Below are positions 1-64,000 of a stretch of DNA of 64,000 nt, piece by piece. Under the pieces are notes generated by a model. That model saw only the letters and a list, made by a program, of their open reading frames with translations. It made no database searches and had not been told where the DNA came from. Position numbers and translations under genes: made by a program. Every line of letters starts with the position of its first letter. Positions within the stretch are counted from its first letter, which is position 1. This stretch comes from Cupriavidus metallidurans CH34 (GTDB lineage: Bacteria; Pseudomonadota; Gammaproteobacteria; Burkholderiales; Burkholderiaceae). The stretch lies in assembly GCF_000196015.1 (NCBI RefSeq), contig NC_007974.2, positions 1 through 64,000 on the forward strand, read 5' to 3'.

Positions 1-35
1 TTTGTCTTTAGTCTCGTATGTATACGGAGGCGCGC

Positions 36-658
36 CGCAGAAACAGGTACGCAACGCAATAAGCCACTCTGAACGTATACGTGCGAAGTGTGCACTAGCT
101 TTTTAATAAGCCCGATGTATACGTACCGCATGCCCGTGAAGCTGACCGTATACGTTACCTCGGCTCGCAGAAATAGGTACGCCAGCGTCCTTACGTATGA
201 CATTCGCGTACGCAGAAATGGGTACGCGATGCGCTTGTGCGGGTGATTTCGGCCCCACTCGCAGAATTGGGTACGCCGCAGAAATAGGTACGCTTTGGTG
301 TTTTTGCGTGCCGATTGGGGCTCAGCGCAGAAACAGGTTCGCTATCGGCCGATACGGACGCAGAATCGGGTACGCCTAGGGCAGGTTCGCGATGCTGACA
401 AGCCGTTTGCGTACCCGATTCTGCGTGGACAACACCCTTTCGGACGCAAGAGTGCGTGTCATATCGACGGCCCCCGAGGCTTCGGCGCAGAAACGGGTAC
501 GCTTTGGTGCTTTCCTGCTGTGGAAAACCCTGTGGGATCAGTGACTTATCCACGCAGAATCCGGTTCGGCGATTGCGCTGAAACGGGTTCGGTTTGTCGC
601 AGATTCGGGTTCGGCCGTTCGCAGAATCAGGTACGTTTACTCGCAGAAACGGGTACAA
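36..658 (+). repeat. Iteron array, 14 copies of a 17-mer
   Basis: The consensus is CGCAGAAnCnGGTACGC with variants. Forward copies start at 36, 166, 211, 260, 277, 326, 359, 486, 553, 576, 598, 620 and 642; one reversed copy lies at 409-425. Copies at 260 and 277 are directly abutting. Those at 553-614 carry GGTTCGG in place of GGTACGC and look like weaker sites. These are the expected binding sites of the RepA protein encoded just downstream. Confidence 0.9.
519..554. promoter_or_regulatory. Two DnaA-box-like sites
   Basis: TTTTCCACA is present on the minus strand at 519-527, and TTATCCACG, one base off the strict DnaA box, on the plus strand at 546-554. They lie inside the iteron array, where DnaA commonly assists RepA in plasmid-type origins. 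Short motifs such as these could occur by chance, so the call rests on position. Confidence 0.5.
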
Positions 659-875
659 GTAGGGTCAAATTCTCTTTTGTAATCAGGGCTCGAGTCACAC
701 CGTATACGGTTTACGAGTAGTTAACCCGTATCGGTATCGTTTACTTGTAGTGGATGAGCAGGCAACCGTGGACAACCCTTCGGGATTGCCCACCGTCGAC
801 CTGCCATCTCGCCACTAGCCGGATACCCGGCACCTGAAACCCGTTAGCCAGCACGAAGGCATGGGAAATACGTAT

Positions 876-892
876 ACGTACCCGTTTCTGCG
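876..892 (-). repeat. Reversed iteron next to repA
   Basis: This reversed copy of the iteron lies 54 bases before the repA start and overlaps a GTATAC palindrome at 869-880. An inverted iteron close to the initiator gene is the usual arrangement for autoregulation of rep transcription by RepA dimers. That role is inferred. Confidence 0.7.
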
Positions 893-945
893 TGACAACG
901 TTTACGTGATCGCGTACAAAGGCGGGTAATTCGAAGCCCGTCAAT

Positions 946-2040
946 ATGCCGATCAAACGCTCAATGGCCATCGACGAGGATCGCTCCGTCCTGGTAGGGG
1001 ACAACGAGCCATCCCGTATCATCGTTCCCGGAAACGAGAACGGCCTTGTCCCATCCGAAAAATTCCAGCGCCTGTTCGACGAGGCTCAGGCCATGGAACG
1101 CGAGGACGCATGGCAAAGCGGTGAAGTAGGCTTTCTGAGCCGTGCCAGCGTACAGGTAACGTTGCCCTATCGCGCCCCAAAGGGTGCGCCGCCGGTGTGG
1201 ACGCGCACTAGTGGCAACATCTCGTTGATGATCCAGCCTGGCTATTTCACGCAGCAGCGCTCCGAGCGGGCTACGAACGGCCGGCAGAAGCTCGTCTCGG
1301 AAACTGTATCCCTTGGCTACCCTTACGGGTCCTATCCGCGCTTGATGCTGGCCTGGATCGGCAAGGAGATCATGGCCAAGAAGAAGCGAGGCGAGTTCAC
1401 TGGAACCGTCGAGGATCGACGTATTTCCCTTGGCAACTCGCTGTCCGAGTTCATGTACAACCTGGGCATCCCGATGGCCACGGGGGGCAAGCGTGGGACG
1501 ATGACGCTGGTACGCCAGCAGATGATTCGGTTGTTCTCCGCGACGATTGCGATCGTGCAGAACAAGTCGGTGCCTGTGCCGAATCAGGCGCCGAATCATG
1601 AACCGCTATCGATCGATCGCGTTGGCTACTTGCTGGCGGATCAGCTGTCGACATGGTGGGATCCGATGCAGCCAGGGCAAGGCTCGATGTTCGAGAGCTT
1701 CGTGGTGTTGTCCGAGCCGTTTTTCAACGAGTTGGTCAACCGCCCGGTACCCGTGGATATGCGTGCGCTCAAGGCACTCAAGCAGTCGCCTTTCGCGTTG
1801 GACGTGTATTCGTGGCTGACGTATCGCTTCTTCACGATTCAGCGGCGCACCGAGATTCCCTGGGAAGCCTTGCAGATGCAGTTCGGTACGGAAACGGAGA
1901 GCGAGCGCAAGTTCCGGGCGCTGTTCCGTAAGGCGCTCAAGGATGTGCTCGTGGTCTATCCTGGTGCGAAGGTAGATGCCGATTCTTCGAAGGCACTGAT
2001 CCTGCAGCCATCCCGAACGAGCGTCCGCAAGCTTTCCTGA
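946..2040 (+). CDS. repA: Plasmid-type replication initiator RepA
   Basis: This 364-residue protein resembles the plasmid RepA family (RepA_C type) used by Cupriavidus and Ralstonia secondary chromosomes. It should bind the iterons upstream, help open the origin and repress its own gene. The central region (about residues 75-225) carries the conserved family sequence; the C-terminal third is basic and likely contacts DNA. No upstream gene shares a transcript with it, and a strong terminator follows at 2061-2091. The ATG at 946 has only a distant purine-rich stretch before it; an in-frame ATG at 964 is an alternative. The family call is firm from length, position and the iterons; DNA-contact residues were not assigned. 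Confidence 0.9.
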   Translation: MPIKRSMAIDEDRSVLVGDNEPSRIIVPGNENGLVPSEKFQRLFDEAQAMEREDAWQSGEVGFLSRASVQVTLPYRAPKGAPPVWTRTSGNISLMIQPGYFTQQRSERATNGRQKLVSETVSLGYPYGSYPRLMLAWIGKEIMAKKKRGEFTGTVEDRRISLGNSLSEFMYNLGIPMATGGKRGTMTLVRQQMIRLFSATIAIVQNKSVPVPNQAPNHEPLSIDRVGYLLADQLSTWWDPMQPGQGSMFESFVVLSEPFFNELVNRPVPVDMRALKALKQSPFALDVYSWLTYRFFTIQRRTEIPWEALQMQFGTETESERKFRALFRKALKDVLVVYPGAKVDADSSKALILQPSRTSVRKLS

Positions 2041-2060
2041 TCCCCTTGGCAGGGCGAAAC

Positions 2061-2091
2061 AAAAAAGGCAAGCGTTACGCTTGCCTTTTTT
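2061..2091 (+). terminator. Rho-independent terminator after repA
   Basis: A 14-bp perfect stem (AAAAAAGGCAAGCG with its complement) around a 3-base loop, followed by a T run, starts 21 bases after the repA stop. Its A-rich left arm means it could also end transcription coming leftward from the cold-shock gene. Confidence 0.9.
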
Positions 2092-2142
2092 GCTGCCGGA
2101 CGAGTCACTGACGCGATACGCCGGCGCTGGTGGTGGTCCAGC

Positions 2143-2346
2143 TTACGCAGGCTTGATTGCAGATGCCTGCAGACCCTTCGGGCCTTGCTTCACTTCGAAC
2201 GTCACGCGTTGACCGTCCTTCAGCGTCTTGAAGCCGCTGCCCTGGATTTCCGAGAAGTGAGCAAACAGATCTGCACCACCGTCATCCGGAGTAATGAAGC
2301 CGAAACCCTTGGTCTCGTTGAACCACTTGACCGTACCGGTTGCCAT
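2143..2346 (-). CDS. cspA: Cold-shock domain protein, CspA family
   Basis: This 67-residue protein is a single cold-shock domain: it begins [18 protein letters not shown] (RNP1 motif KGFGFI) and has the RNP2-like segment DLFAHFSEI. It is the usual length for CspA proteins, which bind single-stranded RNA and DNA as chaperones and antiterminators. The start at 2346 is set by the motif and by a GAAAGGA ribosome-binding site seven bases upstream; a longer reading frame exists but adds unrelated residues. The gene faces repA and is separated from it by the terminator. Whether it is cold induced cannot be read from the sequence. It may serve as a general RNA chaperone rather than have a replicon-specific role. 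Confidence 0.93.
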
Positions 2347-2683
2347 AAGAATTTCCTTTCGAAGCAAGTTCGTTACACAGCGCAAACAACCGCTCAAGCA
2401 TGTTGAATTCTCGTAGAAACCGAACGGAAGCCGACGAGGTTGACACGACTTGACTCGACTGTAGCAGGCATCATAACCACAATGTGTTGCGGTGTCATGT
2501 GCGCCGTAGAGCGCACTACCCCTACTTTAGGCGGATTCCGTACCGCTTTTCAAGAAGAAGCGATCTGCGCAGGCAATTCAGGCGGATTTCCATTGCTTGG
2601 CGGGCCATCTCTCGCTTGCGATCGCCCTGTAACGCCTTTACGCTCTCGATCAGATTTCAAATTTTCAATTTTTGAAAAACGGG

Positions 2684-2712
2684 TTGTAGCGGAATGTCTA
2701 TTTGGCTAAAGT
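2684..2712 (+). promoter_or_regulatory. Possible parA promoter
   Basis: TTGTAG at 2684-2689 and TAAAGT at 2707-2712 are spaced by 17 bases, about 55 bases before the parA start. Both hexamers deviate from consensus, so this is only a candidate. Confidence 0.3.
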
Positions 2713-2741
2713 GACGCCTTAACTGAATACCATCATTCGCG

Positions 2742-2757
2742 CTTTCAGCGCTGAAAG
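2742..2757. promoter_or_regulatory. parS: Candidate parS centromere site, upstream copy
   Basis: CTTTCAGCGCTGAAAG is a perfect 16-bp palindrome ten bases before the parA start. An identical core recurs inside parB at 3592-3609. Chromosome and chromid parS sites are 14-16-bp palindromes near parAB bound by ParB, so these two copies are the best candidates. The position could also let ParB or ParA control the operon. Confidence 0.75.
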
Positions 2758-2767
2758 TGAGGCCGTA

Positions 2768-3424
2768 GTGGCAGCAAAGATCATCACCGTTTTCAACCAA
2801 AAGGGCGGCTGCGGCAAGACCACAGTCAGTATGCATATCGCTGGCACGCTTGGACTCCGCGGTGCCCGGTCGCTGTTGGTGGATATGGATGAGCAAGGCA
2901 CTGCTACGCGCTGGGCTGCGCAAGCTAGCGACGAACGCCCATTTCCGGCCTCAGTGATCGGATTGGCTCCATCGGGAGGCGCCATGCACCGGGAAGTGCG
3001 CAAGTTCGTCAACGATTACGACTACATCCTTGTCGATTGCCCGCCTGCCGTCCATTCTGCAGCCCCATCGAGCGCCTTGCTGATCTCCGATCTGGCAATC
3101 ATCCCGGTCGTGCCGTCGCCGCCAGACCTCTGGGCAGCCGTTGCCGCCAAAACATTGGCGCAGCACGCCCAGGTACAGAATGAAACGCTTCAGATCCGTG
3201 TGATGGCGAACATGGTCCAGCGCCGCGTGTCTATTGCGCGTCAGGCCATCGAGATCCTCGGTGATGACGGCGATGTTCCGCTGTTGAACGCAATGGTCGG
3301 TTCGCGATCGGCCTTTCGAGAGTGCCAAGCCATTGGCTGCACGGTGCATGGCGTGCCGGGAGCACGCGAGGCCGTGCAGGAAGTCGACATGATGGTGGAC
3401 GAAATCTTGTCCCTGATTGAGTAA
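2768..3424 (+). CDS. parA: ParA-family partition ATPase
   Basis: This 218-residue protein has the deviant Walker A motif of ParA/MinD ATPases (KGGCGKTT, residues about 12-19), the Walker A-prime segment LLVDMDEQGTAT and a Walker B segment YILVDCPPA. It lacks a long N-terminal DNA-binding extension, so it is a small type Ib-like ParA. It should form ATP-dependent dimers on the nucleoid and move ParB-parS complexes apart at division. The GTG start at 2768 begins the protein just before the conserved VFNQKGG segment and follows the candidate parS at 2742-2757. parB starts five bases after it, so the two are one operon. Confidence 0.93.
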   Translation: MAAKIITVFNQKGGCGKTTVSMHIAGTLGLRGARSLLVDMDEQGTATRWAAQASDERPFPASVIGLAPSGGAMHREVRKFVNDYDYILVDCPPAVHSAAPSSALLISDLAIIPVVPSPPDLWAAVAAKTLAQHAQVQNETLQIRVMANMVQRRVSIARQAIEILGDDGDVPLLNAMVGSRSAFRECQAIGCTVHGVPGAREAVQEVDMMVDEILSLIE

Positions 3425-3429
3425 TACCT

Positions 3430-4446
3430 ATGGCAACGAAATTGAAGAGTCTCAAGGCGGGGATGCTCGCCGGCATGGCCGCAGAAAAGACCCGCAGCGA
3501 CGCGATCGACCGGTTCGCGCGTGCGGAGGCGGCCATTTCCCAGCATCCAAATGGGCTGTTGCAGTCGGCGCGCGCAATCCCGCCGCAATCGACTTTCAGC
3601 GCTGAAAGTGATGAGAGCGTGATCGAAGGGCGGACGCTGATAAAGATTCCCATCGCCCAGCTGCATGACAACCCCTTCAATGCCCGCCGCATCTACGATC
3701 CGGCGGTTGTGCAGGAGCGCGCGGCGTCGATTGCCACGCATGGTCAAAAGACGCCGGGTCTGGCTGCGTCCGACCCGACCCGTCCCGGCCACTACATCCT
3801 GATCGACGGTCACTACCGCAAGCGCGCACTGGCGTCAGCGGGCAAGCTCGAGATGGAATGCTTCATCGAGACCGACCTGAGCGATCTCGATTTCTATCGC
3901 CTTTCCTTCCTGCTCAACGAGCAGCGGTCGGACCAGTCCGCACTCGACAACGCGATCGCCTGGCGCCAGTTGCTCGATGAGGGCAAGGTTCAGAAGGAGG
4001 ACGAAATCTGCGAACTGACCGGAATGTCGGCCGGCACCGTCAACAAGACACTGGCCTTGCTCAAGCTGCCCGAGTCCGTTCTGGCGGTTATGCGCGAACG
4101 TCCGAGCGCGATCGGGATTGCTACCGGCTACGAGCTGACGCTGTACTGCAAGGTTGCCGGCGAAGACCGCACGCGCGATCTGGCCACGCGCATCATGAAC
4201 GACGGCATGTCCAGCCGCGAGGTCGAAGCGATTCGCAAGCAGGCCCAGGAAGGGAAGTCCCGCAAGGTCAAGGAGATCAGCCGCCAGTACAAGATTCGGA
4301 CAGAATCGGGCCAGCTACTCGGGACGATCAAAGAGTGGGACTCCGGCCGTGTCATGCTTGATGTTCAACTCACCGACCGCAGTGCCCGGGAAGACCTGCT
4401 GGACGTCCTCAAGGCCCGCTTCGGGTTGGACAAGACGCTGATCTGA
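3430..4446 (+). CDS. parB: ParB-family centromere-binding protein
   Basis: This 338-residue protein contains a ParB/sulfiredoxin-like N domain (about residues 73-135, with NPFNARR and the GHYRKRAL box that corresponds to the CTP-binding GERRxRA motif of ParB) and a helix-turn-helix region around residues 195-225 (ELTGMSAGTVNKTLALL). The C-terminal part likely dimerises. It should bind parS, spread as a sliding clamp and engage ParA. It lies five bases after parA. Unusually, a perfect 18-bp copy of the presumed parS lies within its own coding sequence and encodes part of the linker before the N domain (residues about 54-60). The gene ends against a hairpin at 4470-4514. Confidence 0.93.
   Translation: MATKLKSLKAGMLAGMAAEKTRSDAIDRFARAEAAISQHPNGLLQSARAIPPQSTFSAESDESVIEGRTLIKIPIAQLHDNPFNARRIYDPAVVQERAASIATHGQKTPGLAASDPTRPGHYILIDGHYRKRALASAGKLEMECFIETDLSDLDFYRLSFLLNEQRSDQSALDNAIAWRQLLDEGKVQKEDEICELTGMSAGTVNKTLALLKLPESVLAVMRERPSAIGIATGYELTLYCKVAGEDRTRDLATRIMNDGMSSREVEAIRKQAQEGKSRKVKEISRQYKIRTESGQLLGTIKEWDSGRVMLDVQLTDRSAREDLLDVLKARFGLDKTLI
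3592..3609. promoter_or_regulatory. parS: Candidate parS site inside parB
   Basis: ACTTTCAGCGCTGAAAGT is a perfect 18-bp palindrome. Its inner 16 bases equal the palindrome at 2742-2757. Its position in a linker-coding part of parB would let the site be kept without disturbing a folded domain. Confidence 0.75.
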
Positions 4447-4469
4447 GCATCTTCCAACCATGAGGATCC

Positions 4470-4514
4470 ATTGCGATCCAATCGGGTGACGAAACTGCTC
4501 TATTGGATCGCAAT
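4470..4514. terminator. Hairpin between parB and the recombinase gene
   Basis: ATTGCGATCCAAT at 4470-4482 is repeated in exact inverse at 4502-4514, with 19 bases between. It lies between converging genes and its right arm ends on the stop codon of the recombinase gene. There is no T run, so a two-way terminator is likely but not certain. The 13-bp arms are also the size of tyrosine-recombinase arm sites, although the spacer is longer than usual for those. Confidence 0.5.
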
Positions 4515-6094
4515 CACCCCAACCGCAACTGCCTCGGCGTGAAGGCTTCCACGTCGACGTCGTGCGTCTCGGCAAAACGTCTCCAGCTTGCCCGGAGCAA
4601 TTGCTCCAAGCCACTGGCCGAGTAACCTGCCGTCGCTATCGATTGCTTGGCTCGCCCCCGAGCTGTCGACGGGTACTCGATCGGCGCCAGCAACGCGGCA
4701 TCAGGATCCCATCCCTCACTCAACGTATCCCACGCCAGTTGTCGGTCCGTCCAATGGGCCGACAGGGCGGACCACGCATCCTGATCCAGGACGATCTCGC
4801 CACGCCTCGCCGTACTCTTTGCTTCGAGCAGCAGCCGGCCCGTAGGGGGCGCCGCAGACGGTGAGTAGGAAAAATGAACCAGGCGAAACGAAGCCAGTTC
4901 GACGATCCGGATTCCGTGACGAGCGAGCAGTAGCGCTGCCGCCAACGCGGCACGCTGCCGTGGTGAAGACGGGCTGGCACTCAGCCAGGCCAGGAATGAT
5001 TCGATCGTCTCGCGGGGTAACGTCGCCGGTTTGGAGGATGCCTGCACGGTGGCAGTCCCATCATCGACCACGCCGCTCCGCGCCAACCTGGCCGGATCTC
5101 CCTTGCGCAATGCCCGCAACAGCGCGCTGATCACCCGCATCGCCGCCTCGCAGGAACTGGTACGCAATGGCCCTTCGAATGGCCGCCAGTGCGCCTTGTC
5201 ACGCGGACCGGCCGGGCCACACCAGAATGATGAAGGCTCCGGATTGGCAAGGAACGCCCGATACGCATCCAGGTCATCGGCAGCCATGGCACGTAATGAC
5301 TTACCTTGCCCGGCAGCCCAGAGCAGAAACCGCTCGGCCTCGCGACGGTAGCTCTTCCAGGTGTTTGGAGAGCTCGCCCGTGCTGCCACCCATCCTTGAA
5401 CGTCTTTGAGTTCTTCCCCCAGCGCCATCGCCCAGGGAGCAAATGTTTCCGGTGCACGCATCAGTTCAAGCGGAACAGGGAATGCCATACCTCGTCCCAA
5501 TGGCCTCGCATAAAGTGCTTTACGATCCACTATTTGTGCCGATGCGAGCACATGCGGACTGACCTTGAGCGCCGTCTGGGCGGATTGCGTGGCAAGCCAG
5601 CGGACGATGATCTCCGCAGAATGTCGCCCGATACGCGGCACATGACGCCACCAGCCGCTGCCTTTTCGATTGGCCAGGTCGGTCATGTCGGCGATCGTCC
5701 GGATGCCGGCTGCCATCAGTCGTCGAGACAGGCTGGGGCCGAACCAGAGGGAGACCTGATGCCCCGGAAGTGGGCGCCCCTGGCCCAACTGTTCGATCGA
5801 AGTCAGCGCATCTACCCGGCGAGTCATGCCGGCGTCGGAGCGCCCGCGCAGCGCCTCGAACATCTCCGCTATATCGGGGCGATCATGCTGCAAAGCGAAC
5901 TGGACCAACCGATCGCGCAGCGCCAGGATGCGTTGTATGGCCTGGTGCTCGGTCAGATCGTCGTCGTCGTCGGGGTCCTGCAGGTACCGGTTGGCGATCT
6001 CAAGGGGCTTCATGCCCTGGGCGTACGCCCGCACGACGGCAAATTCCGTTCGCGTCAGTTTCGTGGCGGCCAGCGTATCTCGATCGTCAGGCAT
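4514..6094 (-). CDS. Tyrosine-recombinase (phage integrase) protein lacking its catalytic C-terminus
   Basis: The 526-residue protein matches the Burkholderiales integrase type with a DUF3701-like N-terminal domain (about residues 1-170, with WFGPSLSRRL and IGRHSAEIIVRWL), a SAM-like core-binding region near 240-330 and a catalytic domain from about 370. The first catalytic Arg is present in GIRIVELASF, and a beta-hairpin Lys in LEAKSTARRGEI. It ends at TPRQLRLG, exactly where family members carry the HxxR box and continue through the second His and the nucleophile Tyr. The His is Arg here and everything after it is missing, so strand cleavage should be impossible. The stop codon lies in an inverted repeat. 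It may be a decayed gene or a DNA-binding protein kept without recombinase activity. Confidence 0.75.
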   Translation of the reverse strand: MPDDRDTLAATKLTRTEFAVVRAYAQGMKPLEIANRYLQDPDDDDDLTEHQAIQRILALRDRLVQFALQHDRPDIAEMFEALRGRSDAGMTRRVDALTSIEQLGQGRPLPGHQVSLWFGPSLSRRLMAAGIRTIADMTDLANRKGSGWWRHVPRIGRHSAEIIVRWLATQSAQTALKVSPHVLASAQIVDRKALYARPLGRGMAFPVPLELMRAPETFAPWAMALGEELKDVQGWVAARASSPNTWKSYRREAERFLLWAAGQGKSLRAMAADDLDAYRAFLANPEPSSFWCGPAGPRDKAHWRPFEGPLRTSSCEAAMRVISALLRALRKGDPARLARSGVVDDGTATVQASSKPATLPRETIESFLAWLSASPSSPRQRAALAAALLLARHGIRIVELASFRLVHFSYSPSAAPPTGRLLLEAKSTARRGEIVLDQDAWSALSAHWTDRQLAWDTLSEGWDPDAALLAPIEYPSTARGRAKQSIATAGYSASGLEQLLRASWRRFAETHDVDVEAFTPRQLRLG

Positions 6095-7264
6095 GGGGGT
6101 CTATGGCCTCTGAATGCACTTTGTGCGCTTGGGATTTCGTCCGGCGTGCGCGAACGCCGACATTGGCCATCCGCACATAAGTGACTGAATTACAACAGGA
6201 TTATCCAGTCTCCTGTTTCATCCGGCCTGTTCTGCATCACAAAGTGCAATGTAAATTATTTTTTGCCTGAAGCATAGTGAACTCCTGATCTTGCTGAGTG
6301 GCGGATCGAATACCGATTTCTGGCCCGCCTGTCGGCAAATCGGGCCCCGCACAGTGACGTCATCCCGGTCTAGGCCCCCCGGTGAAGCGCTGGCATAAGC
6401 CTGGACGACTGCACGGCGGCCAGGGCAGGGCAACACACCCCCAGACGGCAACGCCCGCGCAGGGCCAACTGCTGCGGCCACAGCATCGACGCCTTGATGT
6501 CGCGTCCGCCGACTGCATGTCACCGAAGGTGCATCATTTTCAGAATTCATAGAAGGAATGATGGGTCTCTCCAGAAAGATCACCAAATCAAACCGCCCGA
6601 TGCCGTTCTCCACGCGCCCAAGCGGCTTCTTGTCGTGTCGCACGCACCTTGATGAAGGCCAATGGGCGGATTCCGCGTCGTCACCCCCATCGCAATCTGG
6701 CTTCTCAGGCACCCAAACGGGCGGAATTTCCAGAAATCGTGTAATTCAATTTGGCATTGATTATTAAAGAAAAACATACGCAGCGTTGGGTACGCTTCGT
6801 GCGCGGACGCCCCATTGGTACGGTTTACGCGCCACCTGGCCACCATATATGGTGTATACGTGCCGTGCGTATACCGCAGAGGCCGTTGCCCGCGCATTTG
6901 AGGAAAACAGCAAAAATTGGCGATATTCACTGGAAGAAATTCCAGAGCGCAATACGAGAAGATCGCAATCATTGCGGCGCATAGTCGCCCGCAGCCTCCC
7001 AAACACTATCAGCGTCTCGAATGATCTGGCCGGCAGCCATATGTCATCGGTCCCGCTAGTTCGAAAGAACCACGACAGCCTCGTGCCGCGATGGGAGAAT
7101 CTCGGTCGTGCCGTCGACATGGCAGAATCTGCGGCAGCTTTTCAAATGGCGACGACCAGATCACAGCCGCGGGACACAAGCGTGCCGCAAGTGCCGCCAG
7201 AAAAGATCAAACGGAGATAACCCATGGCGAACGCCCCACGCCACGCATGGTGAGGGAAGGAGCA
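6095..7264. other. Long intergenic region beside the replication module
   Basis: About 1.17 kb separates the recombinase gene from the LuxR-type regulator. Open frames here have no recognisable family, no good ribosome-binding site and mixed codon use, so I call none of them. The notable content is a block of origin-like repeats at 6779-6874. The stretch at 6230-6300 is AT-rich relative to the rest and may hold the leftward promoter of the recombinase gene. Confidence 0.6.
6779..6874. repeat. Outlying block of origin-like repeats
   Basis: An iteron-like 17-mer (CGCAGCGTTGGGTACGC, 6779-6795) differs from the origin copy at 260 in two positions. It is followed by a 14-bp palindrome CACCATATATGGTG (6841-6854) and two GTATAC motifs (6854-6859, 6869-6874). 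The same two repeat families occur in the main origin 6 kb away, which suggests a second binding site for the replicon's own proteins. Confidence 0.55.
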
Positions 7265-10009
7265 ATGAGCGCAGCGACCAGCCGCAAGCCCGGTGACAGT
7301 GACACGCAGCGGCGGGGACTGGTTGCCTCCAAGCTTGTGCCGCCCCGCGCCTTGCCGAATCATCTGGTCCGCTCGCGCCTTGTCGACGTGATGGTGGACG
7401 CCGCCTCGGCCCGCCTGATCCTGGTCCGCGCCGCAGCCGGCTTCGGCAAGACCACACTGATGCAGCAGTACCTGGAACGGTGCCAGGCCGGCCAGCGAGC
7501 CTGCGTGTGGTTGCGATGCGATGCCGCCGACAATGACCTGCAGCGTTTTCTTCTGCATCTCCACACGGGCTTGCTCAGGCTGCCGGGCTTGACCCGCCAT
7601 CAGCGCGACGAACGCTCCGACACCATTGCTGGCGAAACCATCGCGCACGAGATCATCGAGATCGCGGCCTCCTATGCGCACCCATTCGCCATCCTGCTCG
7701 ACGATCTCGAAGTCATCCAGAATGACGCGATCACCGAATATCTGCAGCAACTGGTCAGAGTGCTGTCGCCGCAGGGTGTGCTGGTCATCGGCACGCGCGC
7801 CACGCCAGACCTCGGCCTTGGTGGACTTCGCGCAAGGGGCCAGCTTCTGGATATCAACCCGGCCGCATTGCGCTTCAGCGCGGAAGAGGCCGCCAGCTTC
7901 ATCCGGGACAAGTGCGGGCTGCCGCTGCCGGACGGCGAGATCGCCACGCTATGGCGCTGCACCGAGGGCTGGGCGGCAGCCGTCTACCTGGCCACGCTCT
8001 CGCTGCGCGGACATCCCAATCATGCGGCGTTCGTCCGCTCGTTCTCGGGTACCAATATCGAGCTGGCCGAGTATCTGGCGGAAGACATCCTGATGGGGCA
8101 AAGCGAATCCTGCCGCGACTTCCTGCTACAGACCAGTCTGCTTGGCCAACTGTCGGCGCCACTGTGCGATGCCGTGACCGGACGGCACGACAGCCGCGAA
8201 ATGCTGAGCTTCCTGGAGCGGAACAACCTGTTCATTACGCCGCTCGATGGCGAGCATCAGTGGTATCGCTATCACAGCCTCTTCGCCAGCTTCCTGCAGC
8301 ATCGGCTGCAAGTGACCTATCCGGACAAGGCGCGCGCGCTGCATGTGGCGGCATCGCGCTGGTACCTGTCGGAGGATCGTCCCGTCCCGGCGATCGAGCA
8401 CCTGCTGCAAGCCGGACTTGACGATGAGGCGCTGCCGCTGATCGCCATCCATACACCAGCCCTGTTCCAGGCGGGCCGCGTGCGACTGCTGGCGCGATGG
8501 CTCGACCGCATCGACCGCAAGCGCTTGCTCGCGGACCCCCATCGCATGGGTCTGGCCTATGCCTGGGTCCTGTTGCTCAATCGCCGCTATTCGGAAGCGA
8601 TGCAGACGATGGCGGCGTTGCTTGCGGCGGATGTTCCCGCCGACCAGCAGGCGAAGATTGCCTTCGAGGTCGAGACGCTGCGATGTGTGCTGCTGGCGAT
8701 GACCGACCAGATCGAAGCGTGTCTGGCCGCCGGCCTGGCGCATCTGGAGCGGATTCCCCCGGACGCGCCCTTCCGGTACGCCAGCGTGGTCAACTCGCAG
8801 GCGTTTTCGCTGGTGGCCAGTCATCGGTACGAGGACGCGCGCCGTGTGCTGTCGCGCCTGATGCCGGGTGCGAACGATGTGCGGACAGGATTCCAGCGCG
8901 GCATCGCGGATTCTCTCGAAGGCGTCATCGATCTGGTGCAGGGCCGACTCAGCAATGCACTTGCGCGGTTCCGCGCCGTCGCCGAGCGAGGCTGGAGCCC
9001 TAGCGAGGTGAGCAGTCTCAGACACGCCTTCCTTCCGGCATGGGCCACAGCCCTCTATGAGGCGAACGCTCTCGAGGATTGCGCACGCGTGCTGGCCGAA
9101 GCGATGCCCTACTGCAAGGGCTACGCGCCGCCGGACGCCATGATTGCCGGGTTCATTCTCTCGGCGCGGTTGGCGCTGCTGGGCGGCGACCGCGACCGCT
9201 GGCTGCGTATGCTGGCGGAGCTTGAGGAGATCGGCCGCGGCATTCAGTTGCCGCGCGCCATCTGTTCGGCCTGGCTGGAGCGCGTGCGCGTTGCCACGAT
9301 CGAAGGCCGGCTCGATGCCGCCGATCAGGCGTTGCGCAGCGCCGAACTGCACGCCGACTGGGCCGCGAGTGACAGCTATGGCCATGCGAACGACATCGAC
9401 TTCCCGGACTCGATCGGCTGGAGACTCGCGATCGCGCATGGCGAGCATGAACAGACCGCGTCAGAACTGGCCGATGCCATCGCGGTTGCCACCCAACGCC
9501 AGCGGCACTGGCGTGCACTGAAGCTCCGGCTTCTGCTGGCCATGGCGCTCGATGGCGCGGGCAGGCAGTCCGAAGCGTTCGAGCCGTTGACCGAGGCCAT
9601 GCGGCTCGCCAGTCATGAAGGGCTCGTACGGACGTTCGTGGACGAAGGCGATCGTCTGGCGGATCTGCTAAGGCGATGGGCCGACGCGCGTGAAGCGGAG
9701 ATCGTACGCGCCGGCATCGACCTTCAGTTCGTCCGCACAGTGCTTGCGCAGATTCCGACGCCATTGGCCGTGGCCGGCGAGGAAGTGAACAAGGCGCGCG
9801 GCGCTGCCATCGCGGAGCCTTTGACGACCCGCGAGCAGGAAGTCCTGCAGATGCTTGCCGCAGGCCATCGCAATCGCGTGATCGCCGAGAAAATGTTCGT
9901 GTCGGAGCTGACGATCAAGTCTCACCTGCGCAAGATCAACGCCAAGCTCGGCGCGCAGAGCCGCACGGAAGCCGTCGCCATCGGGCGTAGTCTTGGACTG
10001 CTTCGATAG
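7265..10009 (+). CDS. MalT-type (LAL) LuxR-family transcription regulator
   Basis: A 914-residue protein of the large ATP-binding LuxR class. Residues about 20-70 carry the conserved SKLVPPRALPNHLVRSRL lead-in and a Walker A motif AGFGKTT, followed by a STAND-type NTPase core. A long helical repeat region (about 430-840) resembles the MalT inducer-sensing domain. A C-terminal LuxR helix-turn-helix spans about 850-910 (LTTREQEVLQMLAAG, VSELTIKSHLRKI). Such proteins activate genes when ATP and a small inducer are bound. The start at 7265 has a GGAAGGA site five bases upstream; a longer frame begins upstream without one. The gene converges on the catabolic operon at 10072-15715, which is its most likely target, but no binding site links them. 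Confidence 0.88.
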   Translation: MSAATSRKPGDSDTQRRGLVASKLVPPRALPNHLVRSRLVDVMVDAASARLILVRAAAGFGKTTLMQQYLERCQAGQRACVWLRCDAADNDLQRFLLHLHTGLLRLPGLTRHQRDERSDTIAGETIAHEIIEIAASYAHPFAILLDDLEVIQNDAITEYLQQLVRVLSPQGVLVIGTRATPDLGLGGLRARGQLLDINPAALRFSAEEAASFIRDKCGLPLPDGEIATLWRCTEGWAAAVYLATLSLRGHPNHAAFVRSFSGTNIELAEYLAEDILMGQSESCRDFLLQTSLLGQLSAPLCDAVTGRHDSREMLSFLERNNLFITPLDGEHQWYRYHSLFASFLQHRLQVTYPDKARALHVAASRWYLSEDRPVPAIEHLLQAGLDDEALPLIAIHTPALFQAGRVRLLARWLDRIDRKRLLADPHRMGLAYAWVLLLNRRYSEAMQTMAALLAADVPADQQAKIAFEVETLRCVLLAMTDQIEACLAAGLAHLERIPPDAPFRYASVVNSQAFSLVASHRYEDARRVLSRLMPGANDVRTGFQRGIADSLEGVIDLVQGRLSNALARFRAVAERGWSPSEVSSLRHAFLPAWATALYEANALEDCARVLAEAMPYCKGYAPPDAMIAGFILSARLALLGGDRDRWLRMLAELEEIGRGIQLPRAICSAWLERVRVATIEGRLDAADQALRSAELHADWAASDSYGHANDIDFPDSIGWRLAIAHGEHEQTASELADAIAVATQRQRHWRALKLRLLLAMALDGAGRQSEAFEPLTEAMRLASHEGLVRTFVDEGDRLADLLRRWADAREAEIVRAGIDLQFVRTVLAQIPTPLAVAGEEVNKARGAAIAEPLTTREQEVLQMLAAGHRNRVIAEKMFVSELTIKSHLRKINAKLGAQSRTEAVAIGRSLGLLR

Positions 10010-10071
10010 CCACCGGCGGCGCTGCGCCACCATGATGCGCTCACGGGCGCGCCGTGCCAGTGAGCGCGGCC

Positions 10072-10959
10072 TCAGACTGGACGCTCGCCGATGATCGTCG
10101 CACGCATCATGCGACGCACAGCGGGGAAGTAGTCCTGCACCGCGTAGTGCTGGGTGGAGCGGTTGTCCCAGAACGCGATGGTGTTGGGTCGCCACTTCAT
10201 CCGGACCTGATATTCGGGCACCGTGGCCTGCCGATAGAGGTACTGCAGCAGGTCGAGCTCGCCCAGGCGGAAATCCGCCCCCACGCGATACTGGATGTGC
10301 GCGCCATAGTTGGCCAGGTGCGTCACGAAGCCTTCGTTGACGTAGAGGATCTTCTCGCCGCTTTCAGGATGAGTGCGCACCACCGGATGCGTGGCGGGCG
10401 GGAACTTCTCGCGGTTGACAAGGCGCTCCTCGGCCGACATGCGCGCGCCGAACCCCGGCATCAGGTCATGCACCGCCTCGAGGCCCTCGATTCGCGCCTT
10501 CACATCGTCCGGCAGTCCGGCATACGCCTGGGCCATGTTGACCCAGATCGTGTCGCCGCCCATCGGCGGACATTCCACGCAGCGCAACATCGATCCCATC
10601 GACGGCACGGCACGCCATGAGACGTCCGAGTGATAGATGTTCTCGCGCCCCTTCGTATCCTTGTTCCCGCCCAGCAGCACCAGCTCGGGATGGTCGGGGT
10701 GATGTGGAAAGACCGGATGGACCTCGAGTTCGCCAAAGCGCCGGGCAAGCGCCACGTGCTGCGCGGGCGTAATGTCCTGATCGCGGAAGAACAGGACCTT
10801 GTGGCGCACCAGTGCCTGGCGCAGTGCCTGATAGGTAGGATCGTCCAGCGTTTCGCGCAGATCGATATCGCCGATCTCCGCGCCGATGACGGGCGTCACG
10901 GGGGTGATCGAGAACGGGGCTGCAATCTGTTCGGCAGCCGTTTGCTCGCGAGCGTTCAT
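10072..10959 (-). CDS. TauD/TfdA-family 2-oxoglutarate- and Fe(II)-dependent dioxygenase
   Basis: The 295-residue protein has the TauD/TfdA fold signature: the HxD pair His110-Asp112 in YHSDVSW, the distal His271 in STQHYAVQDY and basic residues near 282-286 for 2-oxoglutarate. Family members hydroxylate next to a sulfonate, ether or amine group and so cleave taurine, alkyl sulfates or phenoxyacetates. The substrate here is unknown. It is the last gene of a five-gene leftward operon with an acyl-CoA ligase, thiolase-like protein, SDR and a periplasmic binding protein, so it probably opens or trims a carboxylic acid taken up from outside. The start at 10959 follows a GGAG site. It converges on the regulator at 7265-10009. 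Confidence 0.88.
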   Translation of the reverse strand: MNAREQTAAEQIAAPFSITPVTPVIGAEIGDIDLRETLDDPTYQALRQALVRHKVLFFRDQDITPAQHVALARRFGELEVHPVFPHHPDHPELVLLGGNKDTKGRENIYHSDVSWRAVPSMGSMLRCVECPPMGGDTIWVNMAQAYAGLPDDVKARIEGLEAVHDLMPGFGARMSAEERLVNREKFPPATHPVVRTHPESGEKILYVNEGFVTHLANYGAHIQYRVGADFRLGELDLLQYLYRQATVPEYQVRMKWRPNTIAFWDNRSTQHYAVQDYFPAVRRMMRATIIGERPV

Positions 10960-11004
10960 GTTGTCTCCGGTGGTTGAGTGAGTGGAGCGTGTGGGGATAC
11001 CGGC

Positions 11005-11997
11005 TTACTCGAGCCGGATGTTGGCCGCGCGGATCGCGTCGGCCCAGTATTCCTGCTCGGCCTTGACGACGTCCGCGAATGCCGATGGCGTGCTGCCCTT
11101 GACGATGATGCCCATGTCCACCAGCCGCGCGCGCAGCGCATCGGACACGATCACGCGATTCACATCGCGACTGATCTTGTCGACCACATCGCGGGGCGTA
11201 TTTGCCGGCGCGAAAAGGCCGATCCAGCCCTGTCGCTCCAGCCCGGCGTAGCCGGACTCCCGGAACGTCGGCACATCGGGCAGCAGTGGCGAACGGCTCC
11301 CGCCGGCCACGGCAAGCGGGCGCAACTTGCCAGCCTGCGCGTACTGACGTGCCGTGACCGCGCCAACCACGCCAGCGGGGATCTGCCGGCCGAGCAGATC
11401 GTTGACCAGCGGACCCTCGCCCTTGTACGGCACGTGCACCAGCGAGATGCCAGTGGCGCGAGCGAAGATTTCCATCTGCAGATGACCGCTCGAACCGAGG
11501 CCATAGGTGCCATAGGGTAGCGGCTGTCCCTGGCGCGCCACGTGCTCCGCGAACTCCTTCGCGGTGCGTGCCGGAAAATCCTGCTGCACGACCAGTGCCA
11601 GATGGGACGTAGCCAGTTCCGAGATCGGCGCAAAATCGCGCACCGGGTTGTAGGCGGCTTTGCCATACAGCGATGGCGCCTGCACGAGCCCCGTCAGCGC
11701 CATCAGCAGCGTGTAGCCGTCTGGCTCGGACTTGGCGACCAGATCGGCGCCGATCATGCCGCCCGCGCCAGGCTTGTTGTCCACCACCACGGGGCGCTGC
11801 CAGGTCTTGGCCAGCCCCTCGGCAATCAGACGCGCCACCACATCGCCGGTACCCCCGGCTGCGTACGGCATGATCAGCCGCACGGCGCGGGAGGGATATG
11901 TCGGCGTTGCACGGCTGGGCAGCGCAATCTGCATGCCGGCCACGCCCGCCATGCCCCAGCCTAGCCGGCGCAGCGCGCGGCGTCTTGCGTTATCCAT
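11005..11997 (-). CDS. Bug-family (tripartite tricarboxylate transport) periplasmic binding protein
   Basis: This 330-residue protein begins with an arginine-rich signal sequence (RRRALRRLGW, then a hydrophobic stretch ending about residue 30) and continues with the Bug signature YPSRAVRLIMPYAAGGTGDVVARLIAEGL region and KPGAGGMIGADLVAKSEPDGYTLL region (named in parts here: AAGGTGDVVAR and PGAGGMIG). Bug proteins bind small carboxylates in the periplasm; they are hugely expanded in Bordetella and Cupriavidus and often stand next to catabolic genes without their membrane partners, as here. The start at 11997 follows GGAAGGAGA. It lies 16 bases after the SDR gene and 45 before the dioxygenase, which suggests it captures the substrate of this operon or signals its presence. 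Confidence 0.9.
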   Translation of the reverse strand: MDNARRRALRRLGWGMAGVAGMQIALPSRATPTYPSRAVRLIMPYAAGGTGDVVARLIAEGLAKTWQRPVVVDNKPGAGGMIGADLVAKSEPDGYTLLMALTGLVQAPSLYGKAAYNPVRDFAPISELATSHLALVVQQDFPARTAKEFAEHVARQGQPLPYGTYGLGSSGHLQMEIFARATGISLVHVPYKGEGPLVNDLLGRQIPAGVVGAVTARQYAQAGKLRPLAVAGGSRSPLLPDVPTFRESGYAGLERQGWIGLFAPANTPRDVVDKISRDVNRVIVSDALRARLVDMGIIVKGSTPSAFADVVKAEQEYWADAIRAANIRLE

Positions 11998-12013
11998 CTC
12001 GGTCTCCTTCCGT

Positions 12014-12841
12014 TCAGGGACGGCCGCCACCCACCACAAGCACCTGACCCGTGATGTAGTTGGATTCCGGAATGCAAAGCAGGTAGACGGAGCCGGCGGC
12101 TTCGGCGGGCGTGCCGCCACGGCCCAGCGGAATCGTGGCCTCGATGTTCTTCATGAGCTGCGGATTCACGCCCACCTTGATTTCATTGCCAGCGATGTCG
12201 ATGGTGGCATGGCCTTCGCCTGCTACGGCCTCGGTCAGGCGCGTCTTGATCAGGCCGAACGCGACGCTGTTGACGTTGACCTTGTAGCGTCCCCACTCCT
12301 TGGCCAGCGCCTTGGTCAGGCCGTTGATGGCAGCCTTGCCCGCCGAATAGTTGGCTTGGCCGGCATTGCCTATCACGCCCGAGGCCGAGGAGATGTTCAC
12401 CACCTTGCGGAATACTTCGCGGCCTTGCTCGGCTTCCTGCTTCGAGGTCTCGCGGAAGTAGTCCGCCGCAGCGCGCAGAATGCGGAACGGCGCAGTGACG
12501 TGCACATCCATGATGGCCGACCACTGGTCGTCGGTCATTTTCTGGATCACGTTGTCCCACGTATAGCCGGCGTTGTTGACGATGATGTCGAGCCCGCCAA
12601 AAGTCTGCAATGCGGTACCCACGAAGCGCGTGCCGAAGTCGGCCTCGGTCACGCTGCCCACGCAGGCTACGGCCCGGCCGCCCATCGTGGTGATCTCGCG
12701 GACCACGGCCTCGGCCGGTTCCGCGTCAAGATCGTTGACGACAACCGCCGCCCCTTCGCTTGCCAGCTTCAGCGCGATCTCGCGGCCGATGCCCCGGCCG
12801 GAGCCCGATACGATCGCTACCTTGTTGGTCAGTTTGCTCAT
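12014..12841 (-). CDS. Short-chain dehydrogenase/reductase
   Basis: A 275-residue classical SDR with the NAD(P)-binding motif GSGRGIG near residue 13 and the catalytic Ser-Tyr-Lys set in VNISSASGV and NYSAGKAA. It is slightly longer than the usual 250 residues. The order in the operon, after an acyl-CoA ligase and a thiolase-like protein, fits oxidation of a 3-hydroxyacyl-CoA or a similar alcohol intermediate, though SDR substrate cannot be read from sequence. An AAGGAGA site precedes the ATG at 12841; a longer upstream frame is not supported. It lies 65 bases after the thiolase-like gene. Confidence 0.88.
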   Translation of the reverse strand: MSKLTNKVAIVSGSGRGIGREIALKLASEGAAVVVNDLDAEPAEAVVREITTMGGRAVACVGSVTEADFGTRFVGTALQTFGGLDIIVNNAGYTWDNVIQKMTDDQWSAIMDVHVTAPFRILRAAADYFRETSKQEAEQGREVFRKVVNISSASGVIGNAGQANYSAGKAAINGLTKALAKEWGRYKVNVNSVAFGLIKTRLTEAVAGEGHATIDIAGNEIKVGVNPQLMKNIEATIPLGRGGTPAEAAGSVYLLCIPESNYITGQVLVVGGGRP

Positions 12842-12906
12842 GCTTCGTGTCTCCTTCGTTCTAGTCGTCTTGTTTTCAGTGCTGTGTGTCGATACTCGGC
12901 GGGCCT

Positions 12907-14091
12907 TCACTGGCGCTGGTACAGCGTGACCACGCACGCGCCGCCCAGACCCAGGTTGTGCTGCAGTGCCAGGCGCGCGCCGGCTACCTGCCGGTCGCCT
13001 GCTTCGCCGCGCAGTTGCCAGACCAGTTCCGCGCACTGTGCGAGTCCCGTGGCGCCGAGCGGGTGGCCCTTGGACAGCAGGCCGCCCGAGGGGTTGGTCA
13101 CCACGCGGCCACCGTACGTGTTGTCGCCGTCGAGGATGAACTTCTCGGCGGTGCCTTCGGGCGTCAGGCCCAGCCCTTCGTAGGTGATCAGTTCGTTCGC
13201 GGTGAAGCAGTCGTGCAGTTCCACCACGTCGACGTCGCCGGGCCCGATGCCTGCGCGTTCGTAGACCTGGGTGGCCGCCGCGTGCGTCATGTCGTAGCCG
13301 ACCACCTTGCGCATGTCGCCTTCATCGAAGGTGCTGTTGCGGTCGGTGGTCATGGCCTGCGCCGCGATGGCCACGCGCGTGTCGAGCCCATGCTTGCGCG
13401 CGAACGCCTCGGTGCACAGGATCGCGGCGGCCGCGCCGCAGGTGGGCGGACAGCACTGCAGACGCGTCAGCGGATCGAACACCTTCGGGGAGGTCATCAC
13501 ATCTTCCAGCGTGACGGTGTTGCGGAATACGGCGAACGGATTACGCGCCGCGTGCTGGCGGGCTTTCACGGAGATACGCGCGAAGGTCTCGGGCCGAATG
13601 CCGAATTCCTTCATGTAGGCACGGCCGGCACCGCCGAAGAACTGCGCCGCGCGCGGCGCCTGTTCGTCGAAGCCCTGGACGTCGTTCATCACACGGGCGA
13701 AGCGCTCCATCGGGCCGGGGCGGTCCGTGTACGCGCCCTTCAGCGCGCCGGGCACCATCTGTTCGAAGCCGAGCGCGATCGCGCATTCCACCGCGCCACT
13801 CTCCACGGCCTGCCGGGCCAGATACAACGCCGTCGATCCCGTGGCGCAGTTGTTGTTGACGTTGATGACCGGAATGCCGGTCAGGCCGACACCGTAGATC
13901 GCCGTCTGTCCCGACGTCGAATCGCCGAACACGTAGCCTACGTAGGCCTGCTGCACCAGCGCGTAGTCGATGCCAGCGTCGGCGAGCGCGGCTTTCGCGG
14001 CGCGCGCGCCCATCACGCCGTAGTCGTCGCTCGCGCCCGGCTTGGTAAAGGGAATCATGCCGACACCGGCTACCACCACTTTGTTGGTCAT
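12907..14091 (-). CDS. Thiolase-superfamily lipid-transfer-type protein
   Basis: A 394-residue thiolase-fold protein of the lipid-transfer (SCP-x-like) class. The nucleophile-position Cys lies in NVNNNCATGSTALYLA; a conserved His-containing segment ELHDCFTANELI and the C-terminal GGLLSKGHPLGATG block are also present. Such enzymes cleave or form branched or steroid-like 3-ketoacyl-CoAs, and some act as aldolases with a DUF35 partner; no DUF35 gene is seen beside it. It is second in the operon, 67 bases after the acyl-CoA ligase. The start at 14091 fits the conserved N-terminus; its leader has an AAGGAAAG stretch as ribosome-binding site. Confidence 0.88.
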   Translation of the reverse strand: MTNKVVVAGVGMIPFTKPGASDDYGVMGARAAKAALADAGIDYALVQQAYVGYVFGDSTSGQTAIYGVGLTGIPVINVNNNCATGSTALYLARQAVESGAVECAIALGFEQMVPGALKGAYTDRPGPMERFARVMNDVQGFDEQAPRAAQFFGGAGRAYMKEFGIRPETFARISVKARQHAARNPFAVFRNTVTLEDVMTSPKVFDPLTRLQCCPPTCGAAAAILCTEAFARKHGLDTRVAIAAQAMTTDRNSTFDEGDMRKVVGYDMTHAAATQVYERAGIGPGDVDVVELHDCFTANELITYEGLGLTPEGTAEKFILDGDNTYGGRVVTNPSGGLLSKGHPLGATGLAQCAELVWQLRGEAGDRQVAGARLALQHNLGLGGACVVTLYQRQ

Positions 14092-14158
14092 TGCGCTTTC
14101 CTTCTTTTTTTGTGACGAGGAGATAGGTGTGGGGTCGTTCGCTATCGACCCGATTGGT

Positions 14159-15715
14159 TCAGCTGACCTGCCGCGGCTGGTCCTGCCAGTAGCGCGTGCG
14201 CAGGTCGCGCTTGAGGATCTTGCCCGCTGCGGAGAGCGGCAGCTCGGTGCGGAACTCCACGCTCTTGGGGCACTTGTAGCTGGCGATGAGCGCGCGGCAA
14301 TGCGTGCGCAATTCGTCCTCGCCAGCCTGCAAGCCGGGTCTGAGCACCACCACCGCGTGAACCGCTTCGCCCCAGCGCTCGTGCGGCACGCCAATGACCG
14401 CGCAGGAATGGACTGCCGGATGTTGGGCCAGCGCGTTCTCGACCTCGGCCGAATAGACGTTCTCGCCGCCGGTGACGATCATGTCCTTGATGCGATCGAC
14501 GATGAACAGATAGCCGGCATCGTCCATGTATGCGCCGTCGCCCGTATGCAGCCAGCCGTTGCGCAGTGCCTGCCGCGTTTCCTCCGGCTTGTTCCAGTAT
14601 CCCTGCATGATGTTGGGGCCGCGCACGATGATCTCGCCGATCGTGTTGCGTGGGACTTCATCGCCGTTCGGGTCGACGACCTTGACGAACACACCGAAGC
14701 CGGGGCGGCCCGCCGACCGGTACAGCCCGCTGGCGCGGCCCACCGGGCCGTGGTTGGCAGGCGGATTGACCGATACCACCGGCGACGCTTCGGTCAGCCC
14801 ATAGGCGTGCGAGAACTCGACATTCGGCATGGCGGCCAGCGCCGCATCGAGCACCGCGCCGTTGATCGGTGACGCGCCATAGTTGATGCGCTTCAGGCTG
14901 CTGACATCGCGTCTGGCGAAGTCCGGGCACGCCAGGATCGCCTGCAGCATCGTGGGCACGAGCATGATGTCGTTGACGCGCTCGCGTTCGAGCGTTTCCA
15001 GCACCTCGGCCGGATCGAACGTCGGGACCATCGTGTGCGTGCCGCCGATGACGAACACACCCACTGCCTTGGCCATCGCCGCCGTATGGAACAGCGGTGC
15101 CGCGTGGAGCGTGATCGTCGCTTCGTCCAGCGGGAACTGGGCGAGGCGCGAGATCGACGACGACCACAGGTTCAGGTGCGACTGCATGACACCCTTCGGC
15201 TTGCCGGTGGTGCCGCCCGTGTACATGATCGAGGCCAGATCCTCGCCGCCGCGCATGGCGTCCGGTACAGGGCTCGCGTCTGCGAGCAGGGCCTCGAATC
15301 CCAGCATTCCTGCCGGCGGCGCGCCGTCGCCCGCATGAATCAAAATCGGTGCCCGCTTCGCCGTGGCGCGAATCGGCTCGGCCATGGCCAGAAAATGATC
15401 GTCGACGATCAGGATGCCGGTATCGCAGTCATCGAGCGAATAGACGATTTCCGGCACGCTCCAGCGCGTGTTGACTGGATTGAGGACGCCACCGCCCCAC
15501 CACACGCTCATTGCGTATTCGAGATAGCGGTCCGAGTTCAGGGACAGCATGCTGACGCGGTCGCCTGGGTTCATGCCGAGTTGCTGCAAGGCGCCGGCGA
15601 GGCGCGAGACACGCTCGGAGAACTCACGATAGGTACGCCGGCGGCTTCTGAATATCGTGGCGACGTGGTCGGGCGTCTGCTGCACACGACGGTGTAGGCC
15701 CTGGGTCAGGTACAT
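14159..15715 (-). CDS. AMP-dependent acyl-CoA synthetase/ligase
   Basis: A 518-residue adenylate-forming enzyme. The P-loop-like A3 motif is YTGGTTGKPKG (about residue 170); later motifs include YGLTEASP, the hinge region GWLHTGDGAYMDDAGYL (in parts: HTGDGAYMDD) and the catalytic Lys near the C-terminus in SAAGKILKRDLR. It activates a carboxylic acid as acyl-AMP and then acyl-CoA, the committing step for the downstream thiolase, SDR and dioxygenase. Motifs fit medium- or long-chain and aryl acids alike. The start at 15715 has GGAG seven bases upstream; an ATG five codons earlier lacks one. It is the first gene of the leftward operon, and a 26-bp inverted repeat lies about 125 bases upstream. 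Confidence 0.9.
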   Translation of the reverse strand: MYLTQGLHRRVQQTPDHVATIFRSRRRTYREFSERVSRLAGALQQLGMNPGDRVSMLSLNSDRYLEYAMSVWWGGGVLNPVNTRWSVPEIVYSLDDCDTGILIVDDHFLAMAEPIRATAKRAPILIHAGDGAPPAGMLGFEALLADASPVPDAMRGGEDLASIMYTGGTTGKPKGVMQSHLNLWSSSISRLAQFPLDEATITLHAAPLFHTAAMAKAVGVFVIGGTHTMVPTFDPAEVLETLERERVNDIMLVPTMLQAILACPDFARRDVSSLKRINYGASPINGAVLDAALAAMPNVEFSHAYGLTEASPVVSVNPPANHGPVGRASGLYRSAGRPGFGVFVKVVDPNGDEVPRNTIGEIIVRGPNIMQGYWNKPEETRQALRNGWLHTGDGAYMDDAGYLFIVDRIKDMIVTGGENVYSAEVENALAQHPAVHSCAVIGVPHERWGEAVHAVVVLRPGLQAGEDELRTHCRALIASYKCPKSVEFRTELPLSAAGKILKRDLRTRYWQDQPRQVS

Positions 15716-16128
15716 GCTGTCTCCGGCTTGCAATCGGTCTCGATATCGGGCGGCGATGGCCGCGCCTGTTGATGAGACCGACTGTAGACAGCATGTCGCC
15801 CACGGGCGACCGTCGAAGGGAGGAATCTCGTCCCCCCGTGCGTGTAGTTCGTTCGAACTACACGCGATCCGGCGCGATGCCGGGTCTACGCCTCCTGCAT
15901 TGCGCCGAAGCGCTGGGCCAGATATTCGATCCCGGCATCAGGCGAAGCAGGCGGACAAGCGTCCCGGGCACCATTGTTCATGAGATAGGACTCTGATGTG
16001 CAACTTAGCAATCTACCGCCATCAGTGTTCCAAAACTAAGCTGTCGTCATCGACCCGCCATCGTCCCGGCGGCGGGCCCTCTCCCCTTACGGTGGCGTGC
16101 CACCACCTTATGAAGAAGGAGCTTCACC
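15716..16128. other. Divergent promoter region
   Basis: About 410 bases between the leftward acyl-CoA ligase operon and the rightward isochorismatase-like gene. I see no gene in it. Its clearest element is the inverted repeat at 15840-15865. Promoters for both directions should lie here, but no strong hexamer pair stands out. Confidence 0.55.
15840..15865. promoter_or_regulatory. Inverted-repeat operator between divergent genes
   Basis: GCGTGTAGTTCG at 15840-15851 is repeated in exact inverse at 15854-15865 with two bases between. A perfect 12-bp-arm dyad midway between divergent genes suits a dimeric repressor or activator such as a TetR- or MarR-type protein. No such regulator gene is adjacent, so the binder is unknown. 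Confidence 0.6.
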
Positions 16129-16806
16129 ATGACCCAACCCGCCAACTTCAACGGCGCCCGTCCCGTGATCGATCCGGCTGATACGGCCATGCTGCTGATC
16201 GACCACCAGAGCGGTCTGTTCCAGACCGTCGGTGACATGCCGATGCCCGAGCTGCGCCAACGTGCCGCCGCGCTGGCGAAAATGGCCACGCTGAGCAAGC
16301 TGCCAGTGATTACCACGGCTTCGGTGCCGCAAGGCCCCAACGGCCCGCTGATCCCCGAGATCCATGAGAACGCGCCGCACGCGAAGTACGTTGCGCGCAA
16401 GGGCGAGATCAATGCGTGGGACAACCCTGAGTTCGTCGCCGCCGTGAAGGCCACGGGCAAGAAGACACTGATCATCGCCGGCACCATCACCAGCGTGTGC
16501 ATGGCGTTCCCGTCCATCAGCGCGGTTGCCGACGGCTACAAGGTCTTTGCCGTGGTCGATGCCTCGGGCACGTACTCGAAGATGGCGCAGGAAATTACGC
16601 TGGCCCGCGTGGTGCAGGCAGGCGTGGTGCCGATGGATACCGCCGCGGTGGCGTCCGAACTGCAGCGCACCTGGAACCGTGACGATGCCCAGCAGTGGGC
16701 CGAGATCTACACGAAGATCTTCCCCGCGTATCAGTTGCTGATCGAGAGCTACCTGAAGGCGCAGGACGTGCAGAAGAACGGCGAGGCGCTGGATTCCTCG
16801 CGTTGA
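16129..16806 (+). CDS. Isochorismatase-like cysteine hydrolase (YcaC type)
   Basis: This 225-residue protein has the cysteine-hydrolase triad of the isochorismatase superfamily: Asp25 in [10 protein letters not shown], Lys91 in ARKGEIN and Cys124 in TITSVCMAF. The TSVC segment and overall length match the YcaC subgroup, whose members hydrolyse amides or remain of unknown substrate. It follows a clear AAGGAG site. It is transcribed away from the acyl-CoA ligase operon with a shared control region, so it may hydrolyse an amide precursor of that operon's acid. That link is inference from position only. Confidence 0.88.
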
Positions 16807-16991
16807 TCGGTTGATCGGCATGGCATGGCCATAGCGGTCATGCCGGCATCGCGCCTCAAGGTAACTTCAAAGCAAGTTCAAGGCAGGTTCCGGGCGTGCT
16901 GCACGTCGATGTGGCAAAGGCGCTCGGCATGGTGCGCGGCCACGAGACCAACGTCGTAAATCTGTGCGCCGCGTACGCGTTCTGATCGACG

Positions 16992-17993
16992 CTACTTGAA
17001 GGTCTCCGCCCAGTACGCGATCACCTGCTTCACCAGTTCCGGCGGCAGTGCCACGTAGTGCTCGGCCGACGCATCGGATTGCCCTTCGGCAAGCGCCCAC
17101 TGAAAGAACGCCAGCGCATCCTTCGTATTCGACGGGTGCGCGGCGGAACGCTGCATCAGCACGAAGACCGTGCCCGTGATCGGCCACGCGTTCGGGCCCG
17201 GCGCATTGGTCAGCACCTGATAGAAGTCGAGCCGCGGGTTCCATTCCACGGCCGTCACCGCGGCGCTGAACGATTCGCGCGAAGGCTTCACGTAGAGACC
17301 ATCGCGGTTCTGGACCAACGCATAGGGCAGGCTCTTCTGCAGCGCGTAGGTCAGTTCCACATAGCCGATCGCGCCGCGAATATTGTGGATATAGAGCGAT
17401 ACGCCCTCATTGCCGCTCGCGTTCATCCCGATGGGCCAACGCACCGTGGTGCCTGCCCCGACTGCCGCCTTCCATTCGGGGCTGACCTTGGAAAGGTAGT
17501 CGGTCCAGTTGAACGTGGTGCCCGAGCCGTCGCTGCGATGGACCACCGTGATCTTCAGGTCGGGAAACTGCACGCCGGGATTGGCCGACGCAATGGCCGC
17601 ATCGTTCCAGTTGGCGATCTTGCCGCGATAGATATCGGCCAGCAGCGCGCCCGTCATGTGGATCTGCCCCGCGCCAATGCCCTGCAGGTTGATCACCGGC
17701 ACGACGCCGCCTACCGCGATGGGAAACTGGGCCAGTCCTGCGCGCTCGAGCTCTTCGGGTTTGAGCGGCATGTCCGTGGTGCCGAACGTGATGCTTGCCG
17801 CCTTGATCTGCCGGATGCCGTTGCCTGAGCCGATGGGTTGGTAATCGATCTGCCGGCCTGTCCTGGCGTAATACGTGGCCGCCCATTTCGCCATCAGCGG
17901 GTAGACGAATGTGGAACCAGCCCCAGTGACATCTCCGGCAAATGCACTGACCGCGGCGAATAGCAGCGCCAGCGCCGCGATGTGTCTGCCCAT
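16992..17993 (-). CDS. pstS: Phosphate ABC transporter substrate-binding protein PstS
   Basis: A 333-residue periplasmic protein. A signal peptide covers about residues 1-19, then the mature chain opens with DVTGAGSTFVYPLMAKW, the PstS start. Phosphate-contact segments such as GSGNGIRQI, FGTTDMPL and HRSDGSGTTFNWTDYL are all present. It delivers inorganic phosphate to the PstCAB transporter, but no pstC, pstA, pstB or phoU is seen on either side, so it is a solo copy. The start at 17993 follows GAAGGA. A Pho-box-like element lies 114 bases upstream, which fits PhoB control. Confidence 0.92.
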   Translation of the reverse strand: MGRHIAALALLFAAVSAFAGDVTGAGSTFVYPLMAKWAATYYARTGRQIDYQPIGSGNGIRQIKAASITFGTTDMPLKPEELERAGLAQFPIAVGGVVPVINLQGIGAGQIHMTGALLADIYRGKIANWNDAAIASANPGVQFPDLKITVVHRSDGSGTTFNWTDYLSKVSPEWKAAVGAGTTVRWPIGMNASGNEGVSLYIHNIRGAIGYVELTYALQKSLPYALVQNRDGLYVKPSRESFSAAVTAVEWNPRLDFYQVLTNAPGPNAWPITGTVFVLMQRSAAHPSNTKDALAFFQWALAEGQSDASAEHYVALPPELVKQVIAYWAETFK

Positions 17994-18067
17994 GATTATT
18001 GGTCCTTCTTCAGGCTGCACGAAACCGGCTTCTGGAGATTCAGGTTAGCAGATGGCCGGACGTTTGC

Positions 18068-18124
18068 ATGACATCTGTCATTTGGGGCGACTTTGGTGCG
18101 ATTTCGATGACAGTCATATTTCAG
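18068..18124 (-). promoter_or_regulatory. Putative Pho box upstream of pstS
   Basis: On the minus strand 18124-18107 reads CTGAAAT, four bases, CTGTCAT: two seven-base repeats with the four-base spacing of PhoB sites, 12 of 14 positions fitting the consensus repeat CTGTCAT. A further ATGACA-TC-TGTCAT dyad lies closer to the gene at 18068-18081. PhoB control of pstS is well established in other bacteria. Confidence 0.5.
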
Positions 18125-18127
18125 ACA

Positions 18128-18152
18128 CATCTCCGGGGCAGGTCCGGAGATG
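18128..18152 (-). terminator. Hairpin downstream of the DUF1653-HD gene
   Basis: CATCTCCGG at 18128-18136 pairs exactly with CCGGAGATG at 18144-18152 across seven bases. It starts 17 bases after the stop of the leftward gene at 18170 and precedes the pstS control region. There is no T run. Confidence 0.45.
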
Positions 18153-18169
18153 GTCTTCGCAGCCCTGCA

Positions 18170-19378
18170 TCAGTTGGCTTTCGCTTGCCCGAAGCTTGCA
18201 AGAACTCTTGCGATATTGCGACGAGCCGGACCTTCGAATTCGGCGAATGCCGTCGTCAAAAACAGTTTCGGCCGTTGCGCCAGTGCCCCGAGGAATGCCG
18301 CGCGGCGAACCATGAATGCGTGATACAGCGCCTCGCCGGAAAGTTGGACCCTGCTCGCCAGCAAGCCGCGGTTCTCATCGAATACGGCTAGCCCATGCGC
18401 GTCGAAGACATCATCGTCGGCGGCCAGACGGAGGAGATCGAGATCCAGGACCGTTGCGGCGTCGGGCACGCTTGCTTCATGCGTGCGGGTGTCGAGAATG
18501 ATCTGCCTTGCAAGGTGAATCACGTCGGCGTTCACGTCCTCGACCATGGTGTCGAGCAAGGCCGCCGAGGCCGCTTCGTTGTGCTCGAAGCCCGGGACGT
18601 ACACGGCGTCATGAAACAGGACGGCCAGCGCTTGCGCAGGATTGAGTGCGATGCCGAGTGCGTGGGCTTGCTCGAACATCTCCAGCACGTGTCGCCGGTC
18701 ATGGTATTTGCGGTACGGCGCATCGTACAAGGCCAGTACCTGAAGGACCGTCTTGCGTGGCAGGAAGTCCAGACACGACAAGGCCGGTGCCCAGTGCGGC
18801 GCGAATCTGGCGACGTCGCCCGTCGCGGTCGAGACGGGCTCGGTGAACACGTCGGCGTGTCGTACCCAGAGCAGCGAGCGGTCACGCATGGATTCGTACA
18901 CCACGACCGGTGTCATGTCGGCTTCGAAACGGCCAACCCCGGTCACGAGATAGGCGCCACCCTTGTAGTGGCGATATGGCATGCCCGGTACCAGGTCCGG
19001 GTTGTCGGGCAGAGCCGTGAGGTCGGCAGGCGATTGCGATTGTGGCTGTGATTGCGAGCCAGTATTTTCGGTAGCGGCCAAGGGGCCCCCTGTAGTTATT
19101 GAGTCGGAGCAGCGCAGCGCGTGGCGTGCGAACCGTGTCCGTGAATCGAGGCCGCCATTATGGGCCTCCGGTTTGAATCCGGGCGTTACCGCAGCGTCAC
19201 TTGCCGTCGTCGCAGGCGGGCTCTTGTGCGCCGCACAGCGGAGATTCACACGCCCATTGCTATGTGCGCAAATCGTCGCTACAGATCCTGCAATGGCTCC
19301 CTGCGTCCTCCTACGGAGAAACCCGCTGCGCCGCACCATCACCTTGCATTCACTCAGTGCCCTTCCTATGCTGAACAT
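18170..19378 (-). CDS. DUF1653 plus HD-superfamily phosphohydrolase fusion protein
   Basis: The conserved part starts near residue 133 of the longest frame: a DUF1653 domain (MPYRHYKGGAYLV, VVVYESM, LLWVRHADVF) is followed by a COG4339-like HD phosphohydrolase domain with metal-ligand motifs KYHDRRHVLEM, LFHDAVYVPGFEHNEAASA and Asp in the later helices. HD domains of this type hydrolyse phosphate esters of nucleotides or similar compounds; DUF1653 function is unknown. The first 130 residues are low-complexity (SQSQPQSQS) and probably not all translated. A TTG at 19081 follows AGGGGG, and an ATG at 18982 starts the DUF1653 domain directly, so the true start is unsettled. The gene lies upstream of pstS on the same strand with a hairpin between. 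Confidence 0.75.
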   Translation of the reverse strand: MFSIGRALSECKVMVRRSGFLRRRTQGAIAGSVATICAHSNGRVNLRCAAHKSPPATTASDAAVTPGFKPEAHNGGLDSRTRFARHALRCSDSITTGGPLAATENTGSQSQPQSQSPADLTALPDNPDLVPGMPYRHYKGGAYLVTGVGRFEADMTPVVVYESMRDRSLLWVRHADVFTEPVSTATGDVARFAPHWAPALSCLDFLPRKTVLQVLALYDAPYRKYHDRRHVLEMFEQAHALGIALNPAQALAVLFHDAVYVPGFEHNEAASAALLDTMVEDVNADVIHLARQIILDTRTHEASVPDAATVLDLDLLRLAADDDVFDAHGLAVFDENRGLLASRVQLSGEALYHAFMVRRAAFLGALAQRPKLFLTTAFAEFEGPARRNIARVLASFGQAKAN

Positions 19379-19627
19379 CAGAATTAGATTTAGTTTGAAT
19401 CAGTATTCAGAAGGATCTAATGCGCTACATGCGCAAACGGGGCGGTCAGGCATCCTCCAAGGGAGGGCCAGTTTGACGGCGGCGGGCCAGGACGGGAAGC
19501 TGCTGTAGGCTCAGGAGGCTATACCCGATCGTATGGAAGTGCAGCCACGCTACAAGTGGAGCGCCTCCAATCAGCGCGTTGCAGAAGCGAACGCTTCGTG
19601 CGGCGCGCCAAGAAGAAGTGAGCAGTC

Positions 19628-20458
19628 ATGGCCACCATCCTCTTGTTCGAGCCACACCCCTTGTTGCGTCTCGGACTGCACCACCTTTTGTCTCAGGCGC
19701 ACGTCCCCGGCGATCTCGTCGACCTCGACCCCACCACGCTGCACGCCCCCGAGCCGTGGGTGCATCATGCCGATCTGCTGATTATCGGGATGCCCGCCGA
19801 CAGTGGCGCGGGCTGGCCGATACTGGCCGAGTTGTGTCTGCGTCTGCAGCCGCTGCGCGTGCTGGTGCTTGCCGATCATCTGCCGGCGCCGATGCCGGAA
19901 GGCGGCCTGCCCGAGAAGGTGCGCGGTCTGCTGGCCAAGACCTGTTCTTCCGAGGCGCTGGAAGCCGCTATCCGGCTCGTGCTGGCCGGCGGCGAGTGTT
20001 TCCCGTCGCATGCACCTGCCAATCGTGTCCACGAACCGCTCGCGGACGCCGTGCCCGCGGAGTTGTCGAGACTCGTTGCCACGCCAGTCGTAGTGCCGCT
20101 GCACGGCGCCGACGCCGCAGCGCCCGCGCACGCGGACACCCACGCGGTGCCGACCGAAACGCCGGCAGTTGGCGCGCACCTGCTCAACATCACCGAGCGC
20201 CAGTACGAAGTGCTGGCCCTGCTGGCGCGTGGCTATCCGATCAAGACGGTCAGCCGCCTGCTCAATATCTCGGTGGCCACGGCGAAGACCCACGCCTGCA
20301 CGCTCTATCAGCGCCTGCATGTGCGCAACAAGGGCGAGGCCGTGTACGTCGCGCTCCAGCGCGGCGCATCGTTGAACTGGCCCGGCCCGACGCCGGCCCG
20401 GCCGACCCATATCCCGATGTCATCCCTGAGCGCGCAGCACGCTTGCGAGGCAGCCTGA
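19628..20458 (+). CDS. LuxR-family regulator with receiver-like N-terminus, left end of the EPS island
   Basis: This 276-residue protein has a receiver-like N domain (about residues 1-125) and a LuxR helix-turn-helix at about 190-245 (ITERQYEVLALLARGYPIKTVSRLLN). At the place where a response regulator has its phospho-acceptor Asp, the sequence is LLIIGMP, so phosphorylation is unlikely. A low-complexity linker joins the domains. The protein at 57827-58756, at the other end of the island, has a nearly identical DNA-binding domain (ARGYPIKTVSR, LNISVATxK, LYQRL, VRNKGEAVY). The pair probably controls EPS genes. The start has only a weak AAGAAG-type ribosome site. Confidence 0.85.
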   Translation: MATILLFEPHPLLRLGLHHLLSQAHVPGDLVDLDPTTLHAPEPWVHHADLLIIGMPADSGAGWPILAELCLRLQPLRVLVLADHLPAPMPEGGLPEKVRGLLAKTCSSEALEAAIRLVLAGGECFPSHAPANRVHEPLADAVPAELSRLVATPVVVPLHGADAAAPAHADTHAVPTETPAVGAHLLNITERQYEVLALLARGYPIKTVSRLLNISVATAKTHACTLYQRLHVRNKGEAVYVALQRGASLNWPGPTPARPTHIPMSSLSAQHACEAA

Positions 20459-20612
20459 GCACCGGTTGCCGCACCGGGCGCGCGCCCTCGGATCGTCCAG
20501 TTTCCGCCTTTCGCCGGCCTGCCCTCATCCAAAAGCATGAGGCGGCCGCAGGTGGTCGTTGCTACCTTGAAATGAGCCGACCACCGCATACCGGGCATCC
20601 CGCCAGCGCAAC

Positions 20613-21206
20613 ATGCTGCGCGACGATGCCGACGAGATGCTCATTAGTACTTCGATGACGACCTACCTGATCGCCAGAAACGAAATGATGTGCCGCATCC
20701 TCGCGCGGCGCATGGAGTTGCAGGACGTACCGCAGCCGGTGCGATGGCATTGCCCGGAATGGTTGCCCAACGGCGCCACAGCGCGCGTGTCGCAGCACAC
20801 GATCGACAATCCCGATGAAGCCGAACCCTTGCCACCCGGCGGTGTGGATCTGGTCGTGGTCGATTGCAGCGCCGAGGATGACCCCCACGAACTGCTCGAC
20901 CGCGTGCACGCGCAGCTGGCGCCGCGCCGCTGGCTTGTCCTGTCCGATGCGCTCGATGCCGCGCTGATCGGCCACGCCGCGAAGCTCGGCGCCGGCGGTT
21001 GCCAGGCTGTGCCCGCGCCGGTGGACCTTGTGTGCGCTGCCGCCGCGCTGGTATGGGCGGGCGGGCAATGCTTCCCCCGCGAAGCGTTGGCGATGTCGCA
21101 CGTGAGGCCCGTGCCGCCGCCAGCAACCCTGGCGGATATCTCGTCCACGCCGGTACTACCACCCCACACAAGGGTATATCCAGAGGGATCTCCTGCGATC
21201 GGATGA
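20613..21206 (+). CDS. Receiver-like protein without a DNA-binding domain
   Basis: The protein of up to 197 residues resembles the N-terminal half of the two LuxR-type regulators of this island: it shares the final helix pattern (ALVWAGGQCFP compared with RLVLAGGECFP) and the overall length of the receiver-like domain, but ends without a helix-turn-helix. Unlike them it keeps an Asp in the expected strand end (LVVVDCS). It could be a single-domain partner or a competitor of the regulators, or a worn duplicate. No start has a good ribosome-binding site; the ATG at 20655 (MTTYLIARNE) is the more natural domain start. It lies 154 bases after the regulator gene. Confidence 0.6.
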   Translation: MLRDDADEMLISTSMTTYLIARNEMMCRILARRMELQDVPQPVRWHCPEWLPNGATARVSQHTIDNPDEAEPLPPGGVDLVVVDCSAEDDPHELLDRVHAQLAPRRWLVLSDALDAALIGHAAKLGAGGCQAVPAPVDLVCAAAALVWAGGQCFPREALAMSHVRPVPPPATLADISSTPVLPPHTRVYPEGSPAIG

Positions 21207-21301
21207 AGGCAGGCGCGCGTCGATGCGACTATGCTGGATGTGCTCGTGATCAGAAGCCGGTGAGATGACAGGCCGGCCGCACGGGGGAAGAAGGGGGTCG
21301 T

Positions 21302-21580
21302 ATGGATCGCAGTCTGGATATCCTGGCCGTGCATGGTTTCGCCGTGCGCGAGGGCCGGGGCAAGTGGGCATGTTGCTATGAGATACGGCTCGCCATCGTA
21401 GGCGGGCCGTTGTTGTATCGGGGAGAGCTGCACGGACGGAACTTTGCCACCGAGGAGGCTGCGATCATCGCGGCAGTCGAGATCGGCGAGCGCGAGGCCG
21501 GCCGGCACATCGATGCCGCACGCGCCATGATCGTCGCGCTGGCGCGCATCACCGACGGCGCTCACCACGAAATGTCCTGA
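21302..21580 (+). CDS. Small conserved-looking protein of unknown function
   Basis: A 92-residue protein that I do not recognise. It has no signal peptide or membrane segment, and seems a compact alpha/beta domain: a beta-rich first half (WACCYEIRLAIVGGPLLYRGELHG) is best described by its WACCYEIRL strand, and the second half is helical (TEEAAIIAAVEIGEREAGR). A strong GGGGGAAGAAGGGG stretch precedes the ATG, third codon positions are GC-rich and a terminator follows at 21636-21666, so translation is credible. Its position between the regulators and the EPS genes is the only hint of a role. Confidence 0.6.
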   Translation: MDRSLDILAVHGFAVREGRGKWACCYEIRLAIVGGPLLYRGELHGRNFATEEAAIIAAVEIGEREAGRHIDAARAMIVALARITDGAHHEMS

Positions 21581-21635
21581 ACCCGGTCGCGGGGCGCTAC
21601 GCCCCACGGTCACGCCGATCGTCGCGCCAAAAAAG

Positions 21636-21666
21636 AAGCCCGCCGACCGGGGGACCATGCGGGCTT
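21636..21666. terminator. Hairpin terminator
   Basis: AAGCCCGC at 21636-21643 pairs with GCGGGCTT at 21659-21666, with an A run before it and a short T run after. It ends the transcript of the small gene at 21302-21580 before the EPS operon begins. Confidence 0.7.
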
Positions 21667-21933
21667 TGAAATGGACGCTCGCGTGCGCGAACGCCCATTA
21701 CTTACGAACATATCGAATCGCGCGGCGACACTCCATCAACCAGAAGACTCAGGGTGACGCGCGCGCCTGCGCGGCATCTCATCCTCGGGGGCGGAGAGCG
21801 TCGCCCATCTCATGCTTCGGGATGGAGACCCTGGCGTGCCCTTGCGCACAGAGGGGATGGATATGGACTGCTACGCTGCGGCATCCCAAGCAATTGGCAA
21901 TCCGTACGTTGAACCGTACGAGGTCCGCGTGTC
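21667..21933 (+). other. Leader region before the EPS operon
   Basis: About 270 bases with no convincing gene, between a terminator and the PAP2 gene. It should hold the promoter for the rightward block that starts with the PAP2 and wcaJ genes. I see no clear hexamer pair or dyad. Confidence 0.4.
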
Positions 21934-22614
21934 ATGAGTCGTTGGCAACTCGTTTCCTTCTTCGGTGAATCGGCCTTTCTGCTGCCGTGCGCCGTCTTCC
22001 TGTATGCGTGGCTGCGGTGGCATGGCGCCAACGCCGTCGCGCGGCACTGGCTGATCGCGTTCTCGCTGACGGCCTGCCTCGTGCTGGTGTCGAAGCTCGC
22101 CTTCATGGGCTGGGGCATCGGCAGCGCCGCGCTCAACTTCACGGGCTTCTCCGGCCACGCGATGATGGCTGCGTCGATCCTGCCCGTGTTCGCATGCCTT
22201 GCCGTGCCGTCACGCTATCGAACCCTGAGCCTGCTGGCCGCCGTGGCCGGCGTGTTGCTGGCACTTGCCGTCGGCATGTCCCGGCTCGCGCTGCACGCGC
22301 ATTCGATGTCCGAGGTGGTGAGCGGACTGGCGCTCGGCTTCTGCGTCAGCCTGCCATTCATCATGCGTCACGAGGTGCCGCACGGCCCGGTTGCGATGCT
22401 GCTGGCATCCGGTGTGCTGGCCACAGTGCTCGTGCTGCCGGTGAGTGGCGTGGCGGGCGTGACGCACATCTGGGTGCAGGGCATCGCCACCTTTCTTTCT
22501 GGCCGTGACCGCCCGTACGAGCGTGGCGAGTGGGCCTGGCAAGCGGACTGCCGCGTCTGCCAGATCAACGTCGCCGCACGGCCGGATTGCGCGACCCGGC
22601 GTTGCGCCTGCTGA
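21934..22614 (+). CDS. PAP2-family membrane phosphatase
   Basis: A 226-residue membrane protein with about five hydrophobic segments. The PAP2 catalytic boxes are recognisable: SGHAMM (residues about 73-78) for box 2 and SRLALHAHSMSEV for box 3 with the expected Arg and His. Box 1 is degenerate around SKLAFMGWG. Such enzymes dephosphorylate lipid phosphates, including undecaprenyl pyrophosphate. It directly precedes wcaJ, whose product consumes undecaprenyl phosphate, so recycling of that carrier for EPS synthesis is a reasonable inference. The last 40 residues are hydrophilic and not typical. The start codon lacks a textbook ribosome-binding site. Confidence 0.78.
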   Translation: MSRWQLVSFFGESAFLLPCAVFLYAWLRWHGANAVARHWLIAFSLTACLVLVSKLAFMGWGIGSAALNFTGFSGHAMMAASILPVFACLAVPSRYRTLSLLAAVAGVLLALAVGMSRLALHAHSMSEVVSGLALGFCVSLPFIMRHEVPHGPVAMLLASGVLATVLVLPVSGVAGVTHIWVQGIATFLSGRDRPYERGEWAWQADCRVCQINVAARPDCATRRCAC

Positions 22615-22726
22615 CGCCATCCAGGTCGCAGGCGCTCGAGGGGTTTGTGCGCCTGCCAACAGACGACGCGCCATACGTGCGCAACCATGACTGCACTTGG
22701 TTTCCCGCGAGGGCTTTGGGGCGGTC

Positions 22727-24133
22727 ATGGCGTCGGAATGGAATGTTGCCGCCGAGCGGCACTCTGCACTTCACTATCTCTATCGACTCGGTGATGCGGT
22801 ACTGATCGCGGTATGCGGCATCGCCATGGGCGCGCTGTATTTCCATGACGGCATCAGGAGCGCGGCACCCGTCAACGGGTTCCTGACGATGCTGTGCGCG
22901 CTCGGCGCGCTGCTGATCTTTCCTGCCTTCGGCATCTACGAATCATGGCGCGGCCGCAGTCGCGCCGTGCTGGGGTTGCGCATTGCCGCCGCATGGACCT
23001 TGGTGTTCATCTCCGGCCTGCTCGGTGCGTTCCTGATCCACCAGATCGGGGCGGTCTCACGCGTCTGGTCGATGGGCTGGTTCATTGGCACGGGCGTGAT
23101 GCTGGCGCTGTCGCGGGTCGTGATGTTCCGGATGCTGGCCAACGTGCGCCAGCAGGGCATCAACGCCAAGCGCGTGCTGATCTTCGGCTACGGCCCGCTG
23201 GGCCGCGAAATGTACGATCGCGTGCAACACTTCCGCGATGCCGGCTATCGCGTCGTGGGCGTGTATGACGAGGAGTCCGACGCGATTCCGTACGACGTGA
23301 CCCCGCTGCGCCAGATCGAGGAAGTCAGCGGCTTCGTGCGCGACCATGGCGTGCGCGAGATCTGGCTGACGCTGCCGATGGCCGCTTGCCGCGATCTGTC
23401 CGGCGTGGTGCGCCAGTTCCGCAATGAGATGATCGACATCCGCTGGGTGCCCGACGTGTCGTCCGTCGAGCTGCTGGGCCACCGCTTCAGCGAGTTCATG
23501 GGTCTGCCCGTCATCGACCTGAACAGTCCGCCCGTCTCGGGCATCACGGGCGTGGTCAAGGCCAGCTTCGATCGCGTGTTCTCGCTCGGTGTGCTGGTCT
23601 GCCTGAGCCCGTTGCTGTTGCTGATAGCCGCGATGGTCAAGCTGTCGTCGCCCGGTCCCGTGCTGTTCCGGCAGCAGCGCCTGGGCATCGACGGCCAGCC
23701 TTTCAACGTGTACAAGTTCCGCACCATGCGCCAGCACCAGGACGGCGGTGGCGTGACCCAGGCCGTGCGCGGTGATCCGCGCGTGACCCGCGTCGGCGCG
23801 TTCCTGCGCCGGACCAGCCTCGACGAGTTGCCGCAGTTCATCAACGTGCTGCGCGGCGAGATGTCAGTGGTCGGCCCGCGTCCGCACGCGATGGAGCATA
23901 ACGAGCTCTACAAGGAACTGATCGACCGCTACATGCTGCGCCACCGCGTGAAGCCCGGCATCACCGGCTGGGCCCAGATCAACGGTCTGCGTGGCCAGAC
24001 GGACACGGTCGAGAAGATGCGCAAGCGCATCGAGTTCGACATCTACTACATCCAGCACTGGTCGTTCCAGCTCGACCTTCGGATCATCCTGCGCACCGCG
24101 CTGCATGGCTGGACCGGCACCACGGCTTACTGA
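22727..24133 (+). CDS. wcaJ: Undecaprenyl-phosphate sugar phosphotransferase WcaJ
   Basis: The 468-residue polyprenyl glycosylphosphotransferase starts EPS repeat-unit synthesis by moving a sugar-1-phosphate, usually glucose, from UDP-sugar to undecaprenyl phosphate. N-terminal membrane helices (about residues 20-130) lead to a CoA-binding-like domain (RVLIFGYGPLGREMYDR) and the catalytic bacterial sugar transferase domain with KFRTMRQH, RRTSLDELPQF, VVGPRPHAMEHNE and KPGITGWAQINGLRGQTD. Length and motifs match WcaJ. The ATG at 22727 with GGGGCGG before it is preferred to an in-frame TTG ten codons upstream. The five-gene operon at 24259 follows after 125 bases. Confidence 0.93.
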   Translation: MASEWNVAAERHSALHYLYRLGDAVLIAVCGIAMGALYFHDGIRSAAPVNGFLTMLCALGALLIFPAFGIYESWRGRSRAVLGLRIAAAWTLVFISGLLGAFLIHQIGAVSRVWSMGWFIGTGVMLALSRVVMFRMLANVRQQGINAKRVLIFGYGPLGREMYDRVQHFRDAGYRVVGVYDEESDAIPYDVTPLRQIEEVSGFVRDHGVREIWLTLPMAACRDLSGVVRQFRNEMIDIRWVPDVSSVELLGHRFSEFMGLPVIDLNSPPVSGITGVVKASFDRVFSLGVLVCLSPLLLLIAAMVKLSSPGPVLFRQQRLGIDGQPFNVYKFRTMRQHQDGGGVTQAVRGDPRVTRVGAFLRRTSLDELPQFINVLRGEMSVVGPRPHAMEHNELYKELIDRYMLRHRVKPGITGWAQINGLRGQTDTVEKMRKRIEFDIYYIQHWSFQLDLRIILRTALHGWTGTTAY

Positions 24134-24258
24134 ACCAACAATAAAGAGACCCACTGAGGGGTAGACGCCGCCGCGCGCTCGGTTTGGTGCGAAATCGCAC
24201 CGAAACGACCACGCAAAACCCATGGAATGGAGCCCGTCAACGCAATCGGAGACTACGA

Positions 24259-24510
24259 ATGAAAGCAACCATCCGCAATATTCTGGGCGAAGTGGCCCGG
24301 CTAGATGTACCGCTGGCCACCCTGGCTGACAACGACGATCTCTACGCGGCGGGACTCTCGTCCCTGGCCACCGTGCATGTGATGTTGGCGCTGGAAAACG
24401 CGTTCGATATCGAGATCCCGGATCAGATGCTGACGCGCCAGCTATTCCGCAGCGTTGACTCGCTGGCGGCCGCGGTGGAAGCCATTCGCCAGCAGCAGGA
24501 GGCAGCATGA
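24259..24510 (+). CDS. Acyl/aminoacyl carrier protein
   Basis: The 83-residue protein has the carrier-protein signature DDLYAAGLSSLATVHVML; Ser35 in GLSSL is the expected phosphopantetheine attachment site, with Ser in place of the usual Asp before it. Helix 3 region ENAFDIEIPDQML is typical. Carrier proteins of this kind stand beside seryl-tRNA-synthetase-like ligases that load them with glycine or alanine, and such a ligase is encoded two genes downstream at 25721. The stop overlaps the next gene by four bases (ATGA). A GGAG site precedes the ATG at 24259; a longer upstream frame is not supported. Confidence 0.9.
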   Translation: MKATIRNILGEVARLDVPLATLADNDDLYAAGLSSLATVHVMLALENAFDIEIPDQMLTRQLFRSVDSLAAAVEAIRQQQEAA

Positions 24511-25709
24511 ACACCGGAGCGAAGGTTACGCTGGCGCACGCCAACCCCGACGCTGGCGGCGCGATGGCCAGCGATGCATTGCTGGCCGCCGCGCGCGAGG
24601 CCGCAATGGTCGCGCAGCGCTTTGCCGACGCCGTGGACCAGGAAGCGCGTTTTCCGCACGAAGCGTTCGAAGTCCTGCGCGACCAGGGTCTGCTCGGCGC
24701 GATGGTGCCGGCCGTGCTCGGCGGCAGCGGCGCATCGCTGGCCACGGTGGCCGCGATCTGCAAGGTGCTGGGCGAGACCTGTGCGTCCACCGGCATGATC
24801 TATGCGATGCACCAGATCCAGGTGGCGTGCCTGCTCGATCACGGCACCGGCAGTCCGTGGCATCAGCACCTGCTGGCACGCATCGCCAGCGAGCAATTGC
24901 TGCTGGCGTCCGCCACGTCCGAAGAGGCGATCGGTGGCGCGCTGCGTAGCAGCGGCTGCGCCGTCAACGTGGATGGCGACCGCTTCCACCTGCTGAAGAT
25001 GGCGCCGACGATTTCCTATGGCGCCCACGCCGACGGCATCCTGATTACCGCGCGCCGCAATGCGGATGCCTCGCCGTCCGATCAGGTGCTGGTCTGCGCG
25101 CTGAAGTCCGACTACACGCTGCAAGGCCTGAATGCGTGGGACACGCTCGGCATGCGCGGCACCTGCAGCAATGGCTTCCGGCTGGAAGCCACCGGCCAGG
25201 TGGATCAGGTGCTGCCGGTGCCGTTCGGCGAGATCGCTGACGCCACCATGACACCGGTCTCCCACATTCTTTGGAGCTCGCTGTGGCTCGGCATCGCCAG
25301 CGATGCCGTATCGCGCGCCAAGACCTTCTTCCAGGGACAGGCACGCGCGCGTCCGGGCCAGTTGCCGCCGTCCGCATCGCGTGTGTCCGAAGCCGTCAGC
25401 CTGCTGCAGATGATGGAAGGCCGCGTGGATCTGGCGCTGGCGCATCAGCGCAGCCGCCATGCGGGCGCTTCGGTATCCGCCGCATTCGCGCTGGCGGCCG
25501 AGATGAACGGTCTGAAGACGGCGATGTCGACGATGGCACTGGAAGTCGTGCAGCAGGCGCTGCTGGTGTGCGGGATGGCGGGCTACAAGCATGGCACGCC
25601 ATTCAGCCTGGGACGCCACCTGCGCGATCTGTGGTCGGCGCCGCTGATGATCAACAACGATCGCATTCAGACCAATACAGCGAACCTGCTGCTGGCCGAT
25701 CGTTCCTGA
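24507..25709 (+). CDS. Acyl-CoA-dehydrogenase-like flavoprotein
   Basis: A 400-residue member of the acyl-CoA dehydrogenase fold: N-terminal helical domain with FEVLRDQGLLGAMVP and GGSGASL, a central beta domain (ISYGAHADGILITARR) and a C-terminal helical domain ending RDLWSAPLMINNDRIQTNT. The usual catalytic Glu of the IYEGTNEIQ segment is missing; LMINNDRIQ takes its place, as in the branch that includes flavin monooxygenases and carrier-protein-bound oxidases. In this operon its likely substrate is an aminoacyl or acyl group on the carrier protein encoded just before it, with which it overlaps by four bases. Whether it desaturates, oxidises or hydroxylates is not determinable from sequence. 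Confidence 0.88.
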   Translation: MNTGAKVTLAHANPDAGGAMASDALLAAAREAAMVAQRFADAVDQEARFPHEAFEVLRDQGLLGAMVPAVLGGSGASLATVAAICKVLGETCASTGMIYAMHQIQVACLLDHGTGSPWHQHLLARIASEQLLLASATSEEAIGGALRSSGCAVNVDGDRFHLLKMAPTISYGAHADGILITARRNADASPSDQVLVCALKSDYTLQGLNAWDTLGMRGTCSNGFRLEATGQVDQVLPVPFGEIADATMTPVSHILWSSLWLGIASDAVSRAKTFFQGQARARPGQLPPSASRVSEAVSLLQMMEGRVDLALAHQRSRHAGASVSAAFALAAEMNGLKTAMSTMALEVVQQALLVCGMAGYKHGTPFSLGRHLRDLWSAPLMINNDRIQTNTANLLLADRS

Positions 25710-25720
25710 AGGAGGCATCC

Positions 25721-26686
25721 ATGGATGCACACACTCTTACCGAGGCACGTCCGGCAGGTGGCGCGGACCCAATGGCCGCGCAACCGCCAACGTTCCTCGA
25801 ATCGCTGCTGGCAGCGGGGCTGCTGATCCAGACTGGCGTGCGTGGCCTCTACGGCCGCAGTGCCGTGTTCGAAGGCATCGCCGACGGCCTGAATGCCGCG
25901 TTCACGCGGATCGGCGCGGACCAGAACGCCGAAGTGCTGCGCTTCCCGCCAGCGATCGGCAAGGATGATTTCGAAACCAGCGAGTACCTCAAGAGCTTTC
26001 CGCAGCTTGCCGGCACGATCCACAGCTTCTGCGGCGACGATCGCGGGCATCGACAACTGCTGGCGCGGCTCGAGGACAAGCAGGACTGGACCGATCAGCA
26101 GCAGTTCACGGGCGTGGTGATGACGCCCGCCGCCTGCTACCCGATCTATCCCGTCATCGGCAAGCGCGGCCCGCTGCCCGCCGAGGGCAAGATCGTCGAC
26201 GTGATGTCGTACTGCTATCGGCACGAACCGTCGCTGGAGCCTACCCGGATGCAGTTATTCCGGCAGCGCGAGTACGTTTGCCTGGGGTCCCCCGAGCGGA
26301 TCGTGGCGTTCCGCGAGTTGTGGATGGAGCGTGGGCTGGCGTTCGGTCGGGCCCTGCAGCTTCCGGTGGAAGTCGACGTGGCCAATGACCCGTTCTTCGG
26401 GCGCGGCGGCAAGATCGTGGCCGACAGCCAGCGCGAGCTGAAACTCAAGTTCGAACTGCTGATCCCGGTGAACGACGGCGCGCCGCCGACGGCCTGCATG
26501 AGCTTCAATTACCACATGGATCACTTCGGCGCGCTCTGGCATATCGGACTGCACGACGGTGGCGTCGCCCACACGGGTTGCGTCGGTTTCGGTATCGAAC
26601 GGCTGGTGCTGGCGCTCCTGAAGCACCATGGACTTGACCCAGCCAGGTGGCCTCAGGCAGTAAGGGAAACGCTGGGAGGCATCTAA
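25721..26686 (+). CDS. Amino acid:[carrier protein] ligase (seryl-tRNA-synthetase-like)
   Basis: The 321-residue protein is a class II aminoacyl-tRNA-synthetase core without a tRNA-binding arm. Motif 2 is YCYRHEPSLEPTRM (Arg167, Glu169) and motif 3 is GCVGFGIERLVLAL (Arg294). Cys139 in TPAACYPIYP and Cys287 in HTGCVGFG match zinc-ligand positions known from amino acid:[carrier protein] ligases of Bradyrhizobium and Agrobacterium, which adenylate glycine or alanine and pass it to a carrier-protein phosphopantetheine rather than to tRNA. The operon contains the carrier protein, which supports this activity strongly. The start at 25721 follows AAGGAGG 11 bases after the flavoprotein gene; an upstream extension of the frame is not used. 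Confidence 0.92.
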   Translation: MDAHTLTEARPAGGADPMAAQPPTFLESLLAAGLLIQTGVRGLYGRSAVFEGIADGLNAAFTRIGADQNAEVLRFPPAIGKDDFETSEYLKSFPQLAGTIHSFCGDDRGHRQLLARLEDKQDWTDQQQFTGVVMTPAACYPIYPVIGKRGPLPAEGKIVDVMSYCYRHEPSLEPTRMQLFRQREYVCLGSPERIVAFRELWMERGLAFGRALQLPVEVDVANDPFFGRGGKIVADSQRELKLKFELLIPVNDGAPPTACMSFNYHMDHFGALWHIGLHDGGVAHTGCVGFGIERLVLALLKHHGLDPARWPQAVRETLGGI

Positions 26687-27670
26687 ATGTACGGTGATGG
26701 CAAGGTGCGCACGCGCGGCGGAGCCTATGCGCTGCACGGGGGTAACCCCGTGTGGTCGCATGCCAACCGCCACATCGATCTCTGGATCGAGTTGTTGCAT
26801 GGATGGGAGCTGGAGCCCATCGCCGCATTGCCATTTACGGTCACCCTCGATTTCGAGGGTGACCAGTTCACATCGCTGAATATTCCGTCAGCGGACCTCG
26901 AGCTGCTCTACGGCATCGTCAAGGACGAATTGTCGACCTACGGCAGACTCGAAACGCATGTGGCCGCGCAGACCAATCGCGGCAACGTGGTGCTGCTCGA
27001 GGTCGATAACTATCAACTGCCGCAGTCGCCCGGCGCATATCGTCGGCAGCACGCGCGGTCCTGCATTGCGATCGACGTGCTGGTGCCCGAGGCCACGGCC
27101 GTGGGCTACTACCATCACGACGGCTATCACACCGCGAGCGGCGACGACTACGTGTCGATCTTTCGCAGCCTTGATGGTGAGTCTTCCTGGGGCGCCGCGT
27201 CGTTTCCGCAGGCGGAGGTTGTGCGCCGCCGCTTTGCCGCGCAGGCGGAGGATGCCTTGCTGCGGGCGTCGATGGACCTGCTGCGCAGCCATCTGGCCCG
27301 CCGTCCGCGCCAGAATCCGATCAAGGCTTTCCGCGAGGCATTTCCGGCACACCTCGAGCAACTGATGTCGCGCGGCGAGCCCAACTTCCAGATCTACGCC
27401 GCGAGCGTGCTGCGCCAGCTCGGCGCCAATTTCGAGCTGATGGGCCGCTACGTGCGCTGGCTCGTGATGAACGGAAAGGTGGTGCCAGATACGGTGGCCG
27501 AAGCCTGCTACACGATGGCGTCGGAAGCTATGGTGATGCAGTTCCGCCTGATGCGCGCCGTGATCAGCCACAAGCCCGACGGATGCCAGGATTGCCTGGC
27601 ACAGCTCGAGGCAGCTTACCAGGGCACCGTGCCGGCATTGGCCGCGTGCTTCGGGGAGACCGTCTCATGA
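26687..27670 (+). CDS. DUF1839 family protein, copy 1 (putative Cys replaced)
   Basis: This 327-residue cytoplasmic-looking protein belongs to DUF1839, a family usually found beside amino acid:[carrier protein] ligases. It starts directly after the ligase stop codon and overlaps the GH2 gene by four bases. Conserved blocks are HIDLWIELLHGW, LDFEGDQFTSLNIP, LLEVDNYQLP and YRRQHARSCIAID. By position the family appears to have a Cys-His-Asp set like papain-type acyltransferases; the His122 and Asp130 positions are kept, but the residue matching Cys47 of the second copy (31445-32497) is Arg28. It may therefore be a non-catalytic or differently acting version. The acyltransferase idea is my inference, not established knowledge. 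Confidence 0.85.
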   Translation: MYGDGKVRTRGGAYALHGGNPVWSHANRHIDLWIELLHGWELEPIAALPFTVTLDFEGDQFTSLNIPSADLELLYGIVKDELSTYGRLETHVAAQTNRGNVVLLEVDNYQLPQSPGAYRRQHARSCIAIDVLVPEATAVGYYHHDGYHTASGDDYVSIFRSLDGESSWGAASFPQAEVVRRRFAAQAEDALLRASMDLLRSHLARRPRQNPIKAFREAFPAHLEQLMSRGEPNFQIYAASVLRQLGANFELMGRYVRWLVMNGKVVPDTVAEACYTMASEAMVMQFRLMRAVISHKPDGCQDCLAQLEAAYQGTVPALAACFGETVS

Positions 27671-30237
27671 CTGCGCGCGATCCGGAGCCGGCTCTGCTGC
27701 CGGTATTGCGCCCGGGTGTAGCCGTGGGCGATGCGCGGCTTGAAGGCGACTGGACCCTGCTGGAAACCTTCGCGAACGCGGTCGCGCATCCGGGCGAGCT
27801 CGATGATGGCGGTCACTGGCTGCCGGCACCGGTGCCGGGTACCGTCGCGAGCGCCTTGCGTGCCGCAGGCCGCTGGGATGAGGCTGCGCCGCCGCCACTG
27901 CATCAGCATGACTACTGGTACAAGCTTCGATTCCAGGGCGACGGACGCCGGCTGCTGCGCTTCAATGGTCTGGCGACATTGGCCGAGGTCTGGTTCAACG
28001 GCACGAAGGTGCTGACCGTGCGGCACATGTTCACCGCCCACCAGGTGGAAGTGGAACTGGCCGGCGACAACGTGCTGCACCTTTGCTTCCGCGCGATGCA
28101 CCCGTGGCTGCGCACGCAGCGCGGGCCGGTGCGTTGGAAGCCGCGCATGATCGTGCCGCCGACGCTGCGTGCGGTACGCACCACGCTGCTTGGTCATATG
28201 CCCGGCTGGTGCCCGCCCGTTCATGCGGTGGGGCCATGGCGCGACATCGAACTGCTCGACCCGATGGGCGCCGATGTCACACACGGCGTGCGCGCCGAGT
28301 TGTCGAGTCATCTGGATGGTGATGACGGCGTCGTGGTGCTTCAGTTGCACTTTCCGGGTCCGGCGCCAGAGCAGGGAACGTTCGCGGCCATCGGCCCCGA
28401 CCACGCAGTGTGGCAAGGCGAACTGCGCCGCGTCGGCGGGCATACGCTTGCGGGCACGCTGCGCGTGGCGCAGGCGCAGCGCTGGTGGCCGCATACGCAT
28501 GGTGAACCCGCCCTGTACCGCGTCGAGGCGAGTATCGGCGCGCTTGGGATCGCGTGTGGGCATACTGGCTTCCGCACGATTACCGAGGACCGCTCCGGCG
28601 ACGACGGCGCGTTCGCGCTGCGCGTCAATGGCGAGCGCGTGTTCTGCCGTGGCGCCTGTGTGTCGAGTCACGATCTTCCGGGGCTGGCGGATACGGACGC
28701 GTCCGTGGCACGCTGGCTGCAACTCGCGCGCGATGCCGGGGCCAATATGGTTCGCGTCAGTGGCGTCACCTGCTATCCGGGAGAGGCGTTCTATCGCCAG
28801 TGCGATGCGCTCGGCCTGATGGTCTGGCAGGACTTCATGTTCGCCAACTTCGACTATGGCAGCGAGTCCAGCGCCAGCCCGGCGCTGATGGCCGATGCCG
28901 CGGGCGAAGTGGCGCAGTGGCTGACGTCCACGCGGGCGCACGCCAGTCTGGCGGTGCTGTGCGGCGGCAGCGAGGCGGAACAGCAGGCCGCGATGATGGG
29001 AACGCCGCGCAACGTGTGGCGCCAGCCCTTGTTCGACGAACTGATTCCGTCGCTCGTACGCGAGCATCGACCCGACGTGATCTACGTGCGTAATTCGCCG
29101 AGCGAGGGCGCGTGGCCGTTCCAGCCCGATACGGGTGTCAGTCACTACTACGGCGTGGGCGCCTATCAGCGCCCGTTGTCCGATGCGCGGATGGCCAACG
29201 TCCGTTTCACCTCGGAATGCCTGGCCTTTGCGAACGTGCCGTGCGGGCGCACACTTTCCGAGGCGGGCCTGTTCCAACCGCTGCATGATCCCCGCTGGAA
29301 GGCACGTGTACCGCGCGACGCGGGCGCGGCGTGGGACTTCGAGGACATCCGCGATTTCTATCTGCGCGATCTGTTCGATGTCGATCCACCCCGGCTGCGC
29401 TACGAGCAACCGGAACGATACCTGGCGCTGTCGCGCGCGGTAGTGGCCGAGATCATGACGGAGGTCTTCGGCGAATGGCGCCGTGCGGGGTCCACGTGCC
29501 AGGGCGGACTGGTGTGGCAGTTGCAGGATCTGGTGCCAGGCGCCGGATGGGGCATCGTCGATGCGCGCGCGAGGCCGAAGTCCGCATGGCATGCGTTGCG
29601 CCAGGTATGGCAGCCGCTGCAGGTCATCCTGACGGATGAAGGGTTGAATGGTCTGCACGCGCACGTGATCAACGAATCCGCCACGCCTCGCACCGTATGT
29701 TTGACACTGCGCTGCCTGCGCGATGGCGAGGCGGTGGCGGCACGGGCGGAGCAAACGCTCACATTGGCACCACGCGAGACACGCAGGCTGGGCGCGGCGG
29801 AGATGTTCGATCATTTCTTCGATTTCACCTACGCCTACCGGTTTGGCCCGCCTGCGCACGACGTGGTCATTGCCACGCTACACACAATGGATGAGGACAA
29901 CGGGTTGCTCAATCAGCCACCCGGTCCGCCGCTCAGTCAGTCGGTGTACCTCCCCGATCGCCGCGCCGCCGCGCTGCGCGAGCCGGGGCTGCAGGCCAGC
30001 GTGGCGCGCGAAGGCGACCAATGGTGGCTCACGGTGGGCACGCGGCGCTTCGCGCGATGGGTTCATATCGTGGACCATGCCATGCAGCCTGAGACCGACT
30101 GGTTCCACCTTGGCCCGGGTGAAACGCGGCGCATCCGCCTGATGCATGACGCTGGCGTCACCAGCGGCGCCAGCGCCATCCCTTCGGGCGAAGTTTCGGC
30201 ACTCAATGCTTCCCGCCCGGTCAGCTACGACGGCTGA
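27667..30237 (+). CDS. Glycoside hydrolase family 2 protein (beta-mannosidase-like)
   Basis: The 856-residue protein has the GH2 layout: an N-terminal sugar-binding domain with LPAPVPGTVASAL and RFNGLATLAEVWFNG, immunoglobulin-like domains, then a TIM barrel with FRTITEDRS, RGACVSSHDLPG and DAGANMVRVSGV. The likely acid-base is Glu436 in LCGGSEAEQQ and the nucleophile Glu517 in FTSECLAF. This resembles beta-mannosidase relatives. There is no signal peptide, so it should act in the cytoplasm, which is odd for an EPS hydrolase. The ATGA overlap with the DUF1839 gene makes it the last gene of the carrier-protein operon. It may act on a glycoside intermediate or, with catalytic changes, as a transferase. 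Confidence 0.85.
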   Translation: MTARDPEPALLPVLRPGVAVGDARLEGDWTLLETFANAVAHPGELDDGGHWLPAPVPGTVASALRAAGRWDEAAPPPLHQHDYWYKLRFQGDGRRLLRFNGLATLAEVWFNGTKVLTVRHMFTAHQVEVELAGDNVLHLCFRAMHPWLRTQRGPVRWKPRMIVPPTLRAVRTTLLGHMPGWCPPVHAVGPWRDIELLDPMGADVTHGVRAELSSHLDGDDGVVVLQLHFPGPAPEQGTFAAIGPDHAVWQGELRRVGGHTLAGTLRVAQAQRWWPHTHGEPALYRVEASIGALGIACGHTGFRTITEDRSGDDGAFALRVNGERVFCRGACVSSHDLPGLADTDASVARWLQLARDAGANMVRVSGVTCYPGEAFYRQCDALGLMVWQDFMFANFDYGSESSASPALMADAAGEVAQWLTSTRAHASLAVLCGGSEAEQQAAMMGTPRNVWRQPLFDELIPSLVREHRPDVIYVRNSPSEGAWPFQPDTGVSHYYGVGAYQRPLSDARMANVRFTSECLAFANVPCGRTLSEAGLFQPLHDPRWKARVPRDAGAAWDFEDIRDFYLRDLFDVDPPRLRYEQPERYLALSRAVVAEIMTEVFGEWRRAGSTCQGGLVWQLQDLVPGAGWGIVDARARPKSAWHALRQVWQPLQVILTDEGLNGLHAHVINESATPRTVCLTLRCLRDGEAVAARAEQTLTLAPRETRRLGAAEMFDHFFDFTYAYRFGPPAHDVVIATLHTMDEDNGLLNQPPGPPLSQSVYLPDRRAAALREPGLQASVAREGDQWWLTVGTRRFARWVHIVDHAMQPETDWFHLGPGETRRIRLMHDAGVTSGASAIPSGEVSALNASRPVSYDG

Positions 30238-30635
30238 TCTCAACCTCCTTCATCCCACTTCAACCTTTCCCGCCAGCCCAACGCTGGCGCGGCGGGCGCA
30301 TCTGGCACCGGCTGCGCCCCGCGCGGGTGATGCCTATGCGTACACCTTGCACCTCCACCGTTTTCCTCCATCCAACCTACCAAAGCATGACTGGCCGACC
30401 CAACCGTTCGCCTACTGTCGGTTCTGTGCGGCATAGCACTTAATAGAGCCAGCAACAACACAGCCAGTCGGGGTCGAACCCCGGCGGAGAAAACGGGTGG
30501 CGGCCCCAGGGCTGCCGGCTTGCGCCATCAATCGAATACGGGTGGAGCGGCGAAACCGGGTCACGTATCCTGGGCGCTTGGATTGGCGCGGGATGCGTTC
30601 CGAAGCCGCTTCGGGATCAGAAGGAGGAATTAGAA
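30238..30635. other. Intergenic region before the Crp-type regulator
   Basis: About 400 bases with no gene that I can support. A perfect small hairpin (CGGGG-TCGAA-CCCCG) lies near 30469-30483 but is not part of a tRNA. The promoter of the Crp/Fnr-type gene should be in the right part. Confidence 0.45.
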
Positions 30636-31364
30636 ATGATCACGCATCGGTCGGACTTGCATGTCAATCACTTGCTCAACGCATTGCCGCGCCATGAATG
30701 GGAGGCGTTGTCGAGGCACTTCGAGCTGGTTCGCCTGCGTGCCGGCGAACTGCTGACCGACTCGGGTCAGCGAATCGTCCACGTCTATTTTCCGACCACG
30801 TCGGTGGTCTCGCTGCTGTCACTGCTGGAAGACGGCGCTACCGTCGAATTCGCGGCCGTCGGCAACGAGGGGCTGGTGGGCATTCCAGTGGTGACCGGTG
30901 GCGACACGATGCCGAGTCGCGTGGAAGTGCGCAGCCCGGGTTTCGCGTACCGGATTCCGGCCCGTGTGCTGCGTTCGGAACTGGGCCAGCTGCCCGCGCT
31001 GCAGCGCGTGACGCTGCTCTATGTGCAGGCTGTGTTGACGCAGATTGCGCAGACCGCAGCGTGCAACCGCCACCACTCGCTCAACAAGCAGCTTTGCCGC
31101 TGGTTGCTGCTGGCCATCGACCGCATGAGTACCAATGAACTGGTGATCACGCAGCAGGTCATCGCCAACATGCTCGGCGTGCGCCGCGAAGGTGTGACCG
31201 AAGCCGCCGGCAAGCTCGAGGACCTTGGACTGATCCACCATAGCCGCGGCCATATCACCGTGCTGGACCGCTGCGGCCTGGAGAAGCACTCATGCGAGTG
31301 CTACAAGCTGGTCAAGCGCGAGTACGACCGCCTGCTGCCCGCGCTGGCCGACGTGCACGCCTGA
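30636..31364 (+). CDS. Crp/Fnr-family transcription regulator
   Basis: A 242-residue protein with an N-terminal cyclic-nucleotide-binding-type beta barrel (about residues 15-140; AGELLTDSGQRIVHVYFP, VGNEGLVGIPV) and a C-terminal winged helix with TQQVIANMLGVRREGVTEAAGKL. It lacks the N-terminal Cys cluster of Fnr, and the phosphate-binding cassette of cAMP-dependent Crp is not evident, so the signal is unknown. Its AAGGAGGAATTAGAAATG start is one of the best ribosome sites in the window. It sits within the EPS island between the carrier-protein operon and manC, so control of EPS genes is plausible. A terminator follows at 31397-31431. Confidence 0.9.
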   Translation: MITHRSDLHVNHLLNALPRHEWEALSRHFELVRLRAGELLTDSGQRIVHVYFPTTSVVSLLSLLEDGATVEFAAVGNEGLVGIPVVTGGDTMPSRVEVRSPGFAYRIPARVLRSELGQLPALQRVTLLYVQAVLTQIAQTAACNRHHSLNKQLCRWLLLAIDRMSTNELVITQQVIANMLGVRREGVTEAAGKLEDLGLIHHSRGHITVLDRCGLEKHSCECYKLVKREYDRLLPALADVHA

Positions 31365-31396
31365 TACATCGCCTCGGGATGGGGATGGAGCAGGGG

Positions 31397-31431
31397 AGAG
31401 GGCCGCCGCGCCAGGCGTGTCGGCCCTCTTT
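31397..31431. terminator. Terminator between converging genes
   Basis: AGAGGGCCG at 31397-31405 pairs with CGGCCCTCT at 31421-31429, followed by TT. It lies between the rightward Crp-type gene and the leftward DUF1839 gene and can serve both. Confidence 0.75.
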
Positions 31432-31444
31432 CACGACAAGGGGT

Positions 31445-32497
31445 TCAGGAATGCGCCGGATCGATGCTGCCGAACGATTGCAGCAGCCCGTCGATGACCT
31501 CCGAGTGGGCGGCCTCCAGCGTGTCCAGTGTCTCCGCGCACAGGTCTGGGCGGCCACGCGCCACGGCGCGCGCGAGCCGGAACTGCAATACCTTGCACTC
31601 CGACGCGATCGTCGCCGCGCCACGGATCGCCGATGCCGGCACGCGATAGCCGTGCTCGCCGAGCCAGGTCAGGCAGTGGCCCAGCATCTCGAAGTTCGCG
31701 CCGAGTTGGCGCGGCAGGTTGAATCCATAGTGATGAAAATAAGCATCGCCACGGGCCAACACGTTGCCGACCTGATCGCCGAACGCCTCGCGCCAGCGCG
31801 ATACGGGGTTGTGCGCCGGACGCCGGCCCAGATGCCGGCGCATCTGCACGGCCACGGCATTCGCCAACGCCGCGCCCTGCAGCGGCGTCCGCACGCGCTT
31901 GGCGCATTCGGCGTACGGAAACAGCACGTCCCCGTTGTCGCGCAGGGCAGGATCGAGCCGCAGCAACCCGCGATAGTCCTCGCCCTCGGCGGTGTAGTAG
32001 CCCACGCTGTGGTAGTACGAGAGCCGCTGGGCCGCCGTGTCGATGCGGTCGACGGCGATCGTGGTCTTCACGTGCCCGCGACGGTACGCCGTGGCGCGGG
32101 TATCGGGCAGGTAATAGCTGTCGACTTCGACCAGCACGGTATGGCCGCGTCCGACCTGTTCGGCGACGTGTGCCTCCAGCGTGTCGTAGACGGCCATCTC
32201 CTGCACGACCGTGCCGTAAAGCTGCTCGATATCGGCCTGCGGATATTTGAAGAACGTGAAGTGGTCGCCTTCGAAGTCCTGGGTAACCGTGAACGCCAGC
32301 GCGGCGCGCGGGTCCAGTCCCCAGCCGTAGAGCAGTTCGATCCACAGGTCCATGTAGCAGTTGGTTTCCTGCCAGATCGCGTCTTCGCCGTGCAGGCCGC
32401 CCGGCCGCGTGTTCGCGGGGGCGATAGCTGCCGCAGAGTCCGCTCCGCCGCCGCACCCCGCGAGCGTCCCCAGGACAGTTTCAGTACCGCGCTCCAT
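31445..32497 (-). CDS. DUF1839 family protein, copy 2 (with intact Cys)
   Basis: The 350-residue paralogue of the protein at 26687-27670; shared blocks include DLWIELLYGWGLDP, TQDFEGDHFTFFKYP, VLVEVDSYYLPDT and YRRGHVKTTIAVDRID. It carries Cys47 in ETNCYMDLW at the start of a predicted helix, His142 in GHVKTTIAVD and Asp150 eight residues later, a spacing that would fit a Cys-His-Asp acyltransferase or peptidase site. The first 35 residues are Gly/Ala-rich and not conserved. It is transcribed alone and leftward, divergent from manC. The ATG at 32497 follows GCGGAG; upstream starts are not supported. As the copy with the full residue set it is the better candidate for catalysis. Confidence 0.85.
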   Translation of the reverse strand: MERGTETVLGTLAGCGGGADSAAAIAPANTRPGGLHGEDAIWQETNCYMDLWIELLYGWGLDPRAALAFTVTQDFEGDHFTFFKYPQADIEQLYGTVVQEMAVYDTLEAHVAEQVGRGHTVLVEVDSYYLPDTRATAYRRGHVKTTIAVDRIDTAAQRLSYYHSVGYYTAEGEDYRGLLRLDPALRDNGDVLFPYAECAKRVRTPLQGAALANAVAVQMRRHLGRRPAHNPVSRWREAFGDQVGNVLARGDAYFHHYGFNLPRQLGANFEMLGHCLTWLGEHGYRVPASAIRGAATIASECKVLQFRLARAVARGRPDLCAETLDTLEAAHSEVIDGLLQSFGSIDPAHS

Positions 32498-32769
32498 GTC
32501 GATTCTCCGCAAGGTTCGAATGCCTGTTGTGCTTTGCCCGCCGTGGCCGGCAAGGGCGCAATCAGCGCTATTGCAGCGACAACGCGCGCGCGCATCGGTA
32601 CGCTGGGCCACAGAACGGCAAGATGCGCGGTCTTGCCGCACGGCCCCGCCGGCGAGCGTGTGCGGAATCGAACAGAGATGGCGCGGGCTGAATTTCTACA
32701 CTGGCGGCATCCGTCCGGACAGCGGTCCGGAACTATCTTGCGAACCTATTTCTGCGTAGAGGCGGGGGC

Positions 32770-34368
32770 ATGATGAGAGTGCGAAGCCGGGAGAGGAAGA
32801 TCCTGCCACCTGTCATGGTGCAGGCGCAGGTAGAGGCGCCAGCGGTGTTGGCGCCGGGACGGGCAACCTCCATGCCTGTGATCCAGCCTGTGAAGCGGCC
32901 AGTGATTCAGCCAGTCATCCTTGCGGGCGGCGCCGGCACGCGGCTCTGGCCGCTGTCGCGTGAGCAGTATCCCAAACAGCTGCTCAACCTGGTGGCCAAC
33001 GATACGTTGCTGGAAGCCACGGCGGCCCGCCTGGAAGGCGTTGCCGCGCGCACTGGCCGTCCGGCCGGTGTCGAGGCGCCGCAGATCGTCGTATGCGGCG
33101 AAGAGCATCGCTTCATGGTCGCCGACATGCTCAAGCGCAAGGGCAAGCGCGCGCGTGTCGTTTCGGAGCCGTGCGGCCGCAATACCGCGCCCGCGCTGAC
33201 CATGGCTGCGCTGCACGCGATGGCTTCGGCTGGCGAAGGTGGCGATGCCGTGCTGGTGGCCACGCCGGCTGATCACAGCGTGACCGATAGCGATGCCTTC
33301 CGTGATGCCATTGCCGCCGCTGTACTGCACGCGGAGCGCGGCGCGATCGTCACGCTGGGCGTGCGTCCCACCGCGCCGGAAACAGGCTTCGGCTACATCC
33401 GCGCCGCCGTGCCGGTGCCGCCGGGCGGGTTCCTGATCGAGCGGTTCGTCGAGAAGCCACACCTGGAACTTGCGCAGCACTACGTCGACTCGGGCGAGTA
33501 CTGGTGGAACTGCGGCATCTTTGTCGTGCTGGCATCGGTATGGCTCAAGGCCGTGATGCAGCTCCAGCCAGAGATGCACGCCCGTTGCTGCGCGGCCTAC
33601 GAGACGGGCCAGCCCAGTGAAAGCGGCAAGGATGATGTATTCCGGATCGGACAAGAGGCGTTCGACACTTGCCCGTCGGATTCGATCGACTACGCGGTGA
33701 TGGAAAAGCTCGACGGGCTGCGCGGTATCCCCGGCATGCTCGTGCCGATGGATGCCGGATGGTCGGACGTGGGCTCGTGGGCGGCCATCTGGGATATCGC
33801 CACGAAGGACAACGCCGGCAATGCTGGCCGTGGCCGCGTGTTGTTCGACGGCGCGAGTTCGTGCCTGGCCCATTCGGAGGGCCGGCTGATCGCGTGCGTG
33901 GGCGTGCAGGACGTGGTGGTGGTGGAAACCGCCGATGCGGTGCTTGTGGTCGACAAGCACCACGTGCAGGACGTCAAGAACGTGGTGCAGCGGCTGCGCC
34001 AGGAGCATGGCGCGGAGATCGTCAATCACCGCAAGGTACACCGGCCGTGGGGATGCTACGACTCCATCGACCATGGCGACCGCTTCCAGGTCAAGCGGAT
34101 CGTCGTCGAGCCCGGCGCGAGCCTTTCCCTGCAGATGCACTACCACCGCGCGGAGCATTGGGTCGTCGTGCGCGGCACCGCGCGGGTGACCTGCGGCGAG
34201 ACCACCAGCATTCTTACCGAAAACCAGTCGACCTATATCCCGATCGGCACGCTGCATCGACTCGAGAATCCCGGCAAGACGCCGCTGGAAATCATCGAGG
34301 TGCAGTCGGGCGCGTATCTGGGGGAGGACGACATCGTCAGAGTCGAGGACAACTACGGACGCAAGTAG
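32770..34368 (+). CDS. manC: Mannose-1-phosphate guanylyltransferase / mannose-6-phosphate isomerase
   Basis: The 532-residue bifunctional enzyme makes GDP-mannose, the precursor of GDP-fucose made by Gmd and Fcl elsewhere in this island. The nucleotidyltransferase domain opens with ILAGGAGTRLWPLSREQYPKQ and includes FVEKP and the DAGWSDVGSW segment; the C-terminal cupin (about residues 415-530) has GASLSLQMHYHRAEHW and IPIGTLHRLEN with metal-binding His residues of type II phosphomannose isomerases. An N-terminal extension of about 48 residues is unusual and contains a VIQPV repeat. The first ATG at 32770 follows AGGCGGGGG; a start at 32872 would remove most of the extension. A phosphomannomutase gene is not in the window. 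Confidence 0.93.
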   Translation: MMRVRSRERKILPPVMVQAQVEAPAVLAPGRATSMPVIQPVKRPVIQPVILAGGAGTRLWPLSREQYPKQLLNLVANDTLLEATAARLEGVAARTGRPAGVEAPQIVVCGEEHRFMVADMLKRKGKRARVVSEPCGRNTAPALTMAALHAMASAGEGGDAVLVATPADHSVTDSDAFRDAIAAAVLHAERGAIVTLGVRPTAPETGFGYIRAAVPVPPGGFLIERFVEKPHLELAQHYVDSGEYWWNCGIFVVLASVWLKAVMQLQPEMHARCCAAYETGQPSESGKDDVFRIGQEAFDTCPSDSIDYAVMEKLDGLRGIPGMLVPMDAGWSDVGSWAAIWDIATKDNAGNAGRGRVLFDGASSCLAHSEGRLIACVGVQDVVVVETADAVLVVDKHHVQDVKNVVQRLRQEHGAEIVNHRKVHRPWGCYDSIDHGDRFQVKRIVVEPGASLSLQMHYHRAEHWVVVRGTARVTCGETTSILTENQSTYIPIGTLHRLENPGKTPLEIIEVQSGAYLGEDDIVRVEDNYGRK

Positions 34369-34429
34369 TCCCGCAGCCTCCGGTGCGCCATGGCCACCGG
34401 GAGCCAGCCAGGCGTCAGGGGAGTATTAC

Positions 34430-36772
34430 GTGAGCACCATGTCATCTGCCGGCGCGATGCCGGCGCCAGGGAGCAGCGCCACGCGCAAGGGGGGGCGCCA
34501 TTTGCGCGCATGGATGGACCATGCTGGCTGGATTGTCGCGGCTGGCGTCATTGGTGCCACGATTGCCGCGATGATCGGCATTTCCCGTCCCAATCTCTAC
34601 GATGCCCACACGCTCGTGCAGATCTATCAGAAGGGTGACGGCTCGGGCACCACGCAGCGCACCGAACCGTTCGACGTGGGGATGCTGCGCAGCCGCGCCG
34701 TGGTCGGCCCGGTGGTGGAGCGCCTGCGCCTGTACATCTCCGTCGAGCCGCTGCGCGCGCCATTGCTGGGCGGCGTGGCCGCGCACTTCGCGCAGGCGGG
34801 CAAGCTCCGGGGACCGTGGCCGGAGCGGCTCGGTTACGCGTGGGGCGGCGAGCGGGTCGACATCCGCACCCTGGACGTGCCGGAGCGCCTGCTCAACGTG
34901 CCAATGACGCTCGAAGTGTTGCCTGGGGATGCCTATCGCCTGACGCTCGACGGCGAGCTCGTGACCGATGGCAAGATCGGCAGCCGTGTCGAAGAGAATG
35001 GCGTGTCCATCCTGGTGTCGCGCATCGACGCGCGCGCGGGCACGCGATTCACTGTCACACGGCACGACACGGCGCAGACGATCGATACCGTGGCGCGTGA
35101 ACTGCGCATCGGCAGCGATGGCAGCGATACCAGCACGGTACGCATCGCGTGGCAGAGCAGTGACCGCACCGCGGTAGCCGCGCTGATCAACGGCATCGCC
35201 GATTCCTACATTACCGGACAGGCCGAGACGCGCCGCGACGAGGCAGCCTCCACGCTGGCCTTCCTGAGCGGCGAACTGCCGCGTGTCAAGGACGAGCTCG
35301 AACGCGCCGAGGCGGCGCTCACGCGCTACCGCTCGCGCACGGGATCGATGCAGCCGAGCCAGGACGCCCAGTCGTACCTGAACAGCAGCATCGATTACCA
35401 GAAGCAGATCGCCCAGCTCAAGCTCGACCGCACCAAGCTGCTGCAGCGCTTTACGGAAGAGTCGAACGAAGTACGAACGATGGACAGCCAGATCCAGCAG
35501 CTCACGCGGGACCGCAAGGAGCTGGATACCCGGATGCAGACGCTGTCGGTCTCCGAGCGCGAGTCCGTGGCCCTGACGCGTGACGTCAAGGTGGCCGAGG
35601 ACATGTACATGTCCTTGCGCAACCGGCTCGAACAGCTCTCGCTGGCCAAGCTCGACAGCACCCGGCAGACCCGCGTGGTCGACATCGCGCTGACACCGGT
35701 CTCGCCAATCGGCGTGGGCACCGCGCCGCTCACGATGGGCGGCGGGTTGCTGGGCATCTGCCTGGCGATGTGCGTGGTCTCGGTGCGCCAGCGCATGAAG
35801 CCGGCCGTGGCCACCGCCAATGATGCCGAGGAGACGCTTGGCCTGGCCATGCTCGGGGATGTCGCGTACAGCCGCGAACAGGTGGAACTGGAGCGGCTGC
35901 TGACGGCGAAGGACCAGGATATCGGGACAATGCTGGCGCTGCAGGCGCCGGAGCCCGGGCGCCAGGTCGCGCAGGCGTTGCCGCATGGGGCCGGCGATGC
36001 CGAGCCGGGTCATTGGGGTTTGCATGATCAATACCTGCTGGCCCGCAACGCGCCGCATTCGATGGCCGTGGAGGGCCTGCGCAGCGTGCGCGCGGCACTG
36101 CATTTCCTGCGTCGCGAGGGCAGCAACAAGGTGGTGGCCGTGACCAGCCCCACCGCAGGGGCGGGCAAGACGTTTGTCTCGGTCAACCTGGCTGTGCTGT
36201 TCGCCGAAGCGGGCCAGCGCGTGTTGCTCGTCGATGCCGACCTGCGCCGAGGGCGGGTGTCGAGCTGGTTCGGCCAGCCGGCGGGTCCGGGTATGGCCGA
36301 AGTGCTGGCCGGCCGCGCCACGCTGGTCGACGCGGCACGGCCAACCGTCGTCAATGGGCTGTCGATCCTGCCTGCCGGCGCGCCGCCTACGAACCCGTCG
36401 GAACTGCTTATGCGTCCTGCCTTTGCGGATTGCCTGCGTGCTGGTGCGGAGCGCTTCGACCTCGTCCTGATCGATACCCCGCCCGTTCTGGCGGTGGCGG
36501 ATGCCATGCTCGTCGCCAATGTCGTGGGCGCGACGTTGCTCGTGCTGCGGGCCGATTCGACGCTGCCGTCGCAGGTCGAGGAAACCATCAAGCGCCTGAC
36601 CCGCGCCGGGGCCAGTCTCTCGGGCGGCATTCTCAACGGCGTGATGCCGAAGCGCAGCAACCGCGTCGGCTTCGGCACCATGAATCCCTATCTCGGCATG
36701 CCCACGGTCATGCCAGCGGTCCGGCAGATTGCCCACGTCCCTGCCGTGGAAGACAAGACAACAACGAGCTGA
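34430..36772 (+). CDS. Wzc-like polysaccharide co-polymerase/kinase without tyrosine tail
   Basis: This 780-residue protein has the Wzc plan: a Wzz-type N-terminal membrane domain (transmembrane segment about 34-54), a long coiled-coil periplasmic region (about 270-420), a second membrane segment near 440 and a cytoplasmic BY-kinase-like domain with Walker A TAGAGKT (about 573), Walker A-prime LLVDADLRRG and Walker B VLIDTPPV. The C-terminal Tyr cluster that BY-kinases phosphorylate is absent; only one Tyr (NPYLG) is found in the tail. It may therefore work in chain-length control without the usual phosphorylation cycle, or pair with the second Wzc at 42711-44960. The GTG start at 34430 follows AGGGGAG, 61 bases after manC. 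Confidence 0.88.
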   Translation: MSTMSSAGAMPAPGSSATRKGGRHLRAWMDHAGWIVAAGVIGATIAAMIGISRPNLYDAHTLVQIYQKGDGSGTTQRTEPFDVGMLRSRAVVGPVVERLRLYISVEPLRAPLLGGVAAHFAQAGKLRGPWPERLGYAWGGERVDIRTLDVPERLLNVPMTLEVLPGDAYRLTLDGELVTDGKIGSRVEENGVSILVSRIDARAGTRFTVTRHDTAQTIDTVARELRIGSDGSDTSTVRIAWQSSDRTAVAALINGIADSYITGQAETRRDEAASTLAFLSGELPRVKDELERAEAALTRYRSRTGSMQPSQDAQSYLNSSIDYQKQIAQLKLDRTKLLQRFTEESNEVRTMDSQIQQLTRDRKELDTRMQTLSVSERESVALTRDVKVAEDMYMSLRNRLEQLSLAKLDSTRQTRVVDIALTPVSPIGVGTAPLTMGGGLLGICLAMCVVSVRQRMKPAVATANDAEETLGLAMLGDVAYSREQVELERLLTAKDQDIGTMLALQAPEPGRQVAQALPHGAGDAEPGHWGLHDQYLLARNAPHSMAVEGLRSVRAALHFLRREGSNKVVAVTSPTAGAGKTFVSVNLAVLFAEAGQRVLLVDADLRRGRVSSWFGQPAGPGMAEVLAGRATLVDAARPTVVNGLSILPAGAPPTNPSELLMRPAFADCLRAGAERFDLVLIDTPPVLAVADAMLVANVVGATLLVLRADSTLPSQVEETIKRLTRAGASLSGGILNGVMPKRSNRVGFGTMNPYLGMPTVMPAVRQIAHVPAVEDKTTTS

Positions 36773-36792
36773 CGGGCCTGGCCCGGCGGGGT

Positions 36793-36810
36793 GCGTACCC
36801 GTTTCTGCGG
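36793..36810 (-). repeat. Solo iteron 36 kb from the origin
   Basis: On the minus strand this 18-mer reads CCGCAGAAACGGGTACGC; its last 17 bases are identical to the origin iteron at 486-502. It lies alone in the short gap between the Wzc-like gene and the tandem hydrolase gene, 20 bases after the stop codon. Confidence 0.7.
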
Positions 36811-36879
36811 ACGCCGGTCTGGGCGACATCGCGGAGGCGGGCTGGCGTGGGCACCCCGTCCATTGCAACGGGAGGACCC

Positions 36880-38727
36880 ATGAGACGGGTCGTGTTCGAA
36901 GGCTGCGCGGGGTGGTTGCATGAGGCTGGGGGCGACACGGGTGTGGTGATGTGCGCGCCGCAGGGCCACGAGATGCTGTGGTCCCATCGCGCGTGGCGGC
37001 ATCTGGCCGATGCGCTGGCGATGTCTGGTGTGCCGGTGCTGCGCTTCGACTACCGTGGCACAGGAGATTCCGCCGATCTGGAGCCCGGCGCGGACATGTT
37101 CGGCGGCGCGCTGGCGGATATCGCGGCGGCCGTCCTGGCGCTACGCCGCGAGACGCACGTCACCCGGGTGGTGCTGTGCGGGCTTCGCCTGGGGGCATCG
37201 CTCGCCGCGCTTGCCGCCGCGCGCGGGCGGGAAGTCAGCGGCGTGGTCATGCTGGCCCCCGTCGTCAACGGCCGCTTGTATCTGCGGGAGCTTCGCGCGT
37301 TGCATGCGGGCTGGCGCAACAGCATGATTCCCGAACTCGAGGTACCGCCCACGCCTGCCGGCGAGCAGGACGTGCTCAGCTTCCGCTTGTCCGCCGCGAC
37401 CATCGCCGCCATCCAGGCGATGCGGCTCGATGACGTCGTGCCCGCCCGTCGCGTGTTGCTGCTCGATGCATGGCCGGATGCGGCATCGCCAGTTGCGGCG
37501 ATGGCCCTGAAACTTGGCGAGGCTGGCGTTGACGTCGACATGGCGCCGTTCGCCGAGTATCCGGAGATGATGCGTTCGACCGAGTTCGCGGATGTGCCCG
37601 TGGAGGCCTGGAAGCACGTAGCCGACTGGGTGAAAGCAGGCACGGCCCGCCAGCCTGAAGTGTCGGCCAGCGCGGAGGCCGCACCTGACAGTGCCAACAG
37701 CGCCAACAGCGCTGGCGACGCGCTGGTGGGCGAGGGCATGGACGGTGTCGTGGAACACCCGGTGTGGCTGGACGAAGCACGGATGTTCGGCATCCTCTGC
37801 GTGCCCGCAGAGGCCAATGCCAACGCCAGACAGGCAAACACGGTCGTGATCTTTCCGAACACCGGCGGCAATCATCACATCGGAGACGGCCGCATGTTCG
37901 TGGACGTCTCGCGGCAACTGGCACGCGCAGGCACGGCGGCACTGCGGCTGGACGTATCGGCCCTGGGCGACAGCCCTGCCCCGGCGTGCAAGATGAGCGT
38001 GTCGGCGATCTATTCGATGAAGCCCCGCGCGGACCTTGCTGCCGCCGTGGATTGGGCACGCGCGCGCGGCTTTGGCGACGTCGTGGTTGCCGGCGTTTGC
38101 TCCGGCGCATTCATGGGCCTGTATGCCGCGCTGAGCAACCCGGGCGTCAGCGGGCTGCTGCTGGTGAACCTGGTGAAGTTTCGCTGGGACGAGGCCGATG
38201 ATGCGGCGGTGGGCGACCACCTGCGTTCGATGCGTGTCTACCTGGCCGCGGCACGGCAATGGGAAACCTGGCAACGGCTGTTCCGTGGCGAGATCAACGC
38301 GCGCCGCCTCTTGTCGGCAACGTTGCGCAGGGTACGGCAGCGTGTGCACGACCGCGTGTCCGCTGTCGGCGGGCGGATGCGGCGTAACGACGTGCAGCAG
38401 ACCATGCCCGAGTTCGCCGCTGCCGCCGTGCGGGAACTGGACCGGCGTGGCGTGCCGACGATGTTCCTGTATGGCGCCACGGACGTGGGTTTGCATGAAC
38501 TGCGACTGGGCCTGGGCAAGCACCTGGAGGCTATCCAGGGATTGCGCAATGTCCAGTTCCGCACCTTGCCGCTGCTCGATCATTCACTGTTCCTCGACGC
38601 GAGCCGACAGGCCTTCGCCGAGCAACTGATCGAGCATCTCCGGTGGATGTCGATGGACAGCTCCGAGACGTCGGATACGCCCGAGGCAGCCATATCGTTC
38701 ACGCCAGTGACCCAGCGCGCGGCGTAG
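36880..38727 (+). CDS. Tandem alpha/beta-hydrolase protein with altered nucleophile sites
   Basis: The 615-residue protein contains two alpha/beta-hydrolase domains (about 1-260 and 300-600) joined by an Ala/Ser-rich linker. The first has FDYRGTGDSADL, and its nucleophile elbow reads CGLRLGAS, with Arg where Ser is expected. The second has LDVSALGDSP and an elbow AGVCSGAF, with Cys in place of Ser. It resembles hydrolases found with exosortase and EPS clusters. The Cys version could still act as a thioesterase or acyltransferase; the first domain looks inactive. The start at 36880 follows GGGAGGA. It lies between the Wzc-like gene and the beta-helix gene in the same direction. Its substrate is unknown; EPS acyl editing is a guess from context. 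Confidence 0.82.
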   Translation: MRRVVFEGCAGWLHEAGGDTGVVMCAPQGHEMLWSHRAWRHLADALAMSGVPVLRFDYRGTGDSADLEPGADMFGGALADIAAAVLALRRETHVTRVVLCGLRLGASLAALAAARGREVSGVVMLAPVVNGRLYLRELRALHAGWRNSMIPELEVPPTPAGEQDVLSFRLSAATIAAIQAMRLDDVVPARRVLLLDAWPDAASPVAAMALKLGEAGVDVDMAPFAEYPEMMRSTEFADVPVEAWKHVADWVKAGTARQPEVSASAEAAPDSANSANSAGDALVGEGMDGVVEHPVWLDEARMFGILCVPAEANANARQANTVVIFPNTGGNHHIGDGRMFVDVSRQLARAGTAALRLDVSALGDSPAPACKMSVSAIYSMKPRADLAAAVDWARARGFGDVVVAGVCSGAFMGLYAALSNPGVSGLLLVNLVKFRWDEADDAAVGDHLRSMRVYLAAARQWETWQRLFRGEINARRLLSATLRRVRQRVHDRVSAVGGRMRRNDVQQTMPEFAAAAVRELDRRGVPTMFLYGATDVGLHELRLGLGKHLEAIQGLRNVQFRTLPLLDHSLFLDASRQAFAEQLIEHLRWMSMDSSETSDTPEAAISFTPVTQRAA

Positions 38728-38778
38728 ACCGCGCGGGGCAGGCACCAACGCTTCCCAAACAGGAACGGGAACTCATCG

Positions 38779-40389
38779 ATGCCCAATCTTCGACGCAGTT
38801 TTCTGGCAACGCTTGGCGCCCTGACCGGCGCGGGCGTGGCCACCGCCGCCGGTGCGCGCGATCTGGGTGCTCCAGCCAACCCGAAGTCAGACGCCGCGGA
38901 GAAGGTGGTGTCCGTTGCCGACTTTCCGGGGCTGGACGGCACCGGAAAGTCGCCTTCGGATGAGGCTTTCCGCGCAGCGCTGCAAGCCGTAGCCGGCCAG
39001 GTGCATGCGCCGGCATTCGGCGAGAACCCGAACAACATCGGCGGCGCGCGAATCGTCGTGCCTCGCGGCACCTATCTGCTGACCAGGCCCGGCGTGCTGT
39101 TCAATGCCAGGCAGTTTCCCAGCCGCACATGCGGCTTCACGATCGAGGGCGATGGCCCGCCGGGCACCGTTGTCATCCTCTACAAGCCGGGCCGCGACGG
39201 CTCGGGGGCGTTGTTCAACAACCAGGACAAGGCGCTGGGCGTGCGGCTGCGCAACCTGCAATTCCATGGCATGGACGCCAGGAGCGACCTGATCACGAGC
39301 GTGAGTTCCGGCGGCGCGCAGGACTATGCCTTCGACGATTGCATGTTCACCGGAACGTGGCGCTACGGCGTTGACCTGACCGGTGACAACTGCAATAGCG
39401 AGTGGAAGTTCTGGCGCTGCACCTGGGCCGGCACGTGGGATTCGTTCCTGCACGTGGGCGAGAAAAACACGTCAGACCAGTTCCTGAACTACTGGTTCGA
39501 GCATTGCCGGTACTGGTGCTCCAGCCCATGGATCGACATGCGCCGAGGCGGCCATATCAAGCTGACCGACTGCGATGTGAGCGGCTACGAGCCGTCGACA
39601 CAGACGTACCTGTTCAATCTGCGCGGCAACAACCATGCAATGGGTGTCTGCTCGTTCAAGGCCCACGGTTTGCGAGTGGAGCAGAAGTCGCGCAACGCCG
39701 GCCTGATGCTGTGCGAATGGGAGCAGGGCAATATCGGCTTTCGGGAATGCGATTTCGGCTCGCAGGGGTTTCGCCCGTTTGCGGCCGATACCGTTTCCGC
39801 AGTGTTTTCACCGGGCAACACGGCGGGCGCGCAAGTCGTGTTCGACAATTGCCAGATCATGGGACGCCACCAGTATGTCTCGGGCAACACGCCGGCTGCG
39901 CAGGGGCGGGCGGTCTATCGCAACTGCGATTTCGTGAACTACACCTATCCCGACGAAGCATTGATGTTCTCGGAGGCCAACAACCTCGCTGGCAATCGCC
40001 GCGTGGTGACGCTGGAAGGCTGCCGTGGCAAGGGGGCGGCGAACGTGTATGCCGATGCCGAGATTGGCTGGCACGTGGCCGCATCGGCCGCCGTCAGGAC
40101 CAAGGTCATGGCACTCAGGGTGGCGCGTGGCCAGCGTGGGTCCATGCCGACGGCGATCCTGCCGCTCAATGCGGTCGTCACGCGCGTCGTCTTCGATACC
40201 GCGGGCGACAGGGGGAGCTACGCCATCGTGAGCGGCGATGCCACCAAACTGTCCGTATTCAAGGCAAGCGGGCCGGCCGAGGAACGGCTGCCTTTCCGCT
40301 GCAACACGCGGCAGCGCTGCACGCTGACCCTCACGCCCGGGTCGGACCCGGGCACAGAGGTTGTGGCACTGATCGAATACATCGGCTAG
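38779..40389 (+). CDS. Exported right-handed beta-helix protein (pectate-lyase-like)
   Basis: The 536-residue protein has a twin-arginine-type leader (RRSFLATLGALTGAGVATAA) and then a pectate-lyase-like opening, VADFPGLDGTGKSPSDEAF, followed by repeated short beta-strand coils rich in Cys and Asn through about residue 430. Such folds are used by polysaccharide lyases, epimerases and hydrolases. The specific enzyme class is not readable. In the EPS island it may trim or modify the polymer outside the cell. Export by the Tat system is inferred from the leader. It follows the tandem hydrolase by 51 bases and is probably co-transcribed. The reading start is supported by a GGAACGGGAA stretch. Confidence 0.82.
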   Translation: MPNLRRSFLATLGALTGAGVATAAGARDLGAPANPKSDAAEKVVSVADFPGLDGTGKSPSDEAFRAALQAVAGQVHAPAFGENPNNIGGARIVVPRGTYLLTRPGVLFNARQFPSRTCGFTIEGDGPPGTVVILYKPGRDGSGALFNNQDKALGVRLRNLQFHGMDARSDLITSVSSGGAQDYAFDDCMFTGTWRYGVDLTGDNCNSEWKFWRCTWAGTWDSFLHVGEKNTSDQFLNYWFEHCRYWCSSPWIDMRRGGHIKLTDCDVSGYEPSTQTYLFNLRGNNHAMGVCSFKAHGLRVEQKSRNAGLMLCEWEQGNIGFRECDFGSQGFRPFAADTVSAVFSPGNTAGAQVVFDNCQIMGRHQYVSGNTPAAQGRAVYRNCDFVNYTYPDEALMFSEANNLAGNRRVVTLEGCRGKGAANVYADAEIGWHVAASAAVRTKVMALRVARGQRGSMPTAILPLNAVVTRVVFDTAGDRGSYAIVSGDATKLSVFKASGPAEERLPFRCNTRQRCTLTLTPGSDPGTEVVALIEYIG

Positions 40390-40409
40390 GCGGCGATCAG
40401 CCGCCGCGT

Positions 40410-41255
40410 TCAAAGCTTGGCGCGACGGGCGAGCAGGTTCCAGTAGCGTACCGGGAACAGTCTTTCGAGCCACGACATCACGACCGCGTCCGAGCCGACC
40501 AGCACGCGGGCGCTACGCTTCTCGATACCGCGCACGATGATGTCGGCCGCCTTCGGCGGCGGCATCCGCAGCATCTTCTGCGAGTTCGCGAGGCGCTCCT
40601 GCATTTGCGCTTGCGGAATGTCCGCGGACACGCGCGCATTCCGGGCGATTGATGTGGCAATGCCGCCGGGGTGGACGACGGTGACGCCAACGCGGCTGTC
40701 GGCCAGTTCATGGCGCAGTGCATTGGAGAACCCGCGCACGGCGAACTTGCTGGCCGAGTAGGCACTCTGCCCCGGCGGCGAGATCAGGCCGAACAGGCTG
40801 GAGATGTTGACGATGCGGGCGTCGTCGCTGCGATGCAGCAATGGGAGGAAGGCCCGCGTCATGCGCACCACGCCATGGAAGTTGATCGCCATGACCCAAT
40901 CGAAGTCAGTCTCGCTGACCTGTTCAAAGCTGCCGGCCAGCGCCACACCGGCATTGTTGACGAGGAGATCGATGCGATCGTGGTGGGCCAGCACCGTTTG
41001 CGGAAAGGCCGCCACCGCGTCGCGGTCGGCCACGTCAAGGGTGTGGAGACTGACTTTCACGCTGTTCAGTTCCGGCAGCGCGGCGGTCTCGGCGAGCCCT
41101 TCCTGATTGCGGTCCGCAAGCGCCAGATGACAGCCGCGCTGCGCCAGCGCCTGTGCCACGGCGCGGCCGATCCCGCTGCCGGCGCCGGTGACGACGGCGA
41201 CCTTGCCCTGGAGTTGCATCTTCGCGCCGCGGTTGTCCTGATTGGATTGCGTCAT
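40410..41255 (-). CDS. Short-chain dehydrogenase/reductase
   Basis: A 281-residue classical SDR: Gly motif GAGSGIG near residue 22, VNNAGVA, and the catalytic Ser/Tyr/Lys in VNISSLFGL and YSASKFAVRG. The C-terminal extension (SARVLVGSDAVVMSWLERLFP) is typical of the SDR subgroup sometimes annotated as acetoin or cis-diol dehydrogenase-like and often membrane-associated. The substrate is unknown. It is transcribed leftward, divergent from the GT87 gene and convergent with the beta-helix gene. GGGGAGA precedes the ATG at 41255; a second ATG 12 codons inside (MQLQGKVAVV) is possible. A place in EPS sugar chemistry is not shown by any specific residue. Confidence 0.85.
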   Translation of the reverse strand: MTQSNQDNRGAKMQLQGKVAVVTGAGSGIGRAVAQALAQRGCHLALADRNQEGLAETAALPELNSVKVSLHTLDVADRDAVAAFPQTVLAHHDRIDLLVNNAGVALAGSFEQVSETDFDWVMAINFHGVVRMTRAFLPLLHRSDDARIVNISSLFGLISPPGQSAYSASKFAVRGFSNALRHELADSRVGVTVVHPGGIATSIARNARVSADIPQAQMQERLANSQKMLRMPPPKAADIIVRGIEKRSARVLVGSDAVVMSWLERLFPVRYWNLLARRAKL

Positions 41256-41426
41256 CGACTTGTCTCCCCTATATGATTTGTGCCCAGATTATGGAGCAGG
41301 GCGCGCTGGTCACCAGCCCATTTCGACCGACGTCAGGGAAAACACGCCCCCGCATCGGGGAGTGCCTGCACGATATTTGAGGATTGAAGAGGTAGACTCC
41401 GCGAAAGATCATTCAGGAGGGAGCCC

Positions 41427-42629
41427 ATGTCGTCGATGCATGAGAAGCGCCCGGGCGTGCGCCGCCTGACGGTCTACGCCGGGGTGGCACTCACGATCCA
41501 GATTCTGGTCCTGGGGATATGGATCATCCGGTTCTACATTCTCGGGGACCAATCGGCCCCCATGCTCGGCATCGACTTCGCGATCTTCTGGTCCGCCGCA
41601 AAGGTTGCCGTGGAACATGGGGCGGCCTCGGTATTCTCGCCGGAGTGGATGCTGCCCATGGAACGCGCCTTGGGGCTCAGCGACTATTCGGCATGGCCGT
41701 ATCCGCCCACGTTCCTGCTGGTGGTCTTGCCGTTGGGGCAACTGCCCTTTGGTGCGGCGCTGATCCTGTATTCAGTGCTCGGCCTGCTCGTCTATGGCGC
41801 CGTGCTGCTGCGCATCTGTCGCGGTATCGACCGTGGGTATCTGTCGCTGCTGCTGGCGTTCCCGGGGGCTGCCATTGCCATCGGGCTTGGTCAAAACTCC
41901 CTGTTCACGCTCGCTGCTGCCGGCGCGGCGCTGGCACTGCTCGAAGTCGAGGCGGCGCTTGCGGGGGTATGCATCGCCGTGCTGGCGATCAAGCCGCAAT
42001 TCGGCATCCTGTTTCCGCTGGCGCTCATCTGCGGCAGGCATTGGAAGGTGTTTGGCGTCTCGGCGCTTTGCACTGCCGTTTTCGTTGGCGCCAGCGTCGT
42101 GCTGCTCGGGCAGGACGCATGGCGCGCGTTTGCAGCGTTCCTGCCGCAATTCGGCACGCTGGCGGTGGAGCAAGGCGGCAACATGATGTGGCCGGGGATG
42201 CCAACCGCTTTCGCGCTGGGCCGTAGCATCGGCCTCTCTGTCAACGGCGCCTACCTGTTGCACGGCCTCGTCGCAGCACCGGCGGTTCTTGCGATGGCGT
42301 TCCTCTGGGCGCAGCGCGCCAGATTCGAGCTACGGGCGGCCTCGTTCATCCTTGCCACGTTGCTGCTGCAACCCTACGTCATGTTCTACGACCTGGCCTG
42401 GCTTATCTTGCCGATGGCCTTTCTTCTGCGCGATGGCAACAGGTTGCCGCTGTCGCCCCTGGAATGGATCGTCTTCGCCTTGGCCTGGGTGGCGCCGGCT
42501 CAGGCGCTGCTATCCGCGTATCTGCACCAGTATCTCAACGTGCTTCCCATCGTCATGATCGCCTTGCTCGTCATGCTGGTCCGGCGGCATCTGGCGATGA
42601 CAGCGGTCGCGCCCGCTTATCAGCCATGA
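41427..42629 (+). CDS. Glycosyltransferase family 87 (DUF2029) membrane protein
   Basis: A 400-residue integral membrane protein with about ten hydrophobic segments. The early periplasmic-loop Asp in LGIDFAIFWSAAK is the feature of GT87 enzymes, polyprenol-phosphate-mannose-dependent mannosyltransferases of the GT-C fold, and YPPTFLLVVLPL and QFGILFPLAL match later conserved loops. It could add a mannose or related sugar to the EPS or another envelope glycan from a lipid-linked donor on the periplasmic side. AGGAGGG precedes the ATG. It ends against a strong two-way terminator at 42662-42699, so it seems to be a single-gene transcript. Confidence 0.85.
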   Translation: MSSMHEKRPGVRRLTVYAGVALTIQILVLGIWIIRFYILGDQSAPMLGIDFAIFWSAAKVAVEHGAASVFSPEWMLPMERALGLSDYSAWPYPPTFLLVVLPLGQLPFGAALILYSVLGLLVYGAVLLRICRGIDRGYLSLLLAFPGAAIAIGLGQNSLFTLAAAGAALALLEVEAALAGVCIAVLAIKPQFGILFPLALICGRHWKVFGVSALCTAVFVGASVVLLGQDAWRAFAAFLPQFGTLAVEQGGNMMWPGMPTAFALGRSIGLSVNGAYLLHGLVAAPAVLAMAFLWAQRARFELRAASFILATLLLQPYVMFYDLAWLILPMAFLLRDGNRLPLSPLEWIVFALAWVAPAQALLSAYLHQYLNVLPIVMIALLVMLVRRHLAMTAVAPAYQP

Positions 42630-42661
42630 CGATGCGCCAGCAGGCGCGTAGCGATGAGCGA

Positions 42662-42699
42662 AAAGACAAGGCCGCTTCCGAAGAAGCGGCCTTGTCTTT
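42662..42699. terminator. Strong bidirectional terminator
   Basis: A perfect 17-bp stem (AAAGACAAGGCCGCTTC with its complement) around the tetraloop CGAA, with A and T runs at the ends. It lies between the rightward GT87 gene and the leftward wzc gene. Confidence 0.95.
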
Positions 42700-42710
42700 C
42701 CTGGCGTGGT

Positions 42711-44960
42711 TCACGCCTGCTTGGCGTGATCGTGGCCGTAGCGGTTCAGGTAGCGGTACTTGCCGAAGTGGTAATGCGAGCGGTACCAGCGTCCTTCGAT
42801 CTTGAGCCCATTGAACAGCACGCCCTTGATCTCGCCACCTGTCTGCTCGACCAGGCGGCGTGCGGCGGTAAGTTCGGCGGTCGTGGTCTTGTCAGCGCGA
42901 GCCACCATGAACACCGCGCCGGCCTTCGGCGCCAGGATACCGGCATCGGATGCCGCCAGAACCGGAGGCGTGTCGATCAGCACGAGGTCATAGCGTGAAC
43001 GCAGCTCTGCGAGCAGAGTGTCCATGCCGGGGCTCTGCAGCAGGTCTGCCGCAAGCGGCGGCTCCGCGCCGGTAGCGATGAAGTCCACACCGGGCGCCAC
43101 GTCGTGCTGGATGACCTGGTCGAGCCGCGTGCCGGTCAGAGCCTCGGTCAGGCCGGGTTTGCGCGACACATTGAAGCGCTCGTTGAGCAGACCACGGCGC
43201 AGGTCGCTGTCGACCAGAATCACCTTGCGCCCGGCGGCGGCCGCGACCACAGCGAAGTTGACGCTGACAAACGACTTGCCGGCCTCGGGCGACGGGCCCG
43301 TGAAGACCACGACGTTGTTGCGCTGCGCGGAGAGCAGCGCGAACTGCAATGCCGTGCGGAACGCACGCAGGCTTTCGATGGCCGGATCGTCCGGCTGGTC
43401 GAGTGCCAGCACATCGCCGCCGCTCTCCTTGTTGCGTGCCAGGCGGGCCTGGTTCGGACTCATGGGAATCGTGGCGTAGACGGTCATGCCGCATTGCGTC
43501 TCGATCTCTTCGGCGTCGGTGATGCCGCCATCGAAGACGCGGCGCACCCCGACCGCGAGCAGTCCCATGACGACAGCCATCGCCACCGATACGCCCGTGA
43601 CCAGCATCCGGTTTGGACGTACCGGCTTGATCGGCACGTCGGCGGCGTCGATCAGGCGTGCCGTGCCGACCTTGCTGGCCTTCAGCAGCCGCAGTTGCTG
43701 CACGTCATTGAGCAAGGACTGGTAAAGCTCCGTGTTGACCTTCACATCGCGCATCAGGCGCACCACGTCCTGTTCCACGTCCGGCAGCTTCTGGATCTTG
43801 CCGGAGACGCCGTTGAGCTGCGCGGTCAGGCCTGCGATCTGGCTATCCAGGATTTCGATCGTGGGGTGATTCGCGGTGAAGCGCACGATCAGTTCCTGGC
43901 GCTTCTGACGCAGTTCCTGCAGCTTGCCCTGGATCTGCACCGACTGCGCCAGGATCAGCTTCGATTCCTCGCTGAGGTCGATCGTGCCGCGCTGGTTGCG
44001 CATCGCGTTGTAGCGCGCCTCGGAGGTTTCCATCTGCTGCTTGAGCTGCGGCAGCTGGCTTTCGAGGAAGTTCACCGACTTCTCGGCTTCCGCGGCCTTG
44101 CGGCGCAGGTTCTGGTCCACGTACTCGCTGGCGATCTCATTCAGGATGGCGGCGGCGGTGACGGCCGATGTGTCCTCCAGCGCCACGCCGATCACGCCGC
44201 TCTGCTTGCCGCGCTCGCCGATCATCAACTGGTCCTGCAGGTTGGCGATGGCGGTGGCGCGTGGCACGCGGCGCACGCGGAACTGAGTGCCGGCGCGTGC
44301 GTCCATCTGACTGATGTCGATCGAGACGGTGCCGCTGTCGGTGGCCACCGTCAGCGGCTGGCCGACCGTGCCTTCGGCGGATTTCTCGCTGCTGGCGAAC
44401 TCGAGCCGGTACTTGCCGTCGCCCAGCGCGGTCACGACCATGCGGCGGTCTTCCATCTGTTCGGGCACGTCGAGCCGGTCGACTACGATCGATTCGCTGC
44501 CCCAGGCGAACCCGCCAAAGCCGAACAGCCCCGGCTTCGACAGCTCCTTGTTGTAGCTGGCGATCGATGCGCCGATAAGCGGGAAATAGCGTGGCTTGGC
44601 GTCGATGTCGAGACGCAGCGTTTCCACTGCCTTGCCCACCACCGCGCGTGAGCGCAGCAGTTCCATCTCAGCCGTGGCTGCCGGTTTCACGTCGAGCCCC
44701 GGCGAAATGCTGGCGATCAGCTTGCTCGCGTTATTGGTCGGGTTGGATTCCTCCACCTGGACCATGATGTCGGCGCGGTAGATCGGGCGGGCCATCAGCG
44801 CGTACAACAGGCCGACGCCGAGGATCGTCCCCGCGACGACGAGGAAGGTCCAGCGATAGCGAATCAGCACATCGACATAGGACGTCATGTCGACGGCGTT
44901 GTCGCTTTCCTCCCATGGCTCTGGCGAGGGCTCTCGGAAATGCCTTACGTTACTCATCAT
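42711..44960 (-). CDS. wzc: Polysaccharide co-polymerase and tyrosine autokinase Wzc
   Basis: A 749-residue BY-kinase. The Wzz domain with a first membrane helix is at about 35-55, a coiled-coil region lies at about 280-400, a second membrane helix near 440 (SVAMAVVMGLLAVGV), and the kinase domain has Walker A PEAGKSF (about 555), Walker A-prime ILVDSDLRRG and Walker B LVLIDTPPVL (about 660). The C-terminus carries the phosphorylated-type Tyr cluster (WYRSHYHFGKYRYLNRY). Together with Wza and Wzb it forms the export and chain-length machine of Wzy-type EPS. It overlaps wzb by four bases (ATGA) and is the last gene of the wza-wzb-wzc operon. Confidence 0.94.
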   Translation of the reverse strand: MMSNVRHFREPSPEPWEESDNAVDMTSYVDVLIRYRWTFLVVAGTILGVGLLYALMARPIYRADIMVQVEESNPTNNASKLIASISPGLDVKPAATAEMELLRSRAVVGKAVETLRLDIDAKPRYFPLIGASIASYNKELSKPGLFGFGGFAWGSESIVVDRLDVPEQMEDRRMVVTALGDGKYRLEFASSEKSAEGTVGQPLTVATDSGTVSIDISQMDARAGTQFRVRRVPRATAIANLQDQLMIGERGKQSGVIGVALEDTSAVTAAAILNEIASEYVDQNLRRKAAEAEKSVNFLESQLPQLKQQMETSEARYNAMRNQRGTIDLSEESKLILAQSVQIQGKLQELRQKRQELIVRFTANHPTIEILDSQIAGLTAQLNGVSGKIQKLPDVEQDVVRLMRDVKVNTELYQSLLNDVQQLRLLKASKVGTARLIDAADVPIKPVRPNRMLVTGVSVAMAVVMGLLAVGVRRVFDGGITDAEEIETQCGMTVYATIPMSPNQARLARNKESGGDVLALDQPDDPAIESLRAFRTALQFALLSAQRNNVVVFTGPSPEAGKSFVSVNFAVVAAAAGRKVILVDSDLRRGLLNERFNVSRKPGLTEALTGTRLDQVIQHDVAPGVDFIATGAEPPLAADLLQSPGMDTLLAELRSRYDLVLIDTPPVLAASDAGILAPKAGAVFMVARADKTTTAELTAARRLVEQTGGEIKGVLFNGLKIEGRWYRSHYHFGKYRYLNRYGHDHAKQA

Positions 44961-45451
44961 GCCCCTCCGTGGCGGTGTGCCGGTTCTGCCGCATGAATTC
45001 TTGCCGACCAGGATTCAACCCCCATCTTGATCAGCCCAAGCGCGATGACGAACATGCTCATCGATCCGCTGAACGGATCTGGCACGTCGGTTTGTTCCTG
45101 TTCGCACAGGCGATAGGTCTTGCCGCGCGCCTGGGGGTACATGTCCTCCAGCGCGTCGCGTTGCTCTTCATCCATGACCAGCACGAGGTCCGCGCCGGCG
45201 ACGAGCGCGGCGCTCACGGCGCGCGCGCGGTGGTCGGTCAGATCGCTGCCCTCCACCGCCAGCAGGCGCACCGCGCGCGGATCGGCCGCGGCGCCTACCG
45301 GGGGTGCCAGGCCCGCCGACAGCACGCGGCACTGCGGCAGCGCGCGGCCAAGCAGTGCCGCCGCCATCGGGCTGCGGCACCGGTTGCCGATACACACCAC
45401 GAGGATCGACCGGATGAATGCGGCTTCCTTTCCCTCTCTCATGACTTCCAT
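44957..45451 (-). CDS. wzb: Low-molecular-weight protein-tyrosine phosphatase Wzb
   Basis: The 164-residue phosphatase dephosphorylates Wzc. The CX5R active site is CIGNRCRSP (Cys20, Arg26), preceded by the hydrophobic strand RSILVV, and the general acid is Asp125 in DVPDPFSG. Length matches the family with an N-terminal extension of about ten residues. It lies three bases after the wza stop codon and overlaps wzc by four bases, the classical order. The exact start is uncertain: neither ATG at 45451 nor the one three codons later has a strong ribosome-binding site, which suggests translation coupled to wza. Confidence 0.94.
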   Translation of the reverse strand: MEVMREGKEAAFIRSILVVCIGNRCRSPMAAALLGRALPQCRVLSAGLAPPVGAAADPRAVRLLAVEGSDLTDHRARAVSAALVAGADLVLVMDEEQRDALEDMYPQARGKTYRLCEQEQTDVPDPFSGSMSMFVIALGLIKMGVESWSARIHAAEPAHRHGGA

Positions 45452-45454
45452 GTC

Positions 45455-46618
45455 TTATGGCTTGACAATGGTGGCCGTGCCGACGACCGGCTGGATCAGC
45501 AGCGTCATCACACGGCTCCAGCGCACGAGGTCACGCGCATCCACGTAGACCACGTCCTTGGGTTCGAGCTCGAAGCTCTCGGCGATGGCCAGTGCCACCG
45601 GCGAGGTGCCGTCGAGGTGGTACACCTTCGGCTTGCCGTCGGTGGCCCGGCGAATCACGAAGATCTGTTCGGCGTTGGCCGACGACGGATTCACGCCACC
45701 GGCATCGCCCAGCGCTTCGTTCAGCGTCATGCGGCCGTTACGCATCAGCAGCGACGAGGGCTTAACCACCTCGCCTGTCACGAAGATCTTGCTGTCTTCG
45801 CGTTGCTCCACGCGAACGATGTCGCCCGATTGCAGCAGAATCCGCGCGGGGTCTGTGCCCTTGGCCAGCAGTGCCGGAATGTTGACGTACCAGCTGCGTT
45901 CACCACGTGTGACACGGACGCGGCTGTTGTCGCCGGTCAGGTTAAGCACGCCGCCGGCGCGGTTCAGCGCCTCGACCAGTGTCATTGGCGCATCGTCGAT
46001 GGCCAGCATCCCCGGGGTCTTGACCTCCCCATCCACGTAGACGCGCTGGCTGCGGAAGCCGAGCACGCGCACGGTCATCTGCGGGTCACGCACCACGCGC
46101 GACAGGATGCGCGCCATCTCGTCGCGCACTTCGTTGGCGGTCTTGCCCGCCACGCGCATCACCCCGGCGTACGGAAACTGGATATCGCCCGCGGGGCTGA
46201 CCACGTAGCCAGGCATGTTGGAGCCGCCGCTCGACGTCGGGATCTCGAAGGCCGCGCCGATGCTGTACGTCTGCGTCGGGAACACGAGTTCGGGGTGGTC
46301 CCAGACCACGACCGAGATGATGTCGCCAGGGCCGATACGATAAGGCGTTGGTGTGCCGTACAGGTCCTCCACGCCGGCATTGGTCGGCTTGGAGTGCGCC
46401 TGCTGTTCGTGCACGAGGTCGAGCGTGATGGGTGTGACATCAGGCATCGCGTTCGGGCTCACCGCATTGACCGGCGCACTGGAGCTGAACTGCATCCCCG
46501 GAGACACCGCGCACGCGCTCAGCAGCAGCGCCGCGCAGGCCATGGCAAGCGTGGCTCCCAGCGCATGAAACGATCCGGCATCCTGCCTGCAGGTGGCGTG
46601 GTCAGGGCATCTCTTCAC
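45455..46618 (-). CDS. wza: Outer-membrane polysaccharide export lipoprotein Wza
   Basis: The 387-residue lipoprotein has a signal sequence ending in the lipobox LLSAC (about residue 35), then the polysaccharide export domain with YRIGPGDIISVVVWDHPEL, YVVSPAGDIQFPYAG and two SLBB-type domains (VYVDGEVKTPGML, IFVTGEVVKPSSLL), and a final amphipathic stretch. It forms the octameric outer-membrane channel for EPS. The GTG at 46618 with GAGAGG just before it is preferred; a longer frame to 46696 has no such site and would place the signal peptide unusually far inside. It is the first gene of the leftward wza-wzb-wzc operon, with control elements expected in the 262 bases before the deacetylase gene. 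Confidence 0.93.
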   Translation of the reverse strand: MKRCPDHATCRQDAGSFHALGATLAMACAALLLSACAVSPGMQFSSSAPVNAVSPNAMPDVTPITLDLVHEQQAHSKPTNAGVEDLYGTPTPYRIGPGDIISVVVWDHPELVFPTQTYSIGAAFEIPTSSGGSNMPGYVVSPAGDIQFPYAGVMRVAGKTANEVRDEMARILSRVVRDPQMTVRVLGFRSQRVYVDGEVKTPGMLAIDDAPMTLVEALNRAGGVLNLTGDNSRVRVTRGERSWYVNIPALLAKGTDPARILLQSGDIVRVEQREDSKIFVTGEVVKPSSLLMRNGRMTLNEALGDAGGVNPSSANAEQIFVIRRATDGKPKVYHLDGTSPVALAIAESFELEPKDVVYVDARDLVRWSRVMTLLIQPVVGTATIVKP

Positions 46619-46880
46619 GGCATCCTCTCCGCAGTCGTTGAAACGAGCGCGGACATCGCAGTCCCGCGCATTTACGTGCATCGTAGGAGCCTGCAATGTG
46701 CGCTATCGGTGCGTTTCACCACATTGACGTCCGAAGGACTGCCCCAATGGCCCTTGTCGCGCCGATGTGTTGCGCGGCGCACGGAAGGCCCCTTGACGTG
46801 CCGCGTATCGTTCGCACCACTGGCCGCGCATCCGGCCCGTCGGCGCATTCTTGCCGCACCAAAAACAAGGAGGGGGAAGC

Positions 46881-47642
46881 ATGAAGGGCGTGATCATCAA
46901 CGCCGACGATTTCGGCTATGACGACGATACGTTTCAGGCCACCGTTGCCTGCTTCGACGCTGGGCTGCTGACCAGCGCGACGATCCTGGCGGGCAGCCCG
47001 GCGACAGCACACGCGTGCCAGTACGCGCGAGACAATCACAGCCGGTTCTCGTTCGGGCTGCACTTCAATATCGTGGAAGGGCGGCGCCCGCATGGCGCGT
47101 CCTCCACGCTGTGCCGCAAGGACGGCTCGCTGTTCCCGCCGAAGATCCAGCGCGCCCGCGCGATGGCGGGCCTGATCGATGCCGCCGATATCCGGCGCGA
47201 GTTCCGGCTCCAGCTTGACGAGCTGCGCGATCACGGCGTGAACGTGTCGCACGTCGATGGGCATGGCCATCTGCACAAGTACCCCGCCGTCATGCGGGTG
47301 CTGCGCGACGAAATGCTGCGCGCCGGCATCGAGCGTGTCCGGCCGCCGCAGAACTGCTACTTCCTGAAGAACCACATGCGCGGCGCGATGAACGTGATGC
47401 TGCTGCGCCACTTCAACGGCCTGCGCAGCCCGGACTTCTACGTGGGCGCGGATACGCGTCAGCAGGGATGGGCGCTGCGGTTGCCGGCGATGCTGCCGGA
47501 AGGCGTGACCGAGATGTCGGTGCACCCGGGATTCGCCGAGCCATGGCGCCGGGAGGAGGGCGAGCCGCTGATGCATCCGACGCCCCTTGCCACCGCGTTC
47601 AGGCAGGCCGGGGTCGTGTTGATGCGCTATCACGACATCTGA
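46881..47642 (+). CDS. YdjC/ChbG/HpnK-type carbohydrate deacetylase
   Basis: A 253-residue protein with the metal-binding pattern of the YdjC family: INADDFGYDD near the N-terminus, FGLHFNIVEG and SHVDGHGHLHKYP, which provide Asp and His ligands. Family members remove N-acetyl groups from sugars such as chitobiose or hopanoid-linked glucosamine. There is no signal peptide, so a soluble or lipid-linked cytoplasmic sugar is the expected substrate. AAGGAGGGGGAAGC precedes the ATG. It is divergent from wza and convergent with the glycosyltransferase gene at 47677, in the middle of EPS genes, so a role in making or trimming the repeat unit is likely. Confidence 0.88.
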   Translation: MKGVIINADDFGYDDDTFQATVACFDAGLLTSATILAGSPATAHACQYARDNHSRFSFGLHFNIVEGRRPHGASSTLCRKDGSLFPPKIQRARAMAGLIDAADIRREFRLQLDELRDHGVNVSHVDGHGHLHKYPAVMRVLRDEMLRAGIERVRPPQNCYFLKNHMRGAMNVMLLRHFNGLRSPDFYVGADTRQQGWALRLPAMLPEGVTEMSVHPGFAEPWRREEGEPLMHPTPLATAFRQAGVVLMRYHDI

Positions 47643-47663
47643 CCGGTAATCTGACTCGCCCTT

Positions 47664-47693
47664 GCCGCTGCCCCGGTCAGTCGGGGCAGTGGC
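47664..47693. terminator. Hairpin between converging genes
   Basis: A 12-bp stem with one G-T pair (GCCGCTGCCCCG, 47664-47675, against CGGGGCAGTGGC, 47682-47693) and a six-base loop. It overlaps the last codons of the leftward glycosyltransferase gene and lies 21 bases after the deacetylase stop. Confidence 0.65.
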
Positions 47694-48909
47694 TGATATC
47701 CGCCACCGCGCGCGCCAGAACGGCCTCGGCGCGTCCGCGCTGAGCCTGGAAGTCGGCGAGCAGCGCCGCACGTTTCGATTCGGCCTGCGATTCGGCCTGC
47801 GAGTGCGCGAGCATCATGTTCCGCAGGTAAGCGATGGCGGCTTCGGCAAAGTCCGCGTCGGCCGGCACCAGCACGCCATTGCGCTCGTCGATCATGGACC
47901 CGATACAGCCACGGTCATGCGCAACGACGGGCACACCATGGCTGTGCGCTTCAAGCACGATCAGCGGGGCTGCTTCGTTGTGATAGGTCGTCGGGAACAT
48001 CAGCACGTCGATATCCTGGAAGAACGCCTCCTTCTCCGTGCCATGAATCGGACCGAGGTAGCGCGTGCAGGGCGTGCGGGCCAGTTCCGTGTCGAACCTC
48101 GCGCGGATATGGCGTGCCACTGGCCCTGCGATCCGGGCGCAAACCGGGATGCCGATCTCCTGCGCCAGTCGCACTACCTCCAGGAATGTGAAGATGCCCT
48201 TGGCGGCGGTGATGTTCGACAGGAAGCCGACGTTGATCGCTTCCGAATGCCGGCGAGCCGGTGCCTCTGTCGATGTCGTTGCAGGCAGGTCGATGAGGCT
48301 CAGGTTGGACAGTACCTGGACACGGTCCGGGGTCAGCCGGTAGAGGCGGGCCAGCTCCGCGCGCATCCGGTCGCACAGCGTCAGATGCCTGCCGCGCGGC
48401 GCGCAACGCAGGATCAGGCGCGTGTACCACGTGGGCCGGTTGATGTACGCGAAGCTGTGATGATGGAAGTAGATGTCCATGCCAGACCAGTGCGCCAGTG
48501 CCACGAAAGGCGCGTCGAGCAGTTGGCCAAGGCCGCCCGAGAGCCCCATGTACAGCGTATGCGGCCGGTTGCCGGGCTTGCGGTTCGTCACGAGCCGGAC
48601 CATGCGCCAGAGTTGCCGTGCGCGATTGCCTAGCGCCTGTAAACCGCCAAGCCGGCCGCCGAACCGGCCGGACGCCCGTGGCGCGACGTCCAGCACCACG
48701 ACTGGCGCGTGCTGGCGAATCTGGTCCACCATGCGTTGGTTCGACGCGGAGAAGCCGTGATGTGGCGGCGGAAGCGGCCCGAGGAACAGCACTGGCCGCG
48801 CAACTGTTGATGGTGCGCCAGCCTGCGCGAGAGACTGCGCCGGCGATGGCGGGATGTCATCGTCGACTGGCTGCCGGGCGATGGGACCGAGGGTGTTGGG
48901 TATCGTCAT
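47677..48909 (-). CDS. Glycosyltransferase family 4 protein
   Basis: The 410-residue GT-B enzyme has a donor-side C-terminal domain with FLSNITAAKGIFTFLEV, AGPVARHIRARF, RYLGPIHGTEKEAFF and the EX7E-like segment PLIVLEAHSHGVPVVAHDRG. An N-terminal acceptor-side domain opens LFLGPLPPPHHGFSASNQRM. It should add one sugar to the undecaprenyl-linked repeat unit; the sugar is unknown. It overlaps the preceding glycosyltransferase gene by four bases (ATGA) and is the last gene of a four-gene leftward run with the WcaI-like and WcaF-like genes. The C-terminus contains a repeated AESQAES stretch. Confidence 0.9.
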   Translation of the reverse strand: MTIPNTLGPIARQPVDDDIPPSPAQSLAQAGAPSTVARPVLFLGPLPPPHHGFSASNQRMVDQIRQHAPVVVLDVAPRASGRFGGRLGGLQALGNRARQLWRMVRLVTNRKPGNRPHTLYMGLSGGLGQLLDAPFVALAHWSGMDIYFHHHSFAYINRPTWYTRLILRCAPRGRHLTLCDRMRAELARLYRLTPDRVQVLSNLSLIDLPATTSTEAPARRHSEAINVGFLSNITAAKGIFTFLEVVRLAQEIGIPVCARIAGPVARHIRARFDTELARTPCTRYLGPIHGTEKEAFFQDIDVLMFPTTYHNEAAPLIVLEAHSHGVPVVAHDRGCIGSMIDERNGVLVPADADFAEAAIAYLRNMMLAHSQAESQAESKRAALLADFQAQRGRAEAVLARAVADISHCPD

Positions 48910-50051
48910 GTTCGGGCCCTCTTCAGTATCTTCTGGCAGCCTTTGATGATGGATCGGCCGGCGCGGGCAGGCGTGTACTTTCGCACCACATCAACGCAGT
49001 TCCGCATGGTGGCCTGGACGTCGGCGAAGCTGCTGGTCGCCTTCAACAGCACGCGCGCCAGATCGTCGACGTCGCGCGTGACGAACGTATGGCCCGTGCG
49101 GCCTTCCTTGATCAGTTCGGGGATGCAACCGCAGCAATCGCTGACCACTGCCGGGCAGCCATAGTTGAGCGCTTCGTTCACGACCAGGCCCCAGGCTTCC
49201 GTGTGGCTCGGCAGTACCAGGCACGTCGCGCGCGAGTACTGCTGCGCCAGTTGATCGATATCCATGGCGCCCAGGAACTGCGCGGCATCGCCAAGGCCCA
49301 GTGAACGGGCCAGTTCCGGCAACTGGTCGGCCGCGACGACCGGTCCCGCCAGTACCAGCGTGGCGGCCGGCAATTGCCTGCGCACTTCCACGAACGCCCG
49401 GAGCAGATCCTCGATGCCCTTGGCGCGGCATACCAGGCCCGCGAACAGGAAACGTGGCGCCTCCGCTGGCGGTGCGTTGGCGATACGTATTCGGTTGGCT
49501 TCGGCAGCGTTGTACGAGTGCGGCAGCGCGGCGGCCTGACAATGGCAGATGACTTTCGTGGGGTCGGCACCCATCGCGATCGCATACTCGGCGGAGCGTC
49601 GGCCGTAGACGAACACGCCATCGCACCGGCTGAAGAAGAACCGCTTCAGCCGCCGCTTCATCGGATGGTCGGCCTGGTCCTGGATGGTGGAATCGCAGAA
49701 CACGGCACGACGCTTGCCACTCAACATGCACGCTACCAGCATTGCCCAGAACTCCACGCGATGGTAGCCAGGCATCAGGATCAGACGGTTCTTCGAACGC
49801 CAGACCTCGCGCATGAGCCGCAGCGACATCTTCCACGTCGGAATCGCCTCGTACGGTTCATCGAAAAGAATCTCGTACGGGTACCGGTGATAACTGGTGT
49901 CGACGCCGCTGTAGGCCGTGCGCCCGTATCCCGTGGACGAGATATGGAAGAAGCGCACCTTATGCCCGGCTTTGTGTGCGTGAGAGAAAGCTTCGCTGAA
50001 TACGGCTCCCTTGTACCTAGGCCATAGGATGTTGTGATAGATGTCGATCAT
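48906..50051 (-). CDS. Glycosyltransferase family 4 protein
   Basis: The 381-residue GT-B enzyme carries the family 4 donor-site features: FLFAGLVCRAKGIEDLL, LVLAGPVVAADQL, QFLGAMDIDQLAQQY and the EX7E segment SHTEAWGLVVNEALNYGCPAVVS (Glu in TEAWG and NEALN). The N-terminal region is less conserved. It probably adds a sugar to the EPS repeat unit. It lies 43 bases after the WcaF-like acetyltransferase gene and overlaps the next glycosyltransferase by four bases, so the two act in one assembly line. The start at 50051 fits the conserved first strand, and the ribosome-binding site is weak. Confidence 0.9.
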   Translation of the reverse strand: MIDIYHNILWPRYKGAVFSEAFSHAHKAGHKVRFFHISSTGYGRTAYSGVDTSYHRYPYEILFDEPYEAIPTWKMSLRLMREVWRSKNRLILMPGYHRVEFWAMLVACMLSGKRRAVFCDSTIQDQADHPMKRRLKRFFFSRCDGVFVYGRRSAEYAIAMGADPTKVICHCQAAALPHSYNAAEANRIRIANAPPAEAPRFLFAGLVCRAKGIEDLLRAFVEVRRQLPAATLVLAGPVVAADQLPELARSLGLGDAAQFLGAMDIDQLAQQYSRATCLVLPSHTEAWGLVVNEALNYGCPAVVSDCCGCIPELIKEGRTGHTFVTRDVDDLARVLLKATSSFADVQATMRNCVDVVRKYTPARAGRSIIKGCQKILKRART

Positions 50052-50094
50052 TGGCAGCCATGAGTTCCCTGTTTGGTTTCCGCGTTCCCGTTAT

Positions 50095-50715
50095 CTAGTT
50101 GACTTGAGCGGAATCTAGTTCTGATGGCGCGGCCGCCTGCGAATGCGGACGCGTCTGGTTCTGCGAGGCGGTGTCCAGGCGCGGCCGCAACGGCCGGCAA
50201 GGACTGCCCACGCAGAGCATGCCGGCAGGCATGTCGGTGAATACCGCGCTGCGGGCGCCGATTACGGCCCCTTTGCCGATGCTGACGCCCGGCGCGATAA
50301 AGGTGTGACTGGCCACCCACGCCTCGTCCGCGATGCGGATAGGGCGTCCCCGGATGGCGAAGTCGCTGCTGCGGTAGTCATGGTCGCCGCCGCACAGGTA
50401 GCTGAACTGGGATACCACCGCGTGATTGCCGATCTCGATCTCGGCCAGGCTGTACAGCTCGGCGCCGTCACCGATCCACGCGTAGTCGCCGATGCTGACC
50501 TTCCACGGATAGGTGATGCGGACGCTGGGCCGGATGACGACGTGATGGCCCACGCGGGCGCCAAAGCGGCGCAACAGCCAGCAGCGGAATCCGTTGGCGA
50601 AATGCGGAGAGTGATGAAAGAACAGGCTCTGGACACACCACCACAGTTGCACGACAACGGCGGAGCGGCCACGGAAGCCGGGTGGCATGCGGAAAGTCGA
50701 CAGGTCCTGAAACAT
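50095..50715 (-). CDS. wcaF: WcaF-like hexapeptide-repeat acetyltransferase
   Basis: A 206-residue left-handed beta-helix acetyltransferase: hexapeptide repeats run from about residue 55 to 165 (VGHHVVIRPSVRITYP, IGDYAWIGDGAELYS, IGNHAVVSQFSYL), with the loop GGDHDYRSSDF and the catalytic-type His in ASHTFIAPGVSIGKGAVIGA. It matches the colanic acid acetyltransferase WcaF type, which O-acetylates a sugar in the repeat unit. The final 35 residues are hydrophilic and not part of the fold. AGGAG nine bases before 50715 supports this start over a much longer upstream frame. It lies 142 bases after the WcaI-like gene, with a hairpin between, and 43 bases before the next glycosyltransferase. Confidence 0.9.
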   Translation of the reverse strand: MFQDLSTFRMPPGFRGRSAVVVQLWWCVQSLFFHHSPHFANGFRCWLLRRFGARVGHHVVIRPSVRITYPWKVSIGDYAWIGDGAELYSLAEIEIGNHAVVSQFSYLCGGDHDYRSSDFAIRGRPIRIADEAWVASHTFIAPGVSIGKGAVIGARSAVFTDMPAGMLCVGSPCRPLRPRLDTASQNQTRPHSQAAAPSELDSAQVN

Positions 50716-50801
50716 ACAGCAGGCTCCTAATGCCGGGCTGGAACCAGCCCGAGCCTTGTTCCCGGTCAGGCCGGTGACGATGGTTTCATCATGGCCCCGC
50801 G

Positions 50802-50824
50802 CTGGCGTACGTACCGTACGCCAG
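50802..50824. other. Perfect hairpin between the WcaI- and WcaF-like genes
   Basis: CTGGCGTACG at 50802-50811 pairs with CGTACGCCAG at 50815-50824 around three bases. It lies in the 142-base gap between two genes read in the same direction and has no T run. It may be an mRNA-stability element, an attenuator or an operator. Confidence 0.5.
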
Positions 50825-50857
50825 ACCACAAAGCGGTCACATGACGTGTGCCCGGCC

Positions 50858-52120
50858 TTATTTCCCGGCGAGGTCGGCGGCGGCCTGATCGGCCACGCCA
50901 CGTGGGGCACGCAATCGCAGCAACGTTCGCTCGAATTCCGCCAGCACGGCGTCCCGGTCGAGATGGGCGGCTGCCCACGCCTTTCCGGCCGACCCGAGTG
51001 CCTGACGGCGCGGCGGATCGTCGGCCAGCGCCGCGATGGCATCGGCCATTGCCACGCTGTTGCCGGGTTCGACCAGCGAGCCGAACTGAATGACCAGCTT
51101 GCCCAGCTCGGTGTCCGGTGCAGCAGTGGCCACCACGGGTTTGCCGCTGGCGAGCATGTTCGTGAGCTTGGACGGCAGCACGAGGTCGGCGGCGTCGGCC
51201 CGCTGGGGCATCAGGTGGATGTCGGCGCAATCGAGCAGCGCCGGGAAGTCTTCGGCCGATTGCAGCGGGAGGAAATGCACGCGTGCCAGGCCTTCGCATT
51301 GCGTGCGCAATGCCGGCACTCCGGCGCCCGCGCCGCAGATGATGAAATGAAGGTCATCGCGCGAGCACAGGTGCCGCGCCGCGTCGGCCAGGATCTCGAT
51401 GCCCTGCTTGGTGCCGATGGTGCCGGAATACAGCGCCACGACGGCGTTCGCCGGTATTCCAAGGCGTGCGCGGAAATCCGCGTCGCCTCGGCGCGCCAGT
51501 GCCGCCAGATCTACCCAGTTGGGCAGCATGGACACGCGCGTGGCGTCCACGCCTTTCTGGCGTGCCAGTGCCACCATCGTGTGCGAGATCGATGACACAT
51601 GGTCATAGCGCCGCATGATGAAGCGCTCGAACGTACTCGCCATGCGTTGCGGCAGGCCGCCCTTGAGCAGCCCCAGCTTGAAGGCGGCATCGACCTCGTA
51701 GTCCTGGATATGCAGCCATGCCTTCGCGCCGGTGAGCCGGGCGAACAACAGCGTCGCGGGGCTGCAGAACAATGGCGGCTCGACGGTGAACACCACGTCG
51801 GGGCGCCATGCCACTTGGCGTGCCAGCCATCCAAGACTGGTGACGGCGAACGACGCGAGATGCAGCAGTCGCTTCACGCCGGACGGACGCTCGGGCACCC
51901 ACAGCGGCGCGCGCATGACGTCGACGGCGTGGCGCATCTCGCGCCGGTAGCGCAGGCCCCGGTATGCCCGGTCGATCTTCCAGGCAGGGTAATAGGGCGG
52001 CGCCGTGATCACGCGCACCTGGTGCCCGCGCGCGGCAAGCCATTCGGCCTGCTCTCCGGTGTACTTGCCGATACCAGTCAGTTCCGGCGCGTAGTTGAGG
52101 CAATAAAGCAGGATTTTCAT
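50858..52120 (-). CDS. wcaI: WcaI-like glycosyltransferase family 4 protein
   Basis: A 420-residue GT-B glycosyltransferase similar to the colanic acid fucosyltransferase WcaI: it begins MKILLYCLNYAPELTGIGKY, the family hallmark, with GEQAEWLAARGHQVRVIT and APPYYPAWK after it. The donor site includes YSGTIGTKQGIEILADAA and LPSKLTNMLASGKPVVAT. With GDP-fucose made by Gmd and Fcl in this island, transfer of fucose is the natural inference. It starts a leftward run of four genes. The start at 52120 is set by the conserved N-terminus. The 322 bases upstream are shared with the divergent flippase gene. Confidence 0.91.
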   Translation of the reverse strand: MKILLYCLNYAPELTGIGKYTGEQAEWLAARGHQVRVITAPPYYPAWKIDRAYRGLRYRREMRHAVDVMRAPLWVPERPSGVKRLLHLASFAVTSLGWLARQVAWRPDVVFTVEPPLFCSPATLLFARLTGAKAWLHIQDYEVDAAFKLGLLKGGLPQRMASTFERFIMRRYDHVSSISHTMVALARQKGVDATRVSMLPNWVDLAALARRGDADFRARLGIPANAVVALYSGTIGTKQGIEILADAARHLCSRDDLHFIICGAGAGVPALRTQCEGLARVHFLPLQSAEDFPALLDCADIHLMPQRADAADLVLPSKLTNMLASGKPVVATAAPDTELGKLVIQFGSLVEPGNSVAMADAIAALADDPPRRQALGSAGKAWAAAHLDRDAVLAEFERTLLRLRAPRGVADQAAADLAGK

Positions 52121-52442
52121 CGGTCTACTTCAGTACTGCCACCCCGGGCTGGTCAGGGTGGAGGTATCCATTCGGGATCCACCGTTGGTCAGTGCGACAA
52201 GGCGGCTCATTCACGTGCGAAGTGTAGGGAGAGTCGCCGGAAGGGAACGTTCGCCTCCGCACGCACGCGCCAGCGCCTGGCACGGTTGTGCGCGAGCGAA
52301 CAGAAGCCGATGGGTCAGGGGACTAGGCTCCAATGCCGGGCGGTCCTGCATCGTGCGTGTCCGCGCGTCCCCATTTTCCAAGCCGATGCCATGAGCGGCA
52401 TCGGCGAACATCAATCTGAAGCCTGGCCATCTGGAGGTATGT
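52121..52442. other. Divergent promoter region, wcaI and wzx
   Basis: About 320 bases between two divergent EPS genes. I find no open frame with coding character and no strong dyad. It should contain both promoters and any binding sites of the island's regulators. Confidence 0.4.
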
Positions 52443-53846
52443 GTGACGACCATCAAGGGGGAGTTGCTGGAGGGTGAAACCGAAACCGGGATGGCGGCGG
52501 CCGCGCAAGGCGGGCAGTACGGCGCGGCCGCGGAGCGGGCCAGCGAGGCCAAGCGGGCGTTGCGCCTGGCCGTGGCAAGCTCGATGGTGTCGAAGGTTTG
52601 CAGCATCGGCTTGCAGGCCGTCAGCATTCCGCTCTTCGCCCGGGTGCTGGACACCGACGATTTCAGCGCGATGATGGTCTACTTCGGCGTGACGGCATGG
52701 CTGTCGCTGGTGGCGATCGGTATCTGGCCGACCGTCACTTCCATCGCTGCCGACGATCGGCGGCGCGGGCAACTGGCAGGTGTTCTGACGGTGTCGTGGG
52801 TGGGGCTGTCGGCGATCTTCGCGTCGCTGATCGTGCTGGTGCTGGTCCTGCGGCCAGTACTCGAACAAAGCGGCATCAACCTGTTCTCCGCCAGACACTA
52901 CAGTCTCTTCACCGCGGCGCTGGTCTGCTATGCGATGCTGACCGTTCTGTCCGTGGGCGAGGCGGTGAACCAGGGGCAGCATCGTCAGCATGTGAACAAC
53001 CTGATCACCGCGGCGGGCAGCATTCTGAATGTCGTGTTCATCCTGCTGGTGACCTATTTCCGCCCGCCCGGCGAGGAACATGTCGATGTGACGTTGCTGT
53101 TCGTGGCCAGCCAGGCCGGTTTCATCCTGATCCGCGTGGTGAACATGATCGGCGTGGTGGTACGCGCCGGATGGCCTCATGCGTTTCCTGGCAAGGCGTT
53201 CGCGCGCGAACTGGCACGCAATTCCTGGTCGCTCCTGCAGGCGCAACTGGCTGTGGTTTTCCTGCAGCAGGGCGCGGTGCTGCTGTGCTACGAAACCGAC
53301 ATGCCGCGCGATGCCGCGCTGCTCGCCTTGCTCTTTCGCGCCAACCTGCTGCTGCATAGCTTTGTCTACATGATCAACCAGCCGCTCTGGCCGATCATTC
53401 ACCGCAACATGCTGGCGGGCGACTGGCAGTGGGTGATCAGGATCTATCGCAAGCTGGCCACGTGCTATGTGGCCTATGGGCTGCTGGCCATCATTGGCGC
53501 GGCATTCGTTGGTGGCGCGGCGGTGTCGCTGTGGACGGCCGGTGAATACCCGATCTCCAACAAGCTGGCAACGCTGTGCGCGGTCTACTTTGCCCTGCTG
53601 GTAACCTCGGCGGCGAGCACTCCGGTACTGATGGGCGCGAAGGCGTTCGTCAGCCTGGGGAACATCGGAATGGCCGAGTTTCTGGCTGCAGGCGTGCTCT
53701 GCACCATCCTGTACTTCGCCGATGCGGTCAGCTTCCCGCATGTGGTGGAGGCGCTGATCGCGGCCAATGCCATGACCGCTCTCTGGATGATGCCGACGCA
53801 GGCCATCGTGCGACTGAGCCGGGGCTCGCTGGATGCGCAGCACTGA
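52443..53846 (+). CDS. wzx: Wzx-type O-unit/EPS flippase
   Basis: The 467-residue polytopic protein has about 12 hydrophobic segments from residue 42 on and the polysaccharide-biosynthesis flippase pattern (ASSMVSKVCSIGLQAVSIPLF; FRANLLLHSFVYMINQPLWP). It should flip the undecaprenyl-linked repeat unit across the inner membrane for Wzy. The first 40 residues are hydrophilic and Ala/Gly-rich. The GTG start at 52443 has TGGAGG seven bases before it. It is transcribed alone rightward, divergent from wcaI and convergent with the polymerase gene. Sequence divergence in this family is high, so the call rests on topology, motif feel and neighbours. Confidence 0.88.
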   Translation: MTTIKGELLEGETETGMAAAAQGGQYGAAAERASEAKRALRLAVASSMVSKVCSIGLQAVSIPLFARVLDTDDFSAMMVYFGVTAWLSLVAIGIWPTVTSIAADDRRRGQLAGVLTVSWVGLSAIFASLIVLVLVLRPVLEQSGINLFSARHYSLFTAALVCYAMLTVLSVGEAVNQGQHRQHVNNLITAAGSILNVVFILLVTYFRPPGEEHVDVTLLFVASQAGFILIRVVNMIGVVVRAGWPHAFPGKAFARELARNSWSLLQAQLAVVFLQQGAVLLCYETDMPRDAALLALLFRANLLLHSFVYMINQPLWPIIHRNMLAGDWQWVIRIYRKLATCYVAYGLLAIIGAAFVGGAAVSLWTAGEYPISNKLATLCAVYFALLVTSAASTPVLMGAKAFVSLGNIGMAEFLAAGVLCTILYFADAVSFPHVVEALIAANAMTALWMMPTQAIVRLSRGSLDAQH

Positions 53847-53978
53847 GACGTTGGCTGACGCTCCGGCAGTGCCGGAGCGTGGCATGGGCAATGCGAGGGG
53901 AGGGACCCGCCTGGGTTCGCTTCGATTTCGCCGACGTAGATGCTGGCGGGTCCTGCAAACGCAATCGAAGCGAATCGA

Positions 53979-55418
53979 CTAGATGGCCGGACGGACCGGC
54001 GTGGGGCCTAGCGGGCGAACATTGCGGGAGCGCCGGGTATGGAGCCTGCGCTTGCCGGAAACGAACCAGCCGATGGTGAGGAACGCCATCAAGGCGCCGC
54101 TGCCGTAGGCCATGGCAATCATCAGTGCGCCGCGCAGCGCGAAGATCAGGAAGATCGAGAAATAGATACCGGCGGGCAGCGCCATGATGCCGCCGCTACG
54201 GCAGAGCTTGTCCAGCAGCCGCACGATAAACGCCAGGGCAATTGCGTAGGCGATCACGCCAAATGCGAAGAAATCGATGTAGGCCTCCGCGATCAGCGGC
54301 GCCGACAGGTTGTCGAAATCGAGCTTGTAGTACGCCATCAGGAACTGGCCGATCTCGATGCCTGTGGCGAGCGGTTTGGTTTCCCAAAGCGTGTGTGGCA
54401 CGAAGAAAAGCAGGCTGCCCGCCAGCTGGTGGCCATAGCTCAGGCCGTCGCGGTTCACCATCTCGATGACCGTGGCGATGTTGGCCCAGGCGTCGTAGTG
54501 CAGATCAAGGAAGTGCGAGAAATACAGCCACGGATCGAGGATCTCCGAAGGCTGCCATGCCGACAGGTCGGTGTGCGTGAAGATCGACAGCAACGGAAAG
54601 AAGACGCCGGTCAGAAGCACGAGCGTCGACACCAGGCGGCGAGGCGTGCGGGAGAACCACGGCATCAGCATCAGCAACAGGCTCAGGTAGATCGGCCCGA
54701 TGGCGTTGCGCTTCTCGATCAGCGGATTCTGCGTGATCAGCACACAGGCCAGCACGAACAGCGTGACCAGCAGCCAGAACGGCTGGCGCAGCAGCTTGCG
54801 CCCCTTCACGTTGACCAGCATCAGCAGCATCGGCACCGGCATGAAGCAGAGGTACTTCTGCACCAGAAGGTACTGCGGCGTGGCTTCAATCACTTCAGAC
54901 TGCGCGCGCAGGTCGATGGTCTGCCAGGACAGCATTGCGGCGACTGCCGCCACGCCCAGCAGCACGAACGTGCGCGGCGCGTTCAGGCGCAGCGTGTGCA
55001 CGAACGTGGGCGGACGTGGCCGACGTGTGCGCGACCGATGCTGGTCGCGCCGCTGCATGTAGTACCGCGTGGCAACGTAGGTCATCACGAACAGCGTGCA
55101 GAGCAGGTTGGTGCTCACCGCCAGGCTTTCCTCGAGCGTGGCCGTGTTGACCATATGCCATTCGTAATAGGCGCGCTGCACGGAGGGGGCTACGACGAGA
55201 AACAGCGTCTCGAAGAGCAGCACGCTAGAGTTCGCCAGCGATGGGACGCGTTCCCGCACGTGCAGCAACCAGTGGATGATGACCATCGCGGTCAGCATCA
55301 GGGTCGACAGCAGCAGCATCGGCGAGTCCATATGCGATATCGCATGGCAGTAGCCGACGATCAGCAACAGCGTCGCCGCCAGCAGGGTGTCCCATACGAA
55401 GTTGCGCTGCAGACGCAT
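53979..55418 (-). CDS. wzy: Putative Wzy-type EPS polymerase
   Basis: The 479-residue membrane protein has about 11-12 hydrophobic segments and a large periplasmic loop region (about 300-400) with DLSAWQPSEILDPWLYFSHF and the segment HTLWETKPLATGIEIGQ, typical of O-antigen/EPS polymerases that join repeat units. No sequence motif is universal in Wzy proteins; the assignment follows from topology, lack of other candidates in a cluster with Wzx and Wzc, and location next to fcl and gmd. The start at 55418 follows GGGAG. It lies 38 bases after fcl in the same direction. The extreme C-terminus is Arg-rich. Confidence 0.82.
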   Translation of the reverse strand: MRLQRNFVWDTLLAATLLLIVGYCHAISHMDSPMLLLSTLMLTAMVIIHWLLHVRERVPSLANSSVLLFETLFLVVAPSVQRAYYEWHMVNTATLEESLAVSTNLLCTLFVMTYVATRYYMQRRDQHRSRTRRPRPPTFVHTLRLNAPRTFVLLGVAAVAAMLSWQTIDLRAQSEVIEATPQYLLVQKYLCFMPVPMLLMLVNVKGRKLLRQPFWLLVTLFVLACVLITQNPLIEKRNAIGPIYLSLLLMLMPWFSRTPRRLVSTLVLLTGVFFPLLSIFTHTDLSAWQPSEILDPWLYFSHFLDLHYDAWANIATVIEMVNRDGLSYGHQLAGSLLFFVPHTLWETKPLATGIEIGQFLMAYYKLDFDNLSAPLIAEAYIDFFAFGVIAYAIALAFIVRLLDKLCRSGGIMALPAGIYFSIFLIFALRGALMIAMAYGSGALMAFLTIGWFVSGKRRLHTRRSRNVRPLGPTPVRPAI

Positions 55419-55456
55419 GTTGGTCTCCCGGGAGTCGCTTGGCTTCGTTCGAACCG

Positions 55457-56449
55457 CTAGGTTGGCGTGGCCAGCGCTTCCGGCTCGACGCTGAGCCGTC
55501 CGCTCGAAAGCGCCTCCTGGTAGGTCGATCGCAGGCCGGATTCCAGCGACACCTGCGGCTGCCAGCCGGTTGCGTTGATAAGGCCGCAGTCGAGCATCTT
55601 GCGTGGCGTGCCGTCTGGGCGCGTCGGGTCGAACGCGATGTTGCCGCGATAGCCGACCACGCGCGCGATCAGCAGCGCCAGCTGTCGAATCGAGACTTCT
55701 TCGCCGCTCCCGACGTTCAGGAATCCGGCGCCCTGCGTATGCGCCCGGTACGATGCCTGGGGCAGGTCCATCACATGCAGGCAGGCGTGGGCGAGGTCGT
55801 CGGCGTGAAGGAATTCGCGCATCGGCGCACCGGAGCCCCACACGGCGACCTCCGGCGCATCCGCCAGCCTGGCCTCGTGGATGCGTCGGATCAATGCCGG
55901 GATGACGTGGCTGTTCTCGGGATGGTAGTTGTCGCCCGGACCATAGAGGTTCGTGGGCATCACGCTCCGGTAGTCGACGCCGTATTGGCGGTTGTAGCTG
56001 TCGCACATCATCATGCCGGCGATCTTGGCGATCGCGTATGGCGCGTTGGTGGGCTCGAGCGCGCCGGTCAGCAACGCCGATTCCTGGATGGGCTGCGACG
56101 CGAACTTCGGATAGATGCAACTCGAACCCAGGAACAGCAACTGCTCGACACCGCCGCGCCAGGCTTCGTGAATCACGTTGGCCGCGATCGTCAGGTTCTG
56201 CTGGATGAACTCGGCGGGATAGACGTTATTGGCATGGATGCCGCCCACGCGCGCGGCCGCCAGGTAGACCTGGGAGATCCGTTCGGTGGCGAAGAAATGG
56301 CGCACGTCCCGCTGTTCGGTCAGATCCAGTTCGCGGTGGGTGCGCAGGACCAGTTCCACGTCGCCACGCGCGGCCAGCGCGCGCACGATCGCGGAACCGA
56401 CCATGCCGCGATGGCCGGCCACGAACACTCTCGGGCGTGCGTCACTCAT
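55457..56449 (-). CDS. fcl: GDP-L-fucose synthase
   Basis: The 330-residue bifunctional epimerase/reductase (also called WcaG) converts GDP-4-keto-6-deoxymannose, the Gmd product, to GDP-L-fucose. The NADP-binding motif is [16 protein letters not shown], and the catalytic set is in [10 protein letters not shown] and [11 protein letters not shown] (Ser, Tyr, Lys). [21 protein letters not shown] is the family signature. Its ATG at 56449 overlaps the gmd stop by eight bases; an ATG three codons earlier is possible. Translation coupling is likely. It feeds the WcaI-like fucosyltransferase. Confidence 0.95.
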
Positions 56450-57647
56450 GGTAGTCATAGGTTCTGAAGCCGGCCATCTTGACCAGCGCGTCACGCCGCG
56501 CGGCCACGAAGTCCGCTTCGATCATTTCGTGCACTAGTTCGTCGAACGTGATGCGTGGGGACCAGCCCAGTTGCTCACGTGCCTGCGTCGGGTCGCCCAG
56601 CAGCGTCTCGACTTCGGTCGGGCGGAAGTAGCGCGGGTCCACGCGCACGATCACGTCGCCGACCTTGCAGCGGGAGGACAACTCGCGGCGTGAGGTGTCG
56701 ATATGAGAAATGATGCCGACCTCGTCGACGCCGCTGCCCTCGAAGGTGACCGTTAGCCCGAGCTTCTGCGCGGAGAGCGTGACGAACTCGCGCACGCTGT
56801 GTTGCTCGCCCGTGGCGATGACGAAATCACGCGGCGTTTCCTGCTGCAGCATCAGCCACTGCATCTCGACGTAGTCGCGCGCATGGCCCCAGTCGCGCAG
56901 CGCGGACAGGTTGCCAAGATAGAGCACTTCCTGCAGGCCCAGCGCGATGCGCGCGATGGCGCGTGTGATCTTGCGGGTGACGAACGTCTCGCCGCGCACG
57001 GGGCTTTCGTGATTGAACAGGATGCCGTTGCACGCGTACATGCCATAGGCTTCACGGTAGTTCACGGTGATCCAGTAGGCGTAGAGCTTGGCCACGGCAT
57101 ACGGGCTGCGCGGATAGAACGGCGTGGTTTCCTTCTGCGGAATCTCCTGCACCAGTCCATACAGTTCGGACGTGGATGCCTGGTAGAAACGCGTGCTTTG
57201 CTCCATGCCGAGAATCCGCATCGCCTCGAGCAGGCGCAGCGTGCCGACGGCGTCGGTGTTGGCGGTGTACTCGGGCTCCTCGAAGGACACCTGCACGTGG
57301 CTCTGCGCCGCGAGGTTGTAGACCTCGTCGGGGCGGGACTGTTGCACGACGCGCACGAGGCTCGCCGTATCGGTCATGTCGCCGTGATGGAGGATCAACC
57401 TGCGGTCCGGTGCTTGCGGGTCCTCGTACAGATGATCGATACGCTCGGTATTGAACAGCGAACTGCGCCGCTTGATGCCGTGGACTTCGTATCCCTTGTC
57501 GAGCAGGTATTCGCACAGGTACGAACCGTCCTGGCCGGTGATGCCGGTGATCAGTGCCCGGCGCCGGCCATTGGCGCCGCGTGGCGTCGATGCATCGCCG
57601 GGCTTGTCGGCCGCGTCGAAGAGGTTATCCAGTTCGTTTACGCCCAT
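56442..57647 (-). CDS. gmd: GDP-mannose 4,6-dehydratase
   Basis: The 401-residue SDR-type enzyme turns GDP-mannose (from ManC) into GDP-4-keto-6-deoxymannose. The family motifs are [19 protein letters not shown] (in parts: [11 protein letters not shown]), [16 protein letters not shown], the active-site Thr/Glu/Tyr/Lys in QASTSELYG and [15 protein letters not shown], and [14 protein letters not shown]. An extra N-terminal segment of about 28 residues precedes the fold. The start at 57647 has no strong ribosome-binding site; the next in-frame start would cut into the extension only. It is the first gene of the gmd-fcl-wzy run and lies downstream of the LuxR-type regulator, separated by a terminator. 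Confidence 0.95.
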
Positions 57648-57772
57648 GACAGTCACATTTTGGTTAGCAATACGCGGACTGTAGGGGGGGTGTCCTGAAG
57701 CCACTGTCTGCTACCCCACACAGTGGCAGCGCCCGGGCGTGACGTGCCCAATGTGCCGTGCCCAATGAAAAA

Positions 57773-57796
57773 GGGCGCCTTCCGAGGAAGGCGCCC
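57773..57796 (-). terminator. Terminator after the LuxR-type gene
   Basis: GGGCGCCTTCC at 57773-57783 pairs with GGAAGGCGCCC at 57786-57796. Read leftward the stem is followed by TTTTT, so it is a standard terminator for the regulator gene that ends at 57827. Confidence 0.9.
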
Positions 57797-57826
57797 GCAT
57801 GGCAGGGGTCCGGGAGATCCGGAGAG

Positions 57827-58756
57827 TCAGGCAGGCAAGCTGCTGTCGTACTGTGCGTCGGGGCCGCGGGCGATCACGCGCCGCACACCGCCGTCGCGAG
57901 CCGAGTGTTCGTCGCCATGGACCCACTCAAGTGTTGCGCCGCGCTGCAATGCCGCATACACGGCTTCTCCCTTGTTACGAACCTTGAGGCGCTGATAAAG
58001 CGTGCAGGCGTGGCTCTTCACGGTGGCCACCGAGATATTGAGCATCCGGCTGACGGTTTTGATCGGATACCCGCGTGCCAGCAGCACCAGCACTTCGTAC
58101 TGGCGCGGCGTGATCTGCAGCATCTCTGCTTCGTCGTAGCCAGGCTCCTCCTCGACCATCGGCGACAACGGGGCAGCCGACGAACTGATCGGCTGGCCCG
58201 GGCGCAGACTCGTGAGGTCGCGCACGGCAACGGTGGTGCGCAGGACGCTGGCGCAAGCGCCGGGCGAAAGCGGCTCCTGCATGGCCGGTGGCAACGGCAA
58301 TGGCGCAGCCGATGCCAGCGATTGCGTGGCATGCATGGCCGAGCGCGATGCCGATGGCGTCGCGCAGACCTCGCTTGCGAGCATCAGGCCCTGCACGCTA
58401 GAGATGGTCAGCCGGATGGCGGCCTCGATCACGGGCAGCGATGTGGACTTCGGCAGGCATCCGCAGATGCCGCGCGCGGCCTCCGCGTTCGGCACGTGCA
58501 GCGGCAAGGCGTCGGCCAGCACCAGGATGCGTTGAGGCGCCAGACGCTCGCGCGCCTGTTCGAGTTGCGCCCATCCATAGGCCTGGTCGCCGGGCATGCC
58601 AAAGACCAGCAGTTCGGCATTCCGATGAGGTACTTCAGTTCGGGCAACGTCAGCTGGCGACAATGCAAGTACGTGGCCGAATTCCTGAATGGTCTCGAGC
58701 ATCTGCAGCAGCCCGAGCCGGAGCAATGGATGCTCCTCGATAAGCAAGGCGTTCAT
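57827..58756 (-). CDS. LuxR-family regulator with receiver-like N-terminus, right end of the EPS island
   Basis: The 309-residue protein is the close relative of the regulator at 19628-20458. The N-terminal receiver-like domain opens MNALLIEEHPLLRLGLLQML, and the would-be phosphorylation strand reads LLVFGMP without Asp, so classical phosphorelay control is unlikely. A long Ala/Pro-rich linker leads to a LuxR helix-turn-helix (ITPRQYEVLVLLARGYPIKT, LNISVATVKSHACTLYQRL) that is almost the same as in the other protein, so both may bind the same DNA sites. A GGGGAG site precedes the ATG. Located upstream of gmd in the same direction but with a terminator between. A control of EPS is inferred. 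Confidence 0.87.
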   Translation of the reverse strand: MNALLIEEHPLLRLGLLQMLETIQEFGHVLALSPADVARTEVPHRNAELLVFGMPGDQAYGWAQLEQARERLAPQRILVLADALPLHVPNAEAARGICGCLPKSTSLPVIEAAIRLTISSVQGLMLASEVCATPSASRSAMHATQSLASAAPLPLPPAMQEPLSPGACASVLRTTVAVRDLTSLRPGQPISSSAAPLSPMVEEEPGYDEAEMLQITPRQYEVLVLLARGYPIKTVSRMLNISVATVKSHACTLYQRLKVRNKGEAVYAALQRGATLEWVHGDEHSARDGGVRRVIARGPDAQYDSSLPA

Positions 58757-59564
58757 TCTTCTTCACTCCCCGTTCATGGGTGAGCTGCGGGATGCTTTGC
58801 TTGCGGGAATCATTGCTGCGTCAGGACAGACAGCCGCCCCAATGGCGGTGCCGCGAAACTGCGCCAACCCCGTGCTTCCGTGTCAGTCTTTGTCCATTTG
58901 TCAGGATGGACTTGTCCGCGCGACCGGAAGTATGACCCGAACCCAAACCCGAAAGAAAATCTCGCTCCAAAATCGAACTTAAATTCATCTTATGGGCTGG
59001 TTGATCTGATTGCAAGCGGCTGGATTAGAGGCGGTGTCGGGATGGAATGAAGTCCGCCTCATAATCCGTCTCCAGATTCATTCATTTGGTGGCGCGCCTG
59101 CCCGCTAAGCCTTGCTGGACGTGCTGTCACAAGGGTTTCACGCTTGATACAGTGATTCCCGAGAATGTTTCATCGATGCAACCGATTTGAATGAAAGTGG
59201 TCTGACAATTATCAATTATTCACCCGGTTGGGGGGTGTGGCATTAACGAATATCGTGCTGGCTGACACACTGATGAAACCCATGAAAAAGGGCATTTATG
59301 CCATATATCCGGACATCGGGTTGACGCGGAATGGGAGTCGCACTAGTTCAAATGGATGAGGGATGTACCCCACTTCAGTAGGAGATAAAAGATTGCCTGT
59401 CGGCCGTCCGTCTCCCGGGTTCCAACCACCCTCGGCGAGCCTGATCGGCTGGCAAATCTGGCGTTGGTCGGGGTCACATGCCCATGCCCCGACCAACGCC
59501 AGGCTACCGTTTACCGATCGCGCCCACCTGGCGGAGCCATTCGTCCGTGCGACTTATCGGCCCC
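58757..59564. other. AT-richer regulatory stretch at the right end of the EPS island
   Basis: About 800 bases without a gene that I can support. The part from 58980 to 59300 is clearly richer in A and T than the surroundings, so it may carry several promoters or a small RNA; one of these promoters should drive the LuxR-type gene leftward. A GTACCCCACT motif lies at 59365-59374, similar to CTACCCCACA at 57711-57720 upstream of gmd. The hairpin at 59458-59502 terminates the leftward small-protein operon. Confidence 0.5.
59458..59502 (-). terminator. Long-stem hairpin after the small-protein operon
   Basis: CTGGCGTTGGTCGGGG at 59458-59473 pairs perfectly with CCCCGACCAACGCCAG at 59487-59502, a 16-bp stem with a 13-base loop. 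It lies 62 bases after the stop codon of the leftward gene at 59565. There is no clear T run. Confidence 0.7.
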
Positions 59565-59873
59565 TTATCGGCCCCAGTAGCCCGGGCGCTTGTACCACCC
59601 GTGCGGACCACGCTCCCAGCGCTCCGGCACGTAGCGGTAGCCGGGCCGTGCCGATTGCCAGTAGCCGCCGCGCCAGGCGTAGTTGTCTCGAGCGTGGTCA
59701 TAGTGGCCTGGTACCCAGACATGGCCGGGCCGTGGCGCGGGGCGAACCTCGTGGCGCGGGGGCGGCGGTGGGCTTCGATAGTAGTTGTCGTGCGCCTGGG
59801 CGCCCGGCGAAATCAGTCCGAAGACGCTGCCGGTGGCAAGCACGGCGGCGGCGAGCAGTAGCTGGCGTTTCAT
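59565..59873 (-). CDS. Small exported WXXGXW-like repeat protein
   Basis: The 102-residue precursor has a signal peptide (about residues 1-27, MKRQLLLAAAVLATGSVFGL then an AQA cleavage site) and a mature part rich in Pro, Arg, Tyr and Trp: PPPPPRHEV, HVWVPGHYDH, YAWRGGYWQ and RGPHGWYKRPGYW. Such Trp/Tyr-Gly repeats occur in small periplasmic or outer-membrane proteins of Burkholderiales of unknown role. The leader has AAGGAGA before the ATG. It follows the 43-residue lipoprotein gene by 62 bases in the same direction and ends at the long hairpin at 59458-59502. Confidence 0.85.
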   Translation of the reverse strand: MKRQLLLAAAVLATGSVFGLISPGAQAHDNYYRSPPPPPRHEVRPAPRPGHVWVPGHYDHARDNYAWRGGYWQSARPGYRYVPERWERGPHGWYKRPGYWGR

Positions 59874-59935
59874 GATGTCTCCTTGGCTAGCGTTGAGTCG
59901 GAAACCGGTGTCGGTTGCATCCGGGCCCAGCGGGC

Positions 59936-60067
59936 TCAGTAGCGGCCGCCATAGCGGTCATAGTGGTCGTAGTGGTAATGCGGTCCGCGCGGCGGCACCA
60001 CGATGCACGCGGAAAGCAGGGCACTGGTGGTGACGAGCAGCAAGGCCAGGGTGAGTGCGCGTTTCAT
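59936..60067 (-). CDS. Very small lipoprotein (43 residues)
   Basis: This short gene encodes a signal sequence MKRALTLALLLVTTSALLSA followed by the lipobox Cys21 and a tail IVVPPRGPHYHYDHYDRYGG that is rich in His, Tyr and Asp; it ends in RY. The LLSAC lipobox is textbook, so the mature product would be a 23-residue lipid-anchored peptide. A GGAG-containing stretch precedes the ATG. The start of the protein at 59565-59873 (MKR, similar leader) suggests the two are related exported small proteins of one operon. The His/Tyr/Asp tail could bind metal ions; that is speculation. Confidence 0.75.
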   Translation of the reverse strand: MKRALTLALLLVTTSALLSACIVVPPRGPHYHYDHYDRYGGRY

Positions 60068-60391
60068 TCGGGGCTCCATATCCGGTTCGCGTTGAACACG
60101 GCTTCACTCTAGCGACGGTCTCTTCTCTTGCGCGGTTGCACTTGTAAGACGGTCTCTCACGCCGCAACGCGCCGACCGCTTGTTTTCTGACCTGACAGAT
60201 AACCCGCCACCCCTTGACTGGCAAGGGTTTGGAGGAATGTGACGCGAACGCTCGGACATGCACGCGCGATGGCGCGCCAAATAATGTGGCGTTACATCGG
60301 AAATGAGTCGTGCAAAGATTTTCCGATGCGAGGGGCTCGGTTGCGGTATCGGAGGACCCCTGTCATCGCAGGAGACGTTCCCCACGTTGGA

Positions 60392-60411
60392 CGCAGAAAC
60401 GGGTACGCTTT
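60392..60411 (+). repeat. Solo iteron 60 kb from the origin
   Basis: Twenty bases (CGCAGAAACGGGTACGCTTT) are identical to the origin copy at 486-505. It lies alone in non-coding sequence. A 20-bp identity to one specific origin repeat is far beyond chance in a window of this size. Confidence 0.75.
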
Positions 60412-60585
60412 CGCTGGTTGAGCCGGAATCGGCGGGTGCCCGGACATGGTGCGCAATGCGTGTCCGTGGCGGCGGCCAGTGCCCGGATTGCCCCACGATG
60501 CGTCAAATGCAGGGCGCGGATGCCGCTGGCCCGGTGGCATGAAGTTTGCGCCAATGAGTTCGCCGTAATCCCGAGGGAGGACGTC

Positions 60586-60726
60586 ATGCCGGTCATGCTC
60601 ATCGTGCTGGTCTTGCAGGCGCTTGAAGGTCTGAGCCCGCTTACCGTGCCGCAATTCGCCCGTGCCCACGGCGGCGTCGATGGCGCGGATGCCGTGGCGG
60701 TCATCGATCGCACCCAGGTGCCATAG
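60586..60726 (+). CDS. Possible 46-residue protein
   Basis: ATG at 60586 follows a strong GAGGGAGGA ribosome-binding site. The product begins with a hydrophobic run MPVMLIVLVLQALEG and continues SPLTVPQFARAHGG to a stop at 60724. Codon third positions are GC-biased but less than in neighbouring genes. I do not recognise it. It may be a real small membrane-associated peptide or a chance frame. Confidence 0.3.
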   Translation: MPVMLIVLVLQALEGLSPLTVPQFARAHGGVDGADAVAVIDRTQVP

Positions 60727-60745
60727 CCATAGGCATAGCCATAGG
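60722..60745 (+). repeat. Two tandem 12-bp repeats
   Basis: CATAGCCATAGG occurs twice in a row, at 60722-60733 and 60734-60745, each itself built from a CATAG(C/G) unit. It is a small tandem repeat likely produced by slippage, 78 bases before the cyanase start. Confidence 0.6.
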
Positions 60746-60823
60746 CGAGCAAGGGCAGGGGCGAGCACAGGCGCGCCGGTGTTCACGTCCTCTCCGCATT
60801 CATCCATGACGAACGGAGAGACC

Positions 60824-61267
60824 ATGAATCGTAGTGACGTGACCGACCTGATTATCGAAGCCAAGGTGCTGCGTGGCATTCGATGGGCCGATGTAGCCGA
60901 ACGTGTCGGCAAGAGCAAGGAATGGACGACCGCGGCCTGCCTGGGCCAGATGGCCTTCGATGAAGCCGGTGCGCGCGCCGTGATGGAGATCTTCGGGCTT
61001 CCCGCCGAGGCCGAACCGTGGCTGCGTGCCGTGCCCTACAAGGGCTCGCTACCCACGCAGGTGCCCACGGACCCGCTGATCTATCGCTTCTACGAACTGA
61101 TCAGCGTCTACGGCACGACCTTCAAGGCATTGATTCACGAGGAATTCGGCGACGGGATCATGAGTGCCATCGACTTCCGCATGGACCTGCAGCGCGAACC
61201 CGATCCCAACGGCGATCGCGTTCGCATCGAGATGTCCGGCAAGTTCCTGCCGTACAAGACCTACTGA
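60824..61267 (+). CDS. cynS: Cyanate hydratase (cyanase)
   Basis: The 147-residue enzyme converts cyanate and bicarbonate to ammonia and carbon dioxide. The catalytic residues match the known triad of cyanase: Arg88 and Glu91 in IYRFYELISVYG and Ser114 in GIMSAIDF. The N-terminal helix-turn-helix-like region (WADVAERVGKSKEWTTAACLG) is also typical. Length is that of the family. The start at 60824 has GGAGAG before it; a longer frame has no support. No cynT or cynR gene is adjacent, so it is a stand-alone cyanase. Confidence 0.95.
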   Translation: MNRSDVTDLIIEAKVLRGIRWADVAERVGKSKEWTTAACLGQMAFDEAGARAVMEIFGLPAEAEPWLRAVPYKGSLPTQVPTDPLIYRFYELISVYGTTFKALIHEEFGDGIMSAIDFRMDLQREPDPNGDRVRIEMSGKFLPYKTY

Positions 61268-61345
61268 CGGCGGAGGAAGGGGCTACAGGCGCCAGATGGG
61301 CGTTCGCGGCGGCCGGTTGCATCCGGCCCGCCGCCATTCCCATAC

Positions 61346-61522
61346 TCAGCCGAAGAACTCCTGGTAGTAGCGCGTGCACGTGCCGGTTTGCCGGAACGTG
61401 TACGGCAGCTCGGCCATGGCGGCCGCGTCGAGCGAGCCGAAGGGGATGTCGAGGTCGGCCTCCGGTTGCTTGGCCTCGTCGTTGGTGCGGGAGATCTGTT
61501 GCGGATTCACGGTAACGCTCAC
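61346..61522 (-). CDS. Small protein of unknown function (54-58 residues)
   Basis: A short leftward frame whose third codon positions are almost all G or C, as in the real genes around it. The product (from the GTG at 61510) runs VNPQQISRTNDEAKQ, then PEADLDIPFGSLDAAAMAEL and PYTFRQTGTCTRYYQEFFG. An in-frame GTG at 61522 is the first possible start after a stop codon. The ribosome-binding site is poor. I do not recognise it; the acidic first half and aromatic C-terminus suggest a small soluble protein. It converges with cynS. Confidence 0.45.
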   Translation of the reverse strand: MSVTVNPQQISRTNDEAKQPEADLDIPFGSLDAAAMAELPYTFRQTGTCTRYYQEFFG

Positions 61523-61849
61523 TCATTCAGGGCGGGCCGCCTGGGCACCGCGTGTCAAGGAACCGGACGGGATTGCCGTCACGCAGTGCATCCTACCCAA
61601 GCCTGGCGGAGGAATCAGCGGCATCCGCCCGAAAAGACTGTTCCAGTTCCACCATCAATCGCGGATATGCACCGCACATCAAGCGCTTTCATCACAACAA
61701 CGGCCCTGCATATGTTGTGGGTTTGTCGTGTCGCAAAGACAGCGTGAACAAAGCGCCGCCGGGCTGTTCGGCCAGGACTATAGTGGCTGTGGAGCCGCGC
61801 CCGGCGCGGTTTGCAACCCATCTTTCCTGCCAGCCTGGGGGAGCCCGTC
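61523..61849. other. Intergenic region before the phosphoribosyltransferase gene
   Basis: About 330 bases with no gene that I can support. The promoter for the rightward phosphoribosyltransferase gene should be in the right part, where a TATAGT hexamer occurs near 61780, but a fitting second hexamer is not clear. Confidence 0.35.
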
Positions 61850-62632
61850 ATGAGTCTTCCGCCATGTTTTGCCAACCGCCGCGAGGCGGGCCAGTACCTC
61901 GGTCGTCATCTGGCCGCGCTTGGCTATTCCCGGTCACATGATGGCGATCCGGCACTTGTGCTGGCCTTGCCACGCGGTGGCGTTCCCGTTGCCTACGAAG
62001 TCGCACGCATGCTCGACGCGACACTTGATGTGCTGCTCGTGCGCAAGATTGGCGCGCCCGGCTATCCGGAACTGGCGCTTGGTGCCGTGGTCGAGGGCGA
62101 TGCCGGTGGCAGCGGGCCGCATACGGTCGTCAACGACGACCCGTGGGCACGCCGCGCGCTGGAGTCTGGCGCGTTCGATGCGGAACGCGGCCGTCAGCTT
62201 GGCGAGATCTGCCGTCGACAGCAGCGGTATCGCCAGGGGCACCCCGTTACCGCGATGGCGGGCCGGCGCGTGATCGTTGTCGATGATGGCGTGGCTACCG
62301 GCGCGACGATGCGTGCGGCGCTCGATGCCGTGCGCATGGCGGGTGCCGCGGAGGTCGTGGCGGCGGTGCCGGTGGGATCCGTGGATGGCCTCGACACGCT
62401 CCGCGCCGTGGCGGATCGCGTGGTCTGCCTGAATATCCCCGAAAACTTTGGCGCGGTCGGCGCGTTCTATCTCGATTTCACGCAGACCTCGGATGACGAG
62501 GCGCTGTCGCTGCTGCGCGAGGCCGCTGCCGTCGCACCGCCCCTGGCCACGCATGGTGCCTGGTCGCGCAATGGTGGTGTGTCAGGAGGTGGTGAGTCAG
62601 GACACCTCAGCAACGGGCCGGCTGCCCACTGA
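61850..62632 (+). CDS. Phosphoribosyltransferase-domain protein
   Basis: The 260-residue protein has a type I phosphoribosyltransferase fold: the PRPP-binding loop is RVIVVDDGVATGATMRAAL (about residues 140-158), and LALPRGGVPVAYEVARML provides the usual first loop. Related proteins are encoded near dienelactone-hydrolase or erythromycin-esterase genes and have no firm function. The substrate is not identifiable. The last 30 residues are Gly/Ser-rich. GGGGGAG precedes the ATG at 61850. The gene converges on leuD with a gap of ten bases. Confidence 0.85.
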   Translation: MSLPPCFANRREAGQYLGRHLAALGYSRSHDGDPALVLALPRGGVPVAYEVARMLDATLDVLLVRKIGAPGYPELALGAVVEGDAGGSGPHTVVNDDPWARRALESGAFDAERGRQLGEICRRQQRYRQGHPVTAMAGRRVIVVDDGVATGATMRAALDAVRMAGAAEVVAAVPVGSVDGLDTLRAVADRVVCLNIPENFGAVGAFYLDFTQTSDDEALSLLREAAAVAPPLATHGAWSRNGGVSGGGESGHLSNGPAAH

Positions 62633-62642
62633 CACCAGGGTC

Positions 62643-63155
62643 TCAGACTTTATTGAGGCGGGCTTTGAGGTGCGGCACCAGCCCGCCCGCGTGCAACAGC
62701 GCGCGCAGGAAATCGGGCACCGGTTCGCAGGATACGCGCCGGCCATCGCAGAGCCTGATCTCGGCCGCATCGAGGAAGAACGTGGCTCGCGCTCCGTCGG
62801 CCAATGCGGCCGTATCCGCGCACACCAGCACCGGCAGCCCAATGTTGATCGCGTTGCGATAAAACAGCCCGGCGAACGACGACGCCAGCACGGCCGCCAC
62901 GCCAAGATGCTTCAATGCCTGGGCTGCCTGCTCACGCGAAGACCCCATGCCGAAGTTGCTGCCCGCCACGATGACGTCGCCGGGTTTGACCGCGCCCGGA
63001 AACTCCGGCCGCAGGTTTTCCAGGCAGTGGCTTGCCAGCACATCGAGCCCGTCCTTCATGAATCGGCCCGGCGCCATCGCGTCGGTATCGACGTTTTCGC
63101 CGAAGCGCCAGATGCGGCCAGAGGGCGGGGGGTGGAAATCCGGAGCCGGGGTCAT
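62643..63155 (-). CDS. leuD: 3-isopropylmalate dehydratase small subunit family (LeuD-like)
   Basis: The 170-residue protein is the swivelling small subunit of an aconitase-type hydro-lyase: RFGENVDTDAMAPGRF, the conserved NFGMGSSREQA loop and FAGLFYRNAINIGLPVL are the hallmark segments. With LeuC it would isomerise 2- to 3-isopropylmalate or act on a related hydroxy acid such as methylmalate. The short chain (archaeal LeuD length) and lack of leuB alongside in the window suggest a paralogue with a degradative or side-pathway role, but that is open. Its start overlaps the leuC-like stop codon by four bases. Confidence 0.88.
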   Translation of the reverse strand: MTPAPDFHPPPSGRIWRFGENVDTDAMAPGRFMKDGLDVLASHCLENLRPEFPGAVKPGDVIVAGSNFGMGSSREQAAQALKHLGVAAVLASSFAGLFYRNAINIGLPVLVCADTAALADGARATFFLDAAEIRLCDGRRVSCEPVPDFLRALLHAGGLVPHLKARLNKV

Positions 63156-64000
63156 GCCAGTAACGTGCGTGGGTCAGTGATGCAGCCGGTGGCGGCGCTG
63201 GCAGCCACGGTCATGGGCGATGCCAGCCATACGGCGCTACCTGCATCGCCCATGCGGCCGGGGAAGTTGCGCGCGGTCGAGGCGATGGCGCGGCTGCCGG
63301 CCGGAAAGCGTGTGGCGCCGTAGCCGGCGCACGCATTGCACGCGTTCGGCAGCAGCTCCGCGCCGGCATCCATCAGCACGCCGAGCGTCCCTTCGGTGGC
63401 CGCTTGTTGCTGGTCGCGCAGCGAGGCCGGCGCGACCTTCAACGACACGCCCGGTGCCACCTTGCGCCCGCGCAGCACGCGCGCGGCCATGCGCAGGTCT
63501 TCGAGCTTGGCGCCGGTGCAGGCGCCCAGATAGGCGATCTCGATCGGCGCGCCGGCGGCCTGGTCGACCGGGCCGCTGTTGGCCGGCGAATGCGGCGCGG
63601 CTACCTGCGGTACCAGCGTGCCGGCATCGAAGCGATGTGTGGCCAGTACCGGTGCGTCGGCATCGCTGCGCCACTGGCGCGGTTCGATCGCGGCGAGCGT
63701 GGCGGCATCGACGCCGGCATCGGCAAGCCATGCCATCGTCGTGGCATCCGGCGCGATCAGCGCCGTTTGCGCGCCGAGTTCGGTGCTCATGTTCGTGAGC
63801 GTCATGCGCTCCTGCATCGACAGCGTCTTTACCGTGCTCCCGGTGTATTCGATCACTTCGTAGCGGCCACCCGCCATACCCAGCGTGGCGCACAGGAACA
63901 GCATGATGTCCTTGGCGCAAACGCCGTCCGACAGCGTCCCCTGCCACTCGACCCGGATCGTGTTCGGCACACGCAGCCAGATCTCCCCCGTGGCCAGCAC
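63152..64000 (-). CDS. leuC: 3-isopropylmalate dehydratase large subunit family (LeuC-like), partial
   Basis: The visible 282 residues are the C-terminal two thirds of an aconitase-family large subunit; the 5-prime end lies beyond the right edge of the window. [4Fe-4S] cluster ligands are expected at Cys in YLGACTGAKLEDL and the pair in CNACAGYG, which match the CxG and CxxC positions of LeuC. TARNFPGRMG and the final GCITDPRTLLA block are typical. It overlaps leuD by four bases. The enzyme and its partner may serve leucine synthesis or a related hydroxy-acid route. Confidence 0.88.
   Translation of the reverse strand: MLATGEIWLRVPNTIRVEWQGTLSDGVCAKDIMLFLCATLGMAGGRYEVIEYTGSTVKTLSMQERMTLTNMSTELGAQTALIAPDATTMAWLADAGVDAATLAAIEPRQWRSDADAPVLATHRFDAGTLVPQVAAPHSPANSGPVDQAAGAPIEIAYLGACTGAKLEDLRMAARVLRGRKVAPGVSLKVAPASLRDQQQAATEGTLGVLMDAGAELLPNACNACAGYGATRFPAGSRAIASTARNFPGRMGDAGSAVWLASPMTVAASAATGCITDPRTLLA

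Follow-up and report, generated by a model that had tools for sequence, protein, structure and literature searches.

The window analyzed here comprises 64,000 nucleotides of Cupriavidus metallidurans CH34, a soil bacterium that tolerates metals, at the start of a 2,580,084-base contig, presumably the second chromosome of the strain, within a genome of 6.91 Mb in four contigs. Five genes follow one another on its forward strand, beginning 125 bases downstream of wcaJ (22697..24133, alternative start 22727; TIGR03023 at 549 bits against a cut-off of 411, with PF02397 and PF13727), which encodes the undecaprenyl-phosphate glucose phosphotransferase of exopolysaccharide (EPS) initiation. In order, they encode an 83-residue carrier protein (CP; 24259..24510; PF00550, NF005480 at 127 bits, cut-off 72), a flavoprotein of the acyl-CoA-dehydrogenase fold (24507..25709; PF02771, N-terminal part only), a seryl-tRNA-synthetase-like amino acid:[carrier protein] ligase (25721..26686; NF005479 at 509 bits, cut-off 357), a DUF1839 protein (26687..27670; PF08893 at 456 bits, cut-off 22.5), and a beta-mannosidase-like GH2 hydrolase (27667..30237; PF22666 and PF17753). 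From wcaJ onward the spacings are 125, -4, 11, 0, and -4 bases, where negative values are overlaps; this unidirectional run had been described in a first-pass annotation made from the letters alone, and its coordinates and gaps were reproduced exactly. The ligase is 100% identical to its counterpart on the 2.59-Mb replicon of Cupriavidus metallidurans FDAARGOS_675.

Beyond the run lie a Crp/Fnr-type regulator that is a probable counterpart of BerA (30636..31364, forward strand; PF13545), a second DUF1839 gene on the reverse strand (31445..32497; PF08893 at 489 bits, cut-off 22.5), and, again on the forward strand, the mannose-1-phosphate guanylyltransferase ManC (32770..34368, alternative start 32815; TIGR01479 at 610 bits, cut-off 373), a Wzc-like tyrosine autokinase or chain-length protein (34430..36772; TIGR01007 at 144 bits, cut-off 108; NF008568 at 385 bits, below its cut-off of 1068), and a two-domain alpha/beta hydrolase (36880..38727; PF12146 and PF01738, with TIGR03100 and TIGR03101 matches that both fall below cut-off). 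The second DUF1839 gene, the BerA-like gene, and the two-domain hydrolase are absent from the first-pass annotation.

The residues expected for aminoacyl-CP formation are conserved. The expected phosphopantetheine site of the carrier is the second serine of GLSSL, and serine occupies this place in 118 of 120 carrier matches. The closest structures to the ligase are those of Bll0957 (PDB 4h2w, E 3e-85; 3mey, E 3e-83), and a Cys/Glu/Cys set, which we take to be the zinc ligands, is kept in all 119 matches. Mocibob reportedly described enzymes of this ligase family in 2010, from Bradyrhizobium (Bll0957) and Agrobacterium, and to our knowledge their physiological product has been open since then. 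The present system shares with them the ligase family, the adjacent carrier, and the conserved Cys/Glu/Cys, and differs in its EPS island, a DUF1839 protein that has lost its cysteine, and a second DUF1839 gene. The predicted model of the flavoprotein (pLDDT 87.7) has the acyl-CoA-dehydrogenase fold, and its nearest PDB entries, SCAD, nitrososynthase, and DszC, include both dehydrogenases and oxygenase-type enzymes. In the usual acyl-CoA dehydrogenases the catalytic glutamate presumably sits in the YEGT region; an alignment read by eye finds no such glutamate at the expected place, where [NS]ND(R) stands in 25/25 aligned sequences and ND in 117 of 118 matches, the remaining one being a gap. 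The GH2 protein matches the beta-mannosidase structures 6bye and 6byc at E of about 1e-34, and both expected catalytic glutamates, placed by the 6bye alignment, are present in the window copy and in 112/116 and 114/116 matches, respectively. Inspection of its N-terminus by eye revealed no signal.

A C(T/S)H triad of the papain kind is described for DUF1839 proteins in the available part of a 2023 study (PMC10318531), which suggests for them a glycan-related role at the cell wall. The two copies in the window differ at the presumed catalytic cysteine. Where the canonical motif in the alignment is ETNCYVDLW, the operon copy reads HANRHIDLW, so that arginine replaces the cysteine while the serine and histidine of the triad are kept; the second copy reads ETNCYMDLW and has the complete triad of Cys47, Thr145, and His163. 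The absence of the cysteine from the operon copy makes the second copy, which lies outside the coordinates of the first-pass annotation, the likely transferase. Our survey gathered 148 DUF1839 matches in 125 loci, of which 105 entered the cysteine comparison after removal of identical operon copies; eleven loci with no DUF1839 gene directly after the ligase by our distance rule were left out of it (L063, L066, L083, L085, L086, L088, L090, L091, L092, L093, and L109). Both L063 and L066 have a DUF1839 protein that keeps the cysteine and whose gene overlaps the ligase gene by a few bases. Among loci with an operon and a second copy, the operon copy is Cys-less and the second Cys-bearing in 16 of 17, the exception (L106) having cysteine in both. 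Single-copy loci keep the cysteine in 87/88, and the one exception (L100) reaches its contig end 4.9 kb after the ligase. With duplicates included, 117 of 119 ligase loci have a Cys-bearing DUF1839 protein; the exceptions are L100 and L153, the latter an Acidisphaera MAG locus in which the ligase stands alone, with neither DUF1839 nor GH2 found in 10 kb downstream, while the same MAG holds the full module elsewhere (L146).

Loss of the cysteine does not reflect decay of the gene. By the Nei-Gojobori method the median dN/dS over 15 related loci is 0.154 for the operon copy (105 pairs), compared with 0.223 for the second copy and 0.151 for the ligase (15 loci each), and these ratios indicate that both DUF1839 copies are under purifying selection; the value for the operon copy rules out a decaying pseudogene. 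A phylogenetic tree unites the second copies in a single clade (support 1.0), placed beside copies from Paraburkholderia and Caballeronia (0.983) and apart from the operon copies. Given this topology a recent duplication in place is not favored, and either transfer or an old duplication fits. The Cys-less operon copies belong to one Cupriavidus lineage with its near kin, which implies one or few events of cysteine loss. At three loci (L085, L091, and L109) the DUF1839 gene adjoining the ligase core is itself of the second, Cys-bearing type and lies on the opposite strand behind GH2. L091 also has a Cys-to-Ser DUF1839 copy about 8 kb upstream.

A role for the Cys-bearing copy is suggested by its predicted structure. 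For most of its length (271-293 residues), the AF2 model of the second copy (pLDDT 88.4) shares the fold of CcbD, CtaG, and the AziU3/U2 complex at 9-12% identity (11-12% for CcbD), and DUF1839 is, judged by this model, of the fold of carrier-protein-dependent cysteine enzymes. When the PDB was searched with a sequence profile of DUF1839, a single match to another protein, at E 0.69, was obtained and rejected, so that no relative by sequence was found there. A cysteine is named for CcbD and CtaG in the titles of mutant entries, and the titles of CcbD structures record a carrier domain and a thiosugar. The acceptor of CcbD is an amino sugar, and the AziU3/U2 complex performs ring chemistry. The places of His and Thr/Ser are swapped in DUF1839, as described in the available text of PMC10318531. 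The first-pass annotation had proposed the operon DUF1839 protein as the enzyme that transfers the aminoacyl group; the fold lends substance to a transferase, but the operon copy itself lacks the cysteine that such a step would use.

The retention of a Cys-less protein could also mean that the operon copy is an enzyme of other chemistry and that the second copy belongs to some other pathway. Consistent with this are the purifying selection on the operon copy, the fold shared with the AziU3/U2 subunit and the ring chemistry of that complex, and the persistence of DUF1839 without the ligase: among ten genomes checked, five same-genus genomes have DUF1839 and no ligase match, four with cysteine and one with alanine at the presumed catalytic place. 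Against it stand the near-universal cysteine of the single-copy loci and the three loci at which the Cys-bearing second type sits beside the ligase core, and we regard this explanation as quite improbable.

The distribution of the module was followed in 40 stretches from other genomes, the best 80 loci among at least 581 relatives, found with the ligase as query, a set that leans to Burkholderiales, and four plasmid loci. Module parts were located by tblastn, on which all counts rest, since gene-caller frames are wrong in several loci (L072 and L078-L084 among them) where tblastn finds the module. CP, flavoprotein, DUF1839, and GH2 accompany the ligase in 76/80 of these best-matching loci, which excludes chance as the source of the five-gene grouping. 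By group, the full set is present in 66/68 loci from Burkholderiales, 9/11 from alphaproteobacteria, and the one from a myxobacterium, again among the best 80 of at least 581. All five parts also occur in 13/13 further loci from outside the family, which were chosen by their DUF1839. Spread as it is from Cupriavidus to alphaproteobacteria, the module is old. In samples that overlap and count the window's own genome, DUF1839 was found in 3/274 genomes of the class, 111/249 of the family, and 16/398 of the phylum, and of the same-genus genomes with a match, 24/30 have two or more copies among the matches listed. One genome that seemed to have a ligase without DUF1839 (G260) is uninformative, as the gene lies at a contig edge. 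Azospirillum B510, A. brasilense Sp7, and Mycetohabitans rhizoxinica each have an alpha/beta hydrolase, some 600 residues long, encoded immediately after GH2, and its counterpart in the window is the two-domain gene at 36880-38727.

The first-pass annotation had further asked whether this set recurs beside wcaJ or other EPS genes, which it does within Burkholderiales and, by the markers used, rarely does beyond. Counting WcaJ, Wza, Wzc, ManC, Wzy, or Wzz matches above 150 bits within about 11 kb as EPS markers, we found them near 62/68 Burkholderiales loci, 1/11 alphaproteobacterial loci, and 0/1 myxobacterial loci, that is, 1/12 outside Burkholderiales (all among the best 80 of at least 581 relatives); the loci are related, and the counts are not of independent events. 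As a yardstick, the window's own genome has PF02563 twice and TIGR03025 four times (two of them over cut-off), all falling in three regions, and by a rough estimate from these two marker families a random place has about a 1-2% chance of lying near such markers. Of the 13 further loci outside the family, two (L068 and L069) are EPS-marked, and the Wzz query was taken from these same two. L068 has Wzz and GNVR domains. Most of the marker queries were drawn from Burkholderiaceae, so EPS genes of distant organisms can be missed. A recurrence mostly away from polysaccharide genes, which the first-pass annotation had named as speaking against it, is thus seen in part, outside Burkholderiales (1/12) and outside the family (2/13).

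This split bears on a second possibility, that the product is a small molecule able to diffuse, either an aminoacyl-sugar or an oxidised amino acid, which would be a signal, a siderophore-like compound, or an antimetabolite and is co-regulated with the EPS and not attached to it. The scarcity of EPS markers in alphaproteobacteria agrees with such a product, as does the one Streptomyces locus examined, with a distant ligase-like gene among oxygenases and a permease. Also in its favor, in Priestia aryabhattai a core of CP (47%), flavoprotein (38%), and ligase (45%) stands with a thioesterase, an ATP-grasp enzyme, an exporter, an alanine permease, and an alanine racemase, and about 4 kb upstream there is a D-Ala-D-Ala ligase; neither DUF1839 nor GH2 was found in the Priestia stretch. 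We read this setting as natural-product-like, with a core that would make an oxidised aminoacyl-CP and with exchangeable off-loading enzymes. The frequency of EPS markers around Burkholderiales loci, the presence of DUF1839 and GH2 at 76 of the 80 loci, and the lack of a constant transporter neighbor among the subset of clusters with annotation argue the other way, and we consider a free small molecule a serious though unlikely alternative.

The Burkholderiales setting can be connected to a characterized polymer. In Burkholderia cenocepacia (L178) the genes run WcaJ, Crp, Crp, CP, flavoprotein, ligase, DUF1839, GH2, sigma-54 activator, c17, and ManC. The module is thus flanked by the genes at the positions of BerB and BerA, through which c-di-GMP regulates the Bep polysaccharide. 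The available text of PMC3584217 and PMC5552954 provides as anchors ManC (Bcam1340), Bcam1341, BerB (Bcam1342), and BerA (Bcam1349); counting from them, the module would correspond to Bcam1343-1347, with numbering carried over from another strain. The accessible parts of these Bep papers do not treat the module genes, a term search of the available text of PMC9684580 found none of them, and Bcam1343-1348 are not named in the literature searched. The window has WcaJ, ManC, and a BerA-like Crp gene as neighbors in common with the Bep locus, and its Crp protein is 52.8% identical to the product of the gene at the BerA place over 229 aligned residues and 38.8% to the other. No BerB match was found near the window module, and a sigma-54 promoter pattern occurred 16 times in the window against 16.3 expected, giving no signal.

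The chemistry of Bep constrains the linkage. A thiosugar appears in the CcbD titles, and the amino-sugar acceptor of that enzyme would suit a third possibility, in which an amide ties the amino acid to an amino sugar in the LPS or in some other glycan of the surface, and not to the EPS of the island. A note in proof of 2010 (PMC2922099), as far as its available text goes, predicted that an amino acid is ligated to a sugar of the cell surface by the same set, namely ligase, ACP, redox enzyme, the conserved ORF Atu2574, and glycosidase, with an amide to an amino sugar as the proposed bond. We take Atu2574 to be DUF1839. The Bep repeat unit of strain H111, [3)-Gal-(1-3)-Glc-(1-3)-Gal-(1-3)-Man-(1-], contains no amino sugar according to the available part of PMC7084887, which makes a CcbD-like amide on Bep unlikely and counts in favor of this third possibility. 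The EPS markers that surround the module in Burkholderiales speak against an acceptor outside the island, and this explanation seems to us rather improbable. The same source, in that part, reports extraction of Bep in 0.3 M NaOH and its reading in 0.3 M NaOD; alkali strips esters and probably not amides, and an ester on the native polymer would have gone before the structure was read.

The first-pass annotation had called amino-acid tailoring of an EPS through a synthetase-derived ligase new. The central idea is not, since the available texts show it predicted for a cell-surface sugar in 2010 (PMC2922099) and DUF1839 tied to glycans of the cell wall in 2023 (PMC10318531). What we add is the fold match of DUF1839, the pairing of a Cys-less with a Cys-bearing copy, and the placement at Bep, none of which was found in the literature searched; the accessible portion of the 2010 note has no fold match, cysteine loss, second copy, or Bep locus.

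We tentatively favor a cytoplasmic aminoacyl-CP line in which a Cys-bearing DUF1839 protein hands the acyl group to a sugar, with an EPS acceptor in Burkholderiales. The ligase would adenylate a small amino acid, by analogy either glycine or alanine, then load it onto the phosphopantetheine arm of the CP, as expected for its family. The flavoprotein may then oxidise the CP-bound aminoacyl group, probably in the manner of an oxygenase rather than a classical dehydrogenase, although the fold matches fit either. The second DUF1839 copy, to judge from its fold, would accept the acyl group at its cysteine before passing it to a sugar as CcbD does; the Cys-less operon copy is a putative partner or scaffold, conserved but without catalysis of its own. 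For Burkholderiales we regard the EPS of the surrounding BerA/Bep-type island as the probable destination, where a precursor or a repeat unit of the polymer would receive the group through an ester. GH2 and the two-domain hydrolase might process the sugar conjugate, which is the weakest step. Counted against tagging of the EPS are the few EPS markers outside Burkholderiales (1/12 among the best 80 of at least 581) and among the further loci outside the family (2/13), the five ligase-less same-genus genomes that keep DUF1839 (four with cysteine), the L153 ligase with neither DUF1839 nor GH2 in 10 kb downstream, the Priestia core without DUF1839, the 11-12% identity to CcbD with no PDB sequence relative by profile, and the lack of an amino sugar in Bep as reported in the available text of PMC7084887.

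In its most extended form, which is speculative and has only a slim chance of being right in full, this account would describe a biofilm polysaccharide under c-di-GMP control that bears an alkali-labile oxidised aminoacyl ester, added in Cupriavidus by a transferase that pairs an active with a Cys-less DUF1839 subunit, and overlooked because the polymer was handled in NaOH and NaOD. From the fold match a concrete class of enzyme can be proposed for the missing transfer step, with the second DUF1839 copy as its candidate gene. The link to Bep supplies both a polymer and an extraction route, neutral versus alkaline, by which the question may be decided.

Downstream of the first Wzc-like tyrosine autokinase gene in the exopolysaccharide island, positions 36880-38727 encode a hydrolase of two domains, one half resembling TIGR03100 and the other TIGR03101, both below the cut-off; these are hydrolase families named after exosortase A systems. 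Bcam1334, from the bep exopolysaccharide cluster of Burkholderia cenocepacia, is likewise given as TIGR03100 in PMC3584217. The reverse-strand stretch 42711-46696 holds a second Wzc-like gene, which runs opposite to the first, together with genes for a low-molecular-weight phosphotyrosine phosphatase and Wza.

Among the loci fetched for comparison, L060, L061, L065 and L067 belong to one alphaproteobacterial family, and upstream of the module each carries genes which cluster with the EF-P, EpmA-like and EpmB-like genes of L060, with a ThiC gene in between in L067. At L088, the contig end of genome G439, the DUF1839, WcaJ and PAP2 genes are duplicated as a mirror image, which is probably an assembly artefact. 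Short GH2 copies in L091 (4920-7037) and L090 (3844-5994) show an alignment gap where the acid/base Glu is expected; they adjoin DUF1839 genes and are distant from any ligase core (carrier protein, flavoprotein and ligase genes). The expected Glu is also absent from the aligned module GH2 of L109, which reads out of frame in a merged stretch, and the L157 GH2 is truncated by the contig end.

Around the ligase of L153, from an Acidisphaera MAG, there was no carrier protein, flavoprotein, DUF1839 or GH2 match; the same MAG holds the full module elsewhere (L146). A distant ligase-like gene (31%) on a plasmid of Streptomyces sp. NBC_01431 (L184) neighbors genes for a carrier, a diiron oxygenase, a nitronate monooxygenase and a phosphopantetheinyl transferase. 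The Priestia aryabhattai plasmid p-LAD4 (L182, 866-14689) carries acpS with the ligase core, accompanied by exporter, ATP-grasp, thioesterase, alanine permease and alanine racemase genes, and a D-Ala-D-Ala ligase gene lies upstream. This Priestia locus looks like a natural-product locus which is self-protected against an alanine analogue.
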